Positions 1-57,243 of a DNA stretch of 57,243 nucleotides are shown here, one piece after another. Source of the DNA: Comamonadaceae bacterium (GTDB lineage: Bacteria; Pseudomonadota; Gammaproteobacteria; Burkholderiales; Burkholderiaceae_C); contig CANFHZ010000004.1 of NCBI GenBank assembly GCA_947446885.1, forward strand, positions 1-57,243, in the 5' to 3' direction. Numbering within the stretch: position 1 is the stretch's first letter; the number at the start of each line of letters is the position of its first letter. The translations under genes were made by a program, and so were the position numbers. The notes below the pieces were generated by a model, which had not been told where the DNA came from, did no database searches, and saw nothing but the letters and a program-made list of their open reading frames with translations.

Positions 1-99
1 AGCAGCCCACAACGAAGGGTACTCACCGCGGTGCTCCTGCACCAGGCGCACCGCTCGTTCGCGGACTTCCGGGGAAAATTTGTTTAATCTCTTGTTCAT
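1..99 (-). CDS. IS3-family transposase OrfA, N-terminal fragment
   Basis: Thirty-three codons are present before the window ends. The peptide starts [20 protein letters not shown] and continues with a charged helical stretch typical of the helix-turn-helix N-terminus of IS3-family OrfA, which binds the IS ends. The start ATG lies about 45 bases inside the IS terminus, as is usual. The rest of orfA and orfB lie outside the window. An identical fragment sits at the other end. Confidence 0.8.
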
Positions 100-149
100 G
101 GCTCCATCTTCTCAAAGTTCGGAGCCTCCTCAATTCCCGGGGCGATTCA
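1..149 (-). mobile_element. IS3-family insertion sequence, 5' end (partial)
   Basis: The first 149 bases are the exact reverse complement of the last 149 bases of the window. Read on the - strand the element begins TGAATCGCCCCGGG and is followed by the start of an IS3-type OrfA. The TG terminus and the OrfA type fit the IS3 family; the exact IS name cannot be given. The same IS end appears at both window ends, so two copies in inverted orientation are implied, not one copy in a circle. Confidence 0.85.
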
Positions 150-151
150 AG

Positions 152-247
152 GACGGTGATCAAGACATGACTGAGGACCAGACCACAGCGGACTACCAAG
201 AACTGACCAAGTCAGCGCAGCGGAGCTTTTTACGTGGAAAAAATTAG
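152..247 (+). pseudogene. C-terminal remnant of a gene cut by the IS
   Basis: An open frame runs straight out of the IS end to a TAG at 245-247, giving a hydrophilic tail (…MTEDQTTADYQELTKSAQRS…). It overlaps the GTG start of the next gene by 14 bases, an arrangement typical of coupled operon genes, which suggests that this is the 3' end of a real upstream gene lost to the IS insertion. An internal ATG at 167 could instead make a 26-residue peptide. Too short to assign a family. Confidence 0.4.
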
Positions 248-851
248 TGCGATGCAGTGGCTCTACCTGTACCTCGTGACGGCCCCCCTCATGCTGCTGG
301 CGACACGTTTTACGGTTGTCGTTGTGAAGGATCGTAAGTTGCCATCCCGTTTTTTTGGGGAAGTAAAGGACATGCTCCGCACGGACCTTGGCTCCGATCA
401 AGCCCCAAAGGATCGAATAGAAAAGACGATTTTCTGGATCTTAGGCGTGCTGGCCTGGCCACTGGCCGTCGCCATCGCACTCAGCGTAAACCTCAGCAAC
501 AGAAACGTCGCCTCCAGAGCGCCGGATCCGGAGGCCAAGTTCACCATCAAAAGCGCGCACCTGCTCATAACAGTTAAGCCTGAGAACGCTGAGCGCCAGG
601 TTATGGTCGAGGATCCCCTAGGACGGGTACCCGCCCTTCCCTTTGGCCACCTTAATCCGGGATGGACGCGCTTGCTGGCTGGCATGGAGCAAGGTGATTC
701 GCTGTGGTACGGAGAAGTTCCCGGATACCGAGGTACGCAAGCTGCGATAACGGGAAGAACGCAGTACGCCTTACCCCGGGGGGTCAAACGGGGTTACGCC
801 GTGACACGGAATGGAAGAGTGATAGCAGATTTTTTATTTGAATGGGACTGA
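234..851 (+). CDS. Hypothetical membrane-anchored protein
   Basis: 205 residues from a GTG start preceded by GGAG at good spacing; an ATG at 252 is the alternative. Two hydrophobic segments are visible, at about residues 8-26 (LYLYLVTAPLMLLATRF) and 67-85 (IFWILGVLAWPLAVAIAL). The second is followed by a roughly 115-residue soluble part with beta-rich character and no recognisable catalytic motif. The 3' end overlaps the start of the transglutaminase-like gene by 10 bases, so the two are probably co-translated and may work together in the envelope. I do not recognise the family. Confidence 0.65.
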   Translation: MEKISAMQWLYLYLVTAPLMLLATRFTVVVVKDRKLPSRFFGEVKDMLRTDLGSDQAPKDRIEKTIFWILGVLAWPLAVAIALSVNLSNRNVASRAPDPEAKFTIKSAHLLITVKPENAERQVMVEDPLGRVPALPFGHLNPGWTRLLAGMEQGDSLWYGEVPGYRGTQAAITGRTQYALPRGVKRGYAVTRNGRVIADFLFEWD

Positions 852-2716
852 CTTTGACAACATCAATAAATCGTTGGACCGCACGCGTACTAGGCCTATT
901 GGCTGTTTTAGCGTGCACCGCAGCCCAGGCTGGTTTTGTACCCGCCTACACCGTCACGCGGGCCCTGGACACCTATGACGTCAAGTTGGACGGCAGCTAC
1001 CACCACTACTTTGAGTGGGCTTACCGGGTCGACACACCCCAGGGTATTGAGGAGCTGGGGGAGTACAAGCTGACCTACAACGAGAAGTTAGAAAAAGTGG
1101 AGATCCTAGAGGCCTACACCCTGCAGGCTGACGGCACACGGATAGACGTACCAGCAGACAAGATCCGCAAGCAGGACGGCGACGGTGGACAGGAATACAG
1201 CGACAACAAGGCCATGGTGGTTATTTACTCCAAGGTCGCGGTCGGCAGCACGGTCTACATTCGCGCGCGCACCCATCAGCACACGCCCATCTTTCCCGGG
1301 CATTTCGTTGTGTCCCAGTTCTTTTCCCCGCACTGTGCTTTTGATGACGCGGAAATGCGGATCAGTGCGGAGGCTGGCGTCAAGCTGCGGTTCGACCTTG
1401 ATCGCACCAGTGGCGGCCAGGTAGGGCCACTGCCCGAGGATGCGCCAGGTACAACGCGCTACCGCTTTACCTACAAGCAGTCAGAGGCCTACCCCTTTGA
1501 GTCGGGAGAGGTCGATTTGTCCGACTTTGCGTCCTTCATCGCGGTGACCACCTTCGCCGACTATGCCGACTTCGCAAAGTCTTATCAAGTGCGCGCTAAG
1601 CCGATGGCAGCCGTCACCCCCGCGATCGAGAAACTAGCCCGGGAGCTGACTGCTAATGCGAAGGACGAGCGCGACAGGGTGCGCAAGCTATTCAACTGGG
1701 TGAGCCAGAACATCCGCTATGCGGCCGTCTACGTGGGCGACGGTGGCTTTGTGCCGCACTCAGCCCAGAGCACGCTGGACAACCGCTACGGGGACTGCAA
1801 GGACCATGTGACGCTCCTAGAGGCGCTACTTCGGGCCGTGGGGATTGACAGTACGACTGCCCTGGTGAATTCGGGCGACGCGTACCGACTGCCCAAGCTG
1901 CCGGTGTCCACGCCCTTCAACCACGCCATCACCTACATACCCTCGCTGGACCTGTACCTGGATTCGACCTCGCGCTTCTCGCCCATGGGAACCTTGCCCG
2001 ATGGCGATATGGCCAAGCCCACGCTGCGAACCGCCAGCGGAACCATCGGCAAAACACCGATGAATTCCTGGAAGAACGACTACACCCGAAGCCACGTACA
2101 GATGCGTATGCGCAAGGACGGCAGCTTTGTGGGCAAGAGCATCTCAGTGATGGGGGGCGTTGAGGAAATAGCCTCGCGCGGTAGCCAGTTTGCCAACCAG
2201 AACAAAGATCAGACGCCCTGGATCAACCGCCTGTTGGCGCGCAACCAGGAAACAGGAACCGGGCGCATATTGCCCACCGAGCCGACCAACCTGGATACAT
2301 CCTGGACGGTGGAATCTGAGTTCCATCTGGATCCGCTGGTCAATGTGCCGGGACCCAGCGCTATGACGATCCCCTTTGGCCTAGCGCCTGGCAAGTTGCA
2401 CGCCATGGCGTCGCACAAGGCCATCGAGAGGCGTCGCTTCCCCCAAGCTTGCTCGTCTCTGGAATTTCGCGAGACAACTACGCTCCGGTTTCCATCGCAC
2501 CTAAAGATCACCCGCATACCCAGCAATGTGAAGGTCAGCGTTGGAAACTACCACTACCGGTCGCGCTATGTACTCAAAGGCCACACCCTGTCGGTAGACC
2601 GCCTGCACTGGTCAGAGCGGCAGGATCCGTTTTGCGAACCAACCGTGAACCGGGACTGGAACCGATTTCGCGAAGTGCTGCAAAGGGATTTGCGGGGGCA
2701 GGTTTTTTTCAAATAG
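842..2716 (+). CDS. Exported DUF3857 / transglutaminase-like protein
   Basis: 624 residues with a signal peptide ending near AAQAG (about residue 31). The N-terminal half matches the DUF3857 pattern (beta-rich, with 'VYYEW'-like and 'YTLQADG' motifs). A transglutaminase-like core follows, with the Cys in YGDCKDHVTLL, the His in FNHAITY and the Asp in LDLYLDSTSRF forming a plausible Cys-His-Asp triad. Such proteins are periplasmic or outer-membrane associated; members may act as peptidases or amidases rather than true cross-linking enzymes, and substrates are usually unknown. It shares a two-gene operon with the membrane protein upstream. Nothing links it to conjugation, so it may be cargo or part of a disrupted operon to the left. 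Confidence 0.85.
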   Translation: MGLTLTTSINRWTARVLGLLAVLACTAAQAGFVPAYTVTRALDTYDVKLDGSYHHYFEWAYRVDTPQGIEELGEYKLTYNEKLEKVEILEAYTLQADGTRIDVPADKIRKQDGDGGQEYSDNKAMVVIYSKVAVGSTVYIRARTHQHTPIFPGHFVVSQFFSPHCAFDDAEMRISAEAGVKLRFDLDRTSGGQVGPLPEDAPGTTRYRFTYKQSEAYPFESGEVDLSDFASFIAVTTFADYADFAKSYQVRAKPMAAVTPAIEKLARELTANAKDERDRVRKLFNWVSQNIRYAAVYVGDGGFVPHSAQSTLDNRYGDCKDHVTLLEALLRAVGIDSTTALVNSGDAYRLPKLPVSTPFNHAITYIPSLDLYLDSTSRFSPMGTLPDGDMAKPTLRTASGTIGKTPMNSWKNDYTRSHVQMRMRKDGSFVGKSISVMGGVEEIASRGSQFANQNKDQTPWINRLLARNQETGTGRILPTEPTNLDTSWTVESEFHLDPLVNVPGPSAMTIPFGLAPGKLHAMASHKAIERRRFPQACSSLEFRETTTLRFPSHLKITRIPSNVKVSVGNYHYRSRYVLKGHTLSVDRLHWSERQDPFCEPTVNRDWNRFREVLQRDLRGQVFFK

Positions 2717-3014
2717 CGTGACAGGATCCTATTAGGGTTCAGGAAAAGGGTGTCACCACCCAACAAACGCCAGCTCTCTCCTCAAAGCTGACCTATTCAC
2801 AACGGCTTCGTAGGCCTTCGCTTAAGTAGCGGACAGCTTCACGACGAACCAAGACTAGCTACTTACTGCTGAAAATTTCCCTTTTCAGCAAAATCGCACG
2901 TTTCGATTCAAAATTCGGATGCAAAAAAAAGATATTTTCCCTAATAATGCACTTTCCAAAGCTTTTTTTGAACCCAGTAGGTGGGTACCTCGCGTCCAAA
3001 GCCCAGGCCCATGA
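2717..3014. other. Non-coding gap with one stem-loop
   Basis: About 300 bases after the transglutaminase-like gene hold no convincing gene. A perfect 8-bp stem-loop lies at 2868-2889 (GCTGAAAA, six-base loop, TTTTCAGC). It is not followed by a U-run, so it is a weak terminator candidate and could be an operator. The local sequence is more AT-rich than the flanking genes. Confidence 0.4.
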
Positions 3015-3436
3015 GTCTATTTATGCAAACAACCAGCTGCATCACAGGAGGACGGAAACGGCTTGGCATACCGCCTGACAGACTTTGCGCAGGAGGTGGC
3101 CACCGCAGCCCCTTATCTGCATCCTGCGCATTTCAGGAGTGGGCACACCTGGCCCAAGGGCTAAGCACCCTCCAGACGTTTCCGGAGTGTGTCGGTCGAT
3201 TGCCAGCGCTTGAATGGGCGCCCGATATCCGTGCCAAAGCGATGCAGTCGGGTCCCCAGGACTGGCCCCAAGCGGCCGCCTCTGAAGCGCAAATAAATCT
3301 GATGCTGAAGCAAGTTCCCGTTGGTCGTGTAGGTCAATGGAGTGGGGCTGTCCAGGCAGCCGCTCATTTGGTTCCATTGACTAATTTGAACAGCCTGTGT
3401 TTGACGGTCGATGGCGGCAGGTCCTCAGTCAGTTGA
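3015..3436 (+). pseudogene. Probable frameshifted remnant of a hypothetical gene
   Basis: Two frames look protein-like in succession. From about 3042 one frame reads QEDGNGLAYRLTDFAQEVAT and stops near 3150. A second frame, open from 2981, reads AFQEWAHLAQGLSTLQ and on to a TGA at 3436, with a convincing composition (QDWPQAAASEAQINLML, VGQWSGAVQAAAHL). The simplest reading is one gene with a frameshift around 3110-3150. Alternatively the second frame alone is a real 130-150 residue protein. The family is not recognised. The stop lies 12 bases before the next start, so it may have headed the signalling operon. Confidence 0.3.
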
Positions 3437-3448
3437 GCGGGAACCAGC

Positions 3449-3946
3449 ATGCAACGAACGCTCGTTTTTCTGATACTGGCGTTGAGCATGAATCTAGTTC
3501 AATCGAGTGTGTCCAACCCTGTTGTACTCACAATCAGTGGTCAGATCGCCAAAACCAATTCAGCTGATCGACGCAACTTTGAAATCAAGATGCGCGACTT
3601 GGAGCAATTGGAAAACATCACGATTACCGCCACCACAGAGCATACCGGCACTGCACACTTCTCAGGTCCGCGAATGCGCGACATATTGGCGAAAGCGGGC
3701 GTCAAAGGAACAGCATCTGAGGTTATTGCGATTGGGATGGATGGTTACCGCGTGCGCATCCCTTTAACTGAGTTCCAGCTCTATGATGTGATCGTAGCGA
3801 CGGCGCAGAATGGCAAAATGTTGAATCTTGAGACCAAAGGCCCTCTTTGGATCATGTATCCGATTGACCAATTTCCGCAAAAGCTCAACACCATGACGAC
3901 ATTAAATCGCTTAGTGTGGAATTTGATTCGGCTCGATGTCAATTAA
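3449..3946 (+). CDS. Periplasmic molybdopterin-oxidoreductase-fold protein lacking the cofactor cysteine
   Basis: 165 residues with a signal peptide (LVFLILALSMNLVQSS). The rest resembles the sulfite-oxidase / oxidoreductase molybdopterin-binding fold: LTISGQI near the start, then ARMRDIL-like and MDGYRVRIPLTE stretches, and KGPLWIMYPID. The family's Mo-coordinating cysteine is absent; the protein contains no cysteine at all. A catalytic role is therefore unlikely and a sensory or ligand-binding role is plausible. The gene overlaps the start of the hybrid histidine kinase by 11 bases, which strongly suggests that it is the periplasmic partner or input module of that kinase. Confidence 0.7.
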   Translation: MQRTLVFLILALSMNLVQSSVSNPVVLTISGQIAKTNSADRRNFEIKMRDLEQLENITITATTEHTGTAHFSGPRMRDILAKAGVKGTASEVIAIGMDGYRVRIPLTEFQLYDVIVATAQNGKMLNLETKGPLWIMYPIDQFPQKLNTMTTLNRLVWNLIRLDVN

Positions 3947-5822
3947 GGATTTTTGGAGCGCGGCACGGTTGTGGCGGTCGGCCCAGGATGCTGTGGTATC
4001 CACTACCAAGTCAAACGCTAATCCAAGTGCCAATCAGCAAAGAAAATTTATCAATGCGCTGCTTCTATTTTCTTTCTGTCTTGTTATTGCACTCATCGGA
4101 TTTGCAACACTCAGCAACCTGAAAATCATCCAAAAAAAGACTGGGGATGGGAGCTTAATCCAACGCGATTTAACCACCCTTGCGCGGCACAATGAAGCGC
4201 TGTCGGCTTACGACATGTTGCTTTCAATTTCCCGGCTGCGATCCGCATGTTTGGCATATTCCTTGGGTCACATCAACTCCGTGGAGTTCACGGAAAGCCG
4301 TTTGCAGGTGTTGGGTCATTTTGCAAGTTATGAGGCAAAAACCTACCTAGGACAATCTGCCCGCCGCGTTGCGTCATTTGATCCAGCCTATGTGGGTGTG
4401 CATCAATTCTTAGCGGCAGCGGAGTTATTTGGAAAGCGCCAAATCGGCATTAAACCGCTGCTGGCATTGGCCGCAAAAGCAGCGGATGACTGGGCCCTTT
4501 TCAAAGGGGATCTTTATGCCGAGGAAGACCGGGCGCGAACGGAATTTCAGACGGCCAGCGAGCAGTGGGCTCTTACCCAGGAACGCACATTGGAGCGCCA
4601 AACCTGGTATTTGGTAGGGTTCGCGCTGATGTTCTGCGTCATTGCCTATCTGGTCTACGTGATGAGGTTGCGCGAGCAGAGCCAGCGCAAGGATCTGGAT
4701 CTTATCATCGCAACCTTGAGCCATGATTTGCGAAGTCCTCTGCAAGTGATCCAAACCGCAGCCGGGCTGTTGGAGCGGGATTTGGAGAAGGCCGTGGTGA
4801 AAAAGTACGCTGCTGTACTTGGATCCAGCGCGACAGCTATGAACCAGCTGATTTCGGATCTCTTTGATTTGTCACTGGGTAAACCACTTCAAACCTGCGC
4901 GACATGTATCCCCGTGCATACCTGGTTTGAAGAAATCGCGCAGTTTTACCGAATCAATGCCGAAGCCAAAGGCTTATCCTTTAGTGTGGCGATTGACACC
5001 GATGTGGAATTTCTGGAATTTGATGGGCCACGTATGCGTCAGTGTGTTGCGAACCTGGTTGATAACGCGATCAAGTACACCGATGCGGGTTCTGTGTCCC
5101 TGCGTATGAGGATACAGCTCCCTGTCGCGGGAGCACAAGAAGCGCTTTTGCAGGTCCTTGTGTCGGATTCTGGTCGCGGAATACCCACTGCTGAACAGGC
5201 AATGTTGTTTGCTCCATTCCGCCGAGGTCGTTTGGTTGGAAAAGTACGTGGATTGGGTTTGGGCTTATCCATTGTGAAGAGGTTGATCCATTCGTTTGGT
5301 GGAACTGTGGAGTGCCGCAGTAAAGTAGGTGAAGGCACTTCTTTTACCCTGACCGTGACAGCGCCAATTTGTTACCCCGCTAACGATGCAAGTTCTGCGG
5401 TTGGAGTACAAGCCAATCTGACCAGCGCATTCGAAAACGAAACCGCTTCGCTGCTTGTGGTGGATGATGATCCGCTGATTGTTTCAACCACATCAGCCCT
5501 TCTGACGGAAATTGGTTTCGGTAATGAAACGGCGTCGAACGGCTCAGCTGCCTTGGCCCTGATAGAAAAAAAGCGCTTTGAAGCGGTCATCACCGATATC
5601 GCCATGCCTGGTATGGATGGCTATGCGTTGGCACGGGCGATCCGAGGCCGCCCCGGACTCCATCCATTTTTGATTGCCATGACGGCCCATAGGCTCGACT
5701 CTGACCAAAACCCGGAAAGCCTGTTTGATGTGGTGCTGACCAAACCGGTACCCACCGAGCAGCTGGTGAATGCCCTGGAGCAATTTGAAAGTTTCAGGAC
5801 CTTGCAAAGGTCAAGGCGTTAA
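3936..5822 (+). CDS. Hybrid sensor histidine kinase / response regulator
   Basis: 628 residues. A first membrane segment (about 42-62) and a second (about 223-243) enclose a roughly 160-residue periplasmic helical domain. A HisKA domain follows with the phospho-accepting His263 in LSHDLRSPLQ, then an ATPase domain with N-box NLVDNAIKYTDAG, G1 DSGRGIP and G2 GLGLGLSIVKRL. The C-terminal receiver has the DDD acidic pocket (VVDDDPLI), the phospho-acceptor Asp554 (ITDIAMPGMDG) and the conserved Lys (LTKPVPT). The start overlaps the periplasmic protein upstream, so the signal probably passes through it. The gene converges with, and overlaps by 29 bases, the response regulator on the other strand, its likely phosphotransfer partner. 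Confidence 0.9.
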   Translation: MSIKDFWSAARLWRSAQDAVVSTTKSNANPSANQQRKFINALLLFSFCLVIALIGFATLSNLKIIQKKTGDGSLIQRDLTTLARHNEALSAYDMLLSISRLRSACLAYSLGHINSVEFTESRLQVLGHFASYEAKTYLGQSARRVASFDPAYVGVHQFLAAAELFGKRQIGIKPLLALAAKAADDWALFKGDLYAEEDRARTEFQTASEQWALTQERTLERQTWYLVGFALMFCVIAYLVYVMRLREQSQRKDLDLIIATLSHDLRSPLQVIQTAAGLLERDLEKAVVKKYAAVLGSSATAMNQLISDLFDLSLGKPLQTCATCIPVHTWFEEIAQFYRINAEAKGLSFSVAIDTDVEFLEFDGPRMRQCVANLVDNAIKYTDAGSVSLRMRIQLPVAGAQEALLQVLVSDSGRGIPTAEQAMLFAPFRRGRLVGKVRGLGLGLSIVKRLIHSFGGTVECRSKVGEGTSFTLTVTAPICYPANDASSAVGVQANLTSAFENETASLLVVDDDPLIVSTTSALLTEIGFGNETASNGSAALALIEKKRFEAVITDIAMPGMDGYALARAIRGRPGLHPFLIAMTAHRLDSDQNPESLFDVVLTKPVPTEQLVNALEQFESFRTLQRSRR

Positions 5823-6609
5823 CAAGTGTGATGTTGATCAACTCGACGTTGGTGGGTTTGGTAATCAGTCGCACGGTCGGATCAGTGCTCATGGCATCCA
5901 AGATGTCTGTGCTGGCACCCATATCTCCCGTCAGAATAAAAATAGGGGCGCTTGTACGTTCTCGGAGCTGTCGCACGACCTCGCGACCCGGCATATCGGG
6001 GAGGTTCCAGTCCAACAAGAAGACATCGAAGTCGCTCACCTCTTGTTGAAACAATTGCGCTGCAGTAGCCAGCGCCTGTGCAGCGAAAGTTCCCTGCATG
6101 CCCGCGGTCAGCATGGCCAGTTCCTGCGGATTGTCCTCAATGATGGCCAGCCGCCTCCGCTGCGGAAAACTCAGAGACGCGACCGGCTGCGCGTTTCCTG
6201 GCGCTTTCTCCCCATCGGCCAATACCAGTAAGTTGGAGCGTCCGTCTGGGCGCTCCAGGACAAACACCCTTCCGCGATCCTCGGCACTGAGGGTCACCGC
6301 CGCCTCAACCGATTGTTCGCCGATGACCAACTTGGTGAGGTCCAAATGGATGTGTCCCATCGAATTCAATATGTCATCGATGGATATCCCCATGCGCTTG
6401 AGCGCGATAAAGCCGGCCAAATTAGGGAAGGCCATGCCCCGAAGCAGTTTGTAAGCCTGGGTCTTGGGAATGCCAAGGCGCTCACTGAACGCAGCGGCAC
6501 GCTTGGGATTGGCTGGGAAGCCTATGCGATCCAACTGCGAACCCAAGCGATCCGCAAATTCCATAAGTTGTGCCGAGGCATCGCCGGATCGTTCGGCATT
6601 ATTTTTCAT
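5794..6609 (-). CDS. Response regulator with N-terminal BetR-like HTH domain
   Basis: 271 residues. The N-terminal roughly 90 residues read like a BetR/Cro-type helix-turn-helix (ANPKRAAAFSERLGIPKTQAYKLL, then GFIALKRMGISIDDIL). After a linker there is a receiver domain from about residue 152 with the acidic pocket IIEDN, phospho-acceptor Asp200 in FLLDWNLPDMPG, the Thr in FILTGD and Lys in LITKPT. The DNA-binding-first, receiver-last order is the reverse of the common layout but is known for BetR-containing regulators. It is transcribed away from virB2, with a shared 195-base intergenic region, so it is a good candidate to control itself and the conjugation operon. Confidence 0.85.
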   Translation of the reverse strand: MKNNAERSGDASAQLMEFADRLGSQLDRIGFPANPKRAAAFSERLGIPKTQAYKLLRGMAFPNLAGFIALKRMGISIDDILNSMGHIHLDLTKLVIGEQSVEAAVTLSAEDRGRVFVLERPDGRSNLLVLADGEKAPGNAQPVASLSFPQRRRLAIIEDNPQELAMLTAGMQGTFAAQALATAAQLFQQEVSDFDVFLLDWNLPDMPGREVVRQLRERTSAPIFILTGDMGASTDILDAMSTDPTVRLITKPTNVELINITLVNALTFARS

Positions 6610-6749
6610 TCGAGCCAGAAAAATGGTGTTTGGACGCCGGATGGTAGCGCATTCCCTGCCTTGTTCAACGCAAGATCCGGCAGTCAGATACCAAGAAATT
6701 CAGAAAAAGACAGAAAAATAGAAATTACTGTGTTAAGCTAATCGCAAAA

Positions 6750-6780
6750 TACATAAAAAGAAAAAAAGCAGCTTTATGTA
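6750..6780. promoter_or_regulatory. Inverted repeat in the divergent virB2 / response-regulator promoter region
   Basis: A perfect 8-bp inverted repeat, TACATAAA at 6750-6757 and TTTATGTA at 6773-6780, with arm centres 23 bp apart (about two helical turns). It sits 25 bases ahead of the virB2 start in a very AT-rich stretch. A second nested repeat (AAAAGCA at 6764-6770, TGCTTTT at 6786-6792) overlaps it. A dimeric regulator, possibly the adjacent response regulator, is the obvious candidate ligand; this is inference. Confidence 0.45.
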
Positions 6781-6804
6781 ATTTTTGCTTTTAAGGGGTT
6801 GTCT

Positions 6805-7101
6805 ATGAAGTGCCATCGCAGATTTCTCATGCTGACCTTGGGTCTCCTGGTCCTGGGTTCCCATGCACCCGAAGTCTTGGCACAGGTGTCCGGAAGTGCC
6901 AAAGTCACCAGTTTTTTCTCTTGGATCCTTAGTCTGGTCCAGGTGGCAGGCTACAGTTTATTCACCATCGCTTTGGTGATGTTGGGCTACAAAGTAGCCT
7001 ACGTCGAGGGTTTCAAGATCAGCGACGGCAAGGGCATCGTCATTGGTGGACTGATTTTCGGTTTGGCCGCCACCATCGCCACCTACTTCACGACATCGTG
7101 A
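6805..7101 (+). CDS. virB2: VirB2-type major conjugative pilin
   Basis: 98 residues from ATG 6805, six bases after AAGGGG; an upstream TTG at 6799 is less likely. A signal peptide ends near EVLA|Q, followed by two hydrophobic segments (SWILSLVQVAGYSLFTIALVMLGY and GIVIGGLIFGLAATIATYF) separated by a short polar loop. This is the classic VirB2/TrbC layout. It forms the conjugative pilus and is the first gene of the transfer operon. Confidence 0.85.
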   Translation: MKCHRRFLMLTLGLLVLGSHAPEVLAQVSGSAKVTSFFSWILSLVQVAGYSLFTIALVMLGYKVAYVEGFKISDGKGIVIGGLIFGLAATIATYFTTS

Positions 7102-7109
7102 AGGGCCAC

Positions 7110-7412
7110 ATGATTTTTACCGGCTGCACCCGTCCACCCACGTTTCTGGGTGTGCCGCTCCTGGTGATTGTGCTGGGCGGAATCGTGGCGCTTTTTGTTT
7201 CTGGAACCTTGGCCATTTTCGTCTCACCCTGGGCGGCTCTGGTATGCGCGCTGGCGTTTGGCGTTTTTTGCCTGTGGGCACGTGCAGTCACCATCTTGGA
7301 CGATTGGCGCTTGCTGCAAATTTTTCAGCGGGAGCGGCTGCGTCCGAACAAAGGGGATACCACCCGCTTTGGTGGCGTGAGCTACATGCCTTACAAGATG
7401 GTTAAGAGGTGA
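7110..7412 (+). CDS. virB3: VirB3-type inner-membrane protein
   Basis: About 100 residues. It matches the VirB3/TrbD pattern: short polar N-terminus with GCTRPPTFLGVP, a hydrophobic hairpin (LLVIVLGGIVALFVSGTLAIF and AALVCALAFGVFCLWARAV), and a C-terminal region ending GGVSYMPYKMVKR. VirB3 acts with VirB4 at the inner-membrane platform. Two starts are possible: GTG 7098, overlapping the virB2 stop, or ATG 7110, four bases after AAGGGCC; the ATG is given here. Confidence 0.85.
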   Translation: MIFTGCTRPPTFLGVPLLVIVLGGIVALFVSGTLAIFVSPWAALVCALAFGVFCLWARAVTILDDWRLLQIFQRERLRPNKGDTTRFGGVSYMPYKMVKR

Positions 7413-7415
7413 GCT

Positions 7416-9779
7416 GTGCAAACTGCCCGCTTGGATCATGGGCTGGCTGTGCCAGACATGGTTCCCTTTTCCTCGGAAATTGCACCAGGCGTCATCAAAC
7501 TGCGCAACCAGCTGGGCTATTGCGCCACGCTTGAATTGGAAGGCATAGACTTTGAAACATGTGGTGATGACGAGGTCACGCTCTACAACCAAAAGCTAGA
7601 AGCTGCCATTCGGGCGCTCACTCCGGGCTGCGCGATCTGGGCCCACAAAGTCAAAGCAAAAGCGCTGCAGCGGTTCCATGTTCGCCTCGCGCATCCCACG
7701 TGCCAGGCAATCAGCGACAGCTACCTGGAAAAGCTCAATCGCGCTGGATTTGTTGAAACCCGCCTGTTCTTGACCATCGTCATGCAAGGGCAAGCCATCG
7801 CGGGCGGATCCTTGACCGATTACGTCACACGGGAGCGCGAGGCAACGCAGACCATGCAGGCCTTGCTGGTCCGCTTGGAGTCCACTTTGGGCCGCTACCG
7901 ACCCACGCGCATGCGCCAGGTCAGAAATGCCAAAGGTGTGCTCATTTCGGAGACCCTGTCGTTTTATGCATTTTTAGTCAATGGCCTTTTCGAAGAAATA
8001 CCCGTCACCACGCGACAGGCCAACCACCTGATTGCATCGGCGCGACTGACTTTTGCAGAGCGCAGTGGTGTCATCAAAATTGACTATGGATCGGGCAGAA
8101 CCCGCTATGCATCGTGTGTGGAAATTCGCGTGTATCCATCGGAAGAAGTCACACCGGTATCGATTGGTGGACTGCTCTATGTGGATGAAGACTATATAGA
8201 GACCCAAAGCTTCAGTCTTCTGGGCGACCGCGATGCCGTAGAAAAATTCCGTCGCCAGCGCTCGCTGATGCAAAGTGGCGGTGAGGCCAGTAACGCCGAG
8301 GTGGAGGCGATCGCTATCGTGATGGATGAGCTGCGTGCCAAGCGCGTCAGTGCCGGTGAATACCACTACAGCCTGACTGTATTTGGCGACAGCGTCGCAG
8401 CCATAGAGCACAACCGTTCCCAGGTCATGGCGGCGCTGGAGTCGGCGGAATTCAAAACGGTGGTGCAGACCACGGTGCCCGAGGCGGCATGGTTTTTCCA
8501 TTGCCCCGGGAATTGGCGCATGCGTACCCGTGTGGCCCTCATGACCTCCCGCAATTTTGCGACCCTGGCGCCCATGCACTCATTTATGCAGGGCAAAAAG
8601 ACGGGAAATCCCTGGGGACAGGCCCTGGCTTTGTTTAGCAGCCCCAGCGGGCAGCCCTACTACTTCAACTTCCATTTTTCAGATCCTGAAAAAGACAACC
8701 AGGCCGACAAGATTGCTGGCAATACCGTTCTTTTCGGGTCCACAGGTAGCGGCAAAACGACGCTGGAATGCTTTCTGATTTGCATGCTCACTGCGTACGG
8801 CGGTCGCACCATGATTTTGGATATGGATCGCAGCACGGAAATTGCCGTGCGAGCTTTCGGAGGCAAGTACCAGGCATTTCGACGTGGTGTACCGACGGGC
8901 ATCAATATGTTCCAGTGGCCAGATACGCCAAGCGCGCGCGCTTTTGCAAAGCGCATCGTCAATCTGTGCGTGACCCGTTGTGGCCGCCATCCGGTCACGA
9001 TCGAAGAAGAAAACCGGTTGGCCATTGCGGTCGACACGGTCTATCTACTCCCCCAACCTATGCGCCGATTGGGGATTGTTTTGCAAAACCTACCGGCTTC
9101 GGGTGGCAACTCCCTGGCCCAACGGCTGCGCCGTTGGGTGGGTGACGGAGACATGGCGTGGGTGCTGGACAACCCACAAGACACCTTGGATTTACAGCGC
9201 GCGCAAATATTTGGATTCGACTACAGCGAGTTCATCGATGACCCTGAAGTCAGCGGCATCTTTGTGGCTTGTCTGTTGGAGGCGGCCGAGACGCTCAAAG
9301 ACGGCAAGCCCTTCTGCTTGATTATGGAAGAGTTTTGGAAGCCGCTTGAGACGCCTGCACTTGAGCAGTTCGTCAAAGATCAGCTCAAAACAATCCGCAA
9401 AGAAAACGGCATGGTGCTGCTCACCACCCAGCAGCCCGACGACGTCACCTCGACGCCCTTGGCCAAAACGGCGATTCAACAAACCCAGACAGGCATCTTT
9501 CTGCCCAACCCCAAGGCATCTTGGCAGGACTACAAGCTGTTTGGTTTGACGCAGGAGGAGTTCGATCTGGTGAAGTCACTGCCCGAACAGTCATGGACTT
9601 TTTTGGTGAAGCAGGGCGGCAAATCCGCAATTTGCACCTTCAATTTAGGAGGCTTGCCCCAGGCCATCGCCATTCTGTCGGGCTCTAAGGAGAGCGTGAA
9701 CAAGCTGGATGCAATCCGCCAGAACGTCGGGGACGACCCGCTGGTATGGCTGCCTATTTTTCTGCGGGAGGTGCTATGA
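7416..9779 (+). CDS. virB4: VirB4 type IV secretion ATPase
   Basis: 787 residues, within the usual VirB4 range. The start is GTG 7416, just after GAGGTGAG. The Walker A motif is at residues 441-448 (GSTGSGKT), and Walker B is likely in FCLIMEEFWKPLE, followed by LLTTQQPDD, the conserved glutamine-rich motif after it. The N-terminal half is the CagE/TrbE/VirB family region. It is the largest ATPase of the inner-membrane complex, powering pilus assembly and substrate transfer. The end overlaps the virB6 start (ATGA). Confidence 0.95.
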   Translation: MQTARLDHGLAVPDMVPFSSEIAPGVIKLRNQLGYCATLELEGIDFETCGDDEVTLYNQKLEAAIRALTPGCAIWAHKVKAKALQRFHVRLAHPTCQAISDSYLEKLNRAGFVETRLFLTIVMQGQAIAGGSLTDYVTREREATQTMQALLVRLESTLGRYRPTRMRQVRNAKGVLISETLSFYAFLVNGLFEEIPVTTRQANHLIASARLTFAERSGVIKIDYGSGRTRYASCVEIRVYPSEEVTPVSIGGLLYVDEDYIETQSFSLLGDRDAVEKFRRQRSLMQSGGEASNAEVEAIAIVMDELRAKRVSAGEYHYSLTVFGDSVAAIEHNRSQVMAALESAEFKTVVQTTVPEAAWFFHCPGNWRMRTRVALMTSRNFATLAPMHSFMQGKKTGNPWGQALALFSSPSGQPYYFNFHFSDPEKDNQADKIAGNTVLFGSTGSGKTTLECFLICMLTAYGGRTMILDMDRSTEIAVRAFGGKYQAFRRGVPTGINMFQWPDTPSARAFAKRIVNLCVTRCGRHPVTIEEENRLAIAVDTVYLLPQPMRRLGIVLQNLPASGGNSLAQRLRRWVGDGDMAWVLDNPQDTLDLQRAQIFGFDYSEFIDDPEVSGIFVACLLEAAETLKDGKPFCLIMEEFWKPLETPALEQFVKDQLKTIRKENGMVLLTTQQPDDVTSTPLAKTAIQQTQTGIFLPNPKASWQDYKLFGLTQEEFDLVKSLPEQSWTFLVKQGGKSAICTFNLGGLPQAIAILSGSKESVNKLDAIRQNVGDDPLVWLPIFLREVL

Positions 9780-10873
9780 GTTCAGCAGTTATAGGGCTGG
9801 AATCGACGCTGGACCAACTGCTTCTGAATTACGCTGACCAGGTGAGTTCGGCCCTCTCCGTTGGCGTAGCAGGTGTCGCGGCCTCTGCCATCACCCTGCA
9901 TTTCACCCTATTGGCCTTCGCCGTCCTGCGCGGTGAAATCCAGGAGCCTATTTCTAAGGTTCTGAAAGATGGATTGGAGATGGTCATCATCTCCATCATG
10001 GCATTGGGCAGCGGGGTTTACCAATCGCGCATTGAACCGCTTGTGCAGGGTACCTTGTCCTTTCTGGTCGGAATTGTTTCCAATGGCGCGGCCAGAACCG
10101 TGGGGGAAGCAATCAGCCAGGTGATTGTTGGGAACGGCGCGGTCGTTAGCTACCAAGGTCGTACGCTGCCTGTGTACGGCGCCCTGTGGACGATAGCGCT
10201 TGAAAACGCAAACAGCTTTGGAATCCCGGACTTCACATACATGTTTGCCGCCCTCATGGTGTGGTCGGCTACTGCTGTTTTGAGCTTCTGCTGCCTCTTG
10301 CCCTGGCTGCTAAGCAAGATCGCCATCACCATGGGCCTGGCCGTGGGCACGCTGTTCATTTTGCTGGCGATGTGGGTACCCACGCGTAAATATTTTGTGG
10401 CGTGGCTTACTTTTCTGCTGGGTAACGTCTTCACGGGCATGTTTGTTGCCATGGTGTGCAGCATGTTACCCATGGTCTATGCCAACGTGGTGACGAAGAG
10501 CCTGAGTAACGCGGGGTCCTCGGAGTTCAACGCCATTTTGACGGGCTTGGACATTTTGATTGTTGCGGCTGGCCTCGCATTTGTTGCATTGCAGCTTTCC
10601 CAAATCGGCGCTCAATTGGCCGGTGGTGGTGTGGCCTTGAATAGCGCTGGAGTTGCCGGTGCCATCATCAATCAAACGGTCGCACAGCTTTTTAAACAAT
10701 CGCCTGCTGCAGCCAACAGCATCAAATCCAGTAGCACCGCGACGCCCTCCGGAACAGCTTCCATCGCAGCTTCGGGATCCGGTGCGGGCACAGGAGCTGG
10801 CACAGCTGGTCGAAGCGGTGGGCGGCTTGCCCAGGTGCTATCCGGCATAGGGAAAAGGGGAGCCAGCGGATGA
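9776..10873 (+). CDS. virB6: VirB6 / TrbL polytopic membrane protein
   Basis: 365 residues from ATG 9776, which overlaps the virB4 stop as ATGA. At least five hydrophobic segments are visible, including ITLHFTLLAFAVL, MVIISIMALGSGVY, LMVWSATAVLSFCCLLPWLL and TMGLAVGTLFILLAMWV. The tail is low-complexity, rich in Ser, Gly, Ala and Thr (about 315-355). This is the VirB6/TrbL fold, a core inner-membrane channel component. In this operon it precedes virB5, a reversal of the Agrobacterium order. Confidence 0.85.
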   Translation: MSSAVIGLESTLDQLLLNYADQVSSALSVGVAGVAASAITLHFTLLAFAVLRGEIQEPISKVLKDGLEMVIISIMALGSGVYQSRIEPLVQGTLSFLVGIVSNGAARTVGEAISQVIVGNGAVVSYQGRTLPVYGALWTIALENANSFGIPDFTYMFAALMVWSATAVLSFCCLLPWLLSKIAITMGLAVGTLFILLAMWVPTRKYFVAWLTFLLGNVFTGMFVAMVCSMLPMVYANVVTKSLSNAGSSEFNAILTGLDILIVAAGLAFVALQLSQIGAQLAGGGVALNSAGVAGAIINQTVAQLFKQSPAAANSIKSSSTATPSGTASIAASGSGAGTGAGTAGRSGGRLAQVLSGIGKRGASG

Positions 10874-11463
10874 GCACCAAAAGCACGTGCGTGGGCGCAA
10901 TTTTGTGCAGCATGGGCCAGCTGGCCACGGCGCAGGGCATACCCGTGATCGACGCTGCGAACCTGCTGCAGGCTGTGAACCAGGTTCTTGCATGGGAGCA
11001 GCAGTACAAGCAGATGCTTCAGCAAATCGACCAGCTGCAGCAGCAAACCGATCTGGCTACCAAGCACCTCAACGCGTCGACGGGTACCCGCATGCTGGGG
11101 AATATCTCTAATGGGATCACAGGGAGCGTGCTCGATTCCGGGTTTCAAAGGACCGTGTCGCAGCTGACAACGCATGCCGACCTCAATGCCTATGGCAGCG
11201 CCCAACTGGCGGCCCTGCAGCAAGCCACCACGACACGGTACAACCAGATCCAGTCCTTGATGGCAGCGATCAATCAAACCGTGGATCCAAAGTCCATTGC
11301 AGAGTTGCAGGGTCGTATCCAGACCGAGCAGGCCATGATTGCCAATGAGCAAAAGGAGGCGGAGCTGCTACGCATGTCCCTGGATCAGCAGCATAAATTC
11401 ATCGATGCGGCAAGGCTGCAATTCAATGCGCGGGCCAGTGTTCAACCATTGCAAGCGAATTGA
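10870..11463 (+). CDS. virB5: VirB5 / TrbJ-like minor pilus protein
   Basis: 197 residues with a short signal peptide ending near ATAQG. The mature part starts IPVIDAANLLQAVNQV and continues into a Gln-rich coiled-coil region (QQYKQMLQQIDQLQQQTD), the hallmark of VirB5/TrbJ proteins, which sit at the pilus tip and influence recipient contact. The ATG overlaps the virB6 stop (ATGA). The remaining helical part is about 90 residues (NQIQSLMAAINQTVD, LQGRIQTEQAMIANEQKEAELL). Confidence 0.8.
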   Translation: MSTKSTCVGAILCSMGQLATAQGIPVIDAANLLQAVNQVLAWEQQYKQMLQQIDQLQQQTDLATKHLNASTGTRMLGNISNGITGSVLDSGFQRTVSQLTTHADLNAYGSAQLAALQQATTTRYNQIQSLMAAINQTVDPKSIAELQGRIQTEQAMIANEQKEAELLRMSLDQQHKFIDAARLQFNARASVQPLQAN

Positions 11464-11465
11464 AC

Positions 11466-12155
11466 ATGTTTGCCAGGCATACCCAACGGAAAGCGGCCCC
11501 GCCGGTCATCGAGTTTGAGGCACAACTGGCGCGTGATGCCTATGCCAGCAAGCGCTTGGCCTGGACGGTGGCTTTTTGCGGCTTGTTGATTGCAGGCCTT
11601 GCCATCACCAGCCTCATTTTTCTGCTTCCGCTGAAGCAGACAGTCCCGTACCTGACCTATGTCGACAAGGCTACTGGAGTCACCCAAGTGGTGGACGTGG
11701 CCACCATTTCAAAAATCACCCAGGACGACGTCAACATCAAACACTGGGTGGGTCGCTATGTACAAACCCGCGAGCGCTATGTGTATCAGTTATTGCAAGA
11801 CGACTATGACTTTGTCATGGCTACAACCGATCCACGGCTGCAAAAGCAGTATGCGGCCATTTACGAGGATGGGCCCAATAAAAAGGATGCGGTGTTGCGC
11901 GATCAGCAGGAAGAGCGGGTACGCATCATCGCCGTGCAGTTATCACCCAGTCAAACCGGGCGTGCATCCGTGCGCTACGTCAAAGAGACGCTGCGCGCAG
12001 GGTCACGTGCACCGGACAAAACGGAGGCATTCGTCGCCGATTTGGCATTTGGTTGGGGCACAAACGGCCAGTGGACTGAGCGCAGCCTGCTGATAAACCC
12101 CTTGGGTTTTCGGGTGACGGCATACCGTGTCACTGCAGAGGTGGCAGATAAATGA
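11466..12155 (+). CDS. virB8: VirB8 inner-membrane assembly factor
   Basis: 229 residues from ATG 11466, just after the virB5 stop; TTG at 11460 is an alternative. A short cytoplasmic N-terminus leads to a single membrane segment (LAWTVAFCGLLIAGLAITSLIFLL), then a periplasmic NTF2-like domain with VPYLTYVDKATGVTQVVDV and LLINPLGFRVTAYR, both typical of VirB8. VirB8 nucleates assembly of the VirB complex and contacts VirB9 and VirB10. Confidence 0.9.
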   Translation: MFARHTQRKAAPPVIEFEAQLARDAYASKRLAWTVAFCGLLIAGLAITSLIFLLPLKQTVPYLTYVDKATGVTQVVDVATISKITQDDVNIKHWVGRYVQTRERYVYQLLQDDYDFVMATTDPRLQKQYAAIYEDGPNKKDAVLRDQQEERVRIIAVQLSPSQTGRASVRYVKETLRAGSRAPDKTEAFVADLAFGWGTNGQWTERSLLINPLGFRVTAYRVTAEVADK

Positions 12156-13129
12156 TGCACCGATACGCTGCAGAGTGCTTGATTTTGGTCGCGACCTGGG
12201 CCCATGCGGACAGCACCCCCAAGCCCAGTCCCCACGATAGCCGTATCGGCGTTGTGGACTACGCTGCCGACGAGGTCTACACCGTAGCGGTCTCCAAAGG
12301 CGTGCTGACACGCATCGTGCTGGGTCAAGGCGAGCAAATTATTGAAGCCGGTACCGGTTTCATTGTGACCTGCGAAGCGGCTTCCGAGTGGTGCATCAAA
12401 GCGGAAAAAGGTCAAGACCAGATTTGGGTAAAGCCCTTGAGTACAGCCACTTCCAACAACATGGAATTGAAGACCACCCGTGGGGATTACAGTTTTCGTT
12501 TCGTAGTGGTCAAAGGAGCCGAGGACGCGAAAGACGTTTTTTACCGGGTAATTTTTCGGCACCCGGTAAAGCTGGACAGCGGCCATTTTGCGCTGCGTAC
12601 GGCTGGCGAAGAACCACTTGCCAGCCCACCTGAGGAATCCGCCGTGGCAGCTCTGCGCCAAGACCCTGCACTGGTGTCAGCGGCACTTCCGGGTGTTTTG
12701 ATCCCAAACAAGACCCTGCAATCCCCGAAAGTCGTCGGGCTCGTTCTGCCCAATGTACGCAACTACGACTATTCCCGAAAGAATGCGCCCGATGCACGGG
12801 ATTTGGTGCCATCTGTGGTTTTTGACGACGGTCGGTTCACCTATTTGCGGTTCGACAAAGCACAGGAAGTTCCCACCGTGTTTGCGGTCGGTGCCGACGG
12901 ACAGGAGATGCGCGTAGCCACCCATAGCGAGCGTCTAGCGGGTGATCCCCAGCGCCCTGACGAAAGAGTAGAGAGCGACTACTTGGTCGTCCAAAGGGTG
13001 GCGCGCAAACTCGTATTGCGCTTGGGCGCGCTGGTGATCGAAATCATCAACAACCGGTTCGATCCTCGGGGTATAGAGACCTACAACGGCACCACCACGG
13101 ACAGGTTGGTCCGGGAGGAAAAACCATGA
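12152..13129 (+). CDS. virB9: VirB9 outer-membrane core complex protein
   Basis: 325 residues. The signal peptide is short (MHRYAAECLILVATWAHADS). The N-terminal domain has DSRIGVVDYAADEVYTV and LTRIVLGQGEQI, and the C-terminal domain ends YLRFDKAQEVPTVFAV…VQRVARKLVLRLG, characteristic of VirB9/CagX. It forms the outer-membrane core with VirB10. No VirB7 lipoprotein gene is visible beside it, although VirB9 normally pairs with one. The start overlaps the virB8 stop (ATGATG). Confidence 0.9.
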   Translation: MMHRYAAECLILVATWAHADSTPKPSPHDSRIGVVDYAADEVYTVAVSKGVLTRIVLGQGEQIIEAGTGFIVTCEAASEWCIKAEKGQDQIWVKPLSTATSNNMELKTTRGDYSFRFVVVKGAEDAKDVFYRVIFRHPVKLDSGHFALRTAGEEPLASPPEESAVAALRQDPALVSAALPGVLIPNKTLQSPKVVGLVLPNVRNYDYSRKNAPDARDLVPSVVFDDGRFTYLRFDKAQEVPTVFAVGADGQEMRVATHSERLAGDPQRPDERVESDYLVVQRVARKLVLRLGALVIEIINNRFDPRGIETYNGTTTDRLVREEKP

Positions 13130-14673
13130 AACAGTGGTTTTCCCGGAAAAAATCGGATGCGGCTTTGGAAGTAGATCCGCCTCTTTATGCCAGCCAGCCG
13201 AATGAGGATATGAAGGAGGAACCGTCCAAACCAGCCCCTGCGCATGGCCTGGGTCTGGAGCCCCCGCCAGAAGACATCAACGCAATTGGTGCGACCGAGA
13301 AAGCGTTTCCAATTTGGCTGGTCACGCTCCTAGCAGCCATGCTGGCGCTCATTCTGTTTGGCGCAGCCTTTTGGGTGAAAACATCCTTACCGTTCGCGAC
13401 AAACCGAAAAGAAGAGTACCCCAGCAAAAGGCTTTCGGCCGATGAGCCCGTGCGCAACGCGCCAAATTTAGACATTTCGCCACCCACGATGGTGCAGCCA
13501 GCATCCTTGGAATCACATCCTGGCGCACTGGCACCGCCTGCAATTGTCCCCGCAGTGCGTAGCACGGCAACACCAGATACGGTTTGTGGGCTGACAACGG
13601 TGCTGGATAAAACAAGCCTGCGCCCCGTGACAGATGCCAGCGGCGCGCCCATCCTGGTGGATTGCCACGGCGTATACAGCCCTCGGCCAGCCATCCCCGA
13701 GCCAGCCAGCACACCCGCGCACAGTGGCCACCCGCTTGAGAAGGAGGTATTGCCTGCGCCTTCCACGGGCAATTCAGGTCCTCCAGACAGGTATGCCGGC
13801 GAAGCACTGCTTTCGCACCAGCTCGTTACCAAGACCGATGTCCGACCGGTAAGTCCTGGCGCACCGCAACTGCCCAGCCCCCCTGTGGGCGCTGCGGATG
13901 TGCTGCGACAGCTTGAAGCGTTGCGCAGCGTTCCGGCCCATACCACGCCCGTGGCACCGATTCTGATCAACCCCTTGGGTACTGCGTCTGCGGCCGCGAA
14001 ATCAAGCCTTGCACCCAATACCCAAGGCCGTCCCGGCGATATGTTGGTAAGCGATAAAACGGAGCGCTCCTTCGCGGTCAAATCCATTGACGAGAACCTG
14101 GTGATACCTAAGGGTACACAGGTAGATTGTGGCCTGACGACCCGTGCTGTCACCGAAATCAGCGGGTTTGCTTCTTGCCAGGTGGCGCGTGACGTGTATT
14201 CGGCCAATGGTCGGGTTTTGTTGATCGAACGCATGGCCACGGTGGAAGGTGAATACGCCGCGCAATCCCAAGCGGGTCAGAAATACATCCATGTCCTGTG
14301 GACCCGGCTGAGGAAGCCTGGGGGAGTGACCATCGATATCGCCAGTCCGGCCACCGACGGTTTGGGTGGTGCAGGTATTGCGGCTTTTGTGGATAACCGG
14401 TGGTCAGAGCGCTTGGCAGGTGCCTATATGTTGTCTTTCATCAAAGACGCTATTGCGTACAAGACCGCTGTGGACGCGCAATCTGGACAGAGCGCTGTTG
14501 GCGCAATCGCCTACCAGAACACGATTCGCACCAGCGAAGCCATGGCTGAAAAAGTGCTCTCCAACACGATTGGCATCAAACCCATCCTGTATGCCAACCA
14601 AGGCGACCGGGTTGCCATCTATGTGGCCCGGGACCTGGACTTCTCCAAAATTTATGATGTCCGAGCCAAATAG
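13126..14673 (+). CDS. virB10: VirB10 energy-transducing core protein
   Basis: 515 residues. The cytoplasmic tail is about 60 residues long, followed by a single membrane segment (IWLVTLLAAMLALILFGAAF, about 63-82) and a long Pro-rich periplasmic stretch (about 95-280). The C-terminal TrbI/VirB10 beta-barrel domain has ENLVIPKGTQVDCGLTT, ASCQVARDVYSANGRVLLIE and the end NQGDRVAIYVARDLDFS. VirB10 spans both membranes and links ATPase activity to the outer pore. It overlaps virB9 (ATGA) and virB11 (20 bases). Confidence 0.95.
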   Translation: MKQWFSRKKSDAALEVDPPLYASQPNEDMKEEPSKPAPAHGLGLEPPPEDINAIGATEKAFPIWLVTLLAAMLALILFGAAFWVKTSLPFATNRKEEYPSKRLSADEPVRNAPNLDISPPTMVQPASLESHPGALAPPAIVPAVRSTATPDTVCGLTTVLDKTSLRPVTDASGAPILVDCHGVYSPRPAIPEPASTPAHSGHPLEKEVLPAPSTGNSGPPDRYAGEALLSHQLVTKTDVRPVSPGAPQLPSPPVGAADVLRQLEALRSVPAHTTPVAPILINPLGTASAAAKSSLAPNTQGRPGDMLVSDKTERSFAVKSIDENLVIPKGTQVDCGLTTRAVTEISGFASCQVARDVYSANGRVLLIERMATVEGEYAAQSQAGQKYIHVLWTRLRKPGGVTIDIASPATDGLGGAGIAAFVDNRWSERLAGAYMLSFIKDAIAYKTAVDAQSGQSAVGAIAYQNTIRTSEAMAEKVLSNTIGIKPILYANQGDRVAIYVARDLDFSKIYDVRAK

Positions 14674-15766
14674 TCTCCACGGTGACGAAAGCATCCGCGC
14701 CCTCGGGCAGCCCTTGCTCAGCCTCGTCAATGACCAAGTGGGTATCACCGAGGTCTGCATGGCTGAACCGGGCGTGTTCTTCATGATGATTGAGGGACGT
14801 TGGGATCGCATCGAAATCCCAGCCATGGACCGCAACCGCTGCCAACGGCTGGTGGAAGCCGTGTCCTATTACGTGCGCCAGGAGATCAAGGTGGAATCGC
14901 CTTTGCTGTCCACCACCTTGCCAACGGGTGAGCGCATCCAAGCCGTTATCCCCCCGGCCTGCGACGCTGCACAGCTCATCATCCAATTACGGGTTCCCGA
15001 CAGAGTCACCGGACGCAATCTGGAGTCCTACCGCGATGCAGGCATATTTTCCCGGTTCCGCTGGGTTGAATCTGAAAATCTCACCAAGCTGGCTCAGCAC
15101 CTGCATCCACCAGAGCGCGCCTTGATTGCGTATCTCAAAGAGAAAAACTTGTTCGATTTTTTATCGAGCGCTGTGGTCCACAAAAAAACCATCGCTGTCA
15201 TCGGAGACACCGGCAGCGGCAAGACCACCCTGATGAAGGCCTTGTGCCGCTGTATCCCGGGCACTGAACGCTTGGTGACCATCGAAGACAGCCGCGAACT
15301 CCTGCTACCCAACCACCCGAACACTGCGCATTTACTGTATGCCAAAGGCGGGAGTGCCGCCTTGAGAGCCACACCTGCCGACCTCATCGCAGCCTGTATG
15401 CGCTTGCGACCTGATCGGGTCTTATTGGCTGAGTTACGTGGTTCCGAAGCTTGGGATTTCCTCAAATTAATGACCACAGGGCATGCTGGAAGCATCACCA
15501 GTTTCCACGCCGAGAGCTGCGCACTGGCTCTGGAGCGCTGGGCCTTTATGGCGAAGGAACACGGCGACGCGGCCGCCTCCACCAGTGCAGACATCAAACG
15601 TCTGGTGGCCCTGACGGTCGATATTTTTGTGCACATCACTGCGCGAACGGTGTATGACCACAATGGTTTTGCAATCGGCGTCGACCGGTACGTAACAGAG
15701 GTCGCTTATGACCCTGCGGCCCGGTTGGCGTTTGCGATCGGGGAAGGTGGGGTGTTACATGCGTGA
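14654..15766 (+). CDS. virB11: VirB11 hexameric ATPase
   Basis: About 370 residues. The frame is open far upstream inside virB10, but similarity begins at the ATGATG at 14654/14657. Walker A is at residues 184-191 (GDTGSGKT); Walker B and the Asp box lie in RLVTIEDSRELLLP and RPDRVLLAELRGSEAW; the His box is in TTGHAGSITSFHAES. VirB11 forms a cytoplasmic hexamer that switches the machine between pilus building and DNA transfer. It overlaps virD4 by eight bases. Confidence 0.95.
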   Translation: MMSEPNSLHGDESIRALGQPLLSLVNDQVGITEVCMAEPGVFFMMIEGRWDRIEIPAMDRNRCQRLVEAVSYYVRQEIKVESPLLSTTLPTGERIQAVIPPACDAAQLIIQLRVPDRVTGRNLESYRDAGIFSRFRWVESENLTKLAQHLHPPERALIAYLKEKNLFDFLSSAVVHKKTIAVIGDTGSGKTTLMKALCRCIPGTERLVTIEDSRELLLPNHPNTAHLLYAKGGSAALRATPADLIAACMRLRPDRVLLAELRGSEAWDFLKLMTTGHAGSITSFHAESCALALERWAFMAKEHGDAAASTSADIKRLVALTVDIFVHITARTVYDHNGFAIGVDRYVTEVAYDPAARLAFAIGEGGVLHA

Positions 15767-17708
15767 TACCAATCACCAGCTGGTAGCAAGTGCTGTCGTC
15801 CTTATAGGCTGCGCAGGTGCAGCCTGGTATGCCACCGCATGGATGGTGGGCTTGCTGGCCCACCGGTTCGATACCTTTGCCACTCTGTCCGATGCCTGGT
15901 ACATCTGGCAGTCATTTACCTTGCAGGACAAGGCATTCAAGCTGGTCTTCATCCTGTCCTGCGCTCTTGCTTGCATTGCTGCAGTCTCCATGATTGCCGC
16001 CATTTACACAGACCCACGATCTGTTCATGGCGATGCGCGATTTGCCACTCTGGGCGATTTGGAGCGGGCCGGTTTGCTGGCCAAGTCTGGAATTATTTTG
16101 GCTAAAAAAGGGTCTAAATACCTGGTATTTGGCGGACAAGAGTTTGTGATGGTGGCGGCACCCACACGCAGTGGCAAGGGAGTTGGCATTGTCATTCCCA
16201 ACTTGCTGAATTGGCAGGATTCAGTGACGGTGATGGATGTCAAGCTTGAAAACTGGCTCTTGACCTCAGGATGGCGGCAATCGGTATTAGGCCAAAAGGT
16301 CTATCTTTTCAACCCATTCGATCCCAACGGCAAGACCCACCGGTGGAACCCTTTGGATGCTGTATCCCGTAATCCCACGCTCGCGGTCGCCGATGTCTTG
16401 CAAATCGCCCAAATTTTTTATCCCAGTGCTGCGGGAGACAGGAATCGATTTTTCCAGGACACCGCGCAGTCCTTGTTCATGGGACTTGCGTTGTATTTGA
16501 TAGAGATCCGCCATCCACGAACCACGATTGGCGAAATATTCAGACAAGGTAGTGGCTATGGAAGACCGCTTATCGACCACGTCGGTGACATTCTGAAGCA
16601 GCAAAAAAACCTGAGCACCGCCTGCAGAGATGCGCTTTCGCGTGTGTGCTCCTCACCTGGCGAAACATTCAGCAACATCAAAGCGACCTTCGATGCAGCA
16701 CTGCTGATGTTTGCCATTCCCACCTTGGACTGGGCAACCTCAGCAAGTGATTTCGACCTGGGGCAGGTGCGGCGCCAAAAAATGACCATCTATCTCGGGA
16801 TTCCCGTGGACAAACTACGACTATCCGAGCGCCTGTTGAACCTGTATTTCACACAGCTCATCAATCTCAATACGCGCGCCCTTCCCGAGGATGACCCTTC
16901 GCTCAAGCACCAGTGCCTGCTGATCAACGACGAATTCACGGCGGCGGGCAGATTGGATGTGTTGCTCACAAGCGCAGCCTTTATTGCAGGCTACAACTTG
17001 CGGCTGCTCACGGTCATTCAGTCCACTGCGCAACTGAAAAACCCGAACTTGTACGGACGCGAAGGCGCTGAGACCTTGCTTGCCAACCACGCTGTGCGGG
17101 TGATTTTTCCTCCGTCGACGATGGAGGAAGCCAAGGACTATTCCGAGATGCTGGGCACCTACACCATGGACGTGACCTCACACAGCCGCAGTGGTAGAGG
17201 GATGGCCATGCTGAGTCCCCCAAGCATTGGGCAGAGCACCAGTAGCCAGCGGCGTGCGCTGTTGATGCCCCAAGAGCTCAGAAAACTGAGCAAGTCGGCC
17301 GCAATAGTGCTCAAGCCTGGGGTCGATCCAGCCATGTGCCGAAAAGCGTTCTATTACAGCGACCGCGTTTTTCTCAACCGGCTGGGCAGTATCTGCAAGC
17401 CATTTGCGCTCCACCTGCGAAGGTTCAAACAGCCCGATCAAGCCCAGTTGACGGGGCTGCGATCCAAGGGCGCCTTCGCGGCGGTTCTGAATACGGAAAA
17501 GTTTGATCCGGTAACCCATGGAAACATGGCCATCCCCGACCCTGTTGAACCCATGCAGCCCGATGCACCGACTCTGGCACGGCTCAAAGCGACATTGGAC
17601 GGTCGCATACCCGCGTTCTCTGCATATACCCATGCCGAAGATTGGGTTGAGGTCGTGATGAACGAGGCTTTCGCGGCCATGTCCACGGGTGGAAAAGGAG
17701 GCGTGTGA
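15759..17708 (+). CDS. virD4: VirD4 type IV coupling protein
   Basis: 649 residues from ATG 15759, preceded by GGAAGGTGG. Two N-terminal membrane segments (LVASAVVLIGCAGAAWYATAW, LVFILSCALACIAAVSMIAAI) precede the ATPase domain. Walker A is at residues 135-141 (PTRSGKG), Walker B is in CLLINDEFTAAG, and GARFATLGDLERAGLL is typical of the TraG/VirD4 family. It brings the relaxase-DNA complex to the VirB channel. The C-terminal 100 residues after LHLRRFKQPDQ are poorly conserved. The 3' end overlaps the next start (TGATG). Confidence 0.95.
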   Translation: MRDTNHQLVASAVVLIGCAGAAWYATAWMVGLLAHRFDTFATLSDAWYIWQSFTLQDKAFKLVFILSCALACIAAVSMIAAIYTDPRSVHGDARFATLGDLERAGLLAKSGIILAKKGSKYLVFGGQEFVMVAAPTRSGKGVGIVIPNLLNWQDSVTVMDVKLENWLLTSGWRQSVLGQKVYLFNPFDPNGKTHRWNPLDAVSRNPTLAVADVLQIAQIFYPSAAGDRNRFFQDTAQSLFMGLALYLIEIRHPRTTIGEIFRQGSGYGRPLIDHVGDILKQQKNLSTACRDALSRVCSSPGETFSNIKATFDAALLMFAIPTLDWATSASDFDLGQVRRQKMTIYLGIPVDKLRLSERLLNLYFTQLINLNTRALPEDDPSLKHQCLLINDEFTAAGRLDVLLTSAAFIAGYNLRLLTVIQSTAQLKNPNLYGREGAETLLANHAVRVIFPPSTMEEAKDYSEMLGTYTMDVTSHSRSGRGMAMLSPPSIGQSTSSQRRALLMPQELRKLSKSAAIVLKPGVDPAMCRKAFYYSDRVFLNRLGSICKPFALHLRRFKQPDQAQLTGLRSKGAFAAVLNTEKFDPVTHGNMAIPDPVEPMQPDAPTLARLKATLDGRIPAFSAYTHAEDWVEVVMNEAFAAMSTGGKGGV

Positions 17709-18994
17709 TGGCTGGCGATCAAAAAAGCGGTGGAACGCGTTCATTTTCTGGTGCTGCTGCGGCGCCAGCACAGGCAAGCATGCAGCCGGTGGCTGTTCGC
17801 AAGGTGGATGACCGCAGTGTCGACGCCACCCTGGCCACGCTCAAGTCCCAGTATTGGCTATCAGAGCAGAGCTCCTGGCTGCGAAGCTCAAACAAGTATT
17901 ACCTGCGAGATTCTGGCAAAACACTGGCATTTGAGGACCAAGGAAAACGCCTGGTCGCCAATTTAGAGACTGCGGAAGTCGTGCGATCCATGGTCGAGCT
18001 GGCCCGCGCCAAAGGCTGGTCCTCTATTCGCATCACCGGCAGTGACAGTTTCAAAAGCAAGGCTTGGGTAGAAGCGCAACTCCTGGGCCTGACCATCACC
18101 GGATACAAACCCGATGCCTACGATTTAGAGATCGTCGCTCAACGCAAAAGTGTGGTGGAGTCCGGGGCCAGCCAGCTTGTGCCGCCATCCGATGCGAAGT
18201 TTGTACAACCGCGAACAGAACAAGCCGACCGTTCGCGTCCGCCGCCACAAGTACGCCATCCACCCGGCGCAGCAAATGACAAGCCCGTGGAATCGGCCCA
18301 GGCCACCCGGGATGAGGTCCCGGACATTGCAGCGCAAGCCCTGGCCGTCAAACTCATGCGTGCGGGGATGGAAGCAGATGCAAATGCTTTCCGCCAGGTG
18401 ACCGATTACCTGTCTGAGCTTGCTGCCTCTCCTCGCATCTTCATCGGTACGCTGATCGATCACGGCCCTGCGCACTTCGGATTTGAAGCCAGCGGCGCAC
18501 CCAGCTATTACGCAAGGTTACAAACCACACGCGGCGAGAAAATTGTTTGGGGCGTTGACCTTCCCCGTGCATTTACCGAAACCGTCGGCGCCTCACCGCA
18601 TCCAGGTGACGTGGTGCTACTGGCCGCTCGGGGGGCACACACTGTGGAGGTGCTCGACCCCCATTCCGGACACGTCGCGACCACGCAGCGCAATACCTGG
18701 TATGCCGAAAAAATTGTCGAACTGCCCTGGGTCGCAGCAAATTCCCCGCTCAAGCCCTATTACGCTCCCAACCTGGACCATGCGTCCGTCAATGGCAATC
18801 CCCCGCCAGACACAGCGGGGTCGGCGCAGCACACACTGGCCACCGTGTTGCACGCCAAGGGTGCGCCGCACGATTTGGCTGCCGCATTGAGCGCGCAGCT
18901 AATGGCTGACCTGTCTAACCTGGACACACAGTCCAGGCAGGCTCCTGTACACGCGAAACCAATGCCGACCAGAGGTCCGGCAGTCTCGCTATGA
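17708..18994 (+). CDS. LPD7-domain protein of the transfer operon
   Basis: 428 residues from ATG 17708, six bases after AAAAGGAGG. Residues about 35-145 match the LPD7 type of polyvalent-protein domain (YWLSEQSSWLRSSNKYYLRDSGKTL, MVELARAKGWSSIRITGS, AWVEAQLLGLTITGY), which also occurs in large relaxases such as IncP TraI. A second unit at about 240-330 (FIGTLIDHGPAHFGFEASG, YYARLQTTRGEKIVWGVDL) also resembles sequences seen in relaxase C-termini. Here the relaxase is a short separate protein, so this gene may supply its missing accessory domains. It is translationally linked to virD4 upstream and a pilus lipoprotein downstream. Confidence 0.65.
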   Translation: MAGDQKSGGTRSFSGAAAAPAQASMQPVAVRKVDDRSVDATLATLKSQYWLSEQSSWLRSSNKYYLRDSGKTLAFEDQGKRLVANLETAEVVRSMVELARAKGWSSIRITGSDSFKSKAWVEAQLLGLTITGYKPDAYDLEIVAQRKSVVESGASQLVPPSDAKFVQPRTEQADRSRPPPQVRHPPGAANDKPVESAQATRDEVPDIAAQALAVKLMRAGMEADANAFRQVTDYLSELAASPRIFIGTLIDHGPAHFGFEASGAPSYYARLQTTRGEKIVWGVDLPRAFTETVGASPHPGDVVLLAARGAHTVEVLDPHSGHVATTQRNTWYAEKIVELPWVAANSPLKPYYAPNLDHASVNGNPPPDTAGSAQHTLATVLHAKGAPHDLAAALSAQLMADLSNLDTQSRQAPVHAKPMPTRGPAVSL

Positions 18995-19419
18995 ACACCA
19001 CACGATTGCGCCAAGCCCTGACGGCGATGCTGGCAGCAGCCCTGTGCGTCGCGTGTTCATCGCCGCCGCCCAAGCCCCCCGCTGCAGATGGCGAGATTGT
19101 CCCTGCCAATGATGCCAAGTCCTTGGAGGAACTGGTGAGGGCGGCCGTAGCGGCCGCCAATCCCAAAACCCAACGGTTTGCCGCTGTCCGAGGCGAATCG
19201 CTGAAGGATGTATTGATCCGTTGGGCCCAACAAGAGCACATACGGTTGTTTTACCAAACGACATGGAACCCCATTCTGACGGGTGCCATCAGCGAACCTG
19301 ATTTGCGCGCAGCAGGTGTATCGCTGTCCATCCTTTTGCAGCATGAGGACACGGGCGCTGTATTGGATTTCAACCGGCCTGGCGCCCTGATCGTCAGAGA
19401 AATCAACAAGGAGTTTTGA
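18991..19419 (+). CDS. TcpQ-domain lipoprotein of the type IVb pilus cluster
   Basis: 142 residues with a lipobox (ALCVAC, Cys22). The C-terminal part has the TcpQ/PilL-type pattern of a short secretin-associated domain: RGESLKDVLIRWAQQEHIRLFY, then DLRAAGVSLSILLQHEDTGAVLDF. Such proteins help place the type IVb pilus secretin in the outer membrane. First gene of the thin-pilus block; it overlaps its neighbours on both sides (ATGA/TGATG), tying the pilus genes to the VirB operon. Confidence 0.65.
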   Translation: MNTTRLRQALTAMLAAALCVACSSPPPKPPAADGEIVPANDAKSLEELVRAAVAAANPKTQRFAAVRGESLKDVLIRWAQQEHIRLFYQTTWNPILTGAISEPDLRAAGVSLSILLQHEDTGAVLDFNRPGALIVREINKEF

Positions 19420-20075
19420 TGAAAACCATTCGGACTGGTAGAGGTGTTGCGATGGCCATGGCCCTGTGCGCAATGGACCACAATTTTGCGCAAAACTGTG
19501 CCGCGCCACCTGGTACCGTGGGTATTGGTACCTATTGCCCAAAACCGAAAATAAAACCACTGGCCGCCGTGGTGGCGAATGCGGCGCCAGGTCAATTTTC
19601 CGTACCTGCGCCCGGTACGATGTCCTCCTCAGCCACCGAGCTTGCAGCAGTCACGCCAGCACCCTCGTCAGGACAGATTCCTTCAGTACCAACTGTACTC
19701 GCAGCGGCGGCCGCTGCAAGCACCTCGCAAGTTACCGGAGCGACGGACAAGACTGCACCGGCGGCACCGCCGCCGCTTCCTGGCATGACCAATAGAACCT
19801 GGTCCATTTTCGCAACCGATGGAAAGCTGGCGACAACGTTTGAGCGTTGGGCCAAGGCAGACGGAATGAAGTTGGTGTGGGATGCCAAGCAACATGTGAT
19901 CTTGTCCAGCTCCGATACCTTCAATGGCACCTTGATTGATGCGCTCAACAGGGTGTTGGGCTCGCCAGCGATCCGCTTGTCTGCCTACCCCTTGGAGGCT
20001 TGCATTTATCCGAATGTTCCACCGGTTTTGCGCATCACGCGATTGGGCGACCAAACCCTGGAGTGCACACCATGA
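19419..20075 (+). CDS. Second TcpQ-domain protein (PilL/PilM-like)
   Basis: 218 residues from ATG 19419, five bases after AAGGAG. An N-terminal export signal is weak (GVAMAMALCAMDHNFAQN), then comes a low-complexity Ala/Pro/Ser region. The C-terminal TcpQ-like domain (about 128-215) has RTWSIFATDGKLATTFERWAK and MKLVWDAKQHVILSSSDTF. Three cysteines suggest disulfides in the periplasm. It probably assists the PilN secretin encoded immediately after it. Confidence 0.6.
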   Translation: MKTIRTGRGVAMAMALCAMDHNFAQNCAAPPGTVGIGTYCPKPKIKPLAAVVANAAPGQFSVPAPGTMSSSATELAAVTPAPSSGQIPSVPTVLAAAAAASTSQVTGATDKTAPAAPPPLPGMTNRTWSIFATDGKLATTFERWAKADGMKLVWDAKQHVILSSSDTFNGTLIDALNRVLGSPAIRLSAYPLEACIYPNVPPVLRITRLGDQTLECTP

Positions 20076-21826
20076 AATGCGTCCTGGCTAAGCGCATCGA
20101 ACGCCATACCAAAGTGATTTGCGGATCGGCCGCACTGCTGGTCGGTGTTAGCGGCTGCATCGGTATCGACCTCAAAGGTGAAGTCGAGGCACAAAACAAC
20201 AGCACTTCTGTGGAACATATTGTCCAAGGAATTGTCAACCAAAAAAAGATCAAAGGTTCTGCAAGCGATGTCGAACAAAACGTCCTGAAATCCCAGGATG
20301 TGGTTGTAGTGCGACGGGCTACCAAACCATGGATTGGTGGTCGTTTCAGTGCCGCCACCCGGACTGATGGCTTACCTGCCTTGTTCGATGAAACCTATGT
20401 ATTGGATTTTGGTAACGAGCGTGTAGGTCTGGCAGTTCTGGCCACGCGCCTGAGCAAAATGACCAACGTCCCGGTGCGCGTGCGCGCGGATGTGTTCGCT
20501 TCGTCGGCGGCAGCCGGTTCTGCAGTGAAGCCAGCGGGTCCAGGCACAGCATGGTCCAGCAGCCTATCAGATACACCCCGCACGGGCACTGAAGGTTCTG
20601 CAATACCTGGCGGAGCCGTGTCATCTAGCACCTCCATTTCAGTCGATGCGGTCGCTATGCGCTGGAATGGCAAGTTGCGGGATTTCATGGACTACTTGGC
20701 CAACACCCTCAATCTGAGTTGGGAATATACGGACGGTGCCATTGTGGTGATGGTCAATGTGGTGGAGACCCACACAGTGGCCGGCATGGCTGGACAGCAG
20801 AGTTTTGAAAACACGGTGGGTGCCACTGCAACTGGCACCACCGCATCGGGATCCAGTTCAGGCAGCAGTATCCAAAGCACAGACAGCTATTCTGAAAAAG
20901 GCAGCATCAACAGCTACATGGCCGTGGTCGATACGGTAAAAGGAATTGTCGGCACAGGTGCAGGGCGCAGTGTGATGCCGGATCCCAGCAGTGGAAGCAT
21001 TGTGGTGTCGGCACCAAAAGATATTCAGGCTCAAGTGCGGGACTATCTACGCGAAAAAAATCGGGCATTGGCCCAGCTCATCAGCGTGACCTTGGATATC
21101 TATGCATTCACTGACTCGGCAACGGACTCACAAGGCGTAAATTGGAACCTTGCATTTGCGGACTTGGCCAAAACTTTCAGCCTCACGTCCAGCAGTCCTT
21201 CAACGGTCGTCGGTACTGCAGCAGGAACATTTACCCTGACCAGTTTGTCAGGGGAGGCCGCAGGCACCAATGCCATTGTGCAAGCACTGAATCAAACCGG
21301 CAAAAGCTTTCAGCACACGCCAGTATCGCTGACCACCACAAATGGACGGCTTAAGGTGTCACAGCCCAGCGTATCCAGCCAAGGGTACGTCTCCAAAACC
21401 ACGCCCAGTACAACGTCCAGCACCGGCACAACGGGCTCGGTTGGCCTGGAGACTTCCACCGTCACCACGGGTGATGTGTATTCTGTGCTGCCGATTTTGC
21501 AGCCCGACAACTCCATCGACCTGCGCTACAGCTTCCGCCTGTCGACTCTGCAAGGAATCACCACCTTCACCTCGGGCTCAGGCTCCACCCTGCAGTCGGT
21601 GCAAATCCCACAGACATCCTCTGTTAGCGATACGGGTAACGTCCATCTTGCACCCGGTCAAGCCGTGCTGATCGCGGGACTTTCCCGGATCGTCAGCTCC
21701 TCTAGCAACAACCGCCTCGCCGAGGGAGCCAGCATGGGATTGGGTGGCTCCAACACCAACAAAATCAGTCGCGAGCACATGATGGTGTTGGTGCGAGCAA
21801 CGCCTCTGGGAACCACGGCGCAATGA
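20072..21826 (+). CDS. pilN: PilN type IVb pilus secretin lipoprotein
   Basis: 584 residues from ATG 20072, overlapping the upstream stop. Lipobox VSGC at Cys29. The N-domain (DEKYVLDFGNERVGLAVLATRLSKMTNVPV-like) is followed by a Gly/Ser-rich spacer, a secretin domain with DPSSGSIVVSAPKDIQAQVRDYL and DIYAFTDSATDSQGVNWN, and a C-terminal ring region (SVLPILQPDNSIDLRYSFRL, HLAPGQAVLIAGL). This is the PilN/BfpB/TcpC family: the outer-membrane pore of R64-like thin pili. Hexameric to higher ring assembly is known for the family. Confidence 0.9.
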   Translation: MKCVLAKRIERHTKVICGSAALLVGVSGCIGIDLKGEVEAQNNSTSVEHIVQGIVNQKKIKGSASDVEQNVLKSQDVVVVRRATKPWIGGRFSAATRTDGLPALFDETYVLDFGNERVGLAVLATRLSKMTNVPVRVRADVFASSAAAGSAVKPAGPGTAWSSSLSDTPRTGTEGSAIPGGAVSSSTSISVDAVAMRWNGKLRDFMDYLANTLNLSWEYTDGAIVVMVNVVETHTVAGMAGQQSFENTVGATATGTTASGSSSGSSIQSTDSYSEKGSINSYMAVVDTVKGIVGTGAGRSVMPDPSSGSIVVSAPKDIQAQVRDYLREKNRALAQLISVTLDIYAFTDSATDSQGVNWNLAFADLAKTFSLTSSSPSTVVGTAAGTFTLTSLSGEAAGTNAIVQALNQTGKSFQHTPVSLTTTNGRLKVSQPSVSSQGYVSKTTPSTTSSTGTTGSVGLETSTVTTGDVYSVLPILQPDNSIDLRYSFRLSTLQGITTFTSGSGSTLQSVQIPQTSSVSDTGNVHLAPGQAVLIAGLSRIVSSSSNNRLAEGASMGLGGSNTNKISREHMMVLVRATPLGTTAQ

Positions 21827-23175
21827 GCTTCATCGTCTACGACACCGCTAAGGGACGCAAGGGAGTCCGCCTGGCTGCGGGCTTGCGATGGGTAGTGCTC
21901 GAGGGGAACGATAAGGCCCGGCCTTCATCCAAAAAAATACGCGAACAAGCGCGTGGAATGGCGGCGTCACGCTATGTGCTGAATCACAAACCCAATTCCA
22001 ATTCAGCGCGCGGCGTGCAAAGTGGTGAGAACACGACGATCGGGCTGTACACCGAACCAGTGCATCCCATTGTCAAGGGCAAGTTGTACAGCCTTTCGAT
22101 GCTGTTACTGGTGGCGATTTTGCGTGACCAGCAGGTGGATCTGGATGCCGTCAACGTAGCGCTACTGATGGAGCCGCAAGGCATGCCGCACTTGCGCGTA
22201 ATCGTCTTTATCCAATCCGGTCAAGTGATTATGGACAGCGTGGTCGAAAAGGAACGCGCTATCAAGCAAATCGAAGACCATGTGGCGCGTGCACTGCCGG
22301 TTCGTGTATTGGCGCAGCACCCGGAAATCGCGGGCCCGTACACGCCGATATCCTGGGAGACTGTCGTGGGATTTGTTGACAGCAAGGCATCTGACGCCCT
22401 GTTGCGGTCAATCCCGCGTGCGCCCCACCAGTTTGTGGTGCTGGCAGTGCTGGGTGTTGCAGCCAGTAGCTGGGTTGCCTATGACACCTTCGTTATCCAG
22501 CCGCATCGTAAGCGCCTCGCTGCGCAAGCGCTGGCTGCCCGCGACCAGACGCCGACCTACCTAAAAGCCGCGCTTCACGCATTGCAATCCACTGGCTGGG
22601 ATCGGACAGATCTGAAGGCATTCTTGATCGCAATGCGCGAGCGACCGGTCATCGAAGCCGGGTGGATGTTGCAGGAGATGGCCTGCGACGTGGCCCAGTG
22701 CACCACCAAGTGGGAACGGCGCGGGGGACTGCTACCAGGATTGGCTGCCGCCCGTGCCGATGAAACGCTGTTGTCCCCCGGCACCTCTACATCCGCCGCA
22801 GCGGGACCTCCCGCACTGGATACCGCGAGCACACAAATTCAACATCCCCGGCAATTGGCCGCGGTGGACCCTTCCACATTGCCAAAAGTATCGACTGCGG
22901 TGGATGACTTGGTAACGCTTGGACAGAAATTAAGCAATGCAGGCATTGCGGTGAACCTGCGGGAAATGCAGCCCTGGGAAGTCATCCCGATAAGCGATGT
23001 AGATCCGCAATCCATTTTGCGCAAAAGCGAATTGGAAATCAGCTTGATGCCGCACCAGGCGAGCGAGGTGCTCGCCTTACTACCCGAATCCACTCTGATA
23101 CAGACCGTTCACCTCAAGGTTGCCGATATCAATAGCGTCACCCTTGTTTTCAAAGGAAACAGCTATGCCAGATAA
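21823..23175 (+). CDS. pilO: PilO type IVb pilus assembly protein
   Basis: 450 residues, starting ATG 21823 over the pilN stop. The cytoplasmic N-terminal domain resembles actin-like PilM/PilO2 proteins (LRWVVLEGNDKARPSSKKIR), with a membrane segment near residues 204-222 (HQFVVLAVLGVAASSWVAY) and a periplasmic C-terminal domain. This is the PilO2 family of R64-type pili, which forms the inner-membrane alignment complex with PilP and PilQ/PilR. Operon position between pilN and pilP supports the call. Confidence 0.8.
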   Translation: MSFIVYDTAKGRKGVRLAAGLRWVVLEGNDKARPSSKKIREQARGMAASRYVLNHKPNSNSARGVQSGENTTIGLYTEPVHPIVKGKLYSLSMLLLVAILRDQQVDLDAVNVALLMEPQGMPHLRVIVFIQSGQVIMDSVVEKERAIKQIEDHVARALPVRVLAQHPEIAGPYTPISWETVVGFVDSKASDALLRSIPRAPHQFVVLAVLGVAASSWVAYDTFVIQPHRKRLAAQALAARDQTPTYLKAALHALQSTGWDRTDLKAFLIAMRERPVIEAGWMLQEMACDVAQCTTKWERRGGLLPGLAAARADETLLSPGTSTSAAAGPPALDTASTQIQHPRQLAAVDPSTLPKVSTAVDDLVTLGQKLSNAGIAVNLREMQPWEVIPISDVDPQSILRKSELEISLMPHQASEVLALLPESTLIQTVHLKVADINSVTLVFKGNSYAR

Positions 23176-23821
23176 CCGATTCGTTGCGATGACCATGTGG
23201 CGAGCCACCATGTACTTCTGCGCAATGGGAAGCAGCGTGCTCAACATGAACGCATCTGCGCAAGTCAGCATAGTGCCCCCTCCCCTGCCCTTGTCAATGT
23301 CGACGTCCGCACCGCAATCCGGATCTGTTTCAACACCCCAAATTATTTCGCTTGCCGGGCCCCCTAACGGCAGCATAGAGCCACTTTCCCAGCCGCTCAA
23401 GTACCGAGACCGTACCAAGCCGCTGACCTTGGGCGAGATTTCCGATATGCAGGCGCAAAAAGCGAATGCTGAACTCATGCGCAAATTTGGCTATACGGAT
23501 ATCGAACCGATCAAACCCAAGCCAGTGGCAACCACCCTGACCAAACCCATATTGGCGGTCTCCATGCTCTCGGTTTTTGGCAAACCCGATGCTCTACAGG
23601 CCGAAATCCTCGTCAATGGTGTTTTCAAGCGGGTCTTTGGAAAAGAGTCGCTTGCGCCGGGTGTGCTGGTCGTGCGGGTGCACGACAAAGGCATTGATTT
23701 AGACATTCAGCGTGCGGTCACCAGTACCAAAAAACCACGCAAGGGCAAACCGCCCACGCCTGAGATTCAGACCGAAAGCACACATCTGCAGGTCGGTCAA
23801 AGGGTGGAGATCACGCTGTGA
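23165..23821 (+). CDS. pilP: PilP type IVb pilus biogenesis protein
   Basis: 218 residues from ATG 23165, seven bases after AAAGGA and 11 bases inside pilO. It carries a signal-anchor-like N-terminus ending near ASAQV, a Pro/Ser-rich spacer, and the PilP motif LTLGEISDMQAQKANAELMRK, followed by a beta-rich C-terminal domain (ILAVSMLSVFGKPDALQAEIL). It is predicted to link PilO to the PilN secretin in the periplasm. Confidence 0.75.
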   Translation: MPDNRFVAMTMWRATMYFCAMGSSVLNMNASAQVSIVPPPLPLSMSTSAPQSGSVSTPQIISLAGPPNGSIEPLSQPLKYRDRTKPLTLGEISDMQAQKANAELMRKFGYTDIEPIKPKPVATTLTKPILAVSMLSVFGKPDALQAEILVNGVFKRVFGKESLAPGVLVVRVHDKGIDLDIQRAVTSTKKPRKGKPPTPEIQTESTHLQVGQRVEITL

Positions 23822-25725
23822 ACCTGCGAAATATGTTCGCAAGCCGGCTCGAACGGGACGCTGCCACGGCCTTTACGCCCGCAGTCTCCGTCGGGCAACC
23901 CGATCCTTTTAAACGTGGATACCAAGATCCTGACCTTTTCGAGGTGGTGGAAGTTGATGCTGATGCGACCAATTCAGCGACGGATGCAGAGCCCGTTATC
24001 CATGCGAGCCCTCTGCCATCGCTGGCCCTTGCCGTATTAGCAGACGCCGGTCCTGTTGTTGTCTCGGAGGCTGCCAAATTTCCCGGCTGGAAGTCCGTGC
24101 TGTCCGGTAAGCACCAAATCGATGCACTGAACGTGCCAGAGGCATTGCAAGACCATTTAATGGCCGTGCATCTTGTGAATGAGCGTGCTGTGATTGCCTA
24201 CGATCCCGAGAAATTGGCACTGCTCAAGACCCGCATGCTGCTGATGCGATCCGAGCTGACCACCGCCGGCTTCCAGTTGGAGACCACCGATCTGGCTGTC
24301 GCCCCTGCAGTTCTGAGAGAAATACGACTGGCTGCGCAAAAAAAGGCCAACGTGGGAGCGGGTCAGCAGCGGTCTGCTGCGGTAGCCCAATTCAAGGAGT
24401 GGATTCTCCAGGCCAAAGAACAGGGCGCCACCGATGTGCACATGTGTATCCGCGGTGGCGGGCGTGGTGAGGTGCTGATTCGCGTCGACGGCAACCTGGA
24501 GCATCTGCCCGCCAGCAAATCGGGACTCACCAACCACCAGGTTCTCACCTGCATCAAAGCAGCCTACGAATCATTGGCCGATCGGCACAGCAATTCGGAC
24601 GGCAATTTCAGCGACATGGAAACCCGCAGCTGCATCATTGATTCGCAGTTGGGGATTCCCAACCTTAGGCTGCGATTCAACTCCGAGCGCGGTTTCTTTG
24701 GGCCAAAAGCAGTGCTGCGTTTGCTCAGCACGTCGGTGGATTACAGGCCGATGAGTTTTGTCGAAATGGGCTTTGCGCCCTCCCACTGCGCGCTATTGGA
24801 CAAAGCGCAGCGCATGGAATCCGGAATCCTGATTCAAGCCGGTGTTCCCGGCTCAGGCAAAACCACAGCAGCCAAAACATTTTTGGAGACCCACCCTCAA
24901 AATGGCAGCGCAGCCTTCTACCAAATTGCCGATCCGGTCGAATATTTGGTGCGCGGGGTACACCAAATTGGCGTGCAGCGCAGCATAGGCACCTTAACCC
25001 AGGCAGGAAAAAAAGACCCCTACTCCCAGGTTGTGGAGTCCATATTGCGCATGGACCCTGACATCGTAGACCTTGGCGAAGTGCGGGATGTGATCAGCGC
25101 ACGCGCTGCAGCAATCACCGCCAAAGCGGGCGGCATGGCAATGGCAACCATGCACACCCGCAGCGTGATGGGGATCATGAACCGCTTCGTCGACCCTTTG
25201 ATTGGCCTCACCCGCAGCGAATTGACCTGTGATGATGTGCTGGGTTTGTTGTCTTACCAGGCACTGGTTGCAAAGCTTTGCACGTCATGTGCCCTGGACC
25301 AGTCTGCTGCTTTGGCTGCGCTGGAAGCACGCGGCCTCTTGCGCGAACGTGACTACCTCGTCTTTGTCGTCAAGACTTTGCGTGACACGCACAAACTGGA
25401 TATTTCCGCCTTACGGTTTCGCAACCACGCTGGTTGCACAGCCTGTAGAAGACGGGGAACAAAAGGGCTGACTATCGTCGCCGAAATGATGATCCCCGAC
25501 GACCAGTGGTTGGACTTGAGCGCCCAAGGTCAAGACCGGGCGGCCTGGTACCACTACCAAAAAACGTATTCCAACGGAGATTTGTCCAGCGCCGACATGA
25601 CGGGTAAGTCGGCCCTTGAACACGCCATATACAAAGCACTGAACGGCCAAATTGATCCCTGCGGCTTGGAGCGCTTTGGACTCTTCGAGAAATACCGGGA
25701 CACCCACCTGGAGCGCGAGCCATGA
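23818..25725 (+). CDS. pilQ: PilQ thin-pilus assembly ATPase (GspE/PilB family)
   Basis: 635 residues from GTG 23818, seven bases after GGAGA. The first about 170 residues are variable. The ATPase core has Walker A at 342-349 (GVPGSGKT), an Asp-box/Walker B region in RMDPDIVDLGEVRD, and a His box in MAMATMHTRSV. Two CxxC pairs (KLCTSCA and GCTACRR) match the zinc-binding site of GspE/PilB ATPases. It energises pilus extension on the cytoplasmic face together with PilR. Confidence 0.9.
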   Translation: MNLRNMFASRLERDAATAFTPAVSVGQPDPFKRGYQDPDLFEVVEVDADATNSATDAEPVIHASPLPSLALAVLADAGPVVVSEAAKFPGWKSVLSGKHQIDALNVPEALQDHLMAVHLVNERAVIAYDPEKLALLKTRMLLMRSELTTAGFQLETTDLAVAPAVLREIRLAAQKKANVGAGQQRSAAVAQFKEWILQAKEQGATDVHMCIRGGGRGEVLIRVDGNLEHLPASKSGLTNHQVLTCIKAAYESLADRHSNSDGNFSDMETRSCIIDSQLGIPNLRLRFNSERGFFGPKAVLRLLSTSVDYRPMSFVEMGFAPSHCALLDKAQRMESGILIQAGVPGSGKTTAAKTFLETHPQNGSAAFYQIADPVEYLVRGVHQIGVQRSIGTLTQAGKKDPYSQVVESILRMDPDIVDLGEVRDVISARAAAITAKAGGMAMATMHTRSVMGIMNRFVDPLIGLTRSELTCDDVLGLLSYQALVAKLCTSCALDQSAALAALEARGLLRERDYLVFVVKTLRDTHKLDISALRFRNHAGCTACRRRGTKGLTIVAEMMIPDDQWLDLSAQGQDRAAWYHYQKTYSNGDLSSADMTGKSALEHAIYKALNGQIDPCGLERFGLFEKYRDTHLEREP

Positions 25726-26927
25726 ATCAGCGCATACCCATCTGGACACTTTGGCCATTTTGGCAACGGCGGGCAGAGTTTTACCGTGACCTGGCGCATT
25801 CGATTGATGACCGCGAGCTGCTGCGCGATTTTGTGGACGGTGAGTTGCGCATCGCGACCAATCCGGGTACTTCTGACCGGCAAAAAGCAGCCGTTCTGGC
25901 GTATATGCGCCAGGTCATGGACAGCGGAATAACCAGCATTGACCAGGTACTGCAGCGCATCATGCCAGCATCGGATGCCATGTCGCTCTCGGTGGTAGCC
26001 GACGCCAAGGACAAGGCTGCTAGCTTGCGCTATGTCGCCGAGAACGTCGAGCGTCAAAAAGCCATGAATGCGGTGGTGCGATCGGCAATCAGCAGTCCGG
26101 CCATTTTGTTTCCGGTGGCCTTCGTATTTGCATATGTCATGGCAGGTCACGTGATCCCTGCTTTTGAAAAAAGTGCGCCACCCGAGATATGGACCGGATT
26201 CGCTGCTTTTGTGCGGAGCGCGGCGTTTGCTTTCAAGCGCGGCGCACCGGCTGCCGTGCTATTGCTTGTATGCGTTCTTGTCTGGTTCGCTGTGTATGGT
26301 TTGGCCAATGTCACTGCGCCCTGGCGATACCGCGCAGAAAACGCAACAGGTATAGGACGTGCGTTTTGGATCTTTCTTGGGCCCCTGCAACCAATATTGG
26401 CTCTGTACAGAGACATCCAAGGCGCGCGTATGTTGGCCAACCTCGCCACACTCTTGCAGGCTGGGCGGGGCTTGCAAGATGCACTCAACGAGCTTTCCAT
26501 CCATGCTTCACCGTGGATGCGCAAGCACTTGCATTGGGTGGTAGAGCACATGCAGATACACCCCGGTGACCACGCACAAGCGTTCAGCCACGGGCTGCTA
26601 TCTGGTGGCTTGTTGGCGCGGCTGCAGAGCCGGGTACGCAGGGATGCAGATGCCGACTTTTCCCGCATCCTGGTCGAACTCGGCACGGTAGGACAAGACC
26701 AAGCGCGCGGTGATGTTCAGCGCTATGCCCAGCAACTCAATGTTCTCCTACTTGCTGGCGTCTTGGCCCTGATTCTCTTTTTTTACAGCGGCCAAAACTA
26801 CATCCTGTTCCAAATTCAAATGCAAATGACACCCCAAGCTATTCAACAACGGGCGCTGCAAAAAAAGCAGCGTGTCTCTGCGATTTCTGGACAAGAAACC
26901 GGGTATTTCGCCACGCACTCAACCTAA
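25722..26927 (+). CDS. pilR: PilR inner-membrane platform protein (GspF family)
   Basis: 401 residues. Membrane segments at about 126-146 (ILFPVAFVFAYVMAGHVIP), 183-203 (AAVLLLVCVLVWFAVYGLA) and 342-362 (VLLLAGVLALILFFYSG) match the GspF/PilC arrangement. The second cytoplasmic repeat has RMLANLATLLQAGRGLQDALNEL. It is the platform on which PilQ acts and on which pilin is extracted from the membrane. The start overlaps pilQ by four bases. Confidence 0.85.
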   Translation: MNQRIPIWTLWPFWQRRAEFYRDLAHSIDDRELLRDFVDGELRIATNPGTSDRQKAAVLAYMRQVMDSGITSIDQVLQRIMPASDAMSLSVVADAKDKAASLRYVAENVERQKAMNAVVRSAISSPAILFPVAFVFAYVMAGHVIPAFEKSAPPEIWTGFAAFVRSAAFAFKRGAPAAVLLLVCVLVWFAVYGLANVTAPWRYRAENATGIGRAFWIFLGPLQPILALYRDIQGARMLANLATLLQAGRGLQDALNELSIHASPWMRKHLHWVVEHMQIHPGDHAQAFSHGLLSGGLLARLQSRVRRDADADFSRILVELGTVGQDQARGDVQRYAQQLNVLLLAGVLALILFFYSGQNYILFQIQMQMTPQAIQQRALQKKQRVSAISGQETGYFATHST

Positions 26928-26944
26928 CTTTCCAAGGGGGAACC

Positions 26945-27544
26945 ATGAAAACAAGCGATCCAACACGCACATGCATACGCCAACACCTCAGACTTGCACG
27001 ATCAGAGTCCCAAAAACAATCCGGTTTCATCAGCGTCGAGTTGGGACTGGCCTTGCTGGTGGTGGCGGTCTTGAGCGTCGCAGCAGTAACCATGTACAGC
27101 AACAACCTCCGCCAAACATCTATCACGCAAAACATCACCGAAATCCAAAACATCGCCAGTTCCGCAAAAGCGGCATATGGTCTGAGTAACCAATATGGTT
27201 CCGTCACCACGGCAGTGGCCGTTCGCAGCCACATCATTCCCGCACACTTGCGTGACGGAACAGCGGCTACTGCCACCAATAGCTTCGGCTCGGCCATCAC
27301 CGTCGTACCCGCTAACGGCACGGGAACCAACGACTTGCTGACATTGACGTGGGGCAACGTCCCGGCCAACCAATGCACCGAGATTGTGTCCGGCGTTTCC
27401 CCCTCCATGCGCCGCATCACTGTCGCGTCTACGGTGGTCAAGGTCCTAGACAGTGCATTGAATATTGCGACGAGCACAAGCGCTTGTGAAACGAATACGT
27501 CAGACGGTGTCGTTTCCATCGCATTTGATATCGGACGCTCATAA
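26945..27544 (+). CDS. pilS: PilS type IVb prepilin (major thin-pilus subunit)
   Basis: 199 residues after a strong AAGGGGG site. A 27-residue leader ends KQSG, then FISVELGLALLVVAVLSVAA: Gly at -1, Phe at +1 and Glu at +5 are the canonical prepilin-peptidase signals, and a long leader is usual for type IVb pilins. Cysteines near the C-terminus (NQCTEI, SACETN) could form the usual disulfide loop. It polymerises into the thin pilus. No prepilin peptidase gene is visible here, so processing would need a chromosomal enzyme. Confidence 0.9.
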   Translation: MKTSDPTRTCIRQHLRLARSESQKQSGFISVELGLALLVVAVLSVAAVTMYSNNLRQTSITQNITEIQNIASSAKAAYGLSNQYGSVTTAVAVRSHIIPAHLRDGTAATATNSFGSAITVVPANGTGTNDLLTLTWGNVPANQCTEIVSGVSPSMRRITVASTVVKVLDSALNIATSTSACETNTSDGVVSIAFDIGRS

Positions 27545-27555
27545 AGCGCGGCCTC

Positions 27556-28860
27556 ATGCGCACCATTCCACGCACCCAGATGGGTTGGCTCAGCATGGAC
27601 ATGAGTCTGGCACTTCTCGTAGCCGGCGTGATGGCGGTGACCAGCTACAAGGCGACGCTGCAGGCTGCAGACGCCACGGCCGCTGGCTTGCAAGCGGACG
27701 CGATCATGGCTTTGCGTGGTGCTGCCCACAAACTGGTGATGCTCAATTACAGCGCCTACCAAGCGGCTTTGCCCATCACGCGCAACGGCGTCACGCTGGC
27801 AGATGGCAGCACCAGTGGCCAATCACGCTACCCTACGGTCGCCCAGTTTCGATCGCTGAATCTGGGCGTCGACAATGCGCTGGATGCGGGTATCTACAAA
27901 TCGCTGACCTCTGGTGGCTACGACATCAAGATCACTCGATCCAGCACCTGCACCACCTCTCCAGGCGGTAGCGATTGCCACGTCACGGGCATGGTATGTC
28001 TCAATGTCGCGGTGAAGGATCGCTCCAGCGCCAGTGGTGAAGTAGATGCTGTTGGCCAAGGGGTCATGCTGGGGCGCATGGGCAATGCGGGTGGAAGCTC
28101 TCTGTTGGGTAATGCATCGACCATTCTGGCCTCTGATGGAAGCTGGTCTGCGGTCAATCCCTATGGCGCAGTGGCTGGGATTGTCTGTGCACGGTTCGGG
28201 TGGGGAAGCGAAGACGATGATTACCTGCGCGTGGCGGACTCCCGCGATCCGAGTTTCCAAGGGGGCGAAACGGTCAGCGGCACGATTTACGGGTCCAGTT
28301 ACACATTACAGGCCAATGGAGCAGCCAATATCACTGGGACATTGACGCTGGGGGGAACCGGCACACCCGGCGCAACATGCACACCAGATGGTGCAATGTC
28401 CTGGGGCACTGTGGCCACTGTGCCAACGCTACTGCGCTGCGTCGCAGGCGTTTGGACAGCCACTTCTACCCTTATTGCCTCCGATGGTGCTGCCTGCTCC
28501 CCAGAGGGCCGGATTGCCCAGACTGCGGGAGGGGCTGGGCTCATTTGCCGCCGCGCCAGTTACCGCCAGCTCGCCGATCTAGCGGGGCAGGCTGGCATCT
28601 ATTCGGTGGCCACCTACACCCAAGGACAGGTGGTCTCAACGCCTACATGTATTGGATCGAACATGACTCCGCGCATGGTATTGCTCGGAATCGTAAGCAC
28701 CTGTGTTGTGGCCGGCCTTGGAGGGGCATGCAACAACAACACGGGTTCTTTCACCGCGCAATTGGGGTCGGGCAATGTGCTATCGATCGTAGGAAGCGAT
28801 GGTTCTTCGGCGGGAAGCAACGCCACGGCCACGATTGCAACTCTATGTACGGCGTATTAG
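27556..28860 (+). CDS. pilV: PilV-like minor pilin / pilus-tip adhesin
   Basis: 434 residues. A short leader ends at Gly10 (RTQMG), followed by WLSMDMSLALLVAGVMAV; position +5 is Asp rather than Glu. The N-terminal part (ADATAAGLQADAIMALRGAAHKLV) is typical of PilV. The C-terminal half is rich in Gly/Thr/Cys and repeats like GATCTPDGAMSWGTV and GAACSPEGRIAQT, as in tip adhesins that recognise recipient surface sugars in R64. No inverted repeats or shufflon recombinase gene follow, so the tip is probably fixed. Confidence 0.75.
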   Translation: MRTIPRTQMGWLSMDMSLALLVAGVMAVTSYKATLQAADATAAGLQADAIMALRGAAHKLVMLNYSAYQAALPITRNGVTLADGSTSGQSRYPTVAQFRSLNLGVDNALDAGIYKSLTSGGYDIKITRSSTCTTSPGGSDCHVTGMVCLNVAVKDRSSASGEVDAVGQGVMLGRMGNAGGSSLLGNASTILASDGSWSAVNPYGAVAGIVCARFGWGSEDDDYLRVADSRDPSFQGGETVSGTIYGSSYTLQANGAANITGTLTLGGTGTPGATCTPDGAMSWGTVATVPTLLRCVAGVWTATSTLIASDGAACSPEGRIAQTAGGAGLICRRASYRQLADLAGQAGIYSVATYTQGQVVSTPTCIGSNMTPRMVLLGIVSTCVVAGLGGACNNNTGSFTAQLGSGNVLSIVGSDGSSAGSNATATIATLCTAY

Positions 28861-28883
28861 GTTCATTTTTTAAGGAGAGGAAT

Positions 28884-29693
28884 ATGCATAGTCAATTTAA
28901 ATTACACATAATTTCTGCGGCGGTACTGAGCTATTGCAGCCAGGCCAGCGCCTTCTTGACCTATGGCGATCCAGACGCCCAGGGCCGCAGACTGGTCATC
29001 GAGGCAGGTGGCCCTATCGAAGGCTGTGATGCTGGACTTGCCCTGGTGAACGGCGTTTATTACTGCAGTGGAAGCAGCCAATACATTGGCGTTATCACGC
29101 CAACACAACCAGGGAAATCAGATGGGGGTTCTGGCGGCCAAATCCAAGGAGGCTGGATGGGCACGGATGGACAACTCCATGTTTCTCCATCCGACAATTC
29201 GCCAACGTGCGACTGCAGCAGAGAACTCGGTAAAACTGATGAAAAAACGGCGCAAATCCAAAATAATCTAAATGACAACGATGACTCTGACACTCATGCC
29301 GATGGAGGCGGTGGTGGCGGCAACAGCCGTGTAATCTGTACCGAATTGATGCGCCAAGGCATGCTGGACAAAGCCATTTGGCGCGCAGATCTTCTCTTCA
29401 CGCGCAAACATTTGTCACCGGCAACCGTGCGGGGTTACCATTTATGGGCCATCCCTTACGTTCGCTTGATGCGCCGATCGCCTTGGGCACAAAACTTGAT
29501 CCGCCCACTGGCTACCTGGCGCGCAGAAGAATTGGCTTTTCAGATGGGCGTGCGCCCCAGGTGCAATTGGAAAGGCAAATTTCTGCGTTGGGTTGGGGAG
29601 CCCATCTGCTTTGCTATCGGCCTGTGGGCAGCAGAGCAAAACTGGCAGTCCCTGTGGACTGGACGCCACCCGTTGGTTTCTGCAGATCTCTAG
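28884..29693 (+). CDS. Exported hypothetical protein at the end of the pilus operon
   Basis: 269 residues from ATG 28884 with an ideal AAGGAGAGG site. An N-terminal signal ends near SQASA. The middle is Gly/Ser/Asp-rich, with two repeated acidic stretches. The C-terminal about 120 residues form a distinct helical unit (CTELMRQGMLDKAIWRADLLF, GYHLWAIPYVRLMRRSPW, RAEELAFQMGVRP) that looks like a conserved domain I cannot name. Position after pilV suggests a role in pilus function or in surface contact. It is the last gene before the convergent mobilisation operon. Confidence 0.65.
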   Translation: MHSQFKLHIISAAVLSYCSQASAFLTYGDPDAQGRRLVIEAGGPIEGCDAGLALVNGVYYCSGSSQYIGVITPTQPGKSDGGSGGQIQGGWMGTDGQLHVSPSDNSPTCDCSRELGKTDEKTAQIQNNLNDNDDSDTHADGGGGGGNSRVICTELMRQGMLDKAIWRADLLFTRKHLSPATVRGYHLWAIPYVRLMRRSPWAQNLIRPLATWRAEELAFQMGVRPRCNWKGKFLRWVGEPICFAIGLWAAEQNWQSLWTGRHPLVSADL

Positions 29694-29719
29694 TACACCG
29701 CGCCGTTAAAAACCTCGCC

Positions 29720-30520
29720 TCAGGGAACAAAGACCAGGCGATCCGGCAACAGCGCGGGACGGTTGTTGAGAAACTCCTTGATCTGGTCGCCTGTTTCCTG
29801 CAGGAAACGGGCGACTGCTAGCTTGCGTTGCTCTGCACTCTGCAACGCCGCAGGTGGGACTACATAAAATCTCCACTCCGTCAATCGGCCGCCACTGTAG
29901 CCTGCATGCAGCTGTACTGTGAGCAGGTTGGGCGCTTGAATATCTGGCTCCGGCAATGGAAAAGGAATGACCATAAACTCAAAGGGTGGTCGGTGGTCTT
30001 CGACATAAGCCGCATAGCCACACCGTTCCATGAATCCGGACTTCGTTGTCCCAAAATCATTGAGAACCTCATAGTCCCCTGCACACTCCTCGTGGATATA
30101 TCCAACGCGATCGGTGGTGATATTGCTCGAAAAATCCAGCCACTGAATTTGTGCTTCAGGATCCTGGTTCTTAAGCGCTACCCATAAAAATCTGAGAGTG
30201 GGTTTAGTCGGTGCCGTCTTCCAGGTGCGACTGTAATTTTTCCTCATCACCACCTCCCATTTCCCCGGTGGCAGCGGCAGCGGCGCGGACTGCCAAAACC
30301 CCGCAAGCTTGATCCCACCACCGAGCCCGCCGGTGAGTATGGCGCCTTTGATGACGTCCTCCACCCTGGTGACATGGGGTGTATCTGCGGCTGATGTGGC
30401 AACAGCCCTGGGCTGAACGGCCTCCTGTTCTGCAACGGGCGCATTTCTGGGGGTATTGGCACAAGCACTCAGGGCCATCACCACCAGCGCTGCCACCCCA
30501 TACCTTTTAATGCTTTTCAT
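29720..30520 (-). CDS. Hypothetical lipoprotein
   Basis: 266 residues with a lipobox (VMALSAC, Cys19) and an AGGAGG site before ATG 30520. The mature part has a short low-complexity linker, then KWEVVMRKNYSRTWKT and a beta-rich domain with YAAYVEDHRPPFEFMVI. Family not recognised. It is last in the leftward mobilisation operon, 27 bases from the convergent end of the pilus operon, with no clear terminator in between. Confidence 0.6.
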   Translation of the reverse strand: MKSIKRYGVAALVVMALSACANTPRNAPVAEQEAVQPRAVATSAADTPHVTRVEDVIKGAILTGGLGGGIKLAGFWQSAPLPLPPGKWEVVMRKNYSRTWKTAPTKPTLRFLWVALKNQDPEAQIQWLDFSSNITTDRVGYIHEECAGDYEVLNDFGTTKSGFMERCGYAAYVEDHRPPFEFMVIPFPLPEPDIQAPNLLTVQLHAGYSGGRLTEWRFYVVPPAALQSAEQRKLAVARFLQETGDQIKEFLNNRPALLPDRLVFVP

Positions 30521-30603
30521 ATGTCCTCCTTTTCATAAATACCCACCGACGAATACCCGCATCTCGAACACTGTGACGAATAGCCCATGCCGATTGCAAG
30601 CCC

Positions 30604-31806
30604 TCAGTTCGTGCGAACAAACCGCGCAATTGGTGGCAAGGCAGGCTCCGCATCCATCCCCGCCCTCCAAACCAGGGTCTCCAAACCCTCACTTTGCGCT
30701 TGCGAGACCTGCGCAGTCAATAGCGCTTGGTCTCCGCCGGGCTGAAGTATGAATAGTGCGACTGGTCGCTCGGTGTCAGTGAGTACAGCGCTGGCTATCG
30801 GGACGCTGCGTTTCAGGTTGTAGCGCAGCCCTTTACTGAATCTGCGCTGCGCGCCAACCAAGCGTGCGATCAATGCCTCTTCAAATATATTCTCGAATGG
30901 CAACAACTCGGCACTGACATTCATGAGCGTGAGCTCAGACAGTACGGGATTTCCCACCGTGTCGTTGAAAAACGTCCCGAGCACCATCAAGCGGTTGACA
31001 CCCGCCTGCCACATCGCAATTTGTGCAGAAAAGACTCTTTCAACCTGGCTGAATAGCGCATCCGAGATAGCAAGTGCTTTCGGCAAACCCGATATGGCAA
31101 GCTGATGGGCCAGGGTGCTCTGGCTCAACCGGACCACCTCACCAATCACCAATGCCATCCGCCGCGCACCGTAAGCGTCGGTGGCTGCTCGCGCCAATTG
31201 CAGCGAGACATGCGTATCGGCAGTACCGCCCTGTCCGCCAGAACCCTCCGGCCGTGGCACCACCAGCACGTCAGACAACAAACCCGCGCTAATTCTTTTA
31301 CTGGCTGCTGCCTGAACCAGGTATTTGTGCAACACCCAGTCATTGCGTTTGTGTTCCATTCGCGGACTCCACTTATGGAATCCCGCCTCCTGCCACAAGT
31401 AGTGCAACAGGCCCCGCATGCTTAATTTATTCGGGTTAACTTTTGCGCTTTCGAGCCCTTGCCCGCTAGGACCCGGTGGTACGTTCCCCGAAATTTTGCG
31501 CATTGCAAAGTCAAGTCGGAGTGTGATGTCGCCAGACTCGTTGGCATCGATTGCGCTACCCATCACAGCGGCAGCTCCAGAAATCGATAGTGGAGGTTCG
31601 TAATGTGTACAAGCTAGAGCGTGGCGCGCCATCGTGCCGGGCATACAGCTGAGCAGGTATTGACCCCGCACAAACGGCACATACATTTCGACTGCAGGCT
31701 GGGTGCAAACGCAATGCACCCGCCGCGGCCGCGCCAAATTACCCAGAAATTCTTGGAAACCTGGCTCGTCAGAGCGGCGCAGTTCACCCGCGACAAGGTA
31801 CTGCAT
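30604..31806 (-). CDS. DUF1173 family protein
   Basis: 400 residues. The sequence matches the DUF1173 pattern of plasmid-borne proteins: two N-terminal cysteine-containing stretches (RVHCVCTQPAVEMYV, YLLSCMPGTMARHALAC), a central LLHYLWQEAGFHKWSPRM, and VIGEVVRLSQSTLAHQL. The CxC…C…C arrangement might bind metal. Function unknown; the family is common on proteobacterial conjugative plasmids and often lies near type IV secretion genes. It sits in the leftward operon started by the relaxosome genes. Confidence 0.75.
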   Translation of the reverse strand: MQYLVAGELRRSDEPGFQEFLGNLARPRRVHCVCTQPAVEMYVPFVRGQYLLSCMPGTMARHALACTHYEPPLSISGAAAVMGSAIDANESGDITLRLDFAMRKISGNVPPGPSGQGLESAKVNPNKLSMRGLLHYLWQEAGFHKWSPRMEHKRNDWVLHKYLVQAAASKRISAGLLSDVLVVPRPEGSGGQGGTADTHVSLQLARAATDAYGARRMALVIGEVVRLSQSTLAHQLAISGLPKALAISDALFSQVERVFSAQIAMWQAGVNRLMVLGTFFNDTVGNPVLSELTLMNVSAELLPFENIFEEALIARLVGAQRRFSKGLRYNLKRSVPIASAVLTDTERPVALFILQPGGDQALLTAQVSQAQSEGLETLVWRAGMDAEPALPPIARFVRTN

Positions 31807-31821
31807 GGGATGGCCTTACGC

Positions 31822-32298
31822 CTATTTCCGATTCCAATCCACCACGTGGACCACGGGTATGAAGAATCTGAAAATATAAGCAACAGCAGGCACGACGCAC
31901 ACGAGCCGACAAAACGCAAACCAGTTTTCATACCCAAGGTACCAGACTATGGGGAAAGCAATCAAGCCAGCACGGAAGAACCAATTTCCTAGCCGCCACA
32001 CCCACACAGGGTAGAGCAGAAGCAAGGTAGCGGCAAGCCCATTGAAAACCATGCCAGCCCACCACTCAGCAGACCAGACATCAATCGTGTGCGCTCTTTT
32101 AAGTTGCTGATGGCCAGGCACACTTGGTTCTAGGCCTGCCTGCATGCCCAGCACGCCGCTGGGCATGCTGTTTGTAACGACCGGTAGATCACCAGACTGA
32201 ATAACGCTCGGCAATGGGAATCTGCTACCAGCCACTGCAATGCTATGCAGAAGCAAAGCGACCAGGCTTGCGCCTAAAAATTTGCGGATTGCTTTCAT
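31822..32298 (-). CDS. Hypothetical inner-membrane protein
   Basis: 158 residues from ATG 32298, preceded by GGGAGG; a longer frame to 32370 lacks a good site. An N-terminal signal (FLGASLVALLLHSIAVAG) precedes a polar region, then three hydrophobic stretches (MVFNGLAATLLLLYPVWVW, WFFRAGLIAFPIVWYL, VCVVPAVAYIFRFFIPVV). Family not recognised. Its place between trbM and the DUF1173 gene makes a role in mating-pair formation or entry exclusion possible but unproven. Confidence 0.55.
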   Translation of the reverse strand: MKAIRKFLGASLVALLLHSIAVAGSRFPLPSVIQSGDLPVVTNSMPSGVLGMQAGLEPSVPGHQQLKRAHTIDVWSAEWWAGMVFNGLAATLLLLYPVWVWRLGNWFFRAGLIAFPIVWYLGYENWFAFCRLVCVVPAVAYIFRFFIPVVHVVDWNRK

Positions 32299-32388
32299 GG
32301 GATCCTCCCTTTCAATTGGCGTGTTTAACTGTACAAACGAACAGCCCCCAAAAACCGTTGACAAGCCCACCGCGATGACCCACGCGCA

Positions 32389-32979
32389 TCAGTCGCCTCC
32401 ATTTCTACCGCCCCCTCTACCCCCTTGGTTTTGCTGAGCCAGTCGATCAATCTCTGCCCAGTGCGCTGTGTAAGCCGCCACAGCAACTGCAAAATCTTTC
32501 GCCTCGGCCCAATAGCCGCCTCGCTGGGGTGTTCCCACATATCTTGGGCTGTCGAGTCGTACGTATTGATGCCCGAAATAGGCAGCACAGTAGTCGGGCA
32601 TCGTGTCCATCACAAACCCGGGAACATTGCGCCCTGGCTCCACATAGAGCTCCACATTCAAGGCTGCAGCATCACACCGACCTGCACCATTGACCAAGGC
32701 CGACTTCATGCTCGCCATACCGGGAGCACCTGCGACCGGGCAGAGATTCAAGAAATCGAGCCGCGCTTGCAAGGTCTCCCAAAACCTCCAGCGCGTAATC
32801 GCAAAATAATAGGCAATAGGAGGATTGCATTCGGGCGGTCGCTGTGCAGAAGCCAGGCAAAGAATGGCAGAACACGACAACTGCGTTTGCCCGTCAAGAT
32901 CCTGGGCACGCAAAGCGCTTGCCTTGGGTTGCAGGACCGTGGCGGCCACACAAAGCGCGCTACAAATAACGTTTTTCAT
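32389..32979 (-). CDS. trbM: TrbM/KikA-like conjugal transfer protein
   Basis: 196 residues with a signal peptide. It has the Cys-rich TrbM pattern: LSCSAILCLASAQRPPECNPPIAYYF, RLDFLNLCPVA, GAGRCDAA, MPDYCAAYFGHQY. The paired cysteines suggest a disulfide-stabilised periplasmic protein. TrbM proteins occur with IncP-type and related mating systems; the exact role is uncertain. The Gly/Arg-rich C-terminus (QGGRGGGRNGGD) is unusual. Confidence 0.75.
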   Translation of the reverse strand: MKNVICSALCVAATVLQPKASALRAQDLDGQTQLSCSAILCLASAQRPPECNPPIAYYFAITRWRFWETLQARLDFLNLCPVAGAPGMASMKSALVNGAGRCDAAALNVELYVEPGRNVPGFVMDTMPDYCAAYFGHQYVRLDSPRYVGTPQRGGYWAEAKDFAVAVAAYTAHWAEIDRLAQQNQGGRGGGRNGGD

Positions 32980-33016
32980 GAATAAAACACCCTGAATGCG
33001 CCATCGTGATCGTTTG

Positions 33017-33412
33017 TCAGGCGACTATCCGCAGCCCGAACGCCACCAAAATCCCCAGGCCAAATCCAAAAAAAGCCCACCAATATGGGCGATAAGCAGA
33101 CTGGGTTGCCGCCTCCTGCGCAACCAGCCGCCTCACCTCGGCCATCAGGCCTCGCAAAAAGATCTCCGCGTGTTTTTGCAGTTTGGCCGCTGCAATCTCC
33201 GGAATCTGGAATTGCTGAAATTCGCGCATCTTGTTGTCGAGGAGGGACAACCAATTGCGCCGCTCACCCACCTCCAAGTGCTGCAGGAGTTCCGCTATGC
33301 GGCGATTGGTTTCTTCTACCTGGATGTTGAGCCGATGAACATCGCCAAGCGTCTCGGCCAACAATATGTCGCGCGCTTTCTGGGACAGGAGTTGGAGGTC
33401 TTCGGTCATCAT
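33017..33412 (-). CDS. StbC-like small membrane-anchored coiled-coil protein
   Basis: 131 residues. The N-terminal about 100 residues are helical with heptad-like Leu/Ile spacing (LGDVHRLNIQVEETNRRIAELLQHLE). One C-terminal membrane segment follows (WWAFFGFGLGILVAFGL). ATG 33412 overlaps the stop of the StbB-like gene (ATGA), giving an stbA-stbB-stbC-like order. The StbC label rests mainly on context; the sequence itself has few fixed motifs. Confidence 0.5.
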   Translation of the reverse strand: MMTEDLQLLSQKARDILLAETLGDVHRLNIQVEETNRRIAELLQHLEVGERRNWLSLLDNKMREFQQFQIPEIAAAKLQKHAEIFLRGLMAEVRRLVAQEAATQSAYRPYWWAFFGFGLGILVAFGLRIVA

Positions 33413-34128
33413 CCGCTACCGCTGGCCGTCAGTGATGCATAGACAGCGCGCATATTGCGGCGCACACCTTGTGAAAGCCGCTTGATAGACAGTTGCGCTG
33501 CCAGCTGGACTTTGGCTTCACTGCTCTTGGCAGCAGCAATCAGGCCCTTGTAATCGGTCGGGTCATCAGCCAACTCGGCGAGCGTTCTTTTTTGACCGGC
33601 GATTCGGGCGAATAGTTCAGATTCATAAATCGTCCAATTTGCATGAGCACGCGCCATACGCGTCTCTTTTACAAACTCCAATAGACCACCAAACACATCT
33701 TGGGGACGACCCAAATAGGGCATCTGGTTAAAAACCATACGGATTTTTTCAGCGGGTATCCCGAGCGCAGACAGCTCCCCAACACATTGCACTGTGTCCT
33801 TTTGCTGCTTGAGGGCAGGCACACAAGGCACCACGTACAGATCGAAATCTTCGTGCGAACCTTCGTAGCGTCGCATCAGCATCAAGAAGTCTTCGATATT
33901 CGACGATCCAACGTCAACGATCACCTGCGGCTGGCTCAGCATGTCCTCTTGGAGCTGACCAAATTCCGCCCCGCTCATCGTGTGGTCTGAGGCTGCGTCT
34001 GCGTTAATGGTCTCTACCGAAATAACGGGACAACCGTCCATCATGGGGGCCAGCAGGTGTCTGGCCAAGGTGGACTTTCCAACATTTCCGGAAAAATTCA
34101 CCACCGCTATTTTGCTGAAGAGGCTCAT
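33409..34128 (-). CDS. stbB: StbB-type ParA-like ATPase
   Basis: 239 residues. The P-loop is degenerate ParA/MinD type (VVNFSGNVGKSTLARHLL), followed by VIVDVGSSNIEDFLML, a Walker-B/A'-like element, and YVVPCVPALKQQKDT. This matches StbB plasmid-stability ATPases (R388 type), which affect plasmid positioning and conjugation frequency. It forms a tight group with the small DNA-binding-like gene upstream and the coiled-coil gene downstream. Confidence 0.75.
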   Translation of the reverse strand: MSLFSKIAVVNFSGNVGKSTLARHLLAPMMDGCPVISVETINADAASDHTMSGAEFGQLQEDMLSQPQVIVDVGSSNIEDFLMLMRRYEGSHEDFDLYVVPCVPALKQQKDTVQCVGELSALGIPAEKIRMVFNQMPYLGRPQDVFGGLLEFVKETRMARAHANWTIYESELFARIAGQKRTLAELADDPTDYKGLIAAAKSSEAKVQLAAQLSIKRLSQGVRRNMRAVYASLTASGSG

Positions 34129-34130
34129 TT

Positions 34131-34559
34131 TTATTCCGTCCCTGTTCGGTCAAAAATGGATTTCCGCGTGAAATACTGATCCAAATCAACGCCCTGTTTG
34201 GCGAGCCCTGGACGTTGCATAACAGCTTGCTGCATACGCACATTGCGCCCCACATCCTCTGCTGGAACTGGCTGCGCTATGGGCATGGAAGCAGGTGATG
34301 GCGAGGAGGGCCTGGCGCTTTTGCGCGCGCGTTCGATGGCTTTGGTAAAGGACTTCAAGCTGCCCTGCATTCCTTGGGCCGTGAAGAGTCTGTAGATGTC
34401 TTTGATTCGGGCGCCAGCGGCAATGGACGCATTAATTTGGGCTAAGTCGCTGCGCACGGCTCCCGCGACGGTACGCTTCAAACCCGAATAGTCGATACAA
34501 AAATTCAGCGAGGCCCGGTGAGCCCCGGACGGTATTGGTTTGGATTCGCTGGCGGTCAT
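34131..34559 (-). CDS. StbA-like or relaxosome DNA-binding protein
   Basis: 142 residues from ATG 34559. The N-terminal half holds a likely helix-turn-helix (LAQINASIAAGARIKDIYRLFTA, then GMQGSLKSFTKAIERARK), a pattern seen in small plasmid DNA-binding proteins near transfer origins. The C-terminal half is Pro/Ser-rich and disordered. It ends two bases before stbB. By position it could be the StbA equivalent that binds direct repeats near oriT (see the 37027-37092 repeats); that link is inference. Confidence 0.55.
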   Translation of the reverse strand: MTASESKPIPSGAHRASLNFCIDYSGLKRTVAGAVRSDLAQINASIAAGARIKDIYRLFTAQGMQGSLKSFTKAIERARKSARPSSPSPASMPIAQPVPAEDVGRNVRMQQAVMQRPGLAKQGVDLDQYFTRKSIFDRTGTE

Positions 34560-34578
34560 ATGCGCTCCGTATCTCGAC

Positions 34579-35058
34579 CTAGTACAAAGCTTGCATATAG
34601 ATTCGGTACACGTAGCCGTTGCGCAGGCCCCGTGTAGGATGACCTGTGTTGTATTCCGATAGTGCGGCCTGCAGCGCCGAATCACCCGGTCCTTTGACCA
34701 AAGCCCATTTTTCATACGACGCCACGAGCAACTTTTGCATAGCTTGTAAATTCGTACAGGGGTCAAAAGCCTGCTCCAGACTCACGCCAAAGCGCCCCAA
34801 ATTGGCGCTGTTGATCATGGCCAGGCCTACGTCAATGGAACGCACATCAGACATCCTCAGGAGATGGTTTGCTGTCACCAGCGCTTGCTCACGATTTGTG
34901 GGCTGAGGTCGCACGACATAGGGGCCATTCACACCAATAGCGAACGGGTTACCGCCGCTTTCCACCCGGACCAAGCGCATGCCGGTTTCAAGGGACACCA
35001 TGGGCGCGCAAGCGAGCATGAAAGACGTCAAGACCTGGAGCGACAAGCCAGCGCTCAT
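34579..35058 (-). CDS. virB1: VirB1-type lytic transglycosylase
   Basis: 159 residues with a short signal peptide. The SLT catalytic Glu is Glu33 in RVESGGNPFAIGVNG; later motifs are VGLAMINSANLGRFG and ALSEYNTGHPTRG, typical of goose-lysozyme-like VirB1 enzymes. It opens the peptidoglycan for assembly of the VirB apparatus and perhaps of the thin pilus, whose own PilT is missing. It is separated from the other virB genes and overlaps the relaxase stop (ATGA). Confidence 0.85.
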   Translation of the reverse strand: MSAGLSLQVLTSFMLACAPMVSLETGMRLVRVESGGNPFAIGVNGPYVVRPQPTNREQALVTANHLLRMSDVRSIDVGLAMINSANLGRFGVSLEQAFDPCTNLQAMQKLLVASYEKWALVKGPGDSALQAALSEYNTGHPTRGLRNGYVYRIYMQALY

Positions 35059-36087
35059 AGCGCGGGCCTCGGTGCGTTGTGGCCGACTTTCACGCCCAAA
35101 ATATGACCCTGAGCCCGCATGGTTTCAACCAGGTTCAGCGCCAACACCCGATCCGTAGGGTCCGAGGACGTTTGCAATATGTCGGCGACCTCGGTGTAAA
35201 ACCGTACCATACGCGCCTCGTTTTCTTGCGCCCTTTTGGCTGCAAGCGCTTGGGTTTGCGCTGTTTTGTCCCGTTCGGGTATTACGCCTCTGGCGCGCAT
35301 TTCCCGCACGGCCTGGCTTACGCCCTTAGCCCGCTTTAATCGAACTTTTCTGGTCGTAGCGGCAGCCTCGACACCGCGCAGGTTGAGCTGCTTGGCGAAC
35401 TCATTTCGCCACCGCTGCAAGTCAGCTTTGCGCGGATTCATCCGGTGGCCATCCTTGTCCACCATCTTTACCAGTACATGCGTATGGTGGTTATCGGTAT
35501 CGGCGTGGTGCGCCATCACATATTGGTGGCCGCCAAAGCTCTCTTGGATCGCCGCGCGTGCGGCGGCGCTGACGGCCGCACGGCCAACATGAGCCGGCAT
35601 GGAATACACCAACTTGAGGATTTGGCGTGGCGCCTTCTTACGGTCACCCTGGGGAGGGTTCAGCACCAACTCCGGCACCGTAGGGCCTCCAAGGGCCCAG
35701 GACCTGCGCAGCAACTCACGCCCTTGTAGGCCACGGTATACCTGCCCGCGATCATCTTCCAGTTCCAGTGATTCCTCAGCCTTGTGTCGGTAACGGCCAC
35801 TGCGGGAAACATATTCAAGGCTGCGGGCAAAGCCAACCATATCCGGTGTGTGGCCGGTGATTTTTACCATCACTTCCGTGCGCCTACGGACTATGGTCAG
35901 TACATGGTTTCGAACGGCGTTGGCGCGTTCGGATGCAGTGGCCATTGGCTTTGGCCTGAGCAACAATCGAATACCGATCTGTGATGGATGCTTGAGCGCC
36001 TGTTCGTCTCCCCGAAGCGGTTTTTTGCGCTCCTGCCAGATCATGGCAGCCTCGAACTTCGCCAGTTGTTCGTCGGTAGTCAACATG
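35055..36087 (-). CDS. MOBP-type relaxase
   Basis: 343 residues from ATG 36087, placed by AGGAAG seven bases upstream; a GTG at 36110 is possible. The three-histidine metal site is HADTDNHHTH at residues 194-203. Before it lies ITGHTPDMVGFARSLEYVSR, with Tyr92 (or Tyr99) the likely nicking tyrosine, then LEDDRGQVYRGLQGREL. It would nick oriT and pilot the strand into the recipient. It is short, with no primase or helicase domain, and has an about 70-residue N-terminal extension before the usual tyrosine region. The gene overlaps virB1. Confidence 0.85.
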
Positions 36088-36088
36088 C

Positions 36089-36823
36089 CTAGGCTTCCTG
36101 CAATGTCCACCGCCCCTGGGCATGCGAAAGTGCTTTGGCAACCTGCTCGATATGTGCTTCCACACGATCGAGCATCTGCACGGCTTTGGCCCCATACAGC
36201 GCACCCATTGACTTGTCACTTTCAAGTGTGTGGGTGATCTGGCGCAATGCATGGCTGATGTGCACCAATTCCAGATTGTGCTGACCCAAGGCCACGATGT
36301 CTGTAGGCGCCAATACCGGTTCCCGCAGTAAAAATGCACGCGTAATGGCTATCACCAACTTCTGCACAGATTGGTAACGTCCCGCGCGCACTTTTTCTCT
36401 CAACACCGACAACTCGGATGGTCTGAAGCGCAATTCCAAGCGCTCTGTGCTGGACTCATCGAGACCGAGTACAGCTTGCACGCCGGTGCTGGCAACATCC
36501 GCGAAATGGCCAGCAGTTCCAGTGCTTGGGCAAGTCTGCACAAGTAGTTGCTCAATCGCAATTGCCCGCAAGGCTGCCGTTAAGGTTTGGTTTCTCTCTT
36601 TGGCGCAGATCTGCGCACGCCGGTGCTCTTCTTTCGATGCAAAGGTGACGCAGCGCCGCACTCGTTTCTTGGATGGACGCGCAGGCAGAACCTGGCCGGA
36701 CAGAAGCATCGCAAGTGCTTCATCCAAAGCCGCATGAACGGGCCGCCCATTGGCCATGGCGCGTTGCTCAAAGTACGGGTCGAGCAATCCCAGATCAACG
36801 CGCAATGTGGGTTTGGTAGCCAT
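36089..36823 (-). CDS. mobC: MobC-like relaxosome accessory protein
   Basis: 244 residues. Two ribbon-helix-helix-like segments are visible, near 52-88 (RRCVTFASKEEHRRAQICAKE) and 123-160 (ELRFRPSELSVLREKVRAG), the second as in MobC/TraJ-type proteins that bind oriT and load the relaxase. The C-terminal helix HISHALRQITHTLES is typical (HLNQIARHLN-like). First gene of the leftward mobilisation operon; its start lies about 160 bases from the putative nic site. Confidence 0.75.
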   Translation of the reverse strand: MATKPTLRVDLGLLDPYFEQRAMANGRPVHAALDEALAMLLSGQVLPARPSKKRVRRCVTFASKEEHRRAQICAKERNQTLTAALRAIAIEQLLVQTCPSTGTAGHFADVASTGVQAVLGLDESSTERLELRFRPSELSVLREKVRAGRYQSVQKLVIAITRAFLLREPVLAPTDIVALGQHNLELVHISHALRQITHTLESDKSMGALYGAKAVQMLDRVEAHIEQVAKALSHAQGRWTLQEA

Positions 36824-36943
36824 GGAAGCCGTCCGTGTTTGTTATTCGGTAATTTATTGTAATTGTGTTTTATGGCTAATTAATAGATTTATGCAATGCT
36901 GTTTTCTAAACTAACTATTACTGGGACTTTTTATATTTGTAAA

Positions 36944-36990
36944 TTGTCCAATATTGGACAAAAACCGGCGCGAGCCTATCCTGCACTTCT
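36944..36990 (+). other. oriT: Putative origin of transfer (oriT) with nic site
   Basis: A perfect 18-bp palindrome (TTGTCCAATATTGGACAA, 36944-36961) is followed 15 bases later by TATCCTGC at 36977-36984, which matches the MOBP/IncP nic consensus with cleavage between G36983 and C36984 on the + strand. It lies upstream of the mobC-like and relaxase genes in an AT-rich stretch (36824-36960) that also holds their promoter. The palindrome is a likely MobC-type binding site. Polarity predicts that the + strand is transferred with 37 kb onward entering first. Confidence 0.7.
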
Positions 36991-37026
36991 ATAGTGTTGC
37001 GCTCCAAGACGCCTGGGTGGCCTGAT

Positions 37027-37092
37027 ACGACACCATGCGACAAAAAGCGAAAAAAAGCGACAGCAGGCGACAGGATGCGACATGGGGCGACA
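37027..37092 (+). repeat. Six GCGA repeats at exact 10-bp spacing next to oriT
   Basis: GCGA occurs at 37037, 37047, 37057, 37067, 37077 and 37087, each 10 bp apart, with a degenerate ACGA at 37027. Five of the six are followed by CA, giving a unit CANNNNGCGA. Ten-base spacing places every copy on the same face of the helix. Candidates are StbA-type direct repeats, iterons or relaxosome protein sites. Confidence 0.75.
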
Positions 37093-37552
37093 AATCCTTG
37101 CCGCCTGGCACGCAATCAGAGTCTGTCGGAGAGTTTGTCCACAAATCCACAGACCCCAAAGCCGCCCAGGGAATCCCTCAAATTCCCGCAGGCGGGCAGC
37201 GAACACATGCCGATCCGTGTGGGCCTGTGGTCGCTTGCGTGGGATGTGAAGCTTGTGGGCAAGCAGGCGTCCGGGCGGGCAAGCCCGCACCGAGACCGCC
37301 GTAACACCGGTGGCGCGCCAAACCACTGCCTCTGCAGCACCTTTGGCCCTAGGCCAAACTGGAGTCAGAAATAGCGCGCTCGTTCAGAGCGCGCACCACC
37401 GCGAGGTTTGGTGCTGTGCACCAGACGAGCGCCGCCGCGCGAGCGGCCCCGTCCCGCGCCGGTAACGACCAGTCGGGAGACCCGGCGCGGGACCGCCCTA
37501 CCCTGCCCTACGGCCGCAGCCTCTCAAGCAACCACGCGCCTTACAACAAGCT
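37093..37552. other. Non-coding, hairpin-rich start of the leading region
   Basis: This 460-base stretch has no convincing gene but several perfect inverted repeats: GCGGGC/GCCCGC at 37277-37290, TTTGGCC/GGCCAAA at 37342-37358 (three-base loop), GCGCGCTC/GAGCGCGC at 37374-37394 (five-base loop) and the 12-bp pair at 37451-37493. It is the first single-stranded DNA to enter a recipient if the nic site is right, so a single-strand initiation or promoter role is possible. Confidence 0.5.
37451..37493 (-). terminator. 12-bp inverted repeat downstream of the relE-like gene
   Basis: GTCCCGCGCCGG (37451-37462) and CCGGCGCGGGAC (37482-37493) pair perfectly around a 19-base loop. It lies about 60 bases beyond the toxin stop. 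There is no U-run, so termination is uncertain. The loop and one arm recur downstream of the second toxin-antitoxin pair (38086-38118). Confidence 0.45.
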
Positions 37553-37819
37553 CTAGCGGTACACCGCACGCCGGTTGCCAACCTGAACCACCAGCACACG
37601 CAAAAGGCCATCTTGGATATCGCAGATCACCCTGCAATCTCCCACCCGGTAACGCCAGAGGCCACCCAATGGGCCCACCAAAGCCTTGCCAGTGCTGCGG
37701 GGATTCTCCAGCCCGGCAATGCGCGCATCCATGAAATCCAAGATGCGCCGCGCCGTCTGTTTGTCGAGCTTGCGCAATTGCCCTTTGACCGTATCGGCGT
37801 AATCAATCGTCCAGGCCAA
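37553..37819 (-). CDS. relE: RelE/ParE-family toxin
   Basis: 88 residues from a TTG start at 37819, preceded by AGGAGAG; no ATG is available and MAWTIDYADTVKGQLRKLDK is typical of RelE toxins. The C-terminal core GLWRYRVGDCRVICDI and VVQVGNRRAVYR carries the basic residues of the mRNA-interferase fold. It overlaps the antitoxin gene by 17 bases. The pair would kill plasmid-free cells. Confidence 0.9.
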   Translation of the reverse strand: MAWTIDYADTVKGQLRKLDKQTARRILDFMDARIAGLENPRSTGKALVGPLGGLWRYRVGDCRVICDIQDGLLRVLVVQVGNRRAVYR

Positions 37820-38030
37820 GGTCTCTCCTCAGCTCTGCAGCAGAGTGCACTGGCTCCTGCCCACTGCGCACCCGTTGCAACACGTCAACCGCCAGGTAGT
37901 AATCCTCCATCTCTTCAATCCCCTGCTCAATAATTTGGCGCAGGTAATAAGCTTTCGTGCGCCCTGTGTGGGACGCCAAATAATCAAGACGTTGTTCAGT
38001 TTCTGGAGCGAGTCGGACTGAGGTAGCCAT
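37803..38030 (-). CDS. relB: RelB/DinJ-like ribbon-helix-helix antitoxin
   Basis: 75 residues. The N-terminus TSVRLAPETEQRLDYLASHTGRT is a ribbon-helix-helix DNA-binding motif; the C-terminal part (EMEDYYLAVDVLQRVRSG) would wrap the toxin. It comes before the toxin, the usual order for relBE. A palindrome just upstream (38049-38060) is the likely self-regulation operator. Confidence 0.9.
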   Translation of the reverse strand: MATSVRLAPETEQRLDYLASHTGRTKAYYLRQIIEQGIEEMEDYYLAVDVLQRVRSGQEPVHSAAELRRDLGLDD

Positions 38031-38048
38031 GCTGTGCGGCCTCCATTA

Positions 38049-38060
38049 AATACATGTATT
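38049..38060. promoter_or_regulatory. Candidate operator of the relBE-like pair
   Basis: AATACATGTATT is a perfect 12-bp palindrome 19 bases upstream of the antitoxin start. Ribbon-helix-helix antitoxins bind such short palindromes to repress their own operon. Confidence 0.5.
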
Positions 38061-38085
38061 CACTGTATCACACCGATTCCCCCGT

Positions 38086-38118
38086 ACCGCGCCGGTAACG
38101 ACCCGGTGGGAGACCGGC
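38086..38118 (-). repeat. Second copy of the post-toxin-antitoxin repeat
   Basis: CGCGCCGGTAACGACC followed by GGGAGACC recurs here and at 37456-37481. In this copy the outer stem has decayed to CCGG/CCGG. It lies about 45 bases downstream of the higA-like gene, the same relative place as the first copy after relE. Confidence 0.5.
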
Positions 38119-38162
38119 AGCAGGACGCCGCCCGCACCGCCTACCACCTAGCGAACGTCAGC

Positions 38163-38498
38163 TCAGGCCGTGGCCAGCATGAGATGCCCTGTTTCCGCTC
38201 TGGCAGGACGTACCTTGATTTCAATGTCATAACCCAGCCGTGTGAGGCAGTCCATCAGCTTGCGCTCGGAAAGATTGGTGAAGTCGCCGCGCATCATGTC
38301 GGACACTTTGGGCTGGGTAATGCCCATGCGCTTCGCAGCGGCTTGCTGCGTCAAGCCCAGGATACGCATGGCTTTCCTGATTTCAATGACCAAGCCCGTT
38401 TTGATCGCGAGCTTTTCGGCATCGGCCAGCCCAAGATCGGCAAACACGTTGCCAGAACCACGATGCACTTCAACGTTTTCAACCAGTCGGGTTTTCAT
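38163..38498 (-). CDS. higA: XRE-family antitoxin (HigA-like)
   Basis: 111 residues. A helix-turn-helix of XRE type is clear at about 42-75 (RILGLTQQAAAKRMGITQPKVSDMMRG), followed by LSERKLMDCLTRLGYDIEI, typical of HigA-like antitoxins of 'phage-derived Gp49-like' toxins. ATG 38498 overlaps the toxin stop (ATGA). Toxin-first order fits higBA operons. Confidence 0.9.
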   Translation of the reverse strand: MKTRLVENVEVHRGSGNVFADLGLADAEKLAIKTGLVIEIRKAMRILGLTQQAAAKRMGITQPKVSDMMRGDFTNLSERKLMDCLTRLGYDIEIKVRPARAETGHLMLATA

Positions 38499-38857
38499 GT
38501 CCGCAACTCCTTTACATACGCTTCGGCAATTTTCAGCCTGGCGTGGATGATGTCCATGTCTTCCTTGGGCGTGGCAATCCCGCGTTTGCTTTTCTTCTGG
38601 AAGCAGTGCAGAACAAACACCGCCGCAGCAAACTTGACGGTGTACACGGCGCGGTAGGTTCCGCCCGCATCGTCTTCCACCACTTCAAGCACACCGGCCC
38701 CACCAAACCCTTTGAGGACTTTGGCGGCGTCATGCTTGTCGCCCGCCTGGGCAAGCGACAACGCAAAGCCGAATAGTCGCCGTACGTCAGCCGGCAAAGC
38801 CATCAAGTCTTTGTAGCTGCTGCCTACCCATTCCAGCGGTTTTCCGTTTGTGTGCAT
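38495..38857 (-). CDS. higB: HigB/Gp49-like toxin
   Basis: 120 residues from ATG 38857 (an ATG at 38872 lies inside the promoter and is less likely). The family pattern is VGSSYKDLMALPADVRRLFG, then VLEVVEDDAGGTYRAVYTVKF and FVLHCFQKKSKRGIATPKED. It is a RelE-superfamily ribonuclease toxin. The operator-like repeat directly upstream suggests autoregulation by the antitoxin. Confidence 0.88.
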   Translation of the reverse strand: MHTNGKPLEWVGSSYKDLMALPADVRRLFGFALSLAQAGDKHDAAKVLKGFGGAGVLEVVEDDAGGTYRAVYTVKFAAAVFVLHCFQKKSKRGIATPKEDMDIIHARLKIAEAYVKELRT

Positions 38858-38864
38858 GGAGAGA

Positions 38865-38884
38865 ATATACATGAAATAGTATAT
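38865..38884 (-). promoter_or_regulatory. Promoter/operator of the higBA-like pair
   Basis: ATATAC (38865-38870) and GTATAT (38879-38884) form an inverted repeat with an eight-base spacer just ahead of the toxin start. Read leftward it contains TATACT, a good -10 match. A repressor bound here would block the promoter. Confidence 0.45.
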
Positions 38885-38922
38885 CAAGCCATTCGCTGAA
38901 CGGCACCGCGTCTGGCCATCCG

Positions 38923-39354
38923 TTAATCCGCATCTCCTGCGCTGAACTCCGCAAGCCAGGCACGGTTTTCCTCATTCCAAGCGTCCTGGCCAGCGCCGTG
39001 CCCTGGGACTGGCGCATCACTCGCGTGGCCTGCGCCACCAGGGCTGCCCAGAAACTGGACGTCATAGGCCATGAAGTTGATGCCGAATTTGCCGTCCTTG
39101 CGCCAGCTCTCCAGTTGGCCATTGACAAAGACGGGGCGGCCCTTTTTGAGGTGCTTGAAACACAGATCGGCGAGTTTGAATTTGGTAGTAATCCGAAAGA
39201 AGTCAACGTGCGCGATGAATTGGCCCTCGCTGTTTTTGCGCCGTGCATTCACGGCCACGGGAAAGGTGCATACGGGCGAGCCGGCCGGGGTGTAGCGCAG
39301 TTCAGGCTCAGCAGCCAGGTTGCCCATGAGGGTGAAAGAGTTGAAGGTCGCCAT
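38923..39354 (-). CDS. ssb: Single-stranded DNA-binding protein
   Basis: 143 residues from ATG 39354; the open frame continues upstream but similarity starts at MATFNSFTLMGNLAAEPELRY. OB-fold motifs include GSPVCTFPVAVNAR, HVDFFRITTKFK and KGRPVFVNGQLESWRKDGK. The C-terminus ends LAEFSAGDAD and lacks the usual acidic DDDIPF-type tip. It coats incoming or lagging single strands and is a classic leading-region gene. Confidence 0.92.
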   Translation of the reverse strand: MATFNSFTLMGNLAAEPELRYTPAGSPVCTFPVAVNARRKNSEGQFIAHVDFFRITTKFKLADLCFKHLKKGRPVFVNGQLESWRKDGKFGINFMAYDVQFLGSPGGAGHASDAPVPGHGAGQDAWNEENRAWLAEFSAGDAD

Positions 39355-39388
39355 AAAGAGTCCTTGGGTGTTATCGGTGGGTTTTGTT

Positions 39389-39781
39389 TCAGTGGTGGCT
39401 CTTGCGCACAGGGCTGCGCAAGACCCGTTCAGCAGCGGCCAGTGCCTCGGCCGCATCGGGCCGGGTGGCGTGGTCGCGGTTCTCGGGGGTGTCGAAGGCT
39501 GCGCACAGCAAGCGCAGCGCAGCGCGCGCCTGCAGCAGCTCGTCAGTGACCGATACGCGGCCCTGCCACAAAGCTGCAGCCGACGGGCTAGGCGGCGACG
39601 TGCGCAGGGTCTGCAGGCTGTCGCTGCGCATGTGGCGGTACTCCATGAGCGCCTGCGCAGTCGATATGCGCCAGGCCTTGCGCTGGCGAAACCAGATCGC
39701 AGCCTCGGCTCCATCGGTGGCCAGGCGCTGGCGCAGAACCTGCGCCACAAAATAGTTCTCTTGGGTGGACTTGTTGGGCAT
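39389..39781 (-). CDS. Unrecognised leading-region protein
   Basis: 130 residues from ATG 39781. Soluble, helical and Arg/Ala-rich (NYFVAQVLRQRLATDGAEAAIWFRQRKAWRIS, then ELLQARAALRLLCAAFDTPENRDHATRP). No membrane segment, signal or known motif. It lies directly upstream of ssb in the same orientation, in a region where conjugative plasmids often carry anti-defence or SOS-inhibitor genes. Confidence 0.6.
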   Translation of the reverse strand: MPNKSTQENYFVAQVLRQRLATDGAEAAIWFRQRKAWRISTAQALMEYRHMRSDSLQTLRTSPPSPSAAALWQGRVSVTDELLQARAALRLLCAAFDTPENRDHATRPDAAEALAAAERVLRSPVRKSHH

Positions 39782-39794
39782 GGTCGGCCTCTCC

Positions 39795-40148
39795 CTATAA
39801 GCACAGGTACTTGAACGCACTGGCAAAAAATTCGCCGACCCGCTGGCCATCACGCCATACGCTGTAGACCGCATCCAAACGGTCTTGCATGGCATTGAAT
39901 TGGAACTTGAAAAAAGGCACGGCAACGGTTTGCGGAGCATGGCCTGGCATGCACAGCAAGCCGGTTTTACATAAACGCGCATGGGATGCGCGCTGGATAT
40001 GGCCGTGGTCAAAGCGTTCGAGCGCGCCATCGAAACAGGTGCGGGCAGTGACCCGGCTGGGGAGCGCGCGAGCGGGTTGAGGTATCAGGGCGGCGTCTGA
40101 CTGGGGGGAGTTGGCACGCGGTGCGTGCGCAGGGTGTGCGGTATGCAT
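39795..40148 (-). CDS. Unrecognised leading-region protein
   Basis: 117 residues from ATG 40148. The N-terminal half is Ala/Pro/His-rich and probably disordered; the C-terminal half has GALERFDHGHIQRASHARLC and VYSVWRDGQRVGEFFASAFKYL, which look folded. Three cysteines and several histidines might bind metal. It ends 13 bases before the next gene, so the two are probably co-translated. Confidence 0.5.
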   Translation of the reverse strand: MHTAHPAHAPRANSPQSDAALIPQPARALPSRVTARTCFDGALERFDHGHIQRASHARLCKTGLLCMPGHAPQTVAVPFFKFQFNAMQDRLDAVYSVWRDGQRVGEFFASAFKYLCL

Positions 40149-40240
40149 GGTCGTGGGTCCTGAAGGGTGTGGGTGGGTGCGCGGGTAGGCAGATCGACCC
40201 GCACACCCGGTTTTTGGTGTGCGGGGGACTTGGCTTGTGC

Positions 40241-41062
40241 CTAGGCTTTGAGGCGGCGCATCTCCTCGGCCAGCAGCCACAGTGCGCGGTTGAGCTTGAC
40301 GTTTTGGTCAATTCCCTGGACTTCGCGGGTGCGGGTGCGTTTGCCGGTAGCGCTGCGCGCGTTCAGGCCGCCACGGATCATGTTTTCTTGGACGCGGTTA
40401 AAAGTCGTCCACAGATCGCCTTTGGCATCATCCAAGCGCCGGGGTGCCAGGATTTGGGCCTCGGTCACCGGAGCGGGCGCCTGCGCGGTGTCGTACTTCA
40501 ACGCCAGGGCGGCATGGGCGAAAGCGTTTTGCTCGCCTGCGTTCAGCGTGAGGGCCTGCATGCCATCGCGGCTGCGGTCGACCGCTTGGAAGTCCGCCAA
40601 AACCCGGAATGCACCTTCGATCACGTTGTCGATCACATCCCCCGAATGGCGCAGGCGAATATCGTTCACGGTGTCACCGAAGACCATGCCATTGGCGCAC
40701 ACAAAGCGAAACACCCCGGCCATCATTTGGTAGGCGCTGCTGCCATCGTGGCTATTGAGCAAAACAATCTCGTTGGCCTCTTTGGCCTCGATTTGGCTGG
40801 CATGGCGCAGGCGCAGCATGTGCTTGGTGTGCGCGGTTTTGTCCTGGTCGCGCACACGGGTTTGGCAGGCCATGAATGGCTGAAAACCTTGCTGGCGCAG
40901 GGCGGTGAGCACCTCACTGGTGGGGATATAGGCATAGCGCTGGGAGCGGCTGGCGTGGGCCTCCTGGGCAAAGATAGAGGGCGCAGCGGCGCGGATGTGG
41001 TCATCAGACAGGGGGGCGTGGGAGCGCACGGCGATGGGTGCGCGGAATCTGCTGGCGAGCAT
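40241..41062 (-). CDS. DUF932 family protein
   Basis: 273 residues. The sequence matches DUF932 plasmid/phage proteins: RYAYIPTSEVLTALRQQGFQPFMACQTRVRD, MLRLRHASQIEAKEANEIVLLNSHDGSSAYQM-type core, and VCANGMVFGDTVNDIRLRH. Biochemical role unknown. DUF932 genes recur in leading regions of conjugative plasmids, including F-like ones, and are suspected to help establishment in the recipient. Confidence 0.85.
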   Translation of the reverse strand: MLASRFRAPIAVRSHAPLSDDHIRAAAPSIFAQEAHASRSQRYAYIPTSEVLTALRQQGFQPFMACQTRVRDQDKTAHTKHMLRLRHASQIEAKEANEIVLLNSHDGSSAYQMMAGVFRFVCANGMVFGDTVNDIRLRHSGDVIDNVIEGAFRVLADFQAVDRSRDGMQALTLNAGEQNAFAHAALALKYDTAQAPAPVTEAQILAPRRLDDAKGDLWTTFNRVQENMIRGGLNARSATGKRTRTREVQGIDQNVKLNRALWLLAEEMRRLKA

Positions 41063-41086
41063 GGGAATTTCTCCAAAAAATAAGGG

Positions 41087-41281
41087 TTAAGAATCAAGGG
41101 CTGGGGTTGCGGCGGTTTGCTGCAAGAGCCACAGCGCAGCGACTGCGGGGCCGCTGGTATCGGTGCTTTGCTGGGTGCGTTGGACGTGCGCGAAGAATTC
41201 GGCGTCCGTGATGGTTTCACCGTCTGCCAATGGCACGCCCGGCCTTGCGCTGGTGTCCTGGTCTGCGGTGCTGGTGTACAT
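41087..41281 (-). CDS. Small unrecognised protein directly behind repeat leader A
   Basis: 64 residues from ATG 41281 with a GGAGGGA site. Soluble and acidic, rich in Thr and Ala (GETITDAEFFAHVQRTQQSTD, VAALWLLQQTAATPALDS). It is the first gene after the long structured leader at 41321-41840 and precedes the DUF932 gene by 24 bases, so it heads that transcription unit. Confidence 0.6.
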   Translation of the reverse strand: MYTSTADQDTSARPGVPLADGETITDAEFFAHVQRTQQSTDTSGPAVAALWLLQQTAATPALDS

Positions 41282-41320
41282 AAAAATCCCTCCTGCGGTG
41301 TGGTTCTCGGTCCTGAATCC

Positions 41321-41840
41321 AGGTTGACCGGATTCCAAGATTCCGAGCCCATCCACTTGTCTGGTGGTGAGCTGCGTGGCCTTGGAAGCCTGTCGCCGTT
41401 TTTCCTGAGTTCGTCGCCGGTGAACGGTCTGCAGCGTGTGGACGTACAGCAAGGGAGCGTGGAATAAATGGAGGGGACCCGCACAGCGGGGAGCGGGCCG
41501 TTTATGCCGCGAAAGCCCTTGAAGGCTCCACCCCGTGCGCCAGAGCGCACACGCCTGGGGGTGGGAATGCCGGTGAACGCCCGCACGCTGCAAAAGTCAC
41601 CGACCAAGCGACGAACACAGGCAAAACGGGAGCAAGACGGGCTTTACGCAAGGACCGGCTGCGAACCACCAGGCCGCGCGGCGAGCGCCCGCCAGCGGCC
41701 ACAGGCCGCTCTGGCTCAAGGCAAGCGCAGCGCGCAGGCGTCAGGGATCGATAGCCCGCAGGGGCGAGACGGAACGGACCAGGCCGGGCCGGCTCGATGC
41801 GCAGCACCAGAGCCCGACCCCCTGCAGGGGGTGACGCACG
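41321..41840 (-). repeat. Structured leader repeat A
   Basis: About 520 bases repeated at 45601-46130 with high identity, plus a short third copy at 42864-42925. It lies upstream (leftward sense) of the small gene and DUF932. Perfect hairpins include GTGCGC/GCGCAC (41535-41550), AGCGGCC/GGCCGCT (41694-41710), a seven-pair stem with one bulge (41475-41499) and the 14-bp palindrome at 41818-41831. No consistent reading frame is conserved between copies. Confidence 0.8.
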
Positions 41841-41940
41841 AAGAACGGCAGAACCCGACACAAAACACGGCGGGAAGGAACAGAAACTGCCATGGACACG
41901 ACACCACACACAGGCGCCAAAACAACATGCGTTGAAGACA

Positions 41941-42198
41941 ATGAAAGGCTTCGCAAACCCCACGCATTCCATGCAAGCGGAGAAAGTCCCCAGTACCATG
42001 ACACCCAGTCTCACCACCTTCTTGACAGACGATGGCGTCAAAATCACGCCCAAGCACATTCAAGTTCAGTACGTGAAATCACTACCCCAAGACCAACACC
42101 AAAGCGATACGGATATGCATTTCAACAATGGGGACGTCGTCCATGTGCCAGCCGAGCACGACGACGTGGTGGAAATGCTGCGCACGTTCCTCGATTAG
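41941..42198 (+). CDS. Small hypothetical protein, opposite strand to its neighbours
   Basis: 85 residues from ATG 41941; ATG 41998 (MTPSLTTFLTDDG) may be the true start, as the more protein-like part begins there (VKITPKHIQVQYV, FNNGDVVHVPAEHDDVVEMLRTFL). The alternating beta and final helix vaguely resemble FlbD-like small proteins. A hairpin-plus-T-run terminator on the + strand (42344-42376) supports expression. No family assigned. Confidence 0.45.
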   Translation: MKGFANPTHSMQAEKVPSTMTPSLTTFLTDDGVKITPKHIQVQYVKSLPQDQHQSDTDMHFNNGDVVHVPAEHDDVVEMLRTFLD

Positions 42199-42286
42199 CC
42201 CCAGCCAAGGCGAAGCACTCGCCTGAGAAACACCGCGCCCTGCCCAGACTTCCGCCAGAACACAGAGCAATCAGGGCGCGCAGCGC

Positions 42287-42380
42287 CCCTCCCTCGCAAG
42301 GGCGCAGCCTTTGCGCACCCCGGGGATAAGCCGCGCGGCAAAGGGGGGTGTCCCCCCAAGGGACACGCCCCTTTTTGAGC
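42287..42380 (+). repeat. Repeat D1
   Basis: GCAAGGGCGCAGCCTTTGCG, then CCCCGGGGATAAGCCGCGCG and GGCAAAGGGGGGTGT, recur almost unchanged at 43065-43130. Both copies end at CGCCCCTTTTTGAGC, but the intervening hairpin differs in length. Confidence 0.7.
42344..42376 (+). terminator. Rho-independent terminator on the + strand
   Basis: GGGG + GTGTCCC, five-base loop, GGGACAC + CCCC with one unpaired G, followed by TTTTT. It lies about 145 bases after the small + strand gene. Confidence 0.6.
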
Positions 42381-42438
42381 AGCACCCACCCAGCGCTGCG
42401 GTGACCGCAAAGCTGCTACAGCTTGACGCAGGGCGCCC

Positions 42439-42463
42439 AAAAAAAGCCGGGATAAACCCGGCT
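42439..42463 (-). terminator. Rho-independent terminator after the two small membrane genes
   Basis: Leftward, AGCCGGG, a five-base TTTAT loop, CCCGGCT and then seven T. It lies 21 bases beyond the stop of the 38-residue gene. A textbook intrinsic terminator. Confidence 0.85.
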
Positions 42464-42483
42464 GCGCAGGAATGCTGCAGGAT

Positions 42484-42600
42484 TTACAGCAGGGTCGCGT
42501 TCGGCGCATCCGGCTGGTCTTTGCCAACCGTATGGCGCAGCACCACGGCCAGAATGACCATGCCAATGAAGCCACCCAGCATGAGATAGTGTTCGAACAT
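42484..42600 (-). CDS. 38-residue single-pass membrane protein
   Basis: Starts ATG 42600 after a strong AGGAGG site and reads MFEHYLMLGGFIGMVILAVV then LRHTVGKDQPDAPNATLL to TAA. One membrane helix with a short polar tail. It follows the 59-residue membrane gene by nine bases and is followed by a clear terminator, so the two form a small operon. Too short for family assignment. Confidence 0.65.
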   Translation of the reverse strand: MFEHYLMLGGFIGMVILAVVLRHTVGKDQPDAPNATLL

Positions 42601-42609
42601 AAGAGCCTC

Positions 42610-42789
42610 CTATTTCCTAAAGCCAAGTGACGTCAGCACTATAACGACGAAGCCGGTGGCAAGCAACTCGATCACCACGCGGGCGGAACCTCCGGTGATC
42701 AACTGCACGACGCCGTTGCCAGCGATCAGCGCACCCGAGGTGCGCAAGGCCGTCAAAAGCATGGCCGTGTCCAGATACGGTTTTTTCAT
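42610..42789 (-). CDS. 59-residue two-pass membrane protein
   Basis: Starts ATG 42789 (MKKPYLDTAMLLTALRTSG) after GGGAGC. Two hydrophobic segments: ALIAGNGVVQLI and VVIELLATGFVVIVLTSLGF. Partner of the 38-residue membrane protein downstream. It lies directly behind repeat leader B. Possible roles include entry exclusion or membrane-acting anti-defence; both are guesses. Confidence 0.6.
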   Translation of the reverse strand: MKKPYLDTAMLLTALRTSGALIAGNGVVQLITGGSARVVIELLATGFVVIVLTSLGFRK

Positions 42790-42863
42790 AAAAAGCTCCC
42801 GAAAGCAGAGCAACATTGCTCAGCCCCGAAGCACCCTGGCGCAGCGCAGAACTCCAGTGGACC

Positions 42864-42925
42864 CTGGAATAAATGGAGGGGACCCGCGCAGCGGGGAGCG
42901 GGCCGTTTATGCCGGGAAAGCCGCT
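42864..42925 (-). repeat. Structured leader repeat B (short copy)
   Basis: GGAATAAATGGAGGGGACCC and GCGGGCCGTTTATGCCG-type sequence shared with leader A, differing at a few bases. It lies about 75 bases upstream of the two small membrane genes. The stem with one bulge is intact. Confidence 0.75.
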
Positions 42926-43064
42926 GGAATTTGAGAACGCCAGGGTATGCTGGGAAGCACAGCAACGAGCCCACCACAACGCCTGCGCGCCGAAGGTTCC
43001 ACCCCAACCCAGCGTGCACGGCACGCTCTGACCACAGCCCTCGCGCGAGCGCACTGTGGATCTC

Positions 43065-43199
43065 CCTCCCCCACGCAAGGGCGCAGCCTTTGCGGACCCC
43101 GGGGATAAGCCGCGCGGCAAAGGGGGGTGTGGTGGATGCGCCGGGCATAGCCCACCGTGGCGACAGCCCAGCGCAGTAGCCATACGCCCCTTTTTGAGC
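43065..43199 (-). repeat. Repeat D2
   Basis: Second copy of the D1 sequence (43065-43130) and of its CGCCCCTTTTTGAGC end (43185-43199). The hairpin between them is longer here, with imperfect pairing of GGGGTGTGG and CCATACGCCCC. Together with leader B it fills the gap between the 81- and 59-residue membrane genes. Confidence 0.65.
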
Positions 43200-43313
43200 G
43201 CCCGCACCACCAAGAAGCCCGAGGAGCGCGACCTCGCGCACCGAGCTGACCAAAGCCCTTGCGCAGCACACTGCCGCGCCTCCCCCGCCTAAACCCCACT
43301 CAGCGCACCACGA

Positions 43314-43559
43314 TCACCGCCAGGTCCTTGGCCACAAACCACTGCGGTACAGACCCAGCAAACTCGTCGCCGTGAACCCCACCTGCTGCACCAACAGTCC
43401 CATGGCCTGTATGCGCAGCGCCCAGCTAATCAGCAGCAGGTTGGCCAGCAGGAATGCCAACCATCCCCAACGCGCATGCCGGGTTTGGCTGGCCAGCATG
43501 GCCGCACCAATTAGACCTGTGACAGCGCCAGACCATTCCAAAACAAGGTTCAGCGTCAT
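43314..43559 (-). CDS. Small multi-pass membrane protein
   Basis: 81 residues from ATG 43559, seven bases after GAGGA. Three hydrophobic stretches (LVLEWSGAVTGLIGAAMLAS, WGWLAFLLANLLLISWALRI, LLVQQVGFTATSLLGLY). The pattern resembles small plasmid membrane proteins and half of a PnuC/SWEET-like bundle, but no assignment is safe. It follows the ParB-like gene by 20 bases and is probably in its operon. Confidence 0.65.
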   Translation of the reverse strand: MTLNLVLEWSGAVTGLIGAAMLASQTRHARWGWLAFLLANLLLISWALRIQAMGLLVQQVGFTATSLLGLYRSGLWPRTWR

Positions 43560-43578
43560 CACAGGTTCCTCGTCGGAT

Positions 43579-45531
43579 TCAGCGCAAAGGCACCGGCAGC
43601 CAGCCCGTACCGCTCAGAGCCTGCGCGGCAAAGGCGATGGCTTCGGTCTTCTTGAGCTTGGGCATGTCCTTCGCGGCCTCAGCGCTCTTGGCCTCAGTTA
43701 CCGCCTCCATCAGTTTGGCCTTGGGCACGAGATCCAAATAGTTCTCCGCGGTCGGCTCCCACCATGCGCGCATGTCCAAGGCCACCGCCTTGGCAAGTCC
43801 TGCGCACAGGTCTTTGCTTTTGGCGCGGGATTGCATGGCATCGACCGTCTCAGCCGTGCCCAGCACGATCATGGACAAGGACACCTCCAAAGGCTGCGCG
43901 ATAAACCATGCAAGCCAATCGGAGCGCTCGGGTGGCAACAAAGCTTCCATGCGCGAACGTTCCGCAATCACCACATCCGCTGCGCGACTGGTGCCCACCG
44001 TAGCGGACGCATTGGCAAGGCGATGCCACGCACTGCTCAGGCTGACTTTGATGGGGTGTTCATGTCCGGCGAAGGTGTCGAACATGCTGCACGCCATGCG
44101 ATGTGCCAGCACAGCTAGCGCCACTTCGTGGTGAGACAGCAAGGAAGCCTGAATCGCAGCGGTGCGGTGGGCGGTGAGATTGAGCATCAGACGCTCGGGT
44201 ACATCGTCACCCTCGGGCGCGTCCGCGCCTGGCACGGCTTCACCCTGCCCTGCACCCGCATCGGCCTGAGGAATGCTCTCGCCACTGCGGGCAGCAGCGC
44301 CACCCTCGCGCGCCTTCAATGCCGCCATGATGGTTTTGTAGTCTGCGCCGCGTCCGAGGTTTTCTAAACGCTTGATCTTTCCCCCTGCCAAAGTGAGCAC
44401 CACCCCGGCGAGGTCTTTTTCTGTAGCGGTCTTGTCAATCAGTTGCTCGGCCAAAGCGGCATGCTGGGCCTCCACTGCGACCATTTGGTCGTGCAAGTGA
44501 TCCACATCCTCATCGTCCTCGCTGTCGGCGATTTGCGTGTGCAAACTGTTGAGCTGCGCCTCCAGCGCCAGACGCTTGTCTGCGTGAACAGGCGACTCGG
44601 GCAGGTGTTTCACGGGCATCGCAAAGTACTGAGTCCGCTCGGCGTAGCCGTACTCCAGATGCACATCAACCCACTGCCACCCTTTGGCGCGAAGCTGCGC
44701 GGCTTGCGCCTCAAAAGCCTCTGCCACCAACATGTCCAAGAGCAGGGGATCGGTGAGGTAGCGCGTCCCGTTCTCGCTGAACAGGTCTTCGCGCACAGCG
44801 CCACCGGCTTGGCTGTAAGCGGCTAATCCCACCAGTTTGACCCGTTGATCGTCGTCGCTGACTTCATCCTGCGCAATCGTGCGGCGAATATGGGAAGCCG
44901 TGCGCGCATAGTGCGGCAAGCTTTTATAGAGCATGACTTGGCGCTTCGGGTCCTCCAGTGCCACAAGGGCCATCACCTGATCCAATTGGATATCCCCCTT
45001 GCGGTAGGCCTTCATGAGTTCGGGTGCCAGTCCTGCCAGCTTCAAGCGACGCAGCACATGCAGCACCGTGACCCCGTATTGCGTGGCAATGCTCTCAGCA
45101 CTGCGGCCCTGCGCATGCAAAGCCCGAAACGCTTCAAATTCATCGGCGGGGTGCATCGCCTCTTGGCTGATGTTCTCCATCAACCCGACAACCGTGCCAT
45201 CGACAGCGTCCACCTGTTTGCATTCAACGGGGAAATCCTGCGCAATGCGACCCTCTTTGGCAAGCAGCTGAAATCCCCGTAAGCGGCGACCACCGGCCAC
45301 TACTTGATAGCGTTCCGAGTCAGGCTCCGCGCTCACATGCAGGGCAGCGAGTTGCCCTTGGGCTTGCAGCATGGCTGCCATCTCAGCGATGCCCTCTTTG
45401 GACGGTGCCGTTTTACGCACTTGATGGGGTGCCAGTACCAAGCGGTCCAAAGGAACCAGCATCGATTGGCGCACCGTGAGGGGAATTGCTGCGGCAATTG
45501 CAGCGGTTTCAGGGGAAGCGTTTGTGTTCAT
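43579..45531 (-). CDS. ParB/RepB/Spo0J-family protein of the leading region
   Basis: 650 residues from ATG 45531 after GGAGA; the frame is open into the leader but similarity starts at MNTNASPETAA. The ParB/Srx core is clear: VPLDRLVLAPHQVRK, VVAGGRRLRGFQLLAKEG and GLMENISQEAMHPADEFEAF, then a helix-turn-helix (SAESIATQYGVTVLHVLRRL). A coiled coil (HLHDQMVAVEAQHAALAEQL) and a large C-terminal region follow. No ParA is adjacent, and long ParB-like proteins of this kind are a recurring leading-region family in F-like plasmids, so a role in establishment is more likely than classical partition. Confidence 0.85.
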   Translation of the reverse strand: MNTNASPETAAIAAAIPLTVRQSMLVPLDRLVLAPHQVRKTAPSKEGIAEMAAMLQAQGQLAALHVSAEPDSERYQVVAGGRRLRGFQLLAKEGRIAQDFPVECKQVDAVDGTVVGLMENISQEAMHPADEFEAFRALHAQGRSAESIATQYGVTVLHVLRRLKLAGLAPELMKAYRKGDIQLDQVMALVALEDPKRQVMLYKSLPHYARTASHIRRTIAQDEVSDDDQRVKLVGLAAYSQAGGAVREDLFSENGTRYLTDPLLLDMLVAEAFEAQAAQLRAKGWQWVDVHLEYGYAERTQYFAMPVKHLPESPVHADKRLALEAQLNSLHTQIADSEDDEDVDHLHDQMVAVEAQHAALAEQLIDKTATEKDLAGVVLTLAGGKIKRLENLGRGADYKTIMAALKAREGGAAARSGESIPQADAGAGQGEAVPGADAPEGDDVPERLMLNLTAHRTAAIQASLLSHHEVALAVLAHRMACSMFDTFAGHEHPIKVSLSSAWHRLANASATVGTSRAADVVIAERSRMEALLPPERSDWLAWFIAQPLEVSLSMIVLGTAETVDAMQSRAKSKDLCAGLAKAVALDMRAWWEPTAENYLDLVPKAKLMEAVTEAKSAEAAKDMPKLKKTEAIAFAAQALSGTGWLPVPLR

Positions 45532-45600
45532 ACCATTCTCCAAAATAGCCCGTTGGGGCCGACTGACCAGTGACCGACTGGCTGCGAGGTTCTGACTCCC

Positions 45601-46130
45601 AGGTTGACCGGATTCCAAGATTCCGAGCCCATCCATTTGTCTGGGGGTGAGCTGCGTGGCCTTGGAAGCCTGTCGCCGTTTTTCCTGAGTTCGTCGCCGG
45701 TGCACTGGCTGCAGCGAGATGGCGGGCATGAAGGGAGCGTGGAATAAATAGCGACATGGGTCTGCGCACACACCGTGAGGCAGACGACATGGGCGGCTTT
45801 ATGCCGCGAAAGCCCTTGAAGGCTCCACCCCGTGCGCCAGAGCGCACCAGCCTTAGGGTGGGAATGCCGGTGCCCAAAAGCGCGCTGCAAAAGTCACCGA
45901 ACAAGCGGCGAACACAGGCAAAACGGGAACAAGACGGGCTTTACGCAAGGACCTGCTGCGAACCACTAGGCCGCGCGGCGAGCGCCCACAAGCGGCCACA
46001 GGCCGCTCTCGCTAAAGGCAAGCGCAGCGCGCAGGCGTTAGGGATCGATAGCCCGTATGGGTCGAGACGGCCAGCCGGGCCGGCTTGATGCGCCGCACCA
46101 GAGCCCGACCCCTCACCAGGGGAACGCGCA
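45601..46130 (-). repeat. Structured leader repeat C
   Basis: Second long copy of leader A, 70 bases upstream of the ParB-like gene. Shared hairpins: GTGCGC/GCGCAC (45832-45847) and AGCGGCC/GGCCGCT (45991-46007). Where the sequence differs from A, pairing is kept: GTCTGC/GCAGAC (45760-45785) replaces A's stem at 41475-41499, and CCCCT/AGGGG (46109-46122) replaces the palindrome at 41818-41831. Confidence 0.8.
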
Positions 46131-46331
46131 GGCCTTTGCTGCAACACGGCAAGGCAGGTGGACTATTCCCAATGACCCGAGCCTGTTTCTCACGTAACCT
46201 CAGGGTGGAATCAGAAACTTATTCTTGCCTTCCACCAGGCCTACCCGCAATATGGAGTCTCACCGACAGCACCAGCCCTTGACGGCGAAAGCTGTATAGA
46301 CACATCCCACCAACCATTTCCGCCAACACGT

Positions 46332-47087
46332 ATGCGCCACGGCCACACACTTTTCAAGACACTATGCATTGCCCTGCTGTTGCTTGCGCATGCCATTGCG
46401 GTATTCGGAGCTGAAGATTTCTCTGCTTGTCCCCAGTTCTTTCTCAACAGAACACCGCCAGCAATTGCCAAACGTCCGACCGACCGCGCACTCTGTTACG
46501 ACTCCTTTGCCATTCTTTATTCTGGGGAAAGCAAGACGCCCGTATTTGTGGCCGAGCGTCTCAACCGGGCATCCATAGCGGATGCCGGCGAGAAGCGTAC
46601 GGACAAGTTTTTTGCCGATGCCCGACTGCGGTCAGCGGAGAGGGCTACGTTGGATGATTACAAAGGCAGCGGATTCGACCGCGGGCACATGGCACCAGCG
46701 GCAGATATGCCCAACCCAACCGCCATGGCGCAGAGCTTCTCTCTTGCCAATATCGTTCCCCAAGCGCGTGAACACAACCGCGGCGTCTGGGCAAAACAAG
46801 TGGAGGCAGCAACGCGCAAATATGCATCCCGAGCCGCTGGTGACGTTTATGTCATCACGGGCCCGGTGTACTGGCCCAGCATCGCTGAAAGCCCGAGCAT
46901 CGGACCTGGTCGCATCCGAGTGCCCAAGTACCTGTTCAAACTGGTCTACGACCAGCAACAGAACCGTGCTTGGGCGCATTGGCACGAGAATTCAGATGCG
47001 ACCAAGGCTTCTCCGCCCATCAGCTACAACGATCTGGTGAAGCGCACGCAGGTTAACTTTTTCCCAAACACAAGCCCTGTGCGATGA
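46332..47087 (+). CDS. Exported DNA/RNA non-specific endonuclease
   Basis: 251 residues with a signal peptide (LFKTLCIALLLLAHAIAVFGA). The NUC-family active site is DRGHMAPAAD at residues 116-125, with His119 as the general base, followed by SLANIVPQAREHNRGVWAKQVE, where the Asn/Glu metal ligands lie. It degrades nucleic acids in the periplasm or outside. Conjugative plasmids carrying such nucleases are known. The ribosome site is weak. First gene of the cargo region on the + strand. Confidence 0.88.
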   Translation: MRHGHTLFKTLCIALLLLAHAIAVFGAEDFSACPQFFLNRTPPAIAKRPTDRALCYDSFAILYSGESKTPVFVAERLNRASIADAGEKRTDKFFADARLRSAERATLDDYKGSGFDRGHMAPAADMPNPTAMAQSFSLANIVPQAREHNRGVWAKQVEAATRKYASRAAGDVYVITGPVYWPSIAESPSIGPGRIRVPKYLFKLVYDQQQNRAWAHWHENSDATKASPPISYNDLVKRTQVNFFPNTSPVR

Positions 47088-47474
47088 CCCAACCCAAAAT
47101 GTGAACCGATGTTCCGAGAGCTGGGGCTGATCGCGCGGGCAATTGACGAAACCAATCCAAAGCGGACATCTGCATAGGCAAGGCATAGGACAGAGCAGCC
47201 CGAAAGGCGCCCGCTTTTTCTGCCATTCAGCGGTTGGTCACCGAAGCTTCAAAAGAGGCCAAACACCTACCCCCTTCTTGCGACGGGCTCGGATCGCCAG
47301 CACCCGTCAAGTCACGTCCCCGCTTGGTGAGGAGACCACAGCAGGGCACTTTTATGACCTGGCCGGACTACAATCGATTCCAATACAGATTGGCAAGTAT
47401 TAAAAGCCTGTGCGATGCACTACCTGCGAATGGCTCGCCCGTCAGGCAACAACCATCTTTCCAGGGAGAAAGCT
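47088..47474. other. Non-coding gap
   Basis: About 390 bases between the nuclease and the leucine-rich-repeat gene. I see no convincing gene and no clean terminator; short frames here lack ribosome sites. A stretch around 47196-47220 (GCCCGAAAGGCGCCCGC before TTTTT) is a weak terminator candidate. Confidence 0.4.
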
Positions 47475-48176
47475 ATGTTCAAAAAGTTCGTCGGTTTCGC
47501 GCTGCTCATCGCATCAATGGGCTGTGCTTCGCTGGCCGGCGCAGGAACGCTGGATGGCATCGATCTTCCCACGATCCAACAAAAGCGCCTGGTATTGAAT
47601 CCGTCCGCCCACACGGTATTCCCGGAGGTGTATTGCAACGTCGCCAATGTCGAAGTTGTCGACATTTATTCCAATGCCTTGACTACGCTGCCGCCCTGCA
47701 TCAGCAAGTTTGGGCGTACTTTGCGCTCGCTGTCGATAGACAAAAACGTTTTGCTGACTGAACTGCCCCCTGAGATCGGGCAGCTGCCGTTCCTGCAAAC
47801 GCTGTTCATAAAAAACACCGCAATCTCTACCTTACCTAGTCAAATTGCGGGTGCACGCAAGTTACAAAACATACAAATCGTTTCCGGCAAGTTGACCACC
47901 CTGCCGAAAGAGATAGGTGACCTGCTGGCGTTGGAGACCTTGGATCTCAGCAACAACCTCTTGACCTCGCTGCCAGAGGAAATGGGTCTGCTGACTTCGT
48001 TATCCACCCTCAATCTCGCCAACAACAAGCTCACTGTGGCTCCAGTGTTCCTGCCCTACTTGGTGAATCTGAAAACCATCACTTTCACCGGCAACCCGTT
48101 GGCCACCAACGATGCGCAAAAGGAAATCATCAGGAACGTTTTCAAGGACAAGCAGACAGTCATCATCTTCGAATAA
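47475..48176 (+). CDS. Exported leucine-rich-repeat protein
   Basis: 233 residues from ATG 47475 with AGGGAGAAAG upstream. A signal peptide (FVGFALLIASMGCASLAGA) contains a Cys that could be a lipobox. Five to six leucine-rich repeats follow with spacing about 23 (LTTLPPCISKFGRTLRSLSI, LTELPPEIGQLPFLQTLFI, LTTLPKEIGDLLALETLDLS, LTSLPEEMGLLTSLSTLNLA). This type forms a binding arc; partner unknown. Confidence 0.8.
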   Translation: MFKKFVGFALLIASMGCASLAGAGTLDGIDLPTIQQKRLVLNPSAHTVFPEVYCNVANVEVVDIYSNALTTLPPCISKFGRTLRSLSIDKNVLLTELPPEIGQLPFLQTLFIKNTAISTLPSQIAGARKLQNIQIVSGKLTTLPKEIGDLLALETLDLSNNLLTSLPEEMGLLTSLSTLNLANNKLTVAPVFLPYLVNLKTITFTGNPLATNDAQKEIIRNVFKDKQTVIIFE

Positions 48177-48297
48177 CTGACCATTTCGGGTTCAATAAAC
48201 ACCCCCGATCGCAATCACTCAACAGGGACCGCACCCAATGCAGGTGCGAATTCCTACCAAATACCGTTGCTGAAATCAAAAGGCACAAGGGGAGAAC

Positions 48298-48765
48298 ATG
48301 CCACTTTTATCCTGCCGCGAATGTAAAAAATCGGTCAGTACTGAAGCAAATACTTGTCCGCATTGCGGAGCACCCAGTCCAACCGAAGGTGTGACCGCTA
48401 CCAAATCCATTTGGAATAAGAAGCTCAGTTTCAAAGACATGGGTGGAACTTCAAGACTATTACTGGCCTTATTCGTCATAGGGATGATCGCTCAAGCTTT
48501 CAATGCCCCAAAGCAAAGCAAAATATCAAACATAACAAATATTAATGTTTCAACTTTGAACGCTTGCTTTGATAAAGGTGACGCAATCGCTACCGTATAT
48601 TTTTCGAATATCAAATATGCAGTGGAGGTAGGTGTTTTGGGTTCGGAAATGATGGAGAAGGGCTGCCTGCAATCAGACATTCCAGGAGAGCCTGATTGCC
48701 TCGGACAATGCAGGGCCGGATTTAGGTACAAGGCAAAACAACTCATCAAAGAGTCCGGACGGTGA
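48298..48765 (+). CDS. Zinc-ribbon membrane protein
   Basis: 155 residues after AGGGGAGAAC. A four-cysteine zinc ribbon opens the protein (SCRECKK…NTCPHCGAPS), then a single membrane segment (RLLLALFVIGMIAQAF) and a C-terminal domain with four more cysteines (ACFDKGD, GCLQSD, DCLGQCRAG). The gene is visibly more AT-rich than its neighbours, which hints at separate acquisition. Function unknown. Confidence 0.75.
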   Translation: MPLLSCRECKKSVSTEANTCPHCGAPSPTEGVTATKSIWNKKLSFKDMGGTSRLLLALFVIGMIAQAFNAPKQSKISNITNINVSTLNACFDKGDAIATVYFSNIKYAVEVGVLGSEMMEKGCLQSDIPGEPDCLGQCRAGFRYKAKQLIKESGR

Positions 48766-49021
48766 CGGCCCAGAAATGTGATCAGTATTGCACCCTCAAC
48801 AGGGGCCATTTAACGCCGCCAGAAAAATGCAAATCATAAATAGTTGCAATTGGAGAATGGTCGCTCCTAGCCCGCCCCAACCTAAGCTAACGACCCATTG
48901 CAGTTGTAGCGTCAACCAATATCAGCGACTTGAAGCCGACAGTCATTACCAGCGCGTAATTGAGGCCAATTACAGTGCGCTTGCGCCAGTCCAACAGGCT
49001 GGCAACATTTAAGAGAAGTCC

Positions 49022-50776
49022 ATGCAGATACGCCAGATCAAGGTCTCGAACTTTCGCGGAATCAAGTCGCTTGACTGGAAACCGGGCTCGCCCTTCTGCT
49101 GCTTGATTGGGCCGGGAGACTCAGGAAAGTCAACCGTCCTGGACGCGGTTGAGGCCGCGCTTTCCTCCCGCTGGTTCGCCTTCACAGAGCCGGATTTTCT
49201 CGCTTGCGACACCACCCGTCCCATCGTCATCGAGGCGACTATCGGCGAGTTGTCCAAGGCTCTGAAATCTGATGAGCGACTTGGGCTCTATGTTCGCGGA
49301 TGGACATCTGCGGGGGAGTTGCGCGACGAGCCGGAAGACGATGACGAGCCCGTCCTTACCGTGCGCTTGACCGTGGACGCCTCGATGGAACCCGTCTGGG
49401 AGTTGACCTGCGATCGCGTTGATGACCCGCGCACCCTGTCAAACAGGGATCGGGCTCTATTCGGACTGGTCAGGCTTGCTGGAGAAGACGCCAGACACCT
49501 CGCATGGGGACAAGGATCAGTTCTTTCCAGATTGACCGGCGACACGCACGAAGCATCCACGCGGTTGGCTCATGCCTACAAGGCAGCTCGAGAGAACGCA
49601 AAGCTCGATGAGATCGAATCGCTGGCCAAAGCGGCGAAAAAGGCGGAAGAATTTGCCAAGGGATTGGGCGCCTATGTGGAGGGCTCGTATGAGCCCGGCC
49701 TTGAACTTGGGCGCTCAGGACTGTCCTCCGGCTCCATTGCCTTACATGATGACGGAGTCCCGCTAAGGTTGGCAGGACTTGGCACGCGTCGGCTCGCGAC
49801 CTTGGCCATCCAGAAGTCGGCCATAAGCGAAGGGGCCATTGTGCTTGTCGATGAAATAGAGAATGGCTTAGAGCCACACCGGATCATCGGAGCCATCGCC
49901 CAGCTCAAAGCCGATCAGGATATATCGGCGGCAGCAGATCGGCCCGTCGGACAAGTACTCATGACAACCCATTCGGATGTAGCTATCGCAGAAACAGGAC
50001 CTGAACGACTGCGAGTCGTTCAGATGACCCGGCCGGGGAGGCAAGCGACTGTCTTGGCGCCAACAGCGCTAGAACCCATCCGCGTGTTGCTGCGATTCAC
50101 TCCAAGGGCATTGTTCTCTAAACGCATCCTTGTGACCGAGGGAAACACCGAGCTTGGGTTGCTGCTTGGTATTCGGGAACATTGGCCTGCCAGGCACGCG
50201 GGCAAGCCCATCGAACAATTGGGCGTTGCGATAGCGGAAGGCAACGGCGCGCAGGCGCCAGCCATGGCATTGACCTTGCAGGAATTGGGCTTTCAAACGG
50301 CCATCTTTCGGGACTCGGATACGGCTCTTTCCCCCGCTGAGCAAGCCTCGCTGGCCGCTGCGAGCATTCAAGTATTTGAATACGCAGGCAATCTTAATAC
50401 CGAGCAATCGATCTTCGGCGCGGCCCCCGACGATCTTGTGCAAGAGCTGCTTGTATATGCCCGGTCCGAGCGAGGCGATGATTTCATCGACAACAGTCTT
50501 GTCGCCAAAATCACTGACCTGTCTGTCGAGAGGGTGCGAGACCACTTTAAAGGCTGGCATTTGTTTACTACTCTGGACGGGTCTCAGCTTCGCACAGCCA
50601 TCGCGGATGTGGCGTGCGGGAAGCCGCCGCCAGGCAAAAAAGACAAAAAGCCTTGGTTCAAAGATCAACGCATCGCCCGTGGCCTTGCTCCGATGGTATG
50701 GCGCATAGCGGAGGCTTCTCCTGGCTCGCCGCTGGCTACGACCCTCAATCAAGCTGAGGCGTGGTTGTATGCCTAA
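49022..50776 (+). CDS. gajA: OLD-family ATPase-nuclease (GajA-like, Gabija defence)
   Basis: 584 residues. ABC-type ATPase domain: Walker A at 30-38 (GPGDSGKST), signature region GLGTRRLATL, Walker B VLVDEIENGLEPHR, and the switch His in MTTHSDVA. A C-terminal TOPRIM nuclease has its Glu in VTEGNTE (371-377) and the DxD pair Asp431/Asp433 in FRDSDTA. Size and domain order equal GajA of Gabija systems, which cuts DNA when nucleotide levels fall during phage attack. The 3' end overlaps the helicase gene by eight bases, the usual gajAB arrangement. Confidence 0.85.
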   Translation: MQIRQIKVSNFRGIKSLDWKPGSPFCCLIGPGDSGKSTVLDAVEAALSSRWFAFTEPDFLACDTTRPIVIEATIGELSKALKSDERLGLYVRGWTSAGELRDEPEDDDEPVLTVRLTVDASMEPVWELTCDRVDDPRTLSNRDRALFGLVRLAGEDARHLAWGQGSVLSRLTGDTHEASTRLAHAYKAARENAKLDEIESLAKAAKKAEEFAKGLGAYVEGSYEPGLELGRSGLSSGSIALHDDGVPLRLAGLGTRRLATLAIQKSAISEGAIVLVDEIENGLEPHRIIGAIAQLKADQDISAAADRPVGQVLMTTHSDVAIAETGPERLRVVQMTRPGRQATVLAPTALEPIRVLLRFTPRALFSKRILVTEGNTELGLLLGIREHWPARHAGKPIEQLGVAIAEGNGAQAPAMALTLQELGFQTAIFRDSDTALSPAEQASLAAASIQVFEYAGNLNTEQSIFGAAPDDLVQELLVYARSERGDDFIDNSLVAKITDLSVERVRDHFKGWHLFTTLDGSQLRTAIADVACGKPPPGKKDKKPWFKDQRIARGLAPMVWRIAEASPGSPLATTLNQAEAWLYA

Positions 50777-52166
50777 TGCTTCAGACCTGTTCAATTTGGG
50801 GAATGCGGCCGTCGTAGCGCCAGCGGGTCATGGCAAAACCGAGATCATCGCCAATGTAGCGGCCTTGGGCCAACGAGCTTTGATCCTGACTCACACGCAC
50901 GCGGGGGTCCACGCCATTCGCTCACGCCTCAAGCGCCTTGGAGTACCCCGAGCTCGAGTCGCCGTTGACACTATCGCAGGGTGGTGCATGCGATATTCCC
51001 ATGCGTTCCCCGGAATTGCAAAGCCTCCCGCATGCATGCCACAAGGCGCCGCCGAATGGGATCAGCTCTACCGGGGCGCTCGATTGACCTTGAATGTCGC
51101 TGCCGTCCGCACGGTGATTGCCTCATCCTATGACCGAATCCTGATCGACGAATACCAGGACTGCGGCAGCGTGCAGCACGAGTTGGCGACAGAACTTGCG
51201 CGCATTGTCCCGACACTAATCTTTGGCGACCCCATGCAAGGCATCTTCGAATTCGCCGGGGCCGCTCTGCGCTGGGATGTTGACATCCATCCGCTGTTCC
51301 CATTCGCAGGAACCCTTGAAACACCCCACCGTTGGGCGGGTAAGAACCCCGCCCTGGGACACTGGATCTCGGAAACACGCGAGAAACTTCTGGCGGGTAA
51401 GCCCATCGACCTGGCCGATCCACGAATTACGTTCAAACAGTCCAACGACGCATTTGATTTGGGGGTCCTGTTCGAGGGCATGGATGGCAAAGAGGGCAGC
51501 TTTGCAGCCCTTCATTGCAACAAGACCATTTGCTATCGATTGGCGAAGGCAGCTGGTGGCGGCTACCAGGCGATTGAAGAAGTAGCCGCCGGCCGTCTTC
51601 GGAAATTTGCAGGCCTCTGGGATCAGGCATCGGACGGCGCAGGACGACTTGAGGCCATTACAAGCCTACTACTCGATAGCTTCTCGATCAAGGCACCGGC
51701 AAATGGCGTTGACGTCGATCCAGAGGATGCCGAACTCGAAACCGTATTGCGAGAGATTGAGATAACCCTCGATGTCGGCAACGGCGCTGAAGCTGCGGCT
51801 CAGATCATGGTTCTTACCCGAAAGCATTCGCGTTGGAAACTATTCCGCAGTGAGTTATGGCGCGATGCTGAGCGAGCTGCGACAGAGATCGCGAATGGCC
51901 GTGCAGAGTCAATGGACAACGCAATCACAAACGTGCGTCAGCGAGTCAGCATGTCGGGACGCAAGTTGCCCAAGCGAACTGTTTCAACTCCTCTGCTTTT
52001 GAAGGGTTTGGAATTCGACCACGTAGTGATTCCTGACGCATCACATTTCGCGACACAACAATATTCACAAGCGAAGCTTTTTTATGTGGCGATTTCGCGA
52101 GCGACGAGGAGCCTAACTATCAGCGCTCCTAATCGCTGGATAACATTGCCGCCTCCGAGCATTTAG
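50769..52166 (+). CDS. gajB: UvrD-like helicase (GajB-like, Gabija defence)
   Basis: 465 residues. Helicase motif I is APAGHGKTE (17-25), motif II LIDEYQD (Asp127, Glu128), motif III GDPMQGIFEF, and motif VI FYVAISRATRSLTIS. The superfamily 1 fold is shorter than UvrD itself and close to GajB length. In Gabija, GajB senses DNA ends or termini and activates GajA. Its coupling to the OLD nuclease gene supports the system call; subtype is not certain. Confidence 0.85.
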   Translation: MPNASDLFNLGNAAVVAPAGHGKTEIIANVAALGQRALILTHTHAGVHAIRSRLKRLGVPRARVAVDTIAGWCMRYSHAFPGIAKPPACMPQGAAEWDQLYRGARLTLNVAAVRTVIASSYDRILIDEYQDCGSVQHELATELARIVPTLIFGDPMQGIFEFAGAALRWDVDIHPLFPFAGTLETPHRWAGKNPALGHWISETREKLLAGKPIDLADPRITFKQSNDAFDLGVLFEGMDGKEGSFAALHCNKTICYRLAKAAGGGYQAIEEVAAGRLRKFAGLWDQASDGAGRLEAITSLLLDSFSIKAPANGVDVDPEDAELETVLREIEITLDVGNGAEAAAQIMVLTRKHSRWKLFRSELWRDAERAATEIANGRAESMDNAITNVRQRVSMSGRKLPKRTVSTPLLLKGLEFDHVVIPDASHFATQQYSQAKLFYVAISRATRSLTISAPNRWITLPPPSI

Positions 52167-52360
52167 GAATTTATTGCTGGCGAATTTGCGAAAGATCCTT
52201 GGCGACCTTGTAATGCAAAAAGGTGTCTTTAGCAAAGTTTGTTGTTGTATGCGCGGTCATTAAAAACGCGTTTCTCGTTACGCGAGAACTGTATCTGGTG
52301 AATACTCGCGACTGACTCAACCCAGATGTAGCCCTCGCACTCAAAAACGTCAACAAAATT

Positions 52361-53056
52361 TTACAAAAGGGAAAGGTTGGACGTTTCCGAGCTCGCCTTT
52401 TTGGACCGAGGCTCCTCTGCCCGCGCGCGCAACTTGTCTGCACTAAACGGCACCATGAAGTCTCCAATTGGTCCACTGCCCTCAATCCAATCCTGGTAAC
52501 GGTCGGGCGGCAAGATAGCCACCATGCGTTTTTCGTCGGTGGGCTTGTGGAACTGGTTCATCAACGGATGAGTATCAGCGTTGATGGTGAGCATGGTGAA
52601 GCTAAAAGCCCAGCCGTTTTTGGGCTCCTTCCAGCTGGACCACAGACCTGCAATCCCGATTGGGCAGCCATCCACATGCCCCACCCGCGTAGCAACGGCG
52701 CGGCCGCTGCGCCAGTCCGGTTCGTAGAACGCATCCACTGGAATGATGCATCGCTGGTTACGCTTGAAAGCCTCCCTAAAACTGGGCTTTTGAGACGCCG
52801 TCTCACTGCGGCAGTTGTAGGTGCTTTTGGTGATCTTGGTGTCCGTGGCCCAATGCGGTACCAACCCAAACAGACCGTTGACTGCGTGCGCCGCAGGTAC
52901 TGCCCCATCACCAACGTCCGCATGCGGGTGCTTACAAATGAAAGCGCCCAGGTAGCCCGGCCACATGTCTAGCTTGCCGTCCTCCGCAGGCGGCTGCACT
53001 GCGAAGACTTTGAGGAAATTTTCCCGTTCCTTCAGAGCTTGGTAATGGCTGCACAC
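52361..53056 (-). CDS. SRAP-family abasic-site protein (YedK/HMCES-like)
   Basis: 231 residues from GTG 53056, chosen because the next codon gives the catalytic Cys2 (MCSHYQALKE) and AAGGAACAG lies ahead of it. Other conserved residues: Asn/Glu in YNCRSETASQ, Glu in DAFYEPDW, and the active-site His in NQFHKPTDEKRM. SRAP proteins form a thiazolidine crosslink with abasic sites in single-stranded DNA. The promoter has -35 TTGAAG and -10 TATAGT with a LexA box exactly between them, so it is SOS-controlled. Confidence 0.9.
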   Translation of the reverse strand: MCSHYQALKERENFLKVFAVQPPAEDGKLDMWPGYLGAFICKHPHADVGDGAVPAAHAVNGLFGLVPHWATDTKITKSTYNCRSETASQKPSFREAFKRNQRCIIPVDAFYEPDWRSGRAVATRVGHVDGCPIGIAGLWSSWKEPKNGWAFSFTMLTINADTHPLMNQFHKPTDEKRMVAILPPDRYQDWIEGSGPIGDFMVPFSADKLRARAEEPRSKKASSETSNLSLL

Positions 53057-53077
53057 AGTGCCTGTTCCTTCCGGTTG

Positions 53078-53106
53078 ACTATACTGTATTAATGTACAGT
53101 CTTCAA
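53078..53106 (-). promoter_or_regulatory. Promoter of the SRAP gene
   Basis: Leftward: TTGAAG (53106-53101), a 17-base spacer, TATAGT (53083-53078). Predicted start about 53070, giving a short leader with AAGGAACAG before GTG 53056. The spacer is filled by the LexA box. Confidence 0.65.
53084..53099. promoter_or_regulatory. LexA box between the SRAP gene and umuD
   Basis: CTGTATTAATGTACAG fits the LexA consensus CTGT-N8-ACAG perfectly. It overlaps the umuD start codon (ATG 53092) and lies in the SRAP promoter spacer, so one operator would repress both divergent genes until the SOS response. Confidence 0.85.
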
Positions 53107-53532
53107 TCTTTCGACGTCCCGGTCCTTGCCGCGAACATCCCCTTAACGGTATCACTCATTCGCGGCCATGTGCAAGCCGGTTTTCCCTCGCCAGCCGAAG
53201 ATCTGGGCGCACAGCGCATTGACCTGGCACAGTTGCTGATCAAACACTCTCAAGCCACCTATTTTCTTCGTGCCAGCGGCCACTCTATGACTGAGGTCGG
53301 TATCTTTGACGGGGACATCCTGGTGGTGGACCGCGCCATCAAACCGCGCAACACCCACATCGTGATCGCCATCGTGGACGGGGACTTCACGGTAAAGGTG
53401 CTGAGCCAGCGCGTCGGACGCATCAAGCTCAAATCTGCCAACCCCACCTACCCTGACATCACACCAAAAGATGGGCAGACGATTGAGATATGGGGCGTGG
53501 TTACCAGCACCATCAAGCAATTCAATGTTTGA
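53092..53532 (+). CDS. umuD: UmuD-like SOS mutagenesis protein
   Basis: 146 residues. The self-cleavage site is Ala29-Gly30 in VQAGFPSPAED; the Ser-Lys dyad is Ser65 (ASGHSM) and Lys102 (FTVK). Activated UmuD' joins UmuC to form translesion polymerase V. The only in-frame start is ATG 53092, inside the LexA box; a -10-like TATACT at 53080-53085 would place the transcript start at about the ATG, so the mRNA may be leaderless. umuC follows but is broken. Confidence 0.9.
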   Translation: MYSLQSFDVPVLAANIPLTVSLIRGHVQAGFPSPAEDLGAQRIDLAQLLIKHSQATYFLRASGHSMTEVGIFDGDILVVDRAIKPRNTHIVIAIVDGDFTVKVLSQRVGRIKLKSANPTYPDITPKDGQTIEIWGVVTSTIKQFNV

Positions 53533-53544
53533 GAGGAGACGGCT

Positions 53545-53586
53545 GTGTACGCATTGGTCGACGGCAACAACTTCTACGTTAGCTGA
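53545..53586 (+). pseudogene. umuC: umuC, 5' fragment interrupted by a mobile cassette
   Basis: After GAGAGGAGAC, GTG 53545 starts MYALVDGNNFYVS, the invariant N-terminus of UmuC/Y-family polymerases, and then TGA. The normal next codon is Cys (TGC); the sequence departs right after AGCTG. The rest of umuC is absent from the window. The DNA that follows is the recombinase cassette, so it inserted here. Confidence 0.88.
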
Positions 53587-53650
53587 TCTGACTTGATTCA
53601 AATGTTAGTAGTATTTAGCAATGTCTCCCTGCCTTTTTGACTTCGGATTC

Positions 53651-53669
53651 CTCGTCTCTTTGAGACGAG
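53651..53669. repeat. Perfect stem-loop at the cassette's left end
   Basis: CTCGTCTC, TTT, GAGACGAG: an 8-bp stem with a three-base loop, 65 bases inside the cassette and 28 bases before its first gene. No U-run follows; it may be a recombinase or regulatory site. Confidence 0.6.
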
Positions 53670-53696
53670 TAGCGGGTGGGGGTCTGGGGGAGGACG

Positions 53697-53993
53697 ATGC
53701 CTGTTGATAACTCTGAATTGGTCCGTTGGCAGTCGCTCGATGCTGCCATGGTGCTGAGAGCTCTGGCCGACTATGCGAAGGAAGATCCCACGTATGTGCC
53801 GCGCCTCAATACACGGTCTTCGCGCTGGCATGTCTCTGTGGCTGGCAACGACTTCGAAATCCTTTGTACGGGGCCCAAGTTCTGGGATGGGCGGGCCGAT
53901 TGCGGGGGTGGTGGCGCACTGGACTTGGCGATGCACCTGTTTGGTATGAATTTCAAGAAAGCGGCTCACTTGCTTGTGGAGCGCAATTTATGA
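53697..53993 (+). CDS. Small zinc-ribbon-like (primase-type) protein of the cassette
   Basis: 98 residues from ATG 53697 after GGGGGAGGACG. The end FEILCTGPKFWDGRADCGGGGALDLAMHLF resembles the N-terminal CHC2/DUF3991-type module of DNA primases and TOPRIM proteins (…GGGGxxDLxMHLxGxxFxxA…), with only two cysteines kept. The protein ends right after this module. It overlaps the recombinase start (ATGA), so the two are made together. Confidence 0.55.
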   Translation: MPVDNSELVRWQSLDAAMVLRALADYAKEDPTYVPRLNTRSSRWHVSVAGNDFEILCTGPKFWDGRADCGGGGALDLAMHLFGMNFKKAAHLLVERNL

Positions 53994-55141
53994 AGTTGTT
54001 GTTCTCGACCCAGGATTTGGAAATCGGTGGCAGGACGCTTGAAGGCTTCCCGCTGTTGCTTGATGACGACTGTTTGCCCCTGCAGCCAGCACAGAACTTT
54101 CTCTTGCATGCACTGCTGGACAGTGGCTCAGCGCGCAGCAAATTGACCTGGGAAGCGGTTGGGCGCCGTCTCTATGACTACTTTGCGTTTCTCAATGCCA
54201 ATGGCCTCCAGTGGGATCAAACAGATGCACCGGTGGGCACATTGCCATTAAGCCGTTATCGAGACTGGGCCGCCGGGGAGTTGCATCTCTCCCCGAGAAC
54301 AATTAACAAGCGGCTTGCTTTGGTTGTTCGCTTCTATGAGTGGGCATGCCGCAAGGGGCACATTGGCGATTTGCCTTTTTCCTACCGACAGGTCAGAGCG
54401 CATCACAAGCAAGGCATGTTGGCGCATGTAAAAAAGGACGCGCAGATGGTTGAGCGGGCATCGGTATTGTTGCGGGAATATCGGTCACCCATAAAATTTC
54501 TCACCAGTGATCAAGTGCAGGTTTGCCGAGAGCATCTACCCAATCCAAGCCACCGCCTACTCTTCGAACTGATGCTGCGATCGGGTTTGCGATCCTGTGA
54601 GGCACGAACATTTCCTGCGCGATATGTTTTCAACCCTGCTGGCCGTAAGGACCTCGTTGCAGGCCAGGTAATCCGTGTCGACTTGAACCCGCAAGAGCTT
54701 TCAATCAAATTTGACAGGCCTCGTTCCGTCGATGTCCCCTGGCGATTGATGGAGGACATGAACGCGTACAAGAACTTGGAACGGGAGCTTCGGAAAAATC
54801 GATGTGACGTGGAGCCTGACGCGTTGGTGCTGAGCTCGTTCGGAACAGAGATGGCCAGGACTAGCGTTGTTGGCCTGTTCGGTGAGCTCTCCAAAAGAGT
54901 GGGGTTTCCAGTTACAGCCCACATGCTGCGCCACACCTATGCCACTTTTACACTGGCTGCGCTGCGTAAAAGCCCCGACTTCAGGGGGGAACCTTTGCTA
55001 TACGTGCGTGACCGCTTGGGACACTCAGACGTTCAGACCACTGCGGAATATCTGCACCTGATCAACCAGTTGGAGGCACAACTGGTACTTGCACATGAAG
55101 ACTTCATTGATGGAGTTTTCGGTGCTGGGGCCCATCCATGA
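53990..55141 (+). CDS. Tyrosine recombinase (first of the cassette, TnpA-like)
   Basis: 383 residues from ATG 53990; the frame is open further up but overlaps the zinc-ribbon gene. A SAM-like DNA-binding N-terminus (TINKRLALVVRFYEWACRKG) is followed by the catalytic domain with Arg in MLRSGLRSCEAR, HMLRHTYAT (His and Arg) and LGHSDVQTTAEYLHL (His and nucleophilic Tyr). All catalytic residues are present. Size and order match TnpA of Tn554-type elements. Confidence 0.88.
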   Translation: MKLLFSTQDLEIGGRTLEGFPLLLDDDCLPLQPAQNFLLHALLDSGSARSKLTWEAVGRRLYDYFAFLNANGLQWDQTDAPVGTLPLSRYRDWAAGELHLSPRTINKRLALVVRFYEWACRKGHIGDLPFSYRQVRAHHKQGMLAHVKKDAQMVERASVLLREYRSPIKFLTSDQVQVCREHLPNPSHRLLFELMLRSGLRSCEARTFPARYVFNPAGRKDLVAGQVIRVDLNPQELSIKFDRPRSVDVPWRLMEDMNAYKNLERELRKNRCDVEPDALVLSSFGTEMARTSVVGLFGELSKRVGFPVTAHMLRHTYATFTLAALRKSPDFRGEPLLYVRDRLGHSDVQTTAEYLHLINQLEAQLVLAHEDFIDGVFGAGAHP

Positions 55142-56802
55142 GAAAGCCAAAAGCTTATCTCGCGCTGGGGAACAGTCATGGCGACGGTCAGCAGGTGGAC
55201 CCCATGCAAGAGCGGTTAACCAATAGCGGCGCTGTCTTTGAGTTGGAAGTCAGCGCCACGGGACGCCGACGGGTGGACTTCGGTCCCCAATTGGGCAAGG
55301 GATTTGATTCTTGGGTCTGGGCCGGCCTTGATGTTCTGCACTCGTTCGTGAGTTCAGGAGCCGTTGCGCAGCGGACTGTCCTCAACTATGCGGGCGCGGG
55401 TTGGCCGCGGTGGCTCGACTATTTGGTGGCAACCCAGGGGCCAGCAGACCCTAAAGACTTGAGCACAGAACATGTGAAGGGGTTTGTGGACTGGCTCAGG
55501 CGAAGGTATCCATTCAGAACCAGTGCCCGTACGACGTACACCCAAGTCAAGCCAGTGCTAATTGCCATGTGCAATCTCGGCTTAGGGCCAAGTCGCCATG
55601 AGGGGCTCTTTCCCATCAAGGCCTTTGTTGGACGCGGCGGTCAGCGTCAAAGCCAAACGGCGCTATCCCAAGCCGAGACTCTGCGCCTGGCCCACGCTTT
55701 GAAAAACGACTTGATTGCCATCCACCGTGGCAAATTCACGGCTCCAGACTCGGAAGCCTTGACGGTGTCGTTTTTGGTAATTGCATTGCGAACCGGAATC
55801 AACACGACCCCATTGCTCGAAGCCACGAGAGATTGTCTCGCTCCAAATCCGCTTGTGCCCAACATGATGGTCATGCGAACTTTCAAACGACGGGGAAATG
55901 GTCAGCAGGTCAATCCTTTACGCAAATCCGATGACGGCGCCGGCAGCTCCGTTGTACCCATGGACGGAGTGGCCATATTGCAAGGCGTAATCGCCAGAAC
56001 GCAACATCTGGTCGCGCTGGTTCCGCCCAAACTTAGCGATCGCATTTGGCTGTATCAATCGCGCTCTCGCAGGAATCACGGAGAAGTGCTTGCGCTTTCA
56101 GAAGAGGCCCTGTCAACGCGAATCCGTAAATTTGTTAAGCGGCACCGGTTGCTGGGCGACGATGGAAAGCTGTTGGAGCCCACCCCCAGTCGTCTCCGAA
56201 AAACGATGGAATCGAAATTGTGGCGGCTGAGCGATGGCGATCTGGTTGCGGTGGCCGCTGCCATCGGCCATACACCGGATGTGGCGGATCAGCACTATTT
56301 GAACCTTACTGACGAGATGAAGGCTGATGCGGCGCTCTTCGTGGGACTTGCCTTGCCTGAGGTCTTGCGTGGCAATGGTGCCACCCAAAGCGTCGTACCG
56401 GTCTCGATCAGAAAGACAATTCAAAATACGCCGGTTGGACGATGTGCAAGCTCTCTTGAAGGCAAGCATGCGCCGAAAAATGGTATCGACCATTGCGACC
56501 GGTTTACCGAGTGTTTGACATGCCCAACTTATGTGGTGGTCGGCAGCGTCAAGGATTTGCATCGACTGTTCAGCTTTCAAAGGTTTCTTCAAGCTGAAAT
56601 TGACTACATGGCCGCGCCAGACCTTGCGGAGTGGCGTGACCACAAGCGCAAGTTGATCGACCTAATTGATCGATTCACCGCAGCGAAATTCCCCTGTTCC
56701 GTGGTTGATGCTGCAAAGGCACTGGCAGATAGCGCACCTCACCCATTCTGGGCCGCACGCATGACTGGCGTATCTCGCACTCGTGGAGGCATTCATGCTT
56801 GA
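55138..56802 (+). CDS. Tyrosine-recombinase-like protein (second of the cassette, TnpB-like)
   Basis: 554 residues, ATGA overlap with the first recombinase. Catalytic-domain landmarks are IALRTGINTTPLLEA (Arg), RLRKTMESKLW in place of HxxR, and AAAIGHTPDVADQHYLNL (His, Tyr). The second motif's His is replaced, so activity may depend on the partner. A cysteine cluster follows (GVRCASSLEGK-like, HCDRFTECLTCPTYVV), perhaps zinc-binding. The length and place fit TnpB of Tn554-like trios. Confidence 0.8.
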   Translation: MRKPKAYLALGNSHGDGQQVDPMQERLTNSGAVFELEVSATGRRRVDFGPQLGKGFDSWVWAGLDVLHSFVSSGAVAQRTVLNYAGAGWPRWLDYLVATQGPADPKDLSTEHVKGFVDWLRRRYPFRTSARTTYTQVKPVLIAMCNLGLGPSRHEGLFPIKAFVGRGGQRQSQTALSQAETLRLAHALKNDLIAIHRGKFTAPDSEALTVSFLVIALRTGINTTPLLEATRDCLAPNPLVPNMMVMRTFKRRGNGQQVNPLRKSDDGAGSSVVPMDGVAILQGVIARTQHLVALVPPKLSDRIWLYQSRSRRNHGEVLALSEEALSTRIRKFVKRHRLLGDDGKLLEPTPSRLRKTMESKLWRLSDGDLVAVAAAIGHTPDVADQHYLNLTDEMKADAALFVGLALPEVLRGNGATQSVVPVSIRKTIQNTPVGRCASSLEGKHAPKNGIDHCDRFTECLTCPTYVVVGSVKDLHRLFSFQRFLQAEIDYMAAPDLAEWRDHKRKLIDLIDRFTAAKFPCSVVDAAKALADSAPHPFWAARMTGVSRTRGGIHA

Positions 56803-57097
56803 TAGCTTCATACCCGGTGCGGACATACGCCGTGTGGTGCCTCCCGACCTAACCCAGGCAGTGGTAAGCCAAGTCACCGATGACCACGGCCATCTGCATG
56901 TGCTAAGCCGGTTTGGCGATGCACGGTGGGACCTTAGCCCCTACTTTGAGCAATCAAACGTGCCTGAGTCCATGAAGACCATTGTCTGGCCCATGGACAT
57001 ACCCTTGATGTTGCTAAACGATACTAAAGCAGCGCTTTACGCTTGGTTCAAAGAGGGGCGGCCAGGCTACCAAGCGGCGATCGCCAGAACCATCTGA
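56795..57097 (+). pseudogene. Third cassette gene, truncated by the IS
   Basis: 100 residues from ATG 56795, six bases after GGAGG and overlapping the second recombinase by eight bases. Reads LDSFIPGADIRRVVPPDLTQ … LYAWFKEGRPGYQAAIARTI and then TGA, whose three bases are the first bases of the IS terminus. The original C-terminus is lost. By position it is the TnpC-equivalent small accessory protein; sequence family not recognised. Confidence 0.6.
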
Positions 57098-57243
57098 ATC
57101 GCCCCGGGAATTGAGGAGGCTCCGAACTTTGAGAAGATGGAGCCATGAACAAGAGATTAAACAAATTTTCCCCGGAAGTCCGCGAACGAGCGGTGCGCCT
57201 GGTGCAGGAGCACCGCGGTGAGTACCCTTCGTTGTGGGCTGCT
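57095..57243 (+). mobile_element. IS3-family insertion sequence, 5' end (partial), inverted copy
   Basis: Exact inverted copy of bases 1-149: the element begins TGAATCGCCCCGGG and runs out of the window. The left-hand copy faces the opposite way. It supplies the stop codon of the truncated cassette gene. Confidence 0.85.
57145..57243 (+). CDS. IS3-family transposase OrfA, N-terminal fragment
   Basis: Thirty-three codons, identical to the fragment at the left end but reading rightward. It is preceded by GAGAAGATGGAGCC. The rest is outside the window. Confidence 0.8.

Follow-up and report, generated by a model that had tools for sequence, protein, structure and literature searches.

Repeated hairpin elements in a leading region are candidate divergent relatives of the Frpo single-strand promoters

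The window analysed here (the whole stretch of DNA, 57,243 nucleotides) contains a relaxase gene, a nic-like site and a series of leftward genes.

35055-36110, - strand: relaxase (Pfam Relaxase above cut-off, NCBIfam MobP1 below cut-off)
36977-36984, + strand: nic-like site TATCCTGC, beside the relaxase operon
38923-39363, - strand: SSB (PF00436), a leading-region gene on the same strand as the other leftward genes
40241-41062, - strand: DUF932 protein (PF06067, 2.1e-52)
41087-41281, - strand: small protein whose gene is the first behind copy 1; protein family profile searches gave no family
42610-42789, - strand: small predicted membrane protein (membrane nature judged by eye) behind the partial copy; no family in protein family profile searches
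43579-45531, - strand: ParB-like protein behind copy 2 (ParB families matched below their cut-offs)

The leftward genes are those named in a preliminary description of this DNA and start at 41281 (followed by DUF932), 42789 and 45531. We take TATCCTGC to be an RP4-type nic motif. If the site is real, the + strand is the transferred strand and the leading region lies to the right; granted this motif identity, the position beside the relaxase operon supports the earlier view that the + strand enters the recipient first. The seven-base pattern ATCCTGY has 14 matches in the window, with 14.8 expected, and is neither rarer nor commoner than chance.

Two long direct repeats, 41319-41821 and 45599-46112, match in blocks of 151, 264 and 39 nucleotides at 91%, 91% and 95% identity. 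A search of the own genome with copy 1 (601 bases) returned copy 2 (85% over 522 bases) and a 64-nucleotide piece (94%), and no further copies. The parts of the elements are as follows.

41319-41849, + strand: full element, copy 1, with the small protein and DUF932 leftward behind it
41331-41344, + strand: direct repeat GATTCCAAGATTCC, between hairpin and gene, copy 1
41359-41674, + strand: long imperfect hairpin, copy 1, from folding
41454-41517, + strand: hairpin tip (module B), copy 1
41737-41840, + strand: C module, copy 1; it scores 68.9 bits against model R1 and is among the sequences from which that model was built
42859-42922, + strand: third, partial copy, the 64-nucleotide hairpin tip (module B) only
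45599-46130, + strand: full element, copy 2, with the ParB-like gene leftward behind it
45611-45624, + strand: direct repeat GATTCCAAGATTCC, copy 2
45642-45988, + strand: long imperfect hairpin, copy 2, from folding
45737-45811, + strand: hairpin tip (module B), copy 2; the internal hairpin differs
46034-46130, + strand: C module, copy 2; it scores 63.7 bits against model R1, which was built without it

On the incoming (+) strand, a full element consists of an imperfect hairpin of about 320-350 nucleotides, with the multi-helix C module of about 100 nucleotides directly 3' of it. Of the three copies originally described, two are full; the third is not, because its match is limited to the hairpin tip, and it lacks the C module. 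Sequence similar to the direct repeat GATTCCAAGATTCC is also present in related elements.

Both full copies fold beyond chance on the + strand (z -5.8 for copy 1 and -4.9 for copy 2). The - strand of copy 1 also folds, but less well (z -4.3). A coarser scan (300-nucleotide windows, 12 shuffles) put copy 1 past z -2.8 and did not flag copy 2. Among 41 elements, the mean z of the hairpin was -4.87 on the + strand (25 of 41 below -3) and -3.28 on the - strand (21 of 41), compared with -0.78 for control stretches (n = 39, five below -3). That the incoming strand is the one that folds better is supported: the hairpin is more stable on + than on - in 65 of 84 cases (controls, 37 of 82), and C in 77 of 84 (controls, 33 of 58), in a set that, like those used for promoter boxes and ICE-type hairpins, was thinned of related plasmids and contigs, yet is not independent. 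C of the window, folded alone, is no more stable than its shuffles (z -0.03). The 39 ICE-type hairpin sequences give a consensus of 66 pairs and -33.4 on the + strand, against 33 pairs and -14.2 on the - strand, and their single folds contain 238 G-T pairs on + against 140 on -. Compensated changes are few in this long hairpin (4 of 66 pairs), and standard pairs make up 99.1%, against 98.2% in shuffles. A count of 215 G-T against 12 A-C in the ICE-type hairpins was withdrawn as strand evidence, because it leans on the strand used for prediction; a structure predicted on the - strand favours its own reading too, with 57 against 5. The T strand of the hairpin and C stretches is rich in G and A, which may alone favour G-T pairs. 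Two R46 CUPs show no hairpin signal (z -1.6 and -1.5), and the T strand has no folding advantage in three of four further elements (one from Polaromonas, three from Acidovorax).

The stems in the window have no clear promoter boxes, the best of them matching -35/-10 at 6-7 of 12 positions; in the same scan, Frpo1 and Frpo2 of F reach 7 of 12 at best. In the largest cluster of related hairpins, which comprises 48 loci, the four members that were scanned carry TTGACG-16-TACAGT, a match of 9 of 12. A general -35/-10 signature in the hairpins was rejected as not enriched (42 clusters; 6 at 8 or more compared with 3.5 expected, shuffle maximum 7). We also found no sigma70-type double-strand promoter in 41240-46200, which is weak evidence, since only 0.7 was expected by chance. 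The last result bears on conventional regulation of the CUP type, which would rest on double-strand sigma70 promoters and an ArdK/KorA-like repressor missing in the recipient, the folding being incidental. The IncN CUPs are repeated leading-gene leaders with double-strand promoters, two of them ending in C, and the window elements have a direct repeat between hairpin and gene. Such regulation is nevertheless quite improbable here, given the empty promoter search and the strand-biased folding, loops and covariation that it leaves unexplained.

Covariation, on which the preliminary description had made its proposal depend, is present in C. In an alignment fitted to the covariance model of C, 13 of the 14 modelled pairs change on both sides, with 116 double-change cells against 34.3 in shuffles (135 distinct rows); an unfitted MAFFT alignment has 6 against 1.1. 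Helix P1 is not claimed statistically, because a free search between its flanks found pairing no higher than with shuffled partners. Hairpin P4 has 21 G-T contacts and 5 A-C in the + reading. The loops of C are mostly of DNA-stable kinds: P3 loops fall into the classes GNA, GNNA and GNAB in 110 of 113 cases, where the first G is fixed by the search pattern, so that only the remaining positions count as evidence, and P6 loops are GNA in 85 of 113. Two loci with matches inside coding sequence (L077 and L078) are included in the P4, P1 and nearest-gene counts and were dropped from later ones.

RNA families typically show both sequence conservation and covariation, and the elements could be read as structured RNA, in the form of a leader transcript of the leftward genes on the - strand or of a noncoding transcript running rightward on the + strand. 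CC-GNA-GG on the + strand is cUNCGg, an RNA-stable loop, on the - strand, and the - strand also beats its shuffles (the mean z of -3.28 given above). Against a - strand RNA stand the greater stability of the + strand in most elements, the + consensus with its twofold number of pairs, the P4 contacts, and GC-GNA-GC loops, which have no UNCG reading. An RNA of the + strand is opposed by the four-letter P3 loops (n = 65), of which 32 are GNYA and 20 GNAB compared with 13 GNRA, and would be antisense to nearly all leading-type genes found. There is no Rfam match in the window at gathering score; up to E 5, 41250-46200 has two, at E 3.0 and 3.6, both outside the elements. We therefore rejected RNA of either strand as the main reading, given P4 pairs, strand stability, loops and gene orientation, and regard it as very improbable. 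Neither Rfam nor searches of an open-access library gave a description of C; the original Frpo papers could contain one.

C recurs on plasmids and integrative elements with many backbones. Its covariance model gives candidate sites in 24 of 250 genomes from the order to which the window belongs, the own genome included. Integrative elements carry C as well, and so do plasmids of Pseudomonas, Burkholderia, Xanthomonas and a Synechocystis. A model built without F sequence detects C beside both Frpo1 (E 1.5e-9) and Frpo2 (E 3.5e-7) of F, and also in R388. The genome, F, R388 and co-orientation counts are covariance-model hits; one model scan that went into the co-orientation count covered the window and 97 of 162 loci, some of which had no match. 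The strand-stability, hairpin and loop counts come from regular-expression loci. A DNA pattern of C matched at least 116 genome-contig stretches, all 116 of which were retrieved. Where a locus has several copies, these are co-oriented in 32 of 33 cases; locus L139 has mixed orientations.

Taking the orientation of the nearest gene from a plain ORF caller told us nothing, since spurious frames abound in GC-rich intergenic DNA; a codon-position filter, and then protein homology, took its place. With the filter, the majority of genes is antisense to C in 77 of 84 elements, 16 low-GC elements being left out. The homology survey covered 72 of 127 pattern loci, those with a model match, one C each; with queries picked from C-bearing loci, binning that lets one gene count twice and no random-locus control, it placed leading-type genes near C in 57 of the 72 loci and DUF932 in 40, with 108 of 109 leading-type gene matches antisense to C. 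The homologues support the leading-region position proposed earlier; the outcome that would have refuted it, homologues mostly elsewhere, did not arise. Copies within one element are closely similar, and recombination between CUPs is described in PMC5371602 and PMC3490853; the repeats might accordingly owe their spread to recombination or to mobility as a miniature element, with no function of their own. The spread across genera, the covariation and the fixed polarity led us to reject this explanation, which is barely credible.

The main rival concerns C itself and is priming of the second strand, which we consider unlikely. C would then be a single-strand initiation site, at which a host primase or primosome factor primes the complementary strand on the folded T strand; the new strand would run leftward through the hairpin and turn it off, and any promoter function of the hairpin would be a secondary or shared one. 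Synthesis primed at the place of C, 3' of the hairpin, would be able to erase that hairpin. With rightward genes on both sides, one C of R46 and one of P. putida still keep the T-strand orientation, which a promoter for a neighbouring gene would not need. Masai and Arai reportedly named both transcription and priming for Frpo in a 1997 title. A role of Frpo in both is also stated in PMC7736820. Priming is at odds with the 57 of 72 loci that have leading-type genes near C, nearly all antisense to it, with the proven promoters that C adjoins in F, and with a search of 50,697 phage records, in which one C sequence had no match.

We think it probable that the elements are divergent Frpo-type single-strand promoters, each composed of a hairpin promoter and C as a helper, and off once duplex. 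They would form a divergent branch of the Frpo kind, because they have the Frpo architecture and their C is homologous to sequence beside both Frpos of F; the undescribed family envisaged earlier is therefore rather such a branch than an unrelated family. The remark that these sequences do not look like Frpo itself holds for the hairpins, which have no detectable sequence similarity to those of Frpo (blastn word 7, best E 0.58), and fails for the architecture and the adjoining C. On the whole, the preliminary observation was confirmed in part, the third copy being a tip, and its interpretation gains partial support from position, strand, covariation of C and relatives.

The analysis shows structures as predicted by folding, with their bias to one strand, their polarity and their gene context, together with covariation in C and its kinship to the Frpo1 and Frpo2 flanks; that RNA polymerase reads them, where transcription starts, what C does and how the genes shut off are inferences. 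The transferred (+) strand would arrive single-stranded in the recipient, where the two-part structure of each full element could form. The hairpin of about 320-350 nucleotides would offer RNA polymerase a double-stranded promoter surface, and transcription would leave the hairpin base leftward into the leading genes (small protein and DUF932; ParB-like). C, about 100 nucleotides on the 3' side, would stay folded single-stranded DNA and, through docking or by countering SSB, render the hairpin usable. Synthesis of the second strand would abolish both structures and turn the leading genes off. A plasmid is believed to survive host defences better when genes are expressed early from its incoming single strand. 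For C, we see about even chances that it is a distinct and widespread class of functional structure in single-stranded DNA, with selection acting on the folded DNA and not on RNA or duplex, recognised by a conserved host factor at strand entry, and common to F, IncN, IncW, environmental plasmids and integrative elements with otherwise unrelated promoter hairpins. With C, sequence may suffice to predict which strand is transferred and where the leading region lies, and C yields a claim about the flanks of the F Frpos that can be tested. Published surveys (PMC11541004 and PMC12826799) used BLAST with five known Frpo/ssi sequences, once with 13 putative ones added; the covariance model of C finds candidate sites elsewhere.

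Among known systems, ColIb-P9 (IncI1) shares stretches that fold better on the T strand upstream of ssb (-97.8 against -82.9) and of the gene at 35334 (-93.7 against -83.5), presumably the published ssi sites. Unlike the window it has no significant C (best E 0.84), although ssi promoters are reported for it. The IncN CUPs (pKM101/R46) are likewise repeated leaders, of about 250-650 bp, of leftward leading genes in one orientation, and C ends two of the four long ones. They differ in their double-strand sigma70 promoter (TTGACT-17-GATAAT in R46), of which none was found in the window stretch, and in weak T-strand folding beside C; ArdK binding sites are reported for them in PMC6289460. The leading region of R388 (IncW) has two T-strand C modules with compensated changes, each 3' of a stretch that folds better on the T strand; these C modules have diverged, with 44 positions between the two sides of P6. 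In F, according to PMC9849209, deletion of Frpo1 or Frpo2 leaves the fusions behind them with no significant rise in recipients. A coarse scan of F (300-nucleotide windows) shows that many other windows fold strongly too. C of F lacks most of the P6 mini-hairpin. Frpo1 and Frpo2, which served as positive control, resemble the window elements: they stand ahead of ssb/ParB-like and DUF932 gene groups of the leading region, and they have a T strand more stable than its complement (E -79.0 against -71.3 and -80.0 against -68.8, 300-nucleotide windows) and a long imperfect T-strand hairpin with the C module directly 3' of it.

The leading region carries two divergent elements of the Frpo type, named after the single-strand promoters of plasmid F, and a partial third. 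The preliminary description had counted three copies of one non-coding sequence; two are full elements, and the third site holds just a 64-nt piece. The leftward genes behind the repeats are as described there: a 64-residue protein plus DUF932, a small membrane protein and the ParB-like protein. The features are as follows.

35055-36110: relaxase gene (Pfam Relaxase; closest NCBIfam family MobP1, below its cut-off)
36977-36984, + strand: nic-like site TATCCTGC, beside the relaxase operon
41319-41849: full element, copy 1
42859-42922: partial third site, 64-nt piece only
45599-46130: full element, copy 2
Left of the other leading genes, on the same strand as the leftward genes: SSB gene

The RP4-like form of TATCCTGC is presumably that of a nic site; if so, the + strand enters first, and the leftward genes would be read from it. 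Immediately beyond copy 2, a gene for a DNA/RNA non-specific endonuclease (PF01223, 46332-47087) is oriented rightward and so diverges from the leading genes. The leading region also contains a second repeat of 66 nt (42286-42351 and 43065-43130, 94% identical), and 300-nt windows overlying the first of these have strong predicted folds, with z down to -7.6 for + and -9.4 for -. Among 162 loci searched, the core of this repeat is present in own-genome loci only. Further right, neighbouring genes resembling GajA and GajB form an anti-phage defence pair of the Gabija type (49022-52166; PADLOC E 1.2e-155 and 4.3e-110), and next comes a gene for an SRAP-domain protein (PF02586, 52361-53092). A tandem gene pair occupies the right end (53726-56802), the first encoding a tyrosine recombinase and the second matching no family. 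Instead of a plasmid, the contig may represent an integrative element.

Each full element has two parts, a long hairpin and, distal to it, a module of about 100 nt named C. One long imperfect stem is predicted on + in copy 1 (41359-41674) and a matching one in copy 2 (45642-45988), with the 64-nt repeat as the tip of the stem. The 551-nt stretches fold on + with z of -5.8 (copy 1) and -4.9 (copy 2); copy 1 on - has a z of -4.3. At each of 12 sites examined, three from the window and nine from relatives, the tip sits inside a longer stem with 40-109 enclosing pairs; the + fold is the more stable one at 11 of these sites (z on + from -1.4 to -17.2). Tips 87-91% identical (approximate values) occur in plasmids of Shinella, Paracoccus and the actinobacterium Curtobacterium, where the 8-10 kb covered for each contained no detected C module. 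Consensus folding of 39 ICE-type hairpins gave 66 pairs for + (-33.4) and 33 for - (-14.2), and the G-T pairs in single folds number 238 on +, compared with 140 on -. Covariation in these hairpins is slight, with two Watson-Crick types at 4 of 66 pairs. The 215 G-T and 12 A-C contacts counted in the + structure carry a bias from the prediction, because the - structure in its own reading likewise gives 57 against 5.

C has a conserved structure with covariation and a preference for the transferred (T) strand. Compensated changes are present in helices P2, P3, P5 and P6. A plain MAFFT alignment contains 6 cells with double changes, compared with 1.1 in shuffles (0 of 500 shuffles reach 6); these fall in 2 of 14 pairs, a pair count reached by 69 of 500 shuffles. 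A fitted alignment of 135 distinct rows, by construction tilted to the structure, has 116 cells changed on both sides (34.3 in shuffles), spread over 13 of 14 pairs (3.3 in shuffles), and the signal is lost when the partners are slid. Covariation across copies, raised in the preliminary description, is seen in C. P1 is conserved by appearance, but a free helix search gave no separation from shuffles. The sequence of P4 is not fixed; stems of at least two pairs occur there in 55 distinct segments, and, read on +, P4 has 21 G-T and 5 A-C contacts in 63 segments, two of which are chance matches.

In 110 of 113 elements the P3 loop falls in class GNA, GNNA or GNAB; the search pattern set the first G and left the other positions free. 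GNRA, the loop favoured in RNA, accounts for only 13 of 65 four-letter P3 loops. P6 has GNA loops in 85 of 113 elements, in the setting GC-GNA-GC, with no UNCG reading on the opposite strand. Three-base GNA loops are stable in DNA. The same is stated of GNNA and GNAB loops in a passage of PMC8373063, citing Nakano 2002.

Strand preference was compared in 84 thinned elements, of which 65 are more stable on + in the hairpin and 77 in C; flanking control stretches favour + in 37 of 82 and 33 of 58 cases, respectively. A purine-rich T strand in these elements contributes to this bias. The orientation of C is uniform: all copies are co-oriented in 32 of 33 multi-copy loci (75 copies, some not independent), the sole locus with both orientations being a viral-collection contig with five copies. 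Among the matches listed, at least one leading-type gene was found by homology in 57 of 72 loci gathered with a DNA pattern drawn from C, and 108 of 109 such gene hits are antisense to C, a count that has no random-locus comparison. Annotated relaxase or tra genes lie 5' of C in L004, L007, L009, L010, L011, L015, L017, L147 and L149, as well as in R388 and F; this tally leaves out L005, L006, L008 and L150-L152, whose transfer side is unplaced. A Synechocystis locus has a traJ/traK pair 5' of C and trb genes on the opposite side, and an Acidovorax locus, ambiguous in this respect, encodes an LPD7 protein on the strand of C. Two rightward genes flank one C in R46 and likewise in P. putida, yet its orientation agrees with transfer polarity; a rightward gene also follows one C of an IncN plasmid (L006), where the stretch does not reach the neighbour on the other side. 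C is therefore not simply the leader of the next gene. Our first choice is that the element would act as a single-strand promoter, with C as its docking part; as a second choice, C could be a priming site.

As to the promoter, the best -35/-10 pairs in the stems match at 6-7 of 12 positions in the window and 7 of 12 in the F Frpos (one scan for both). TTGACG-16-TACAGT occurs in four members scanned from the largest cluster of related hairpins (48 loci), on the arm expected to serve as non-template strand. Over 42 hairpin clusters, there was no enrichment of such pairs.

C is the new element of the finding. No match to it turned up in Rfam, and no description of it in the literature searched, the original Frpo papers being outside that search. 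BLAST with the element matched 203 plasmid records, most of which share C or the hairpin tip with it. Matches to the DNA pattern number at least 116 for genome contigs and 11 for viral contigs, and a regular expression gathered 148 C elements (two of them chance coding matches) in 128 loci, with 102 unique cores. A covariance model built from 20 C sequences gave 143 matches at E 1e-5 from 98 sources. Of 250 genomes from the order to which the window belongs, 24 have a hit to this model; the window's own genome is among them, and C was found there at the two window sites only.

The single-strand promoters that C adjoins, some proven and others candidates, belong to widely differing plasmids and integrative elements. 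The repeated leaders of IncN plasmids pKM101/R46 (CUPs) differ in containing a double-strand sigma70-type promoter, none of which was found in 41240-46200 (chance expectation, 0.7). In ColIb-P9 no C is significant; the best match (E 0.84), upstream of ssb on the expected strand, was not counted. In R388 there are two C modules, with compensated changes in P2 and P5. The leading region of F shares the gene set SSB, ParB-like and DUF932 with the window, and a passage of PMC9849209 reports that, once Frpo1 or Frpo2 is missing, F fusions to the genes behind it do not rise significantly in recipients. The repeats had been said not to look like Frpo, which holds for BLAST, where the Frpo stretches have no detectable similarity to the window, and fails for structure. 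Frpo1 and Frpo2 have the long T-strand hairpin and strand bias of the window elements, although many other windows of F also fold strongly. A model of C built with F left out (R1) places C directly 3' of both Frpo1 and Frpo2 (E 1.5e-9 and 3.5e-7), with P5 altered to GGAG/CTCC.
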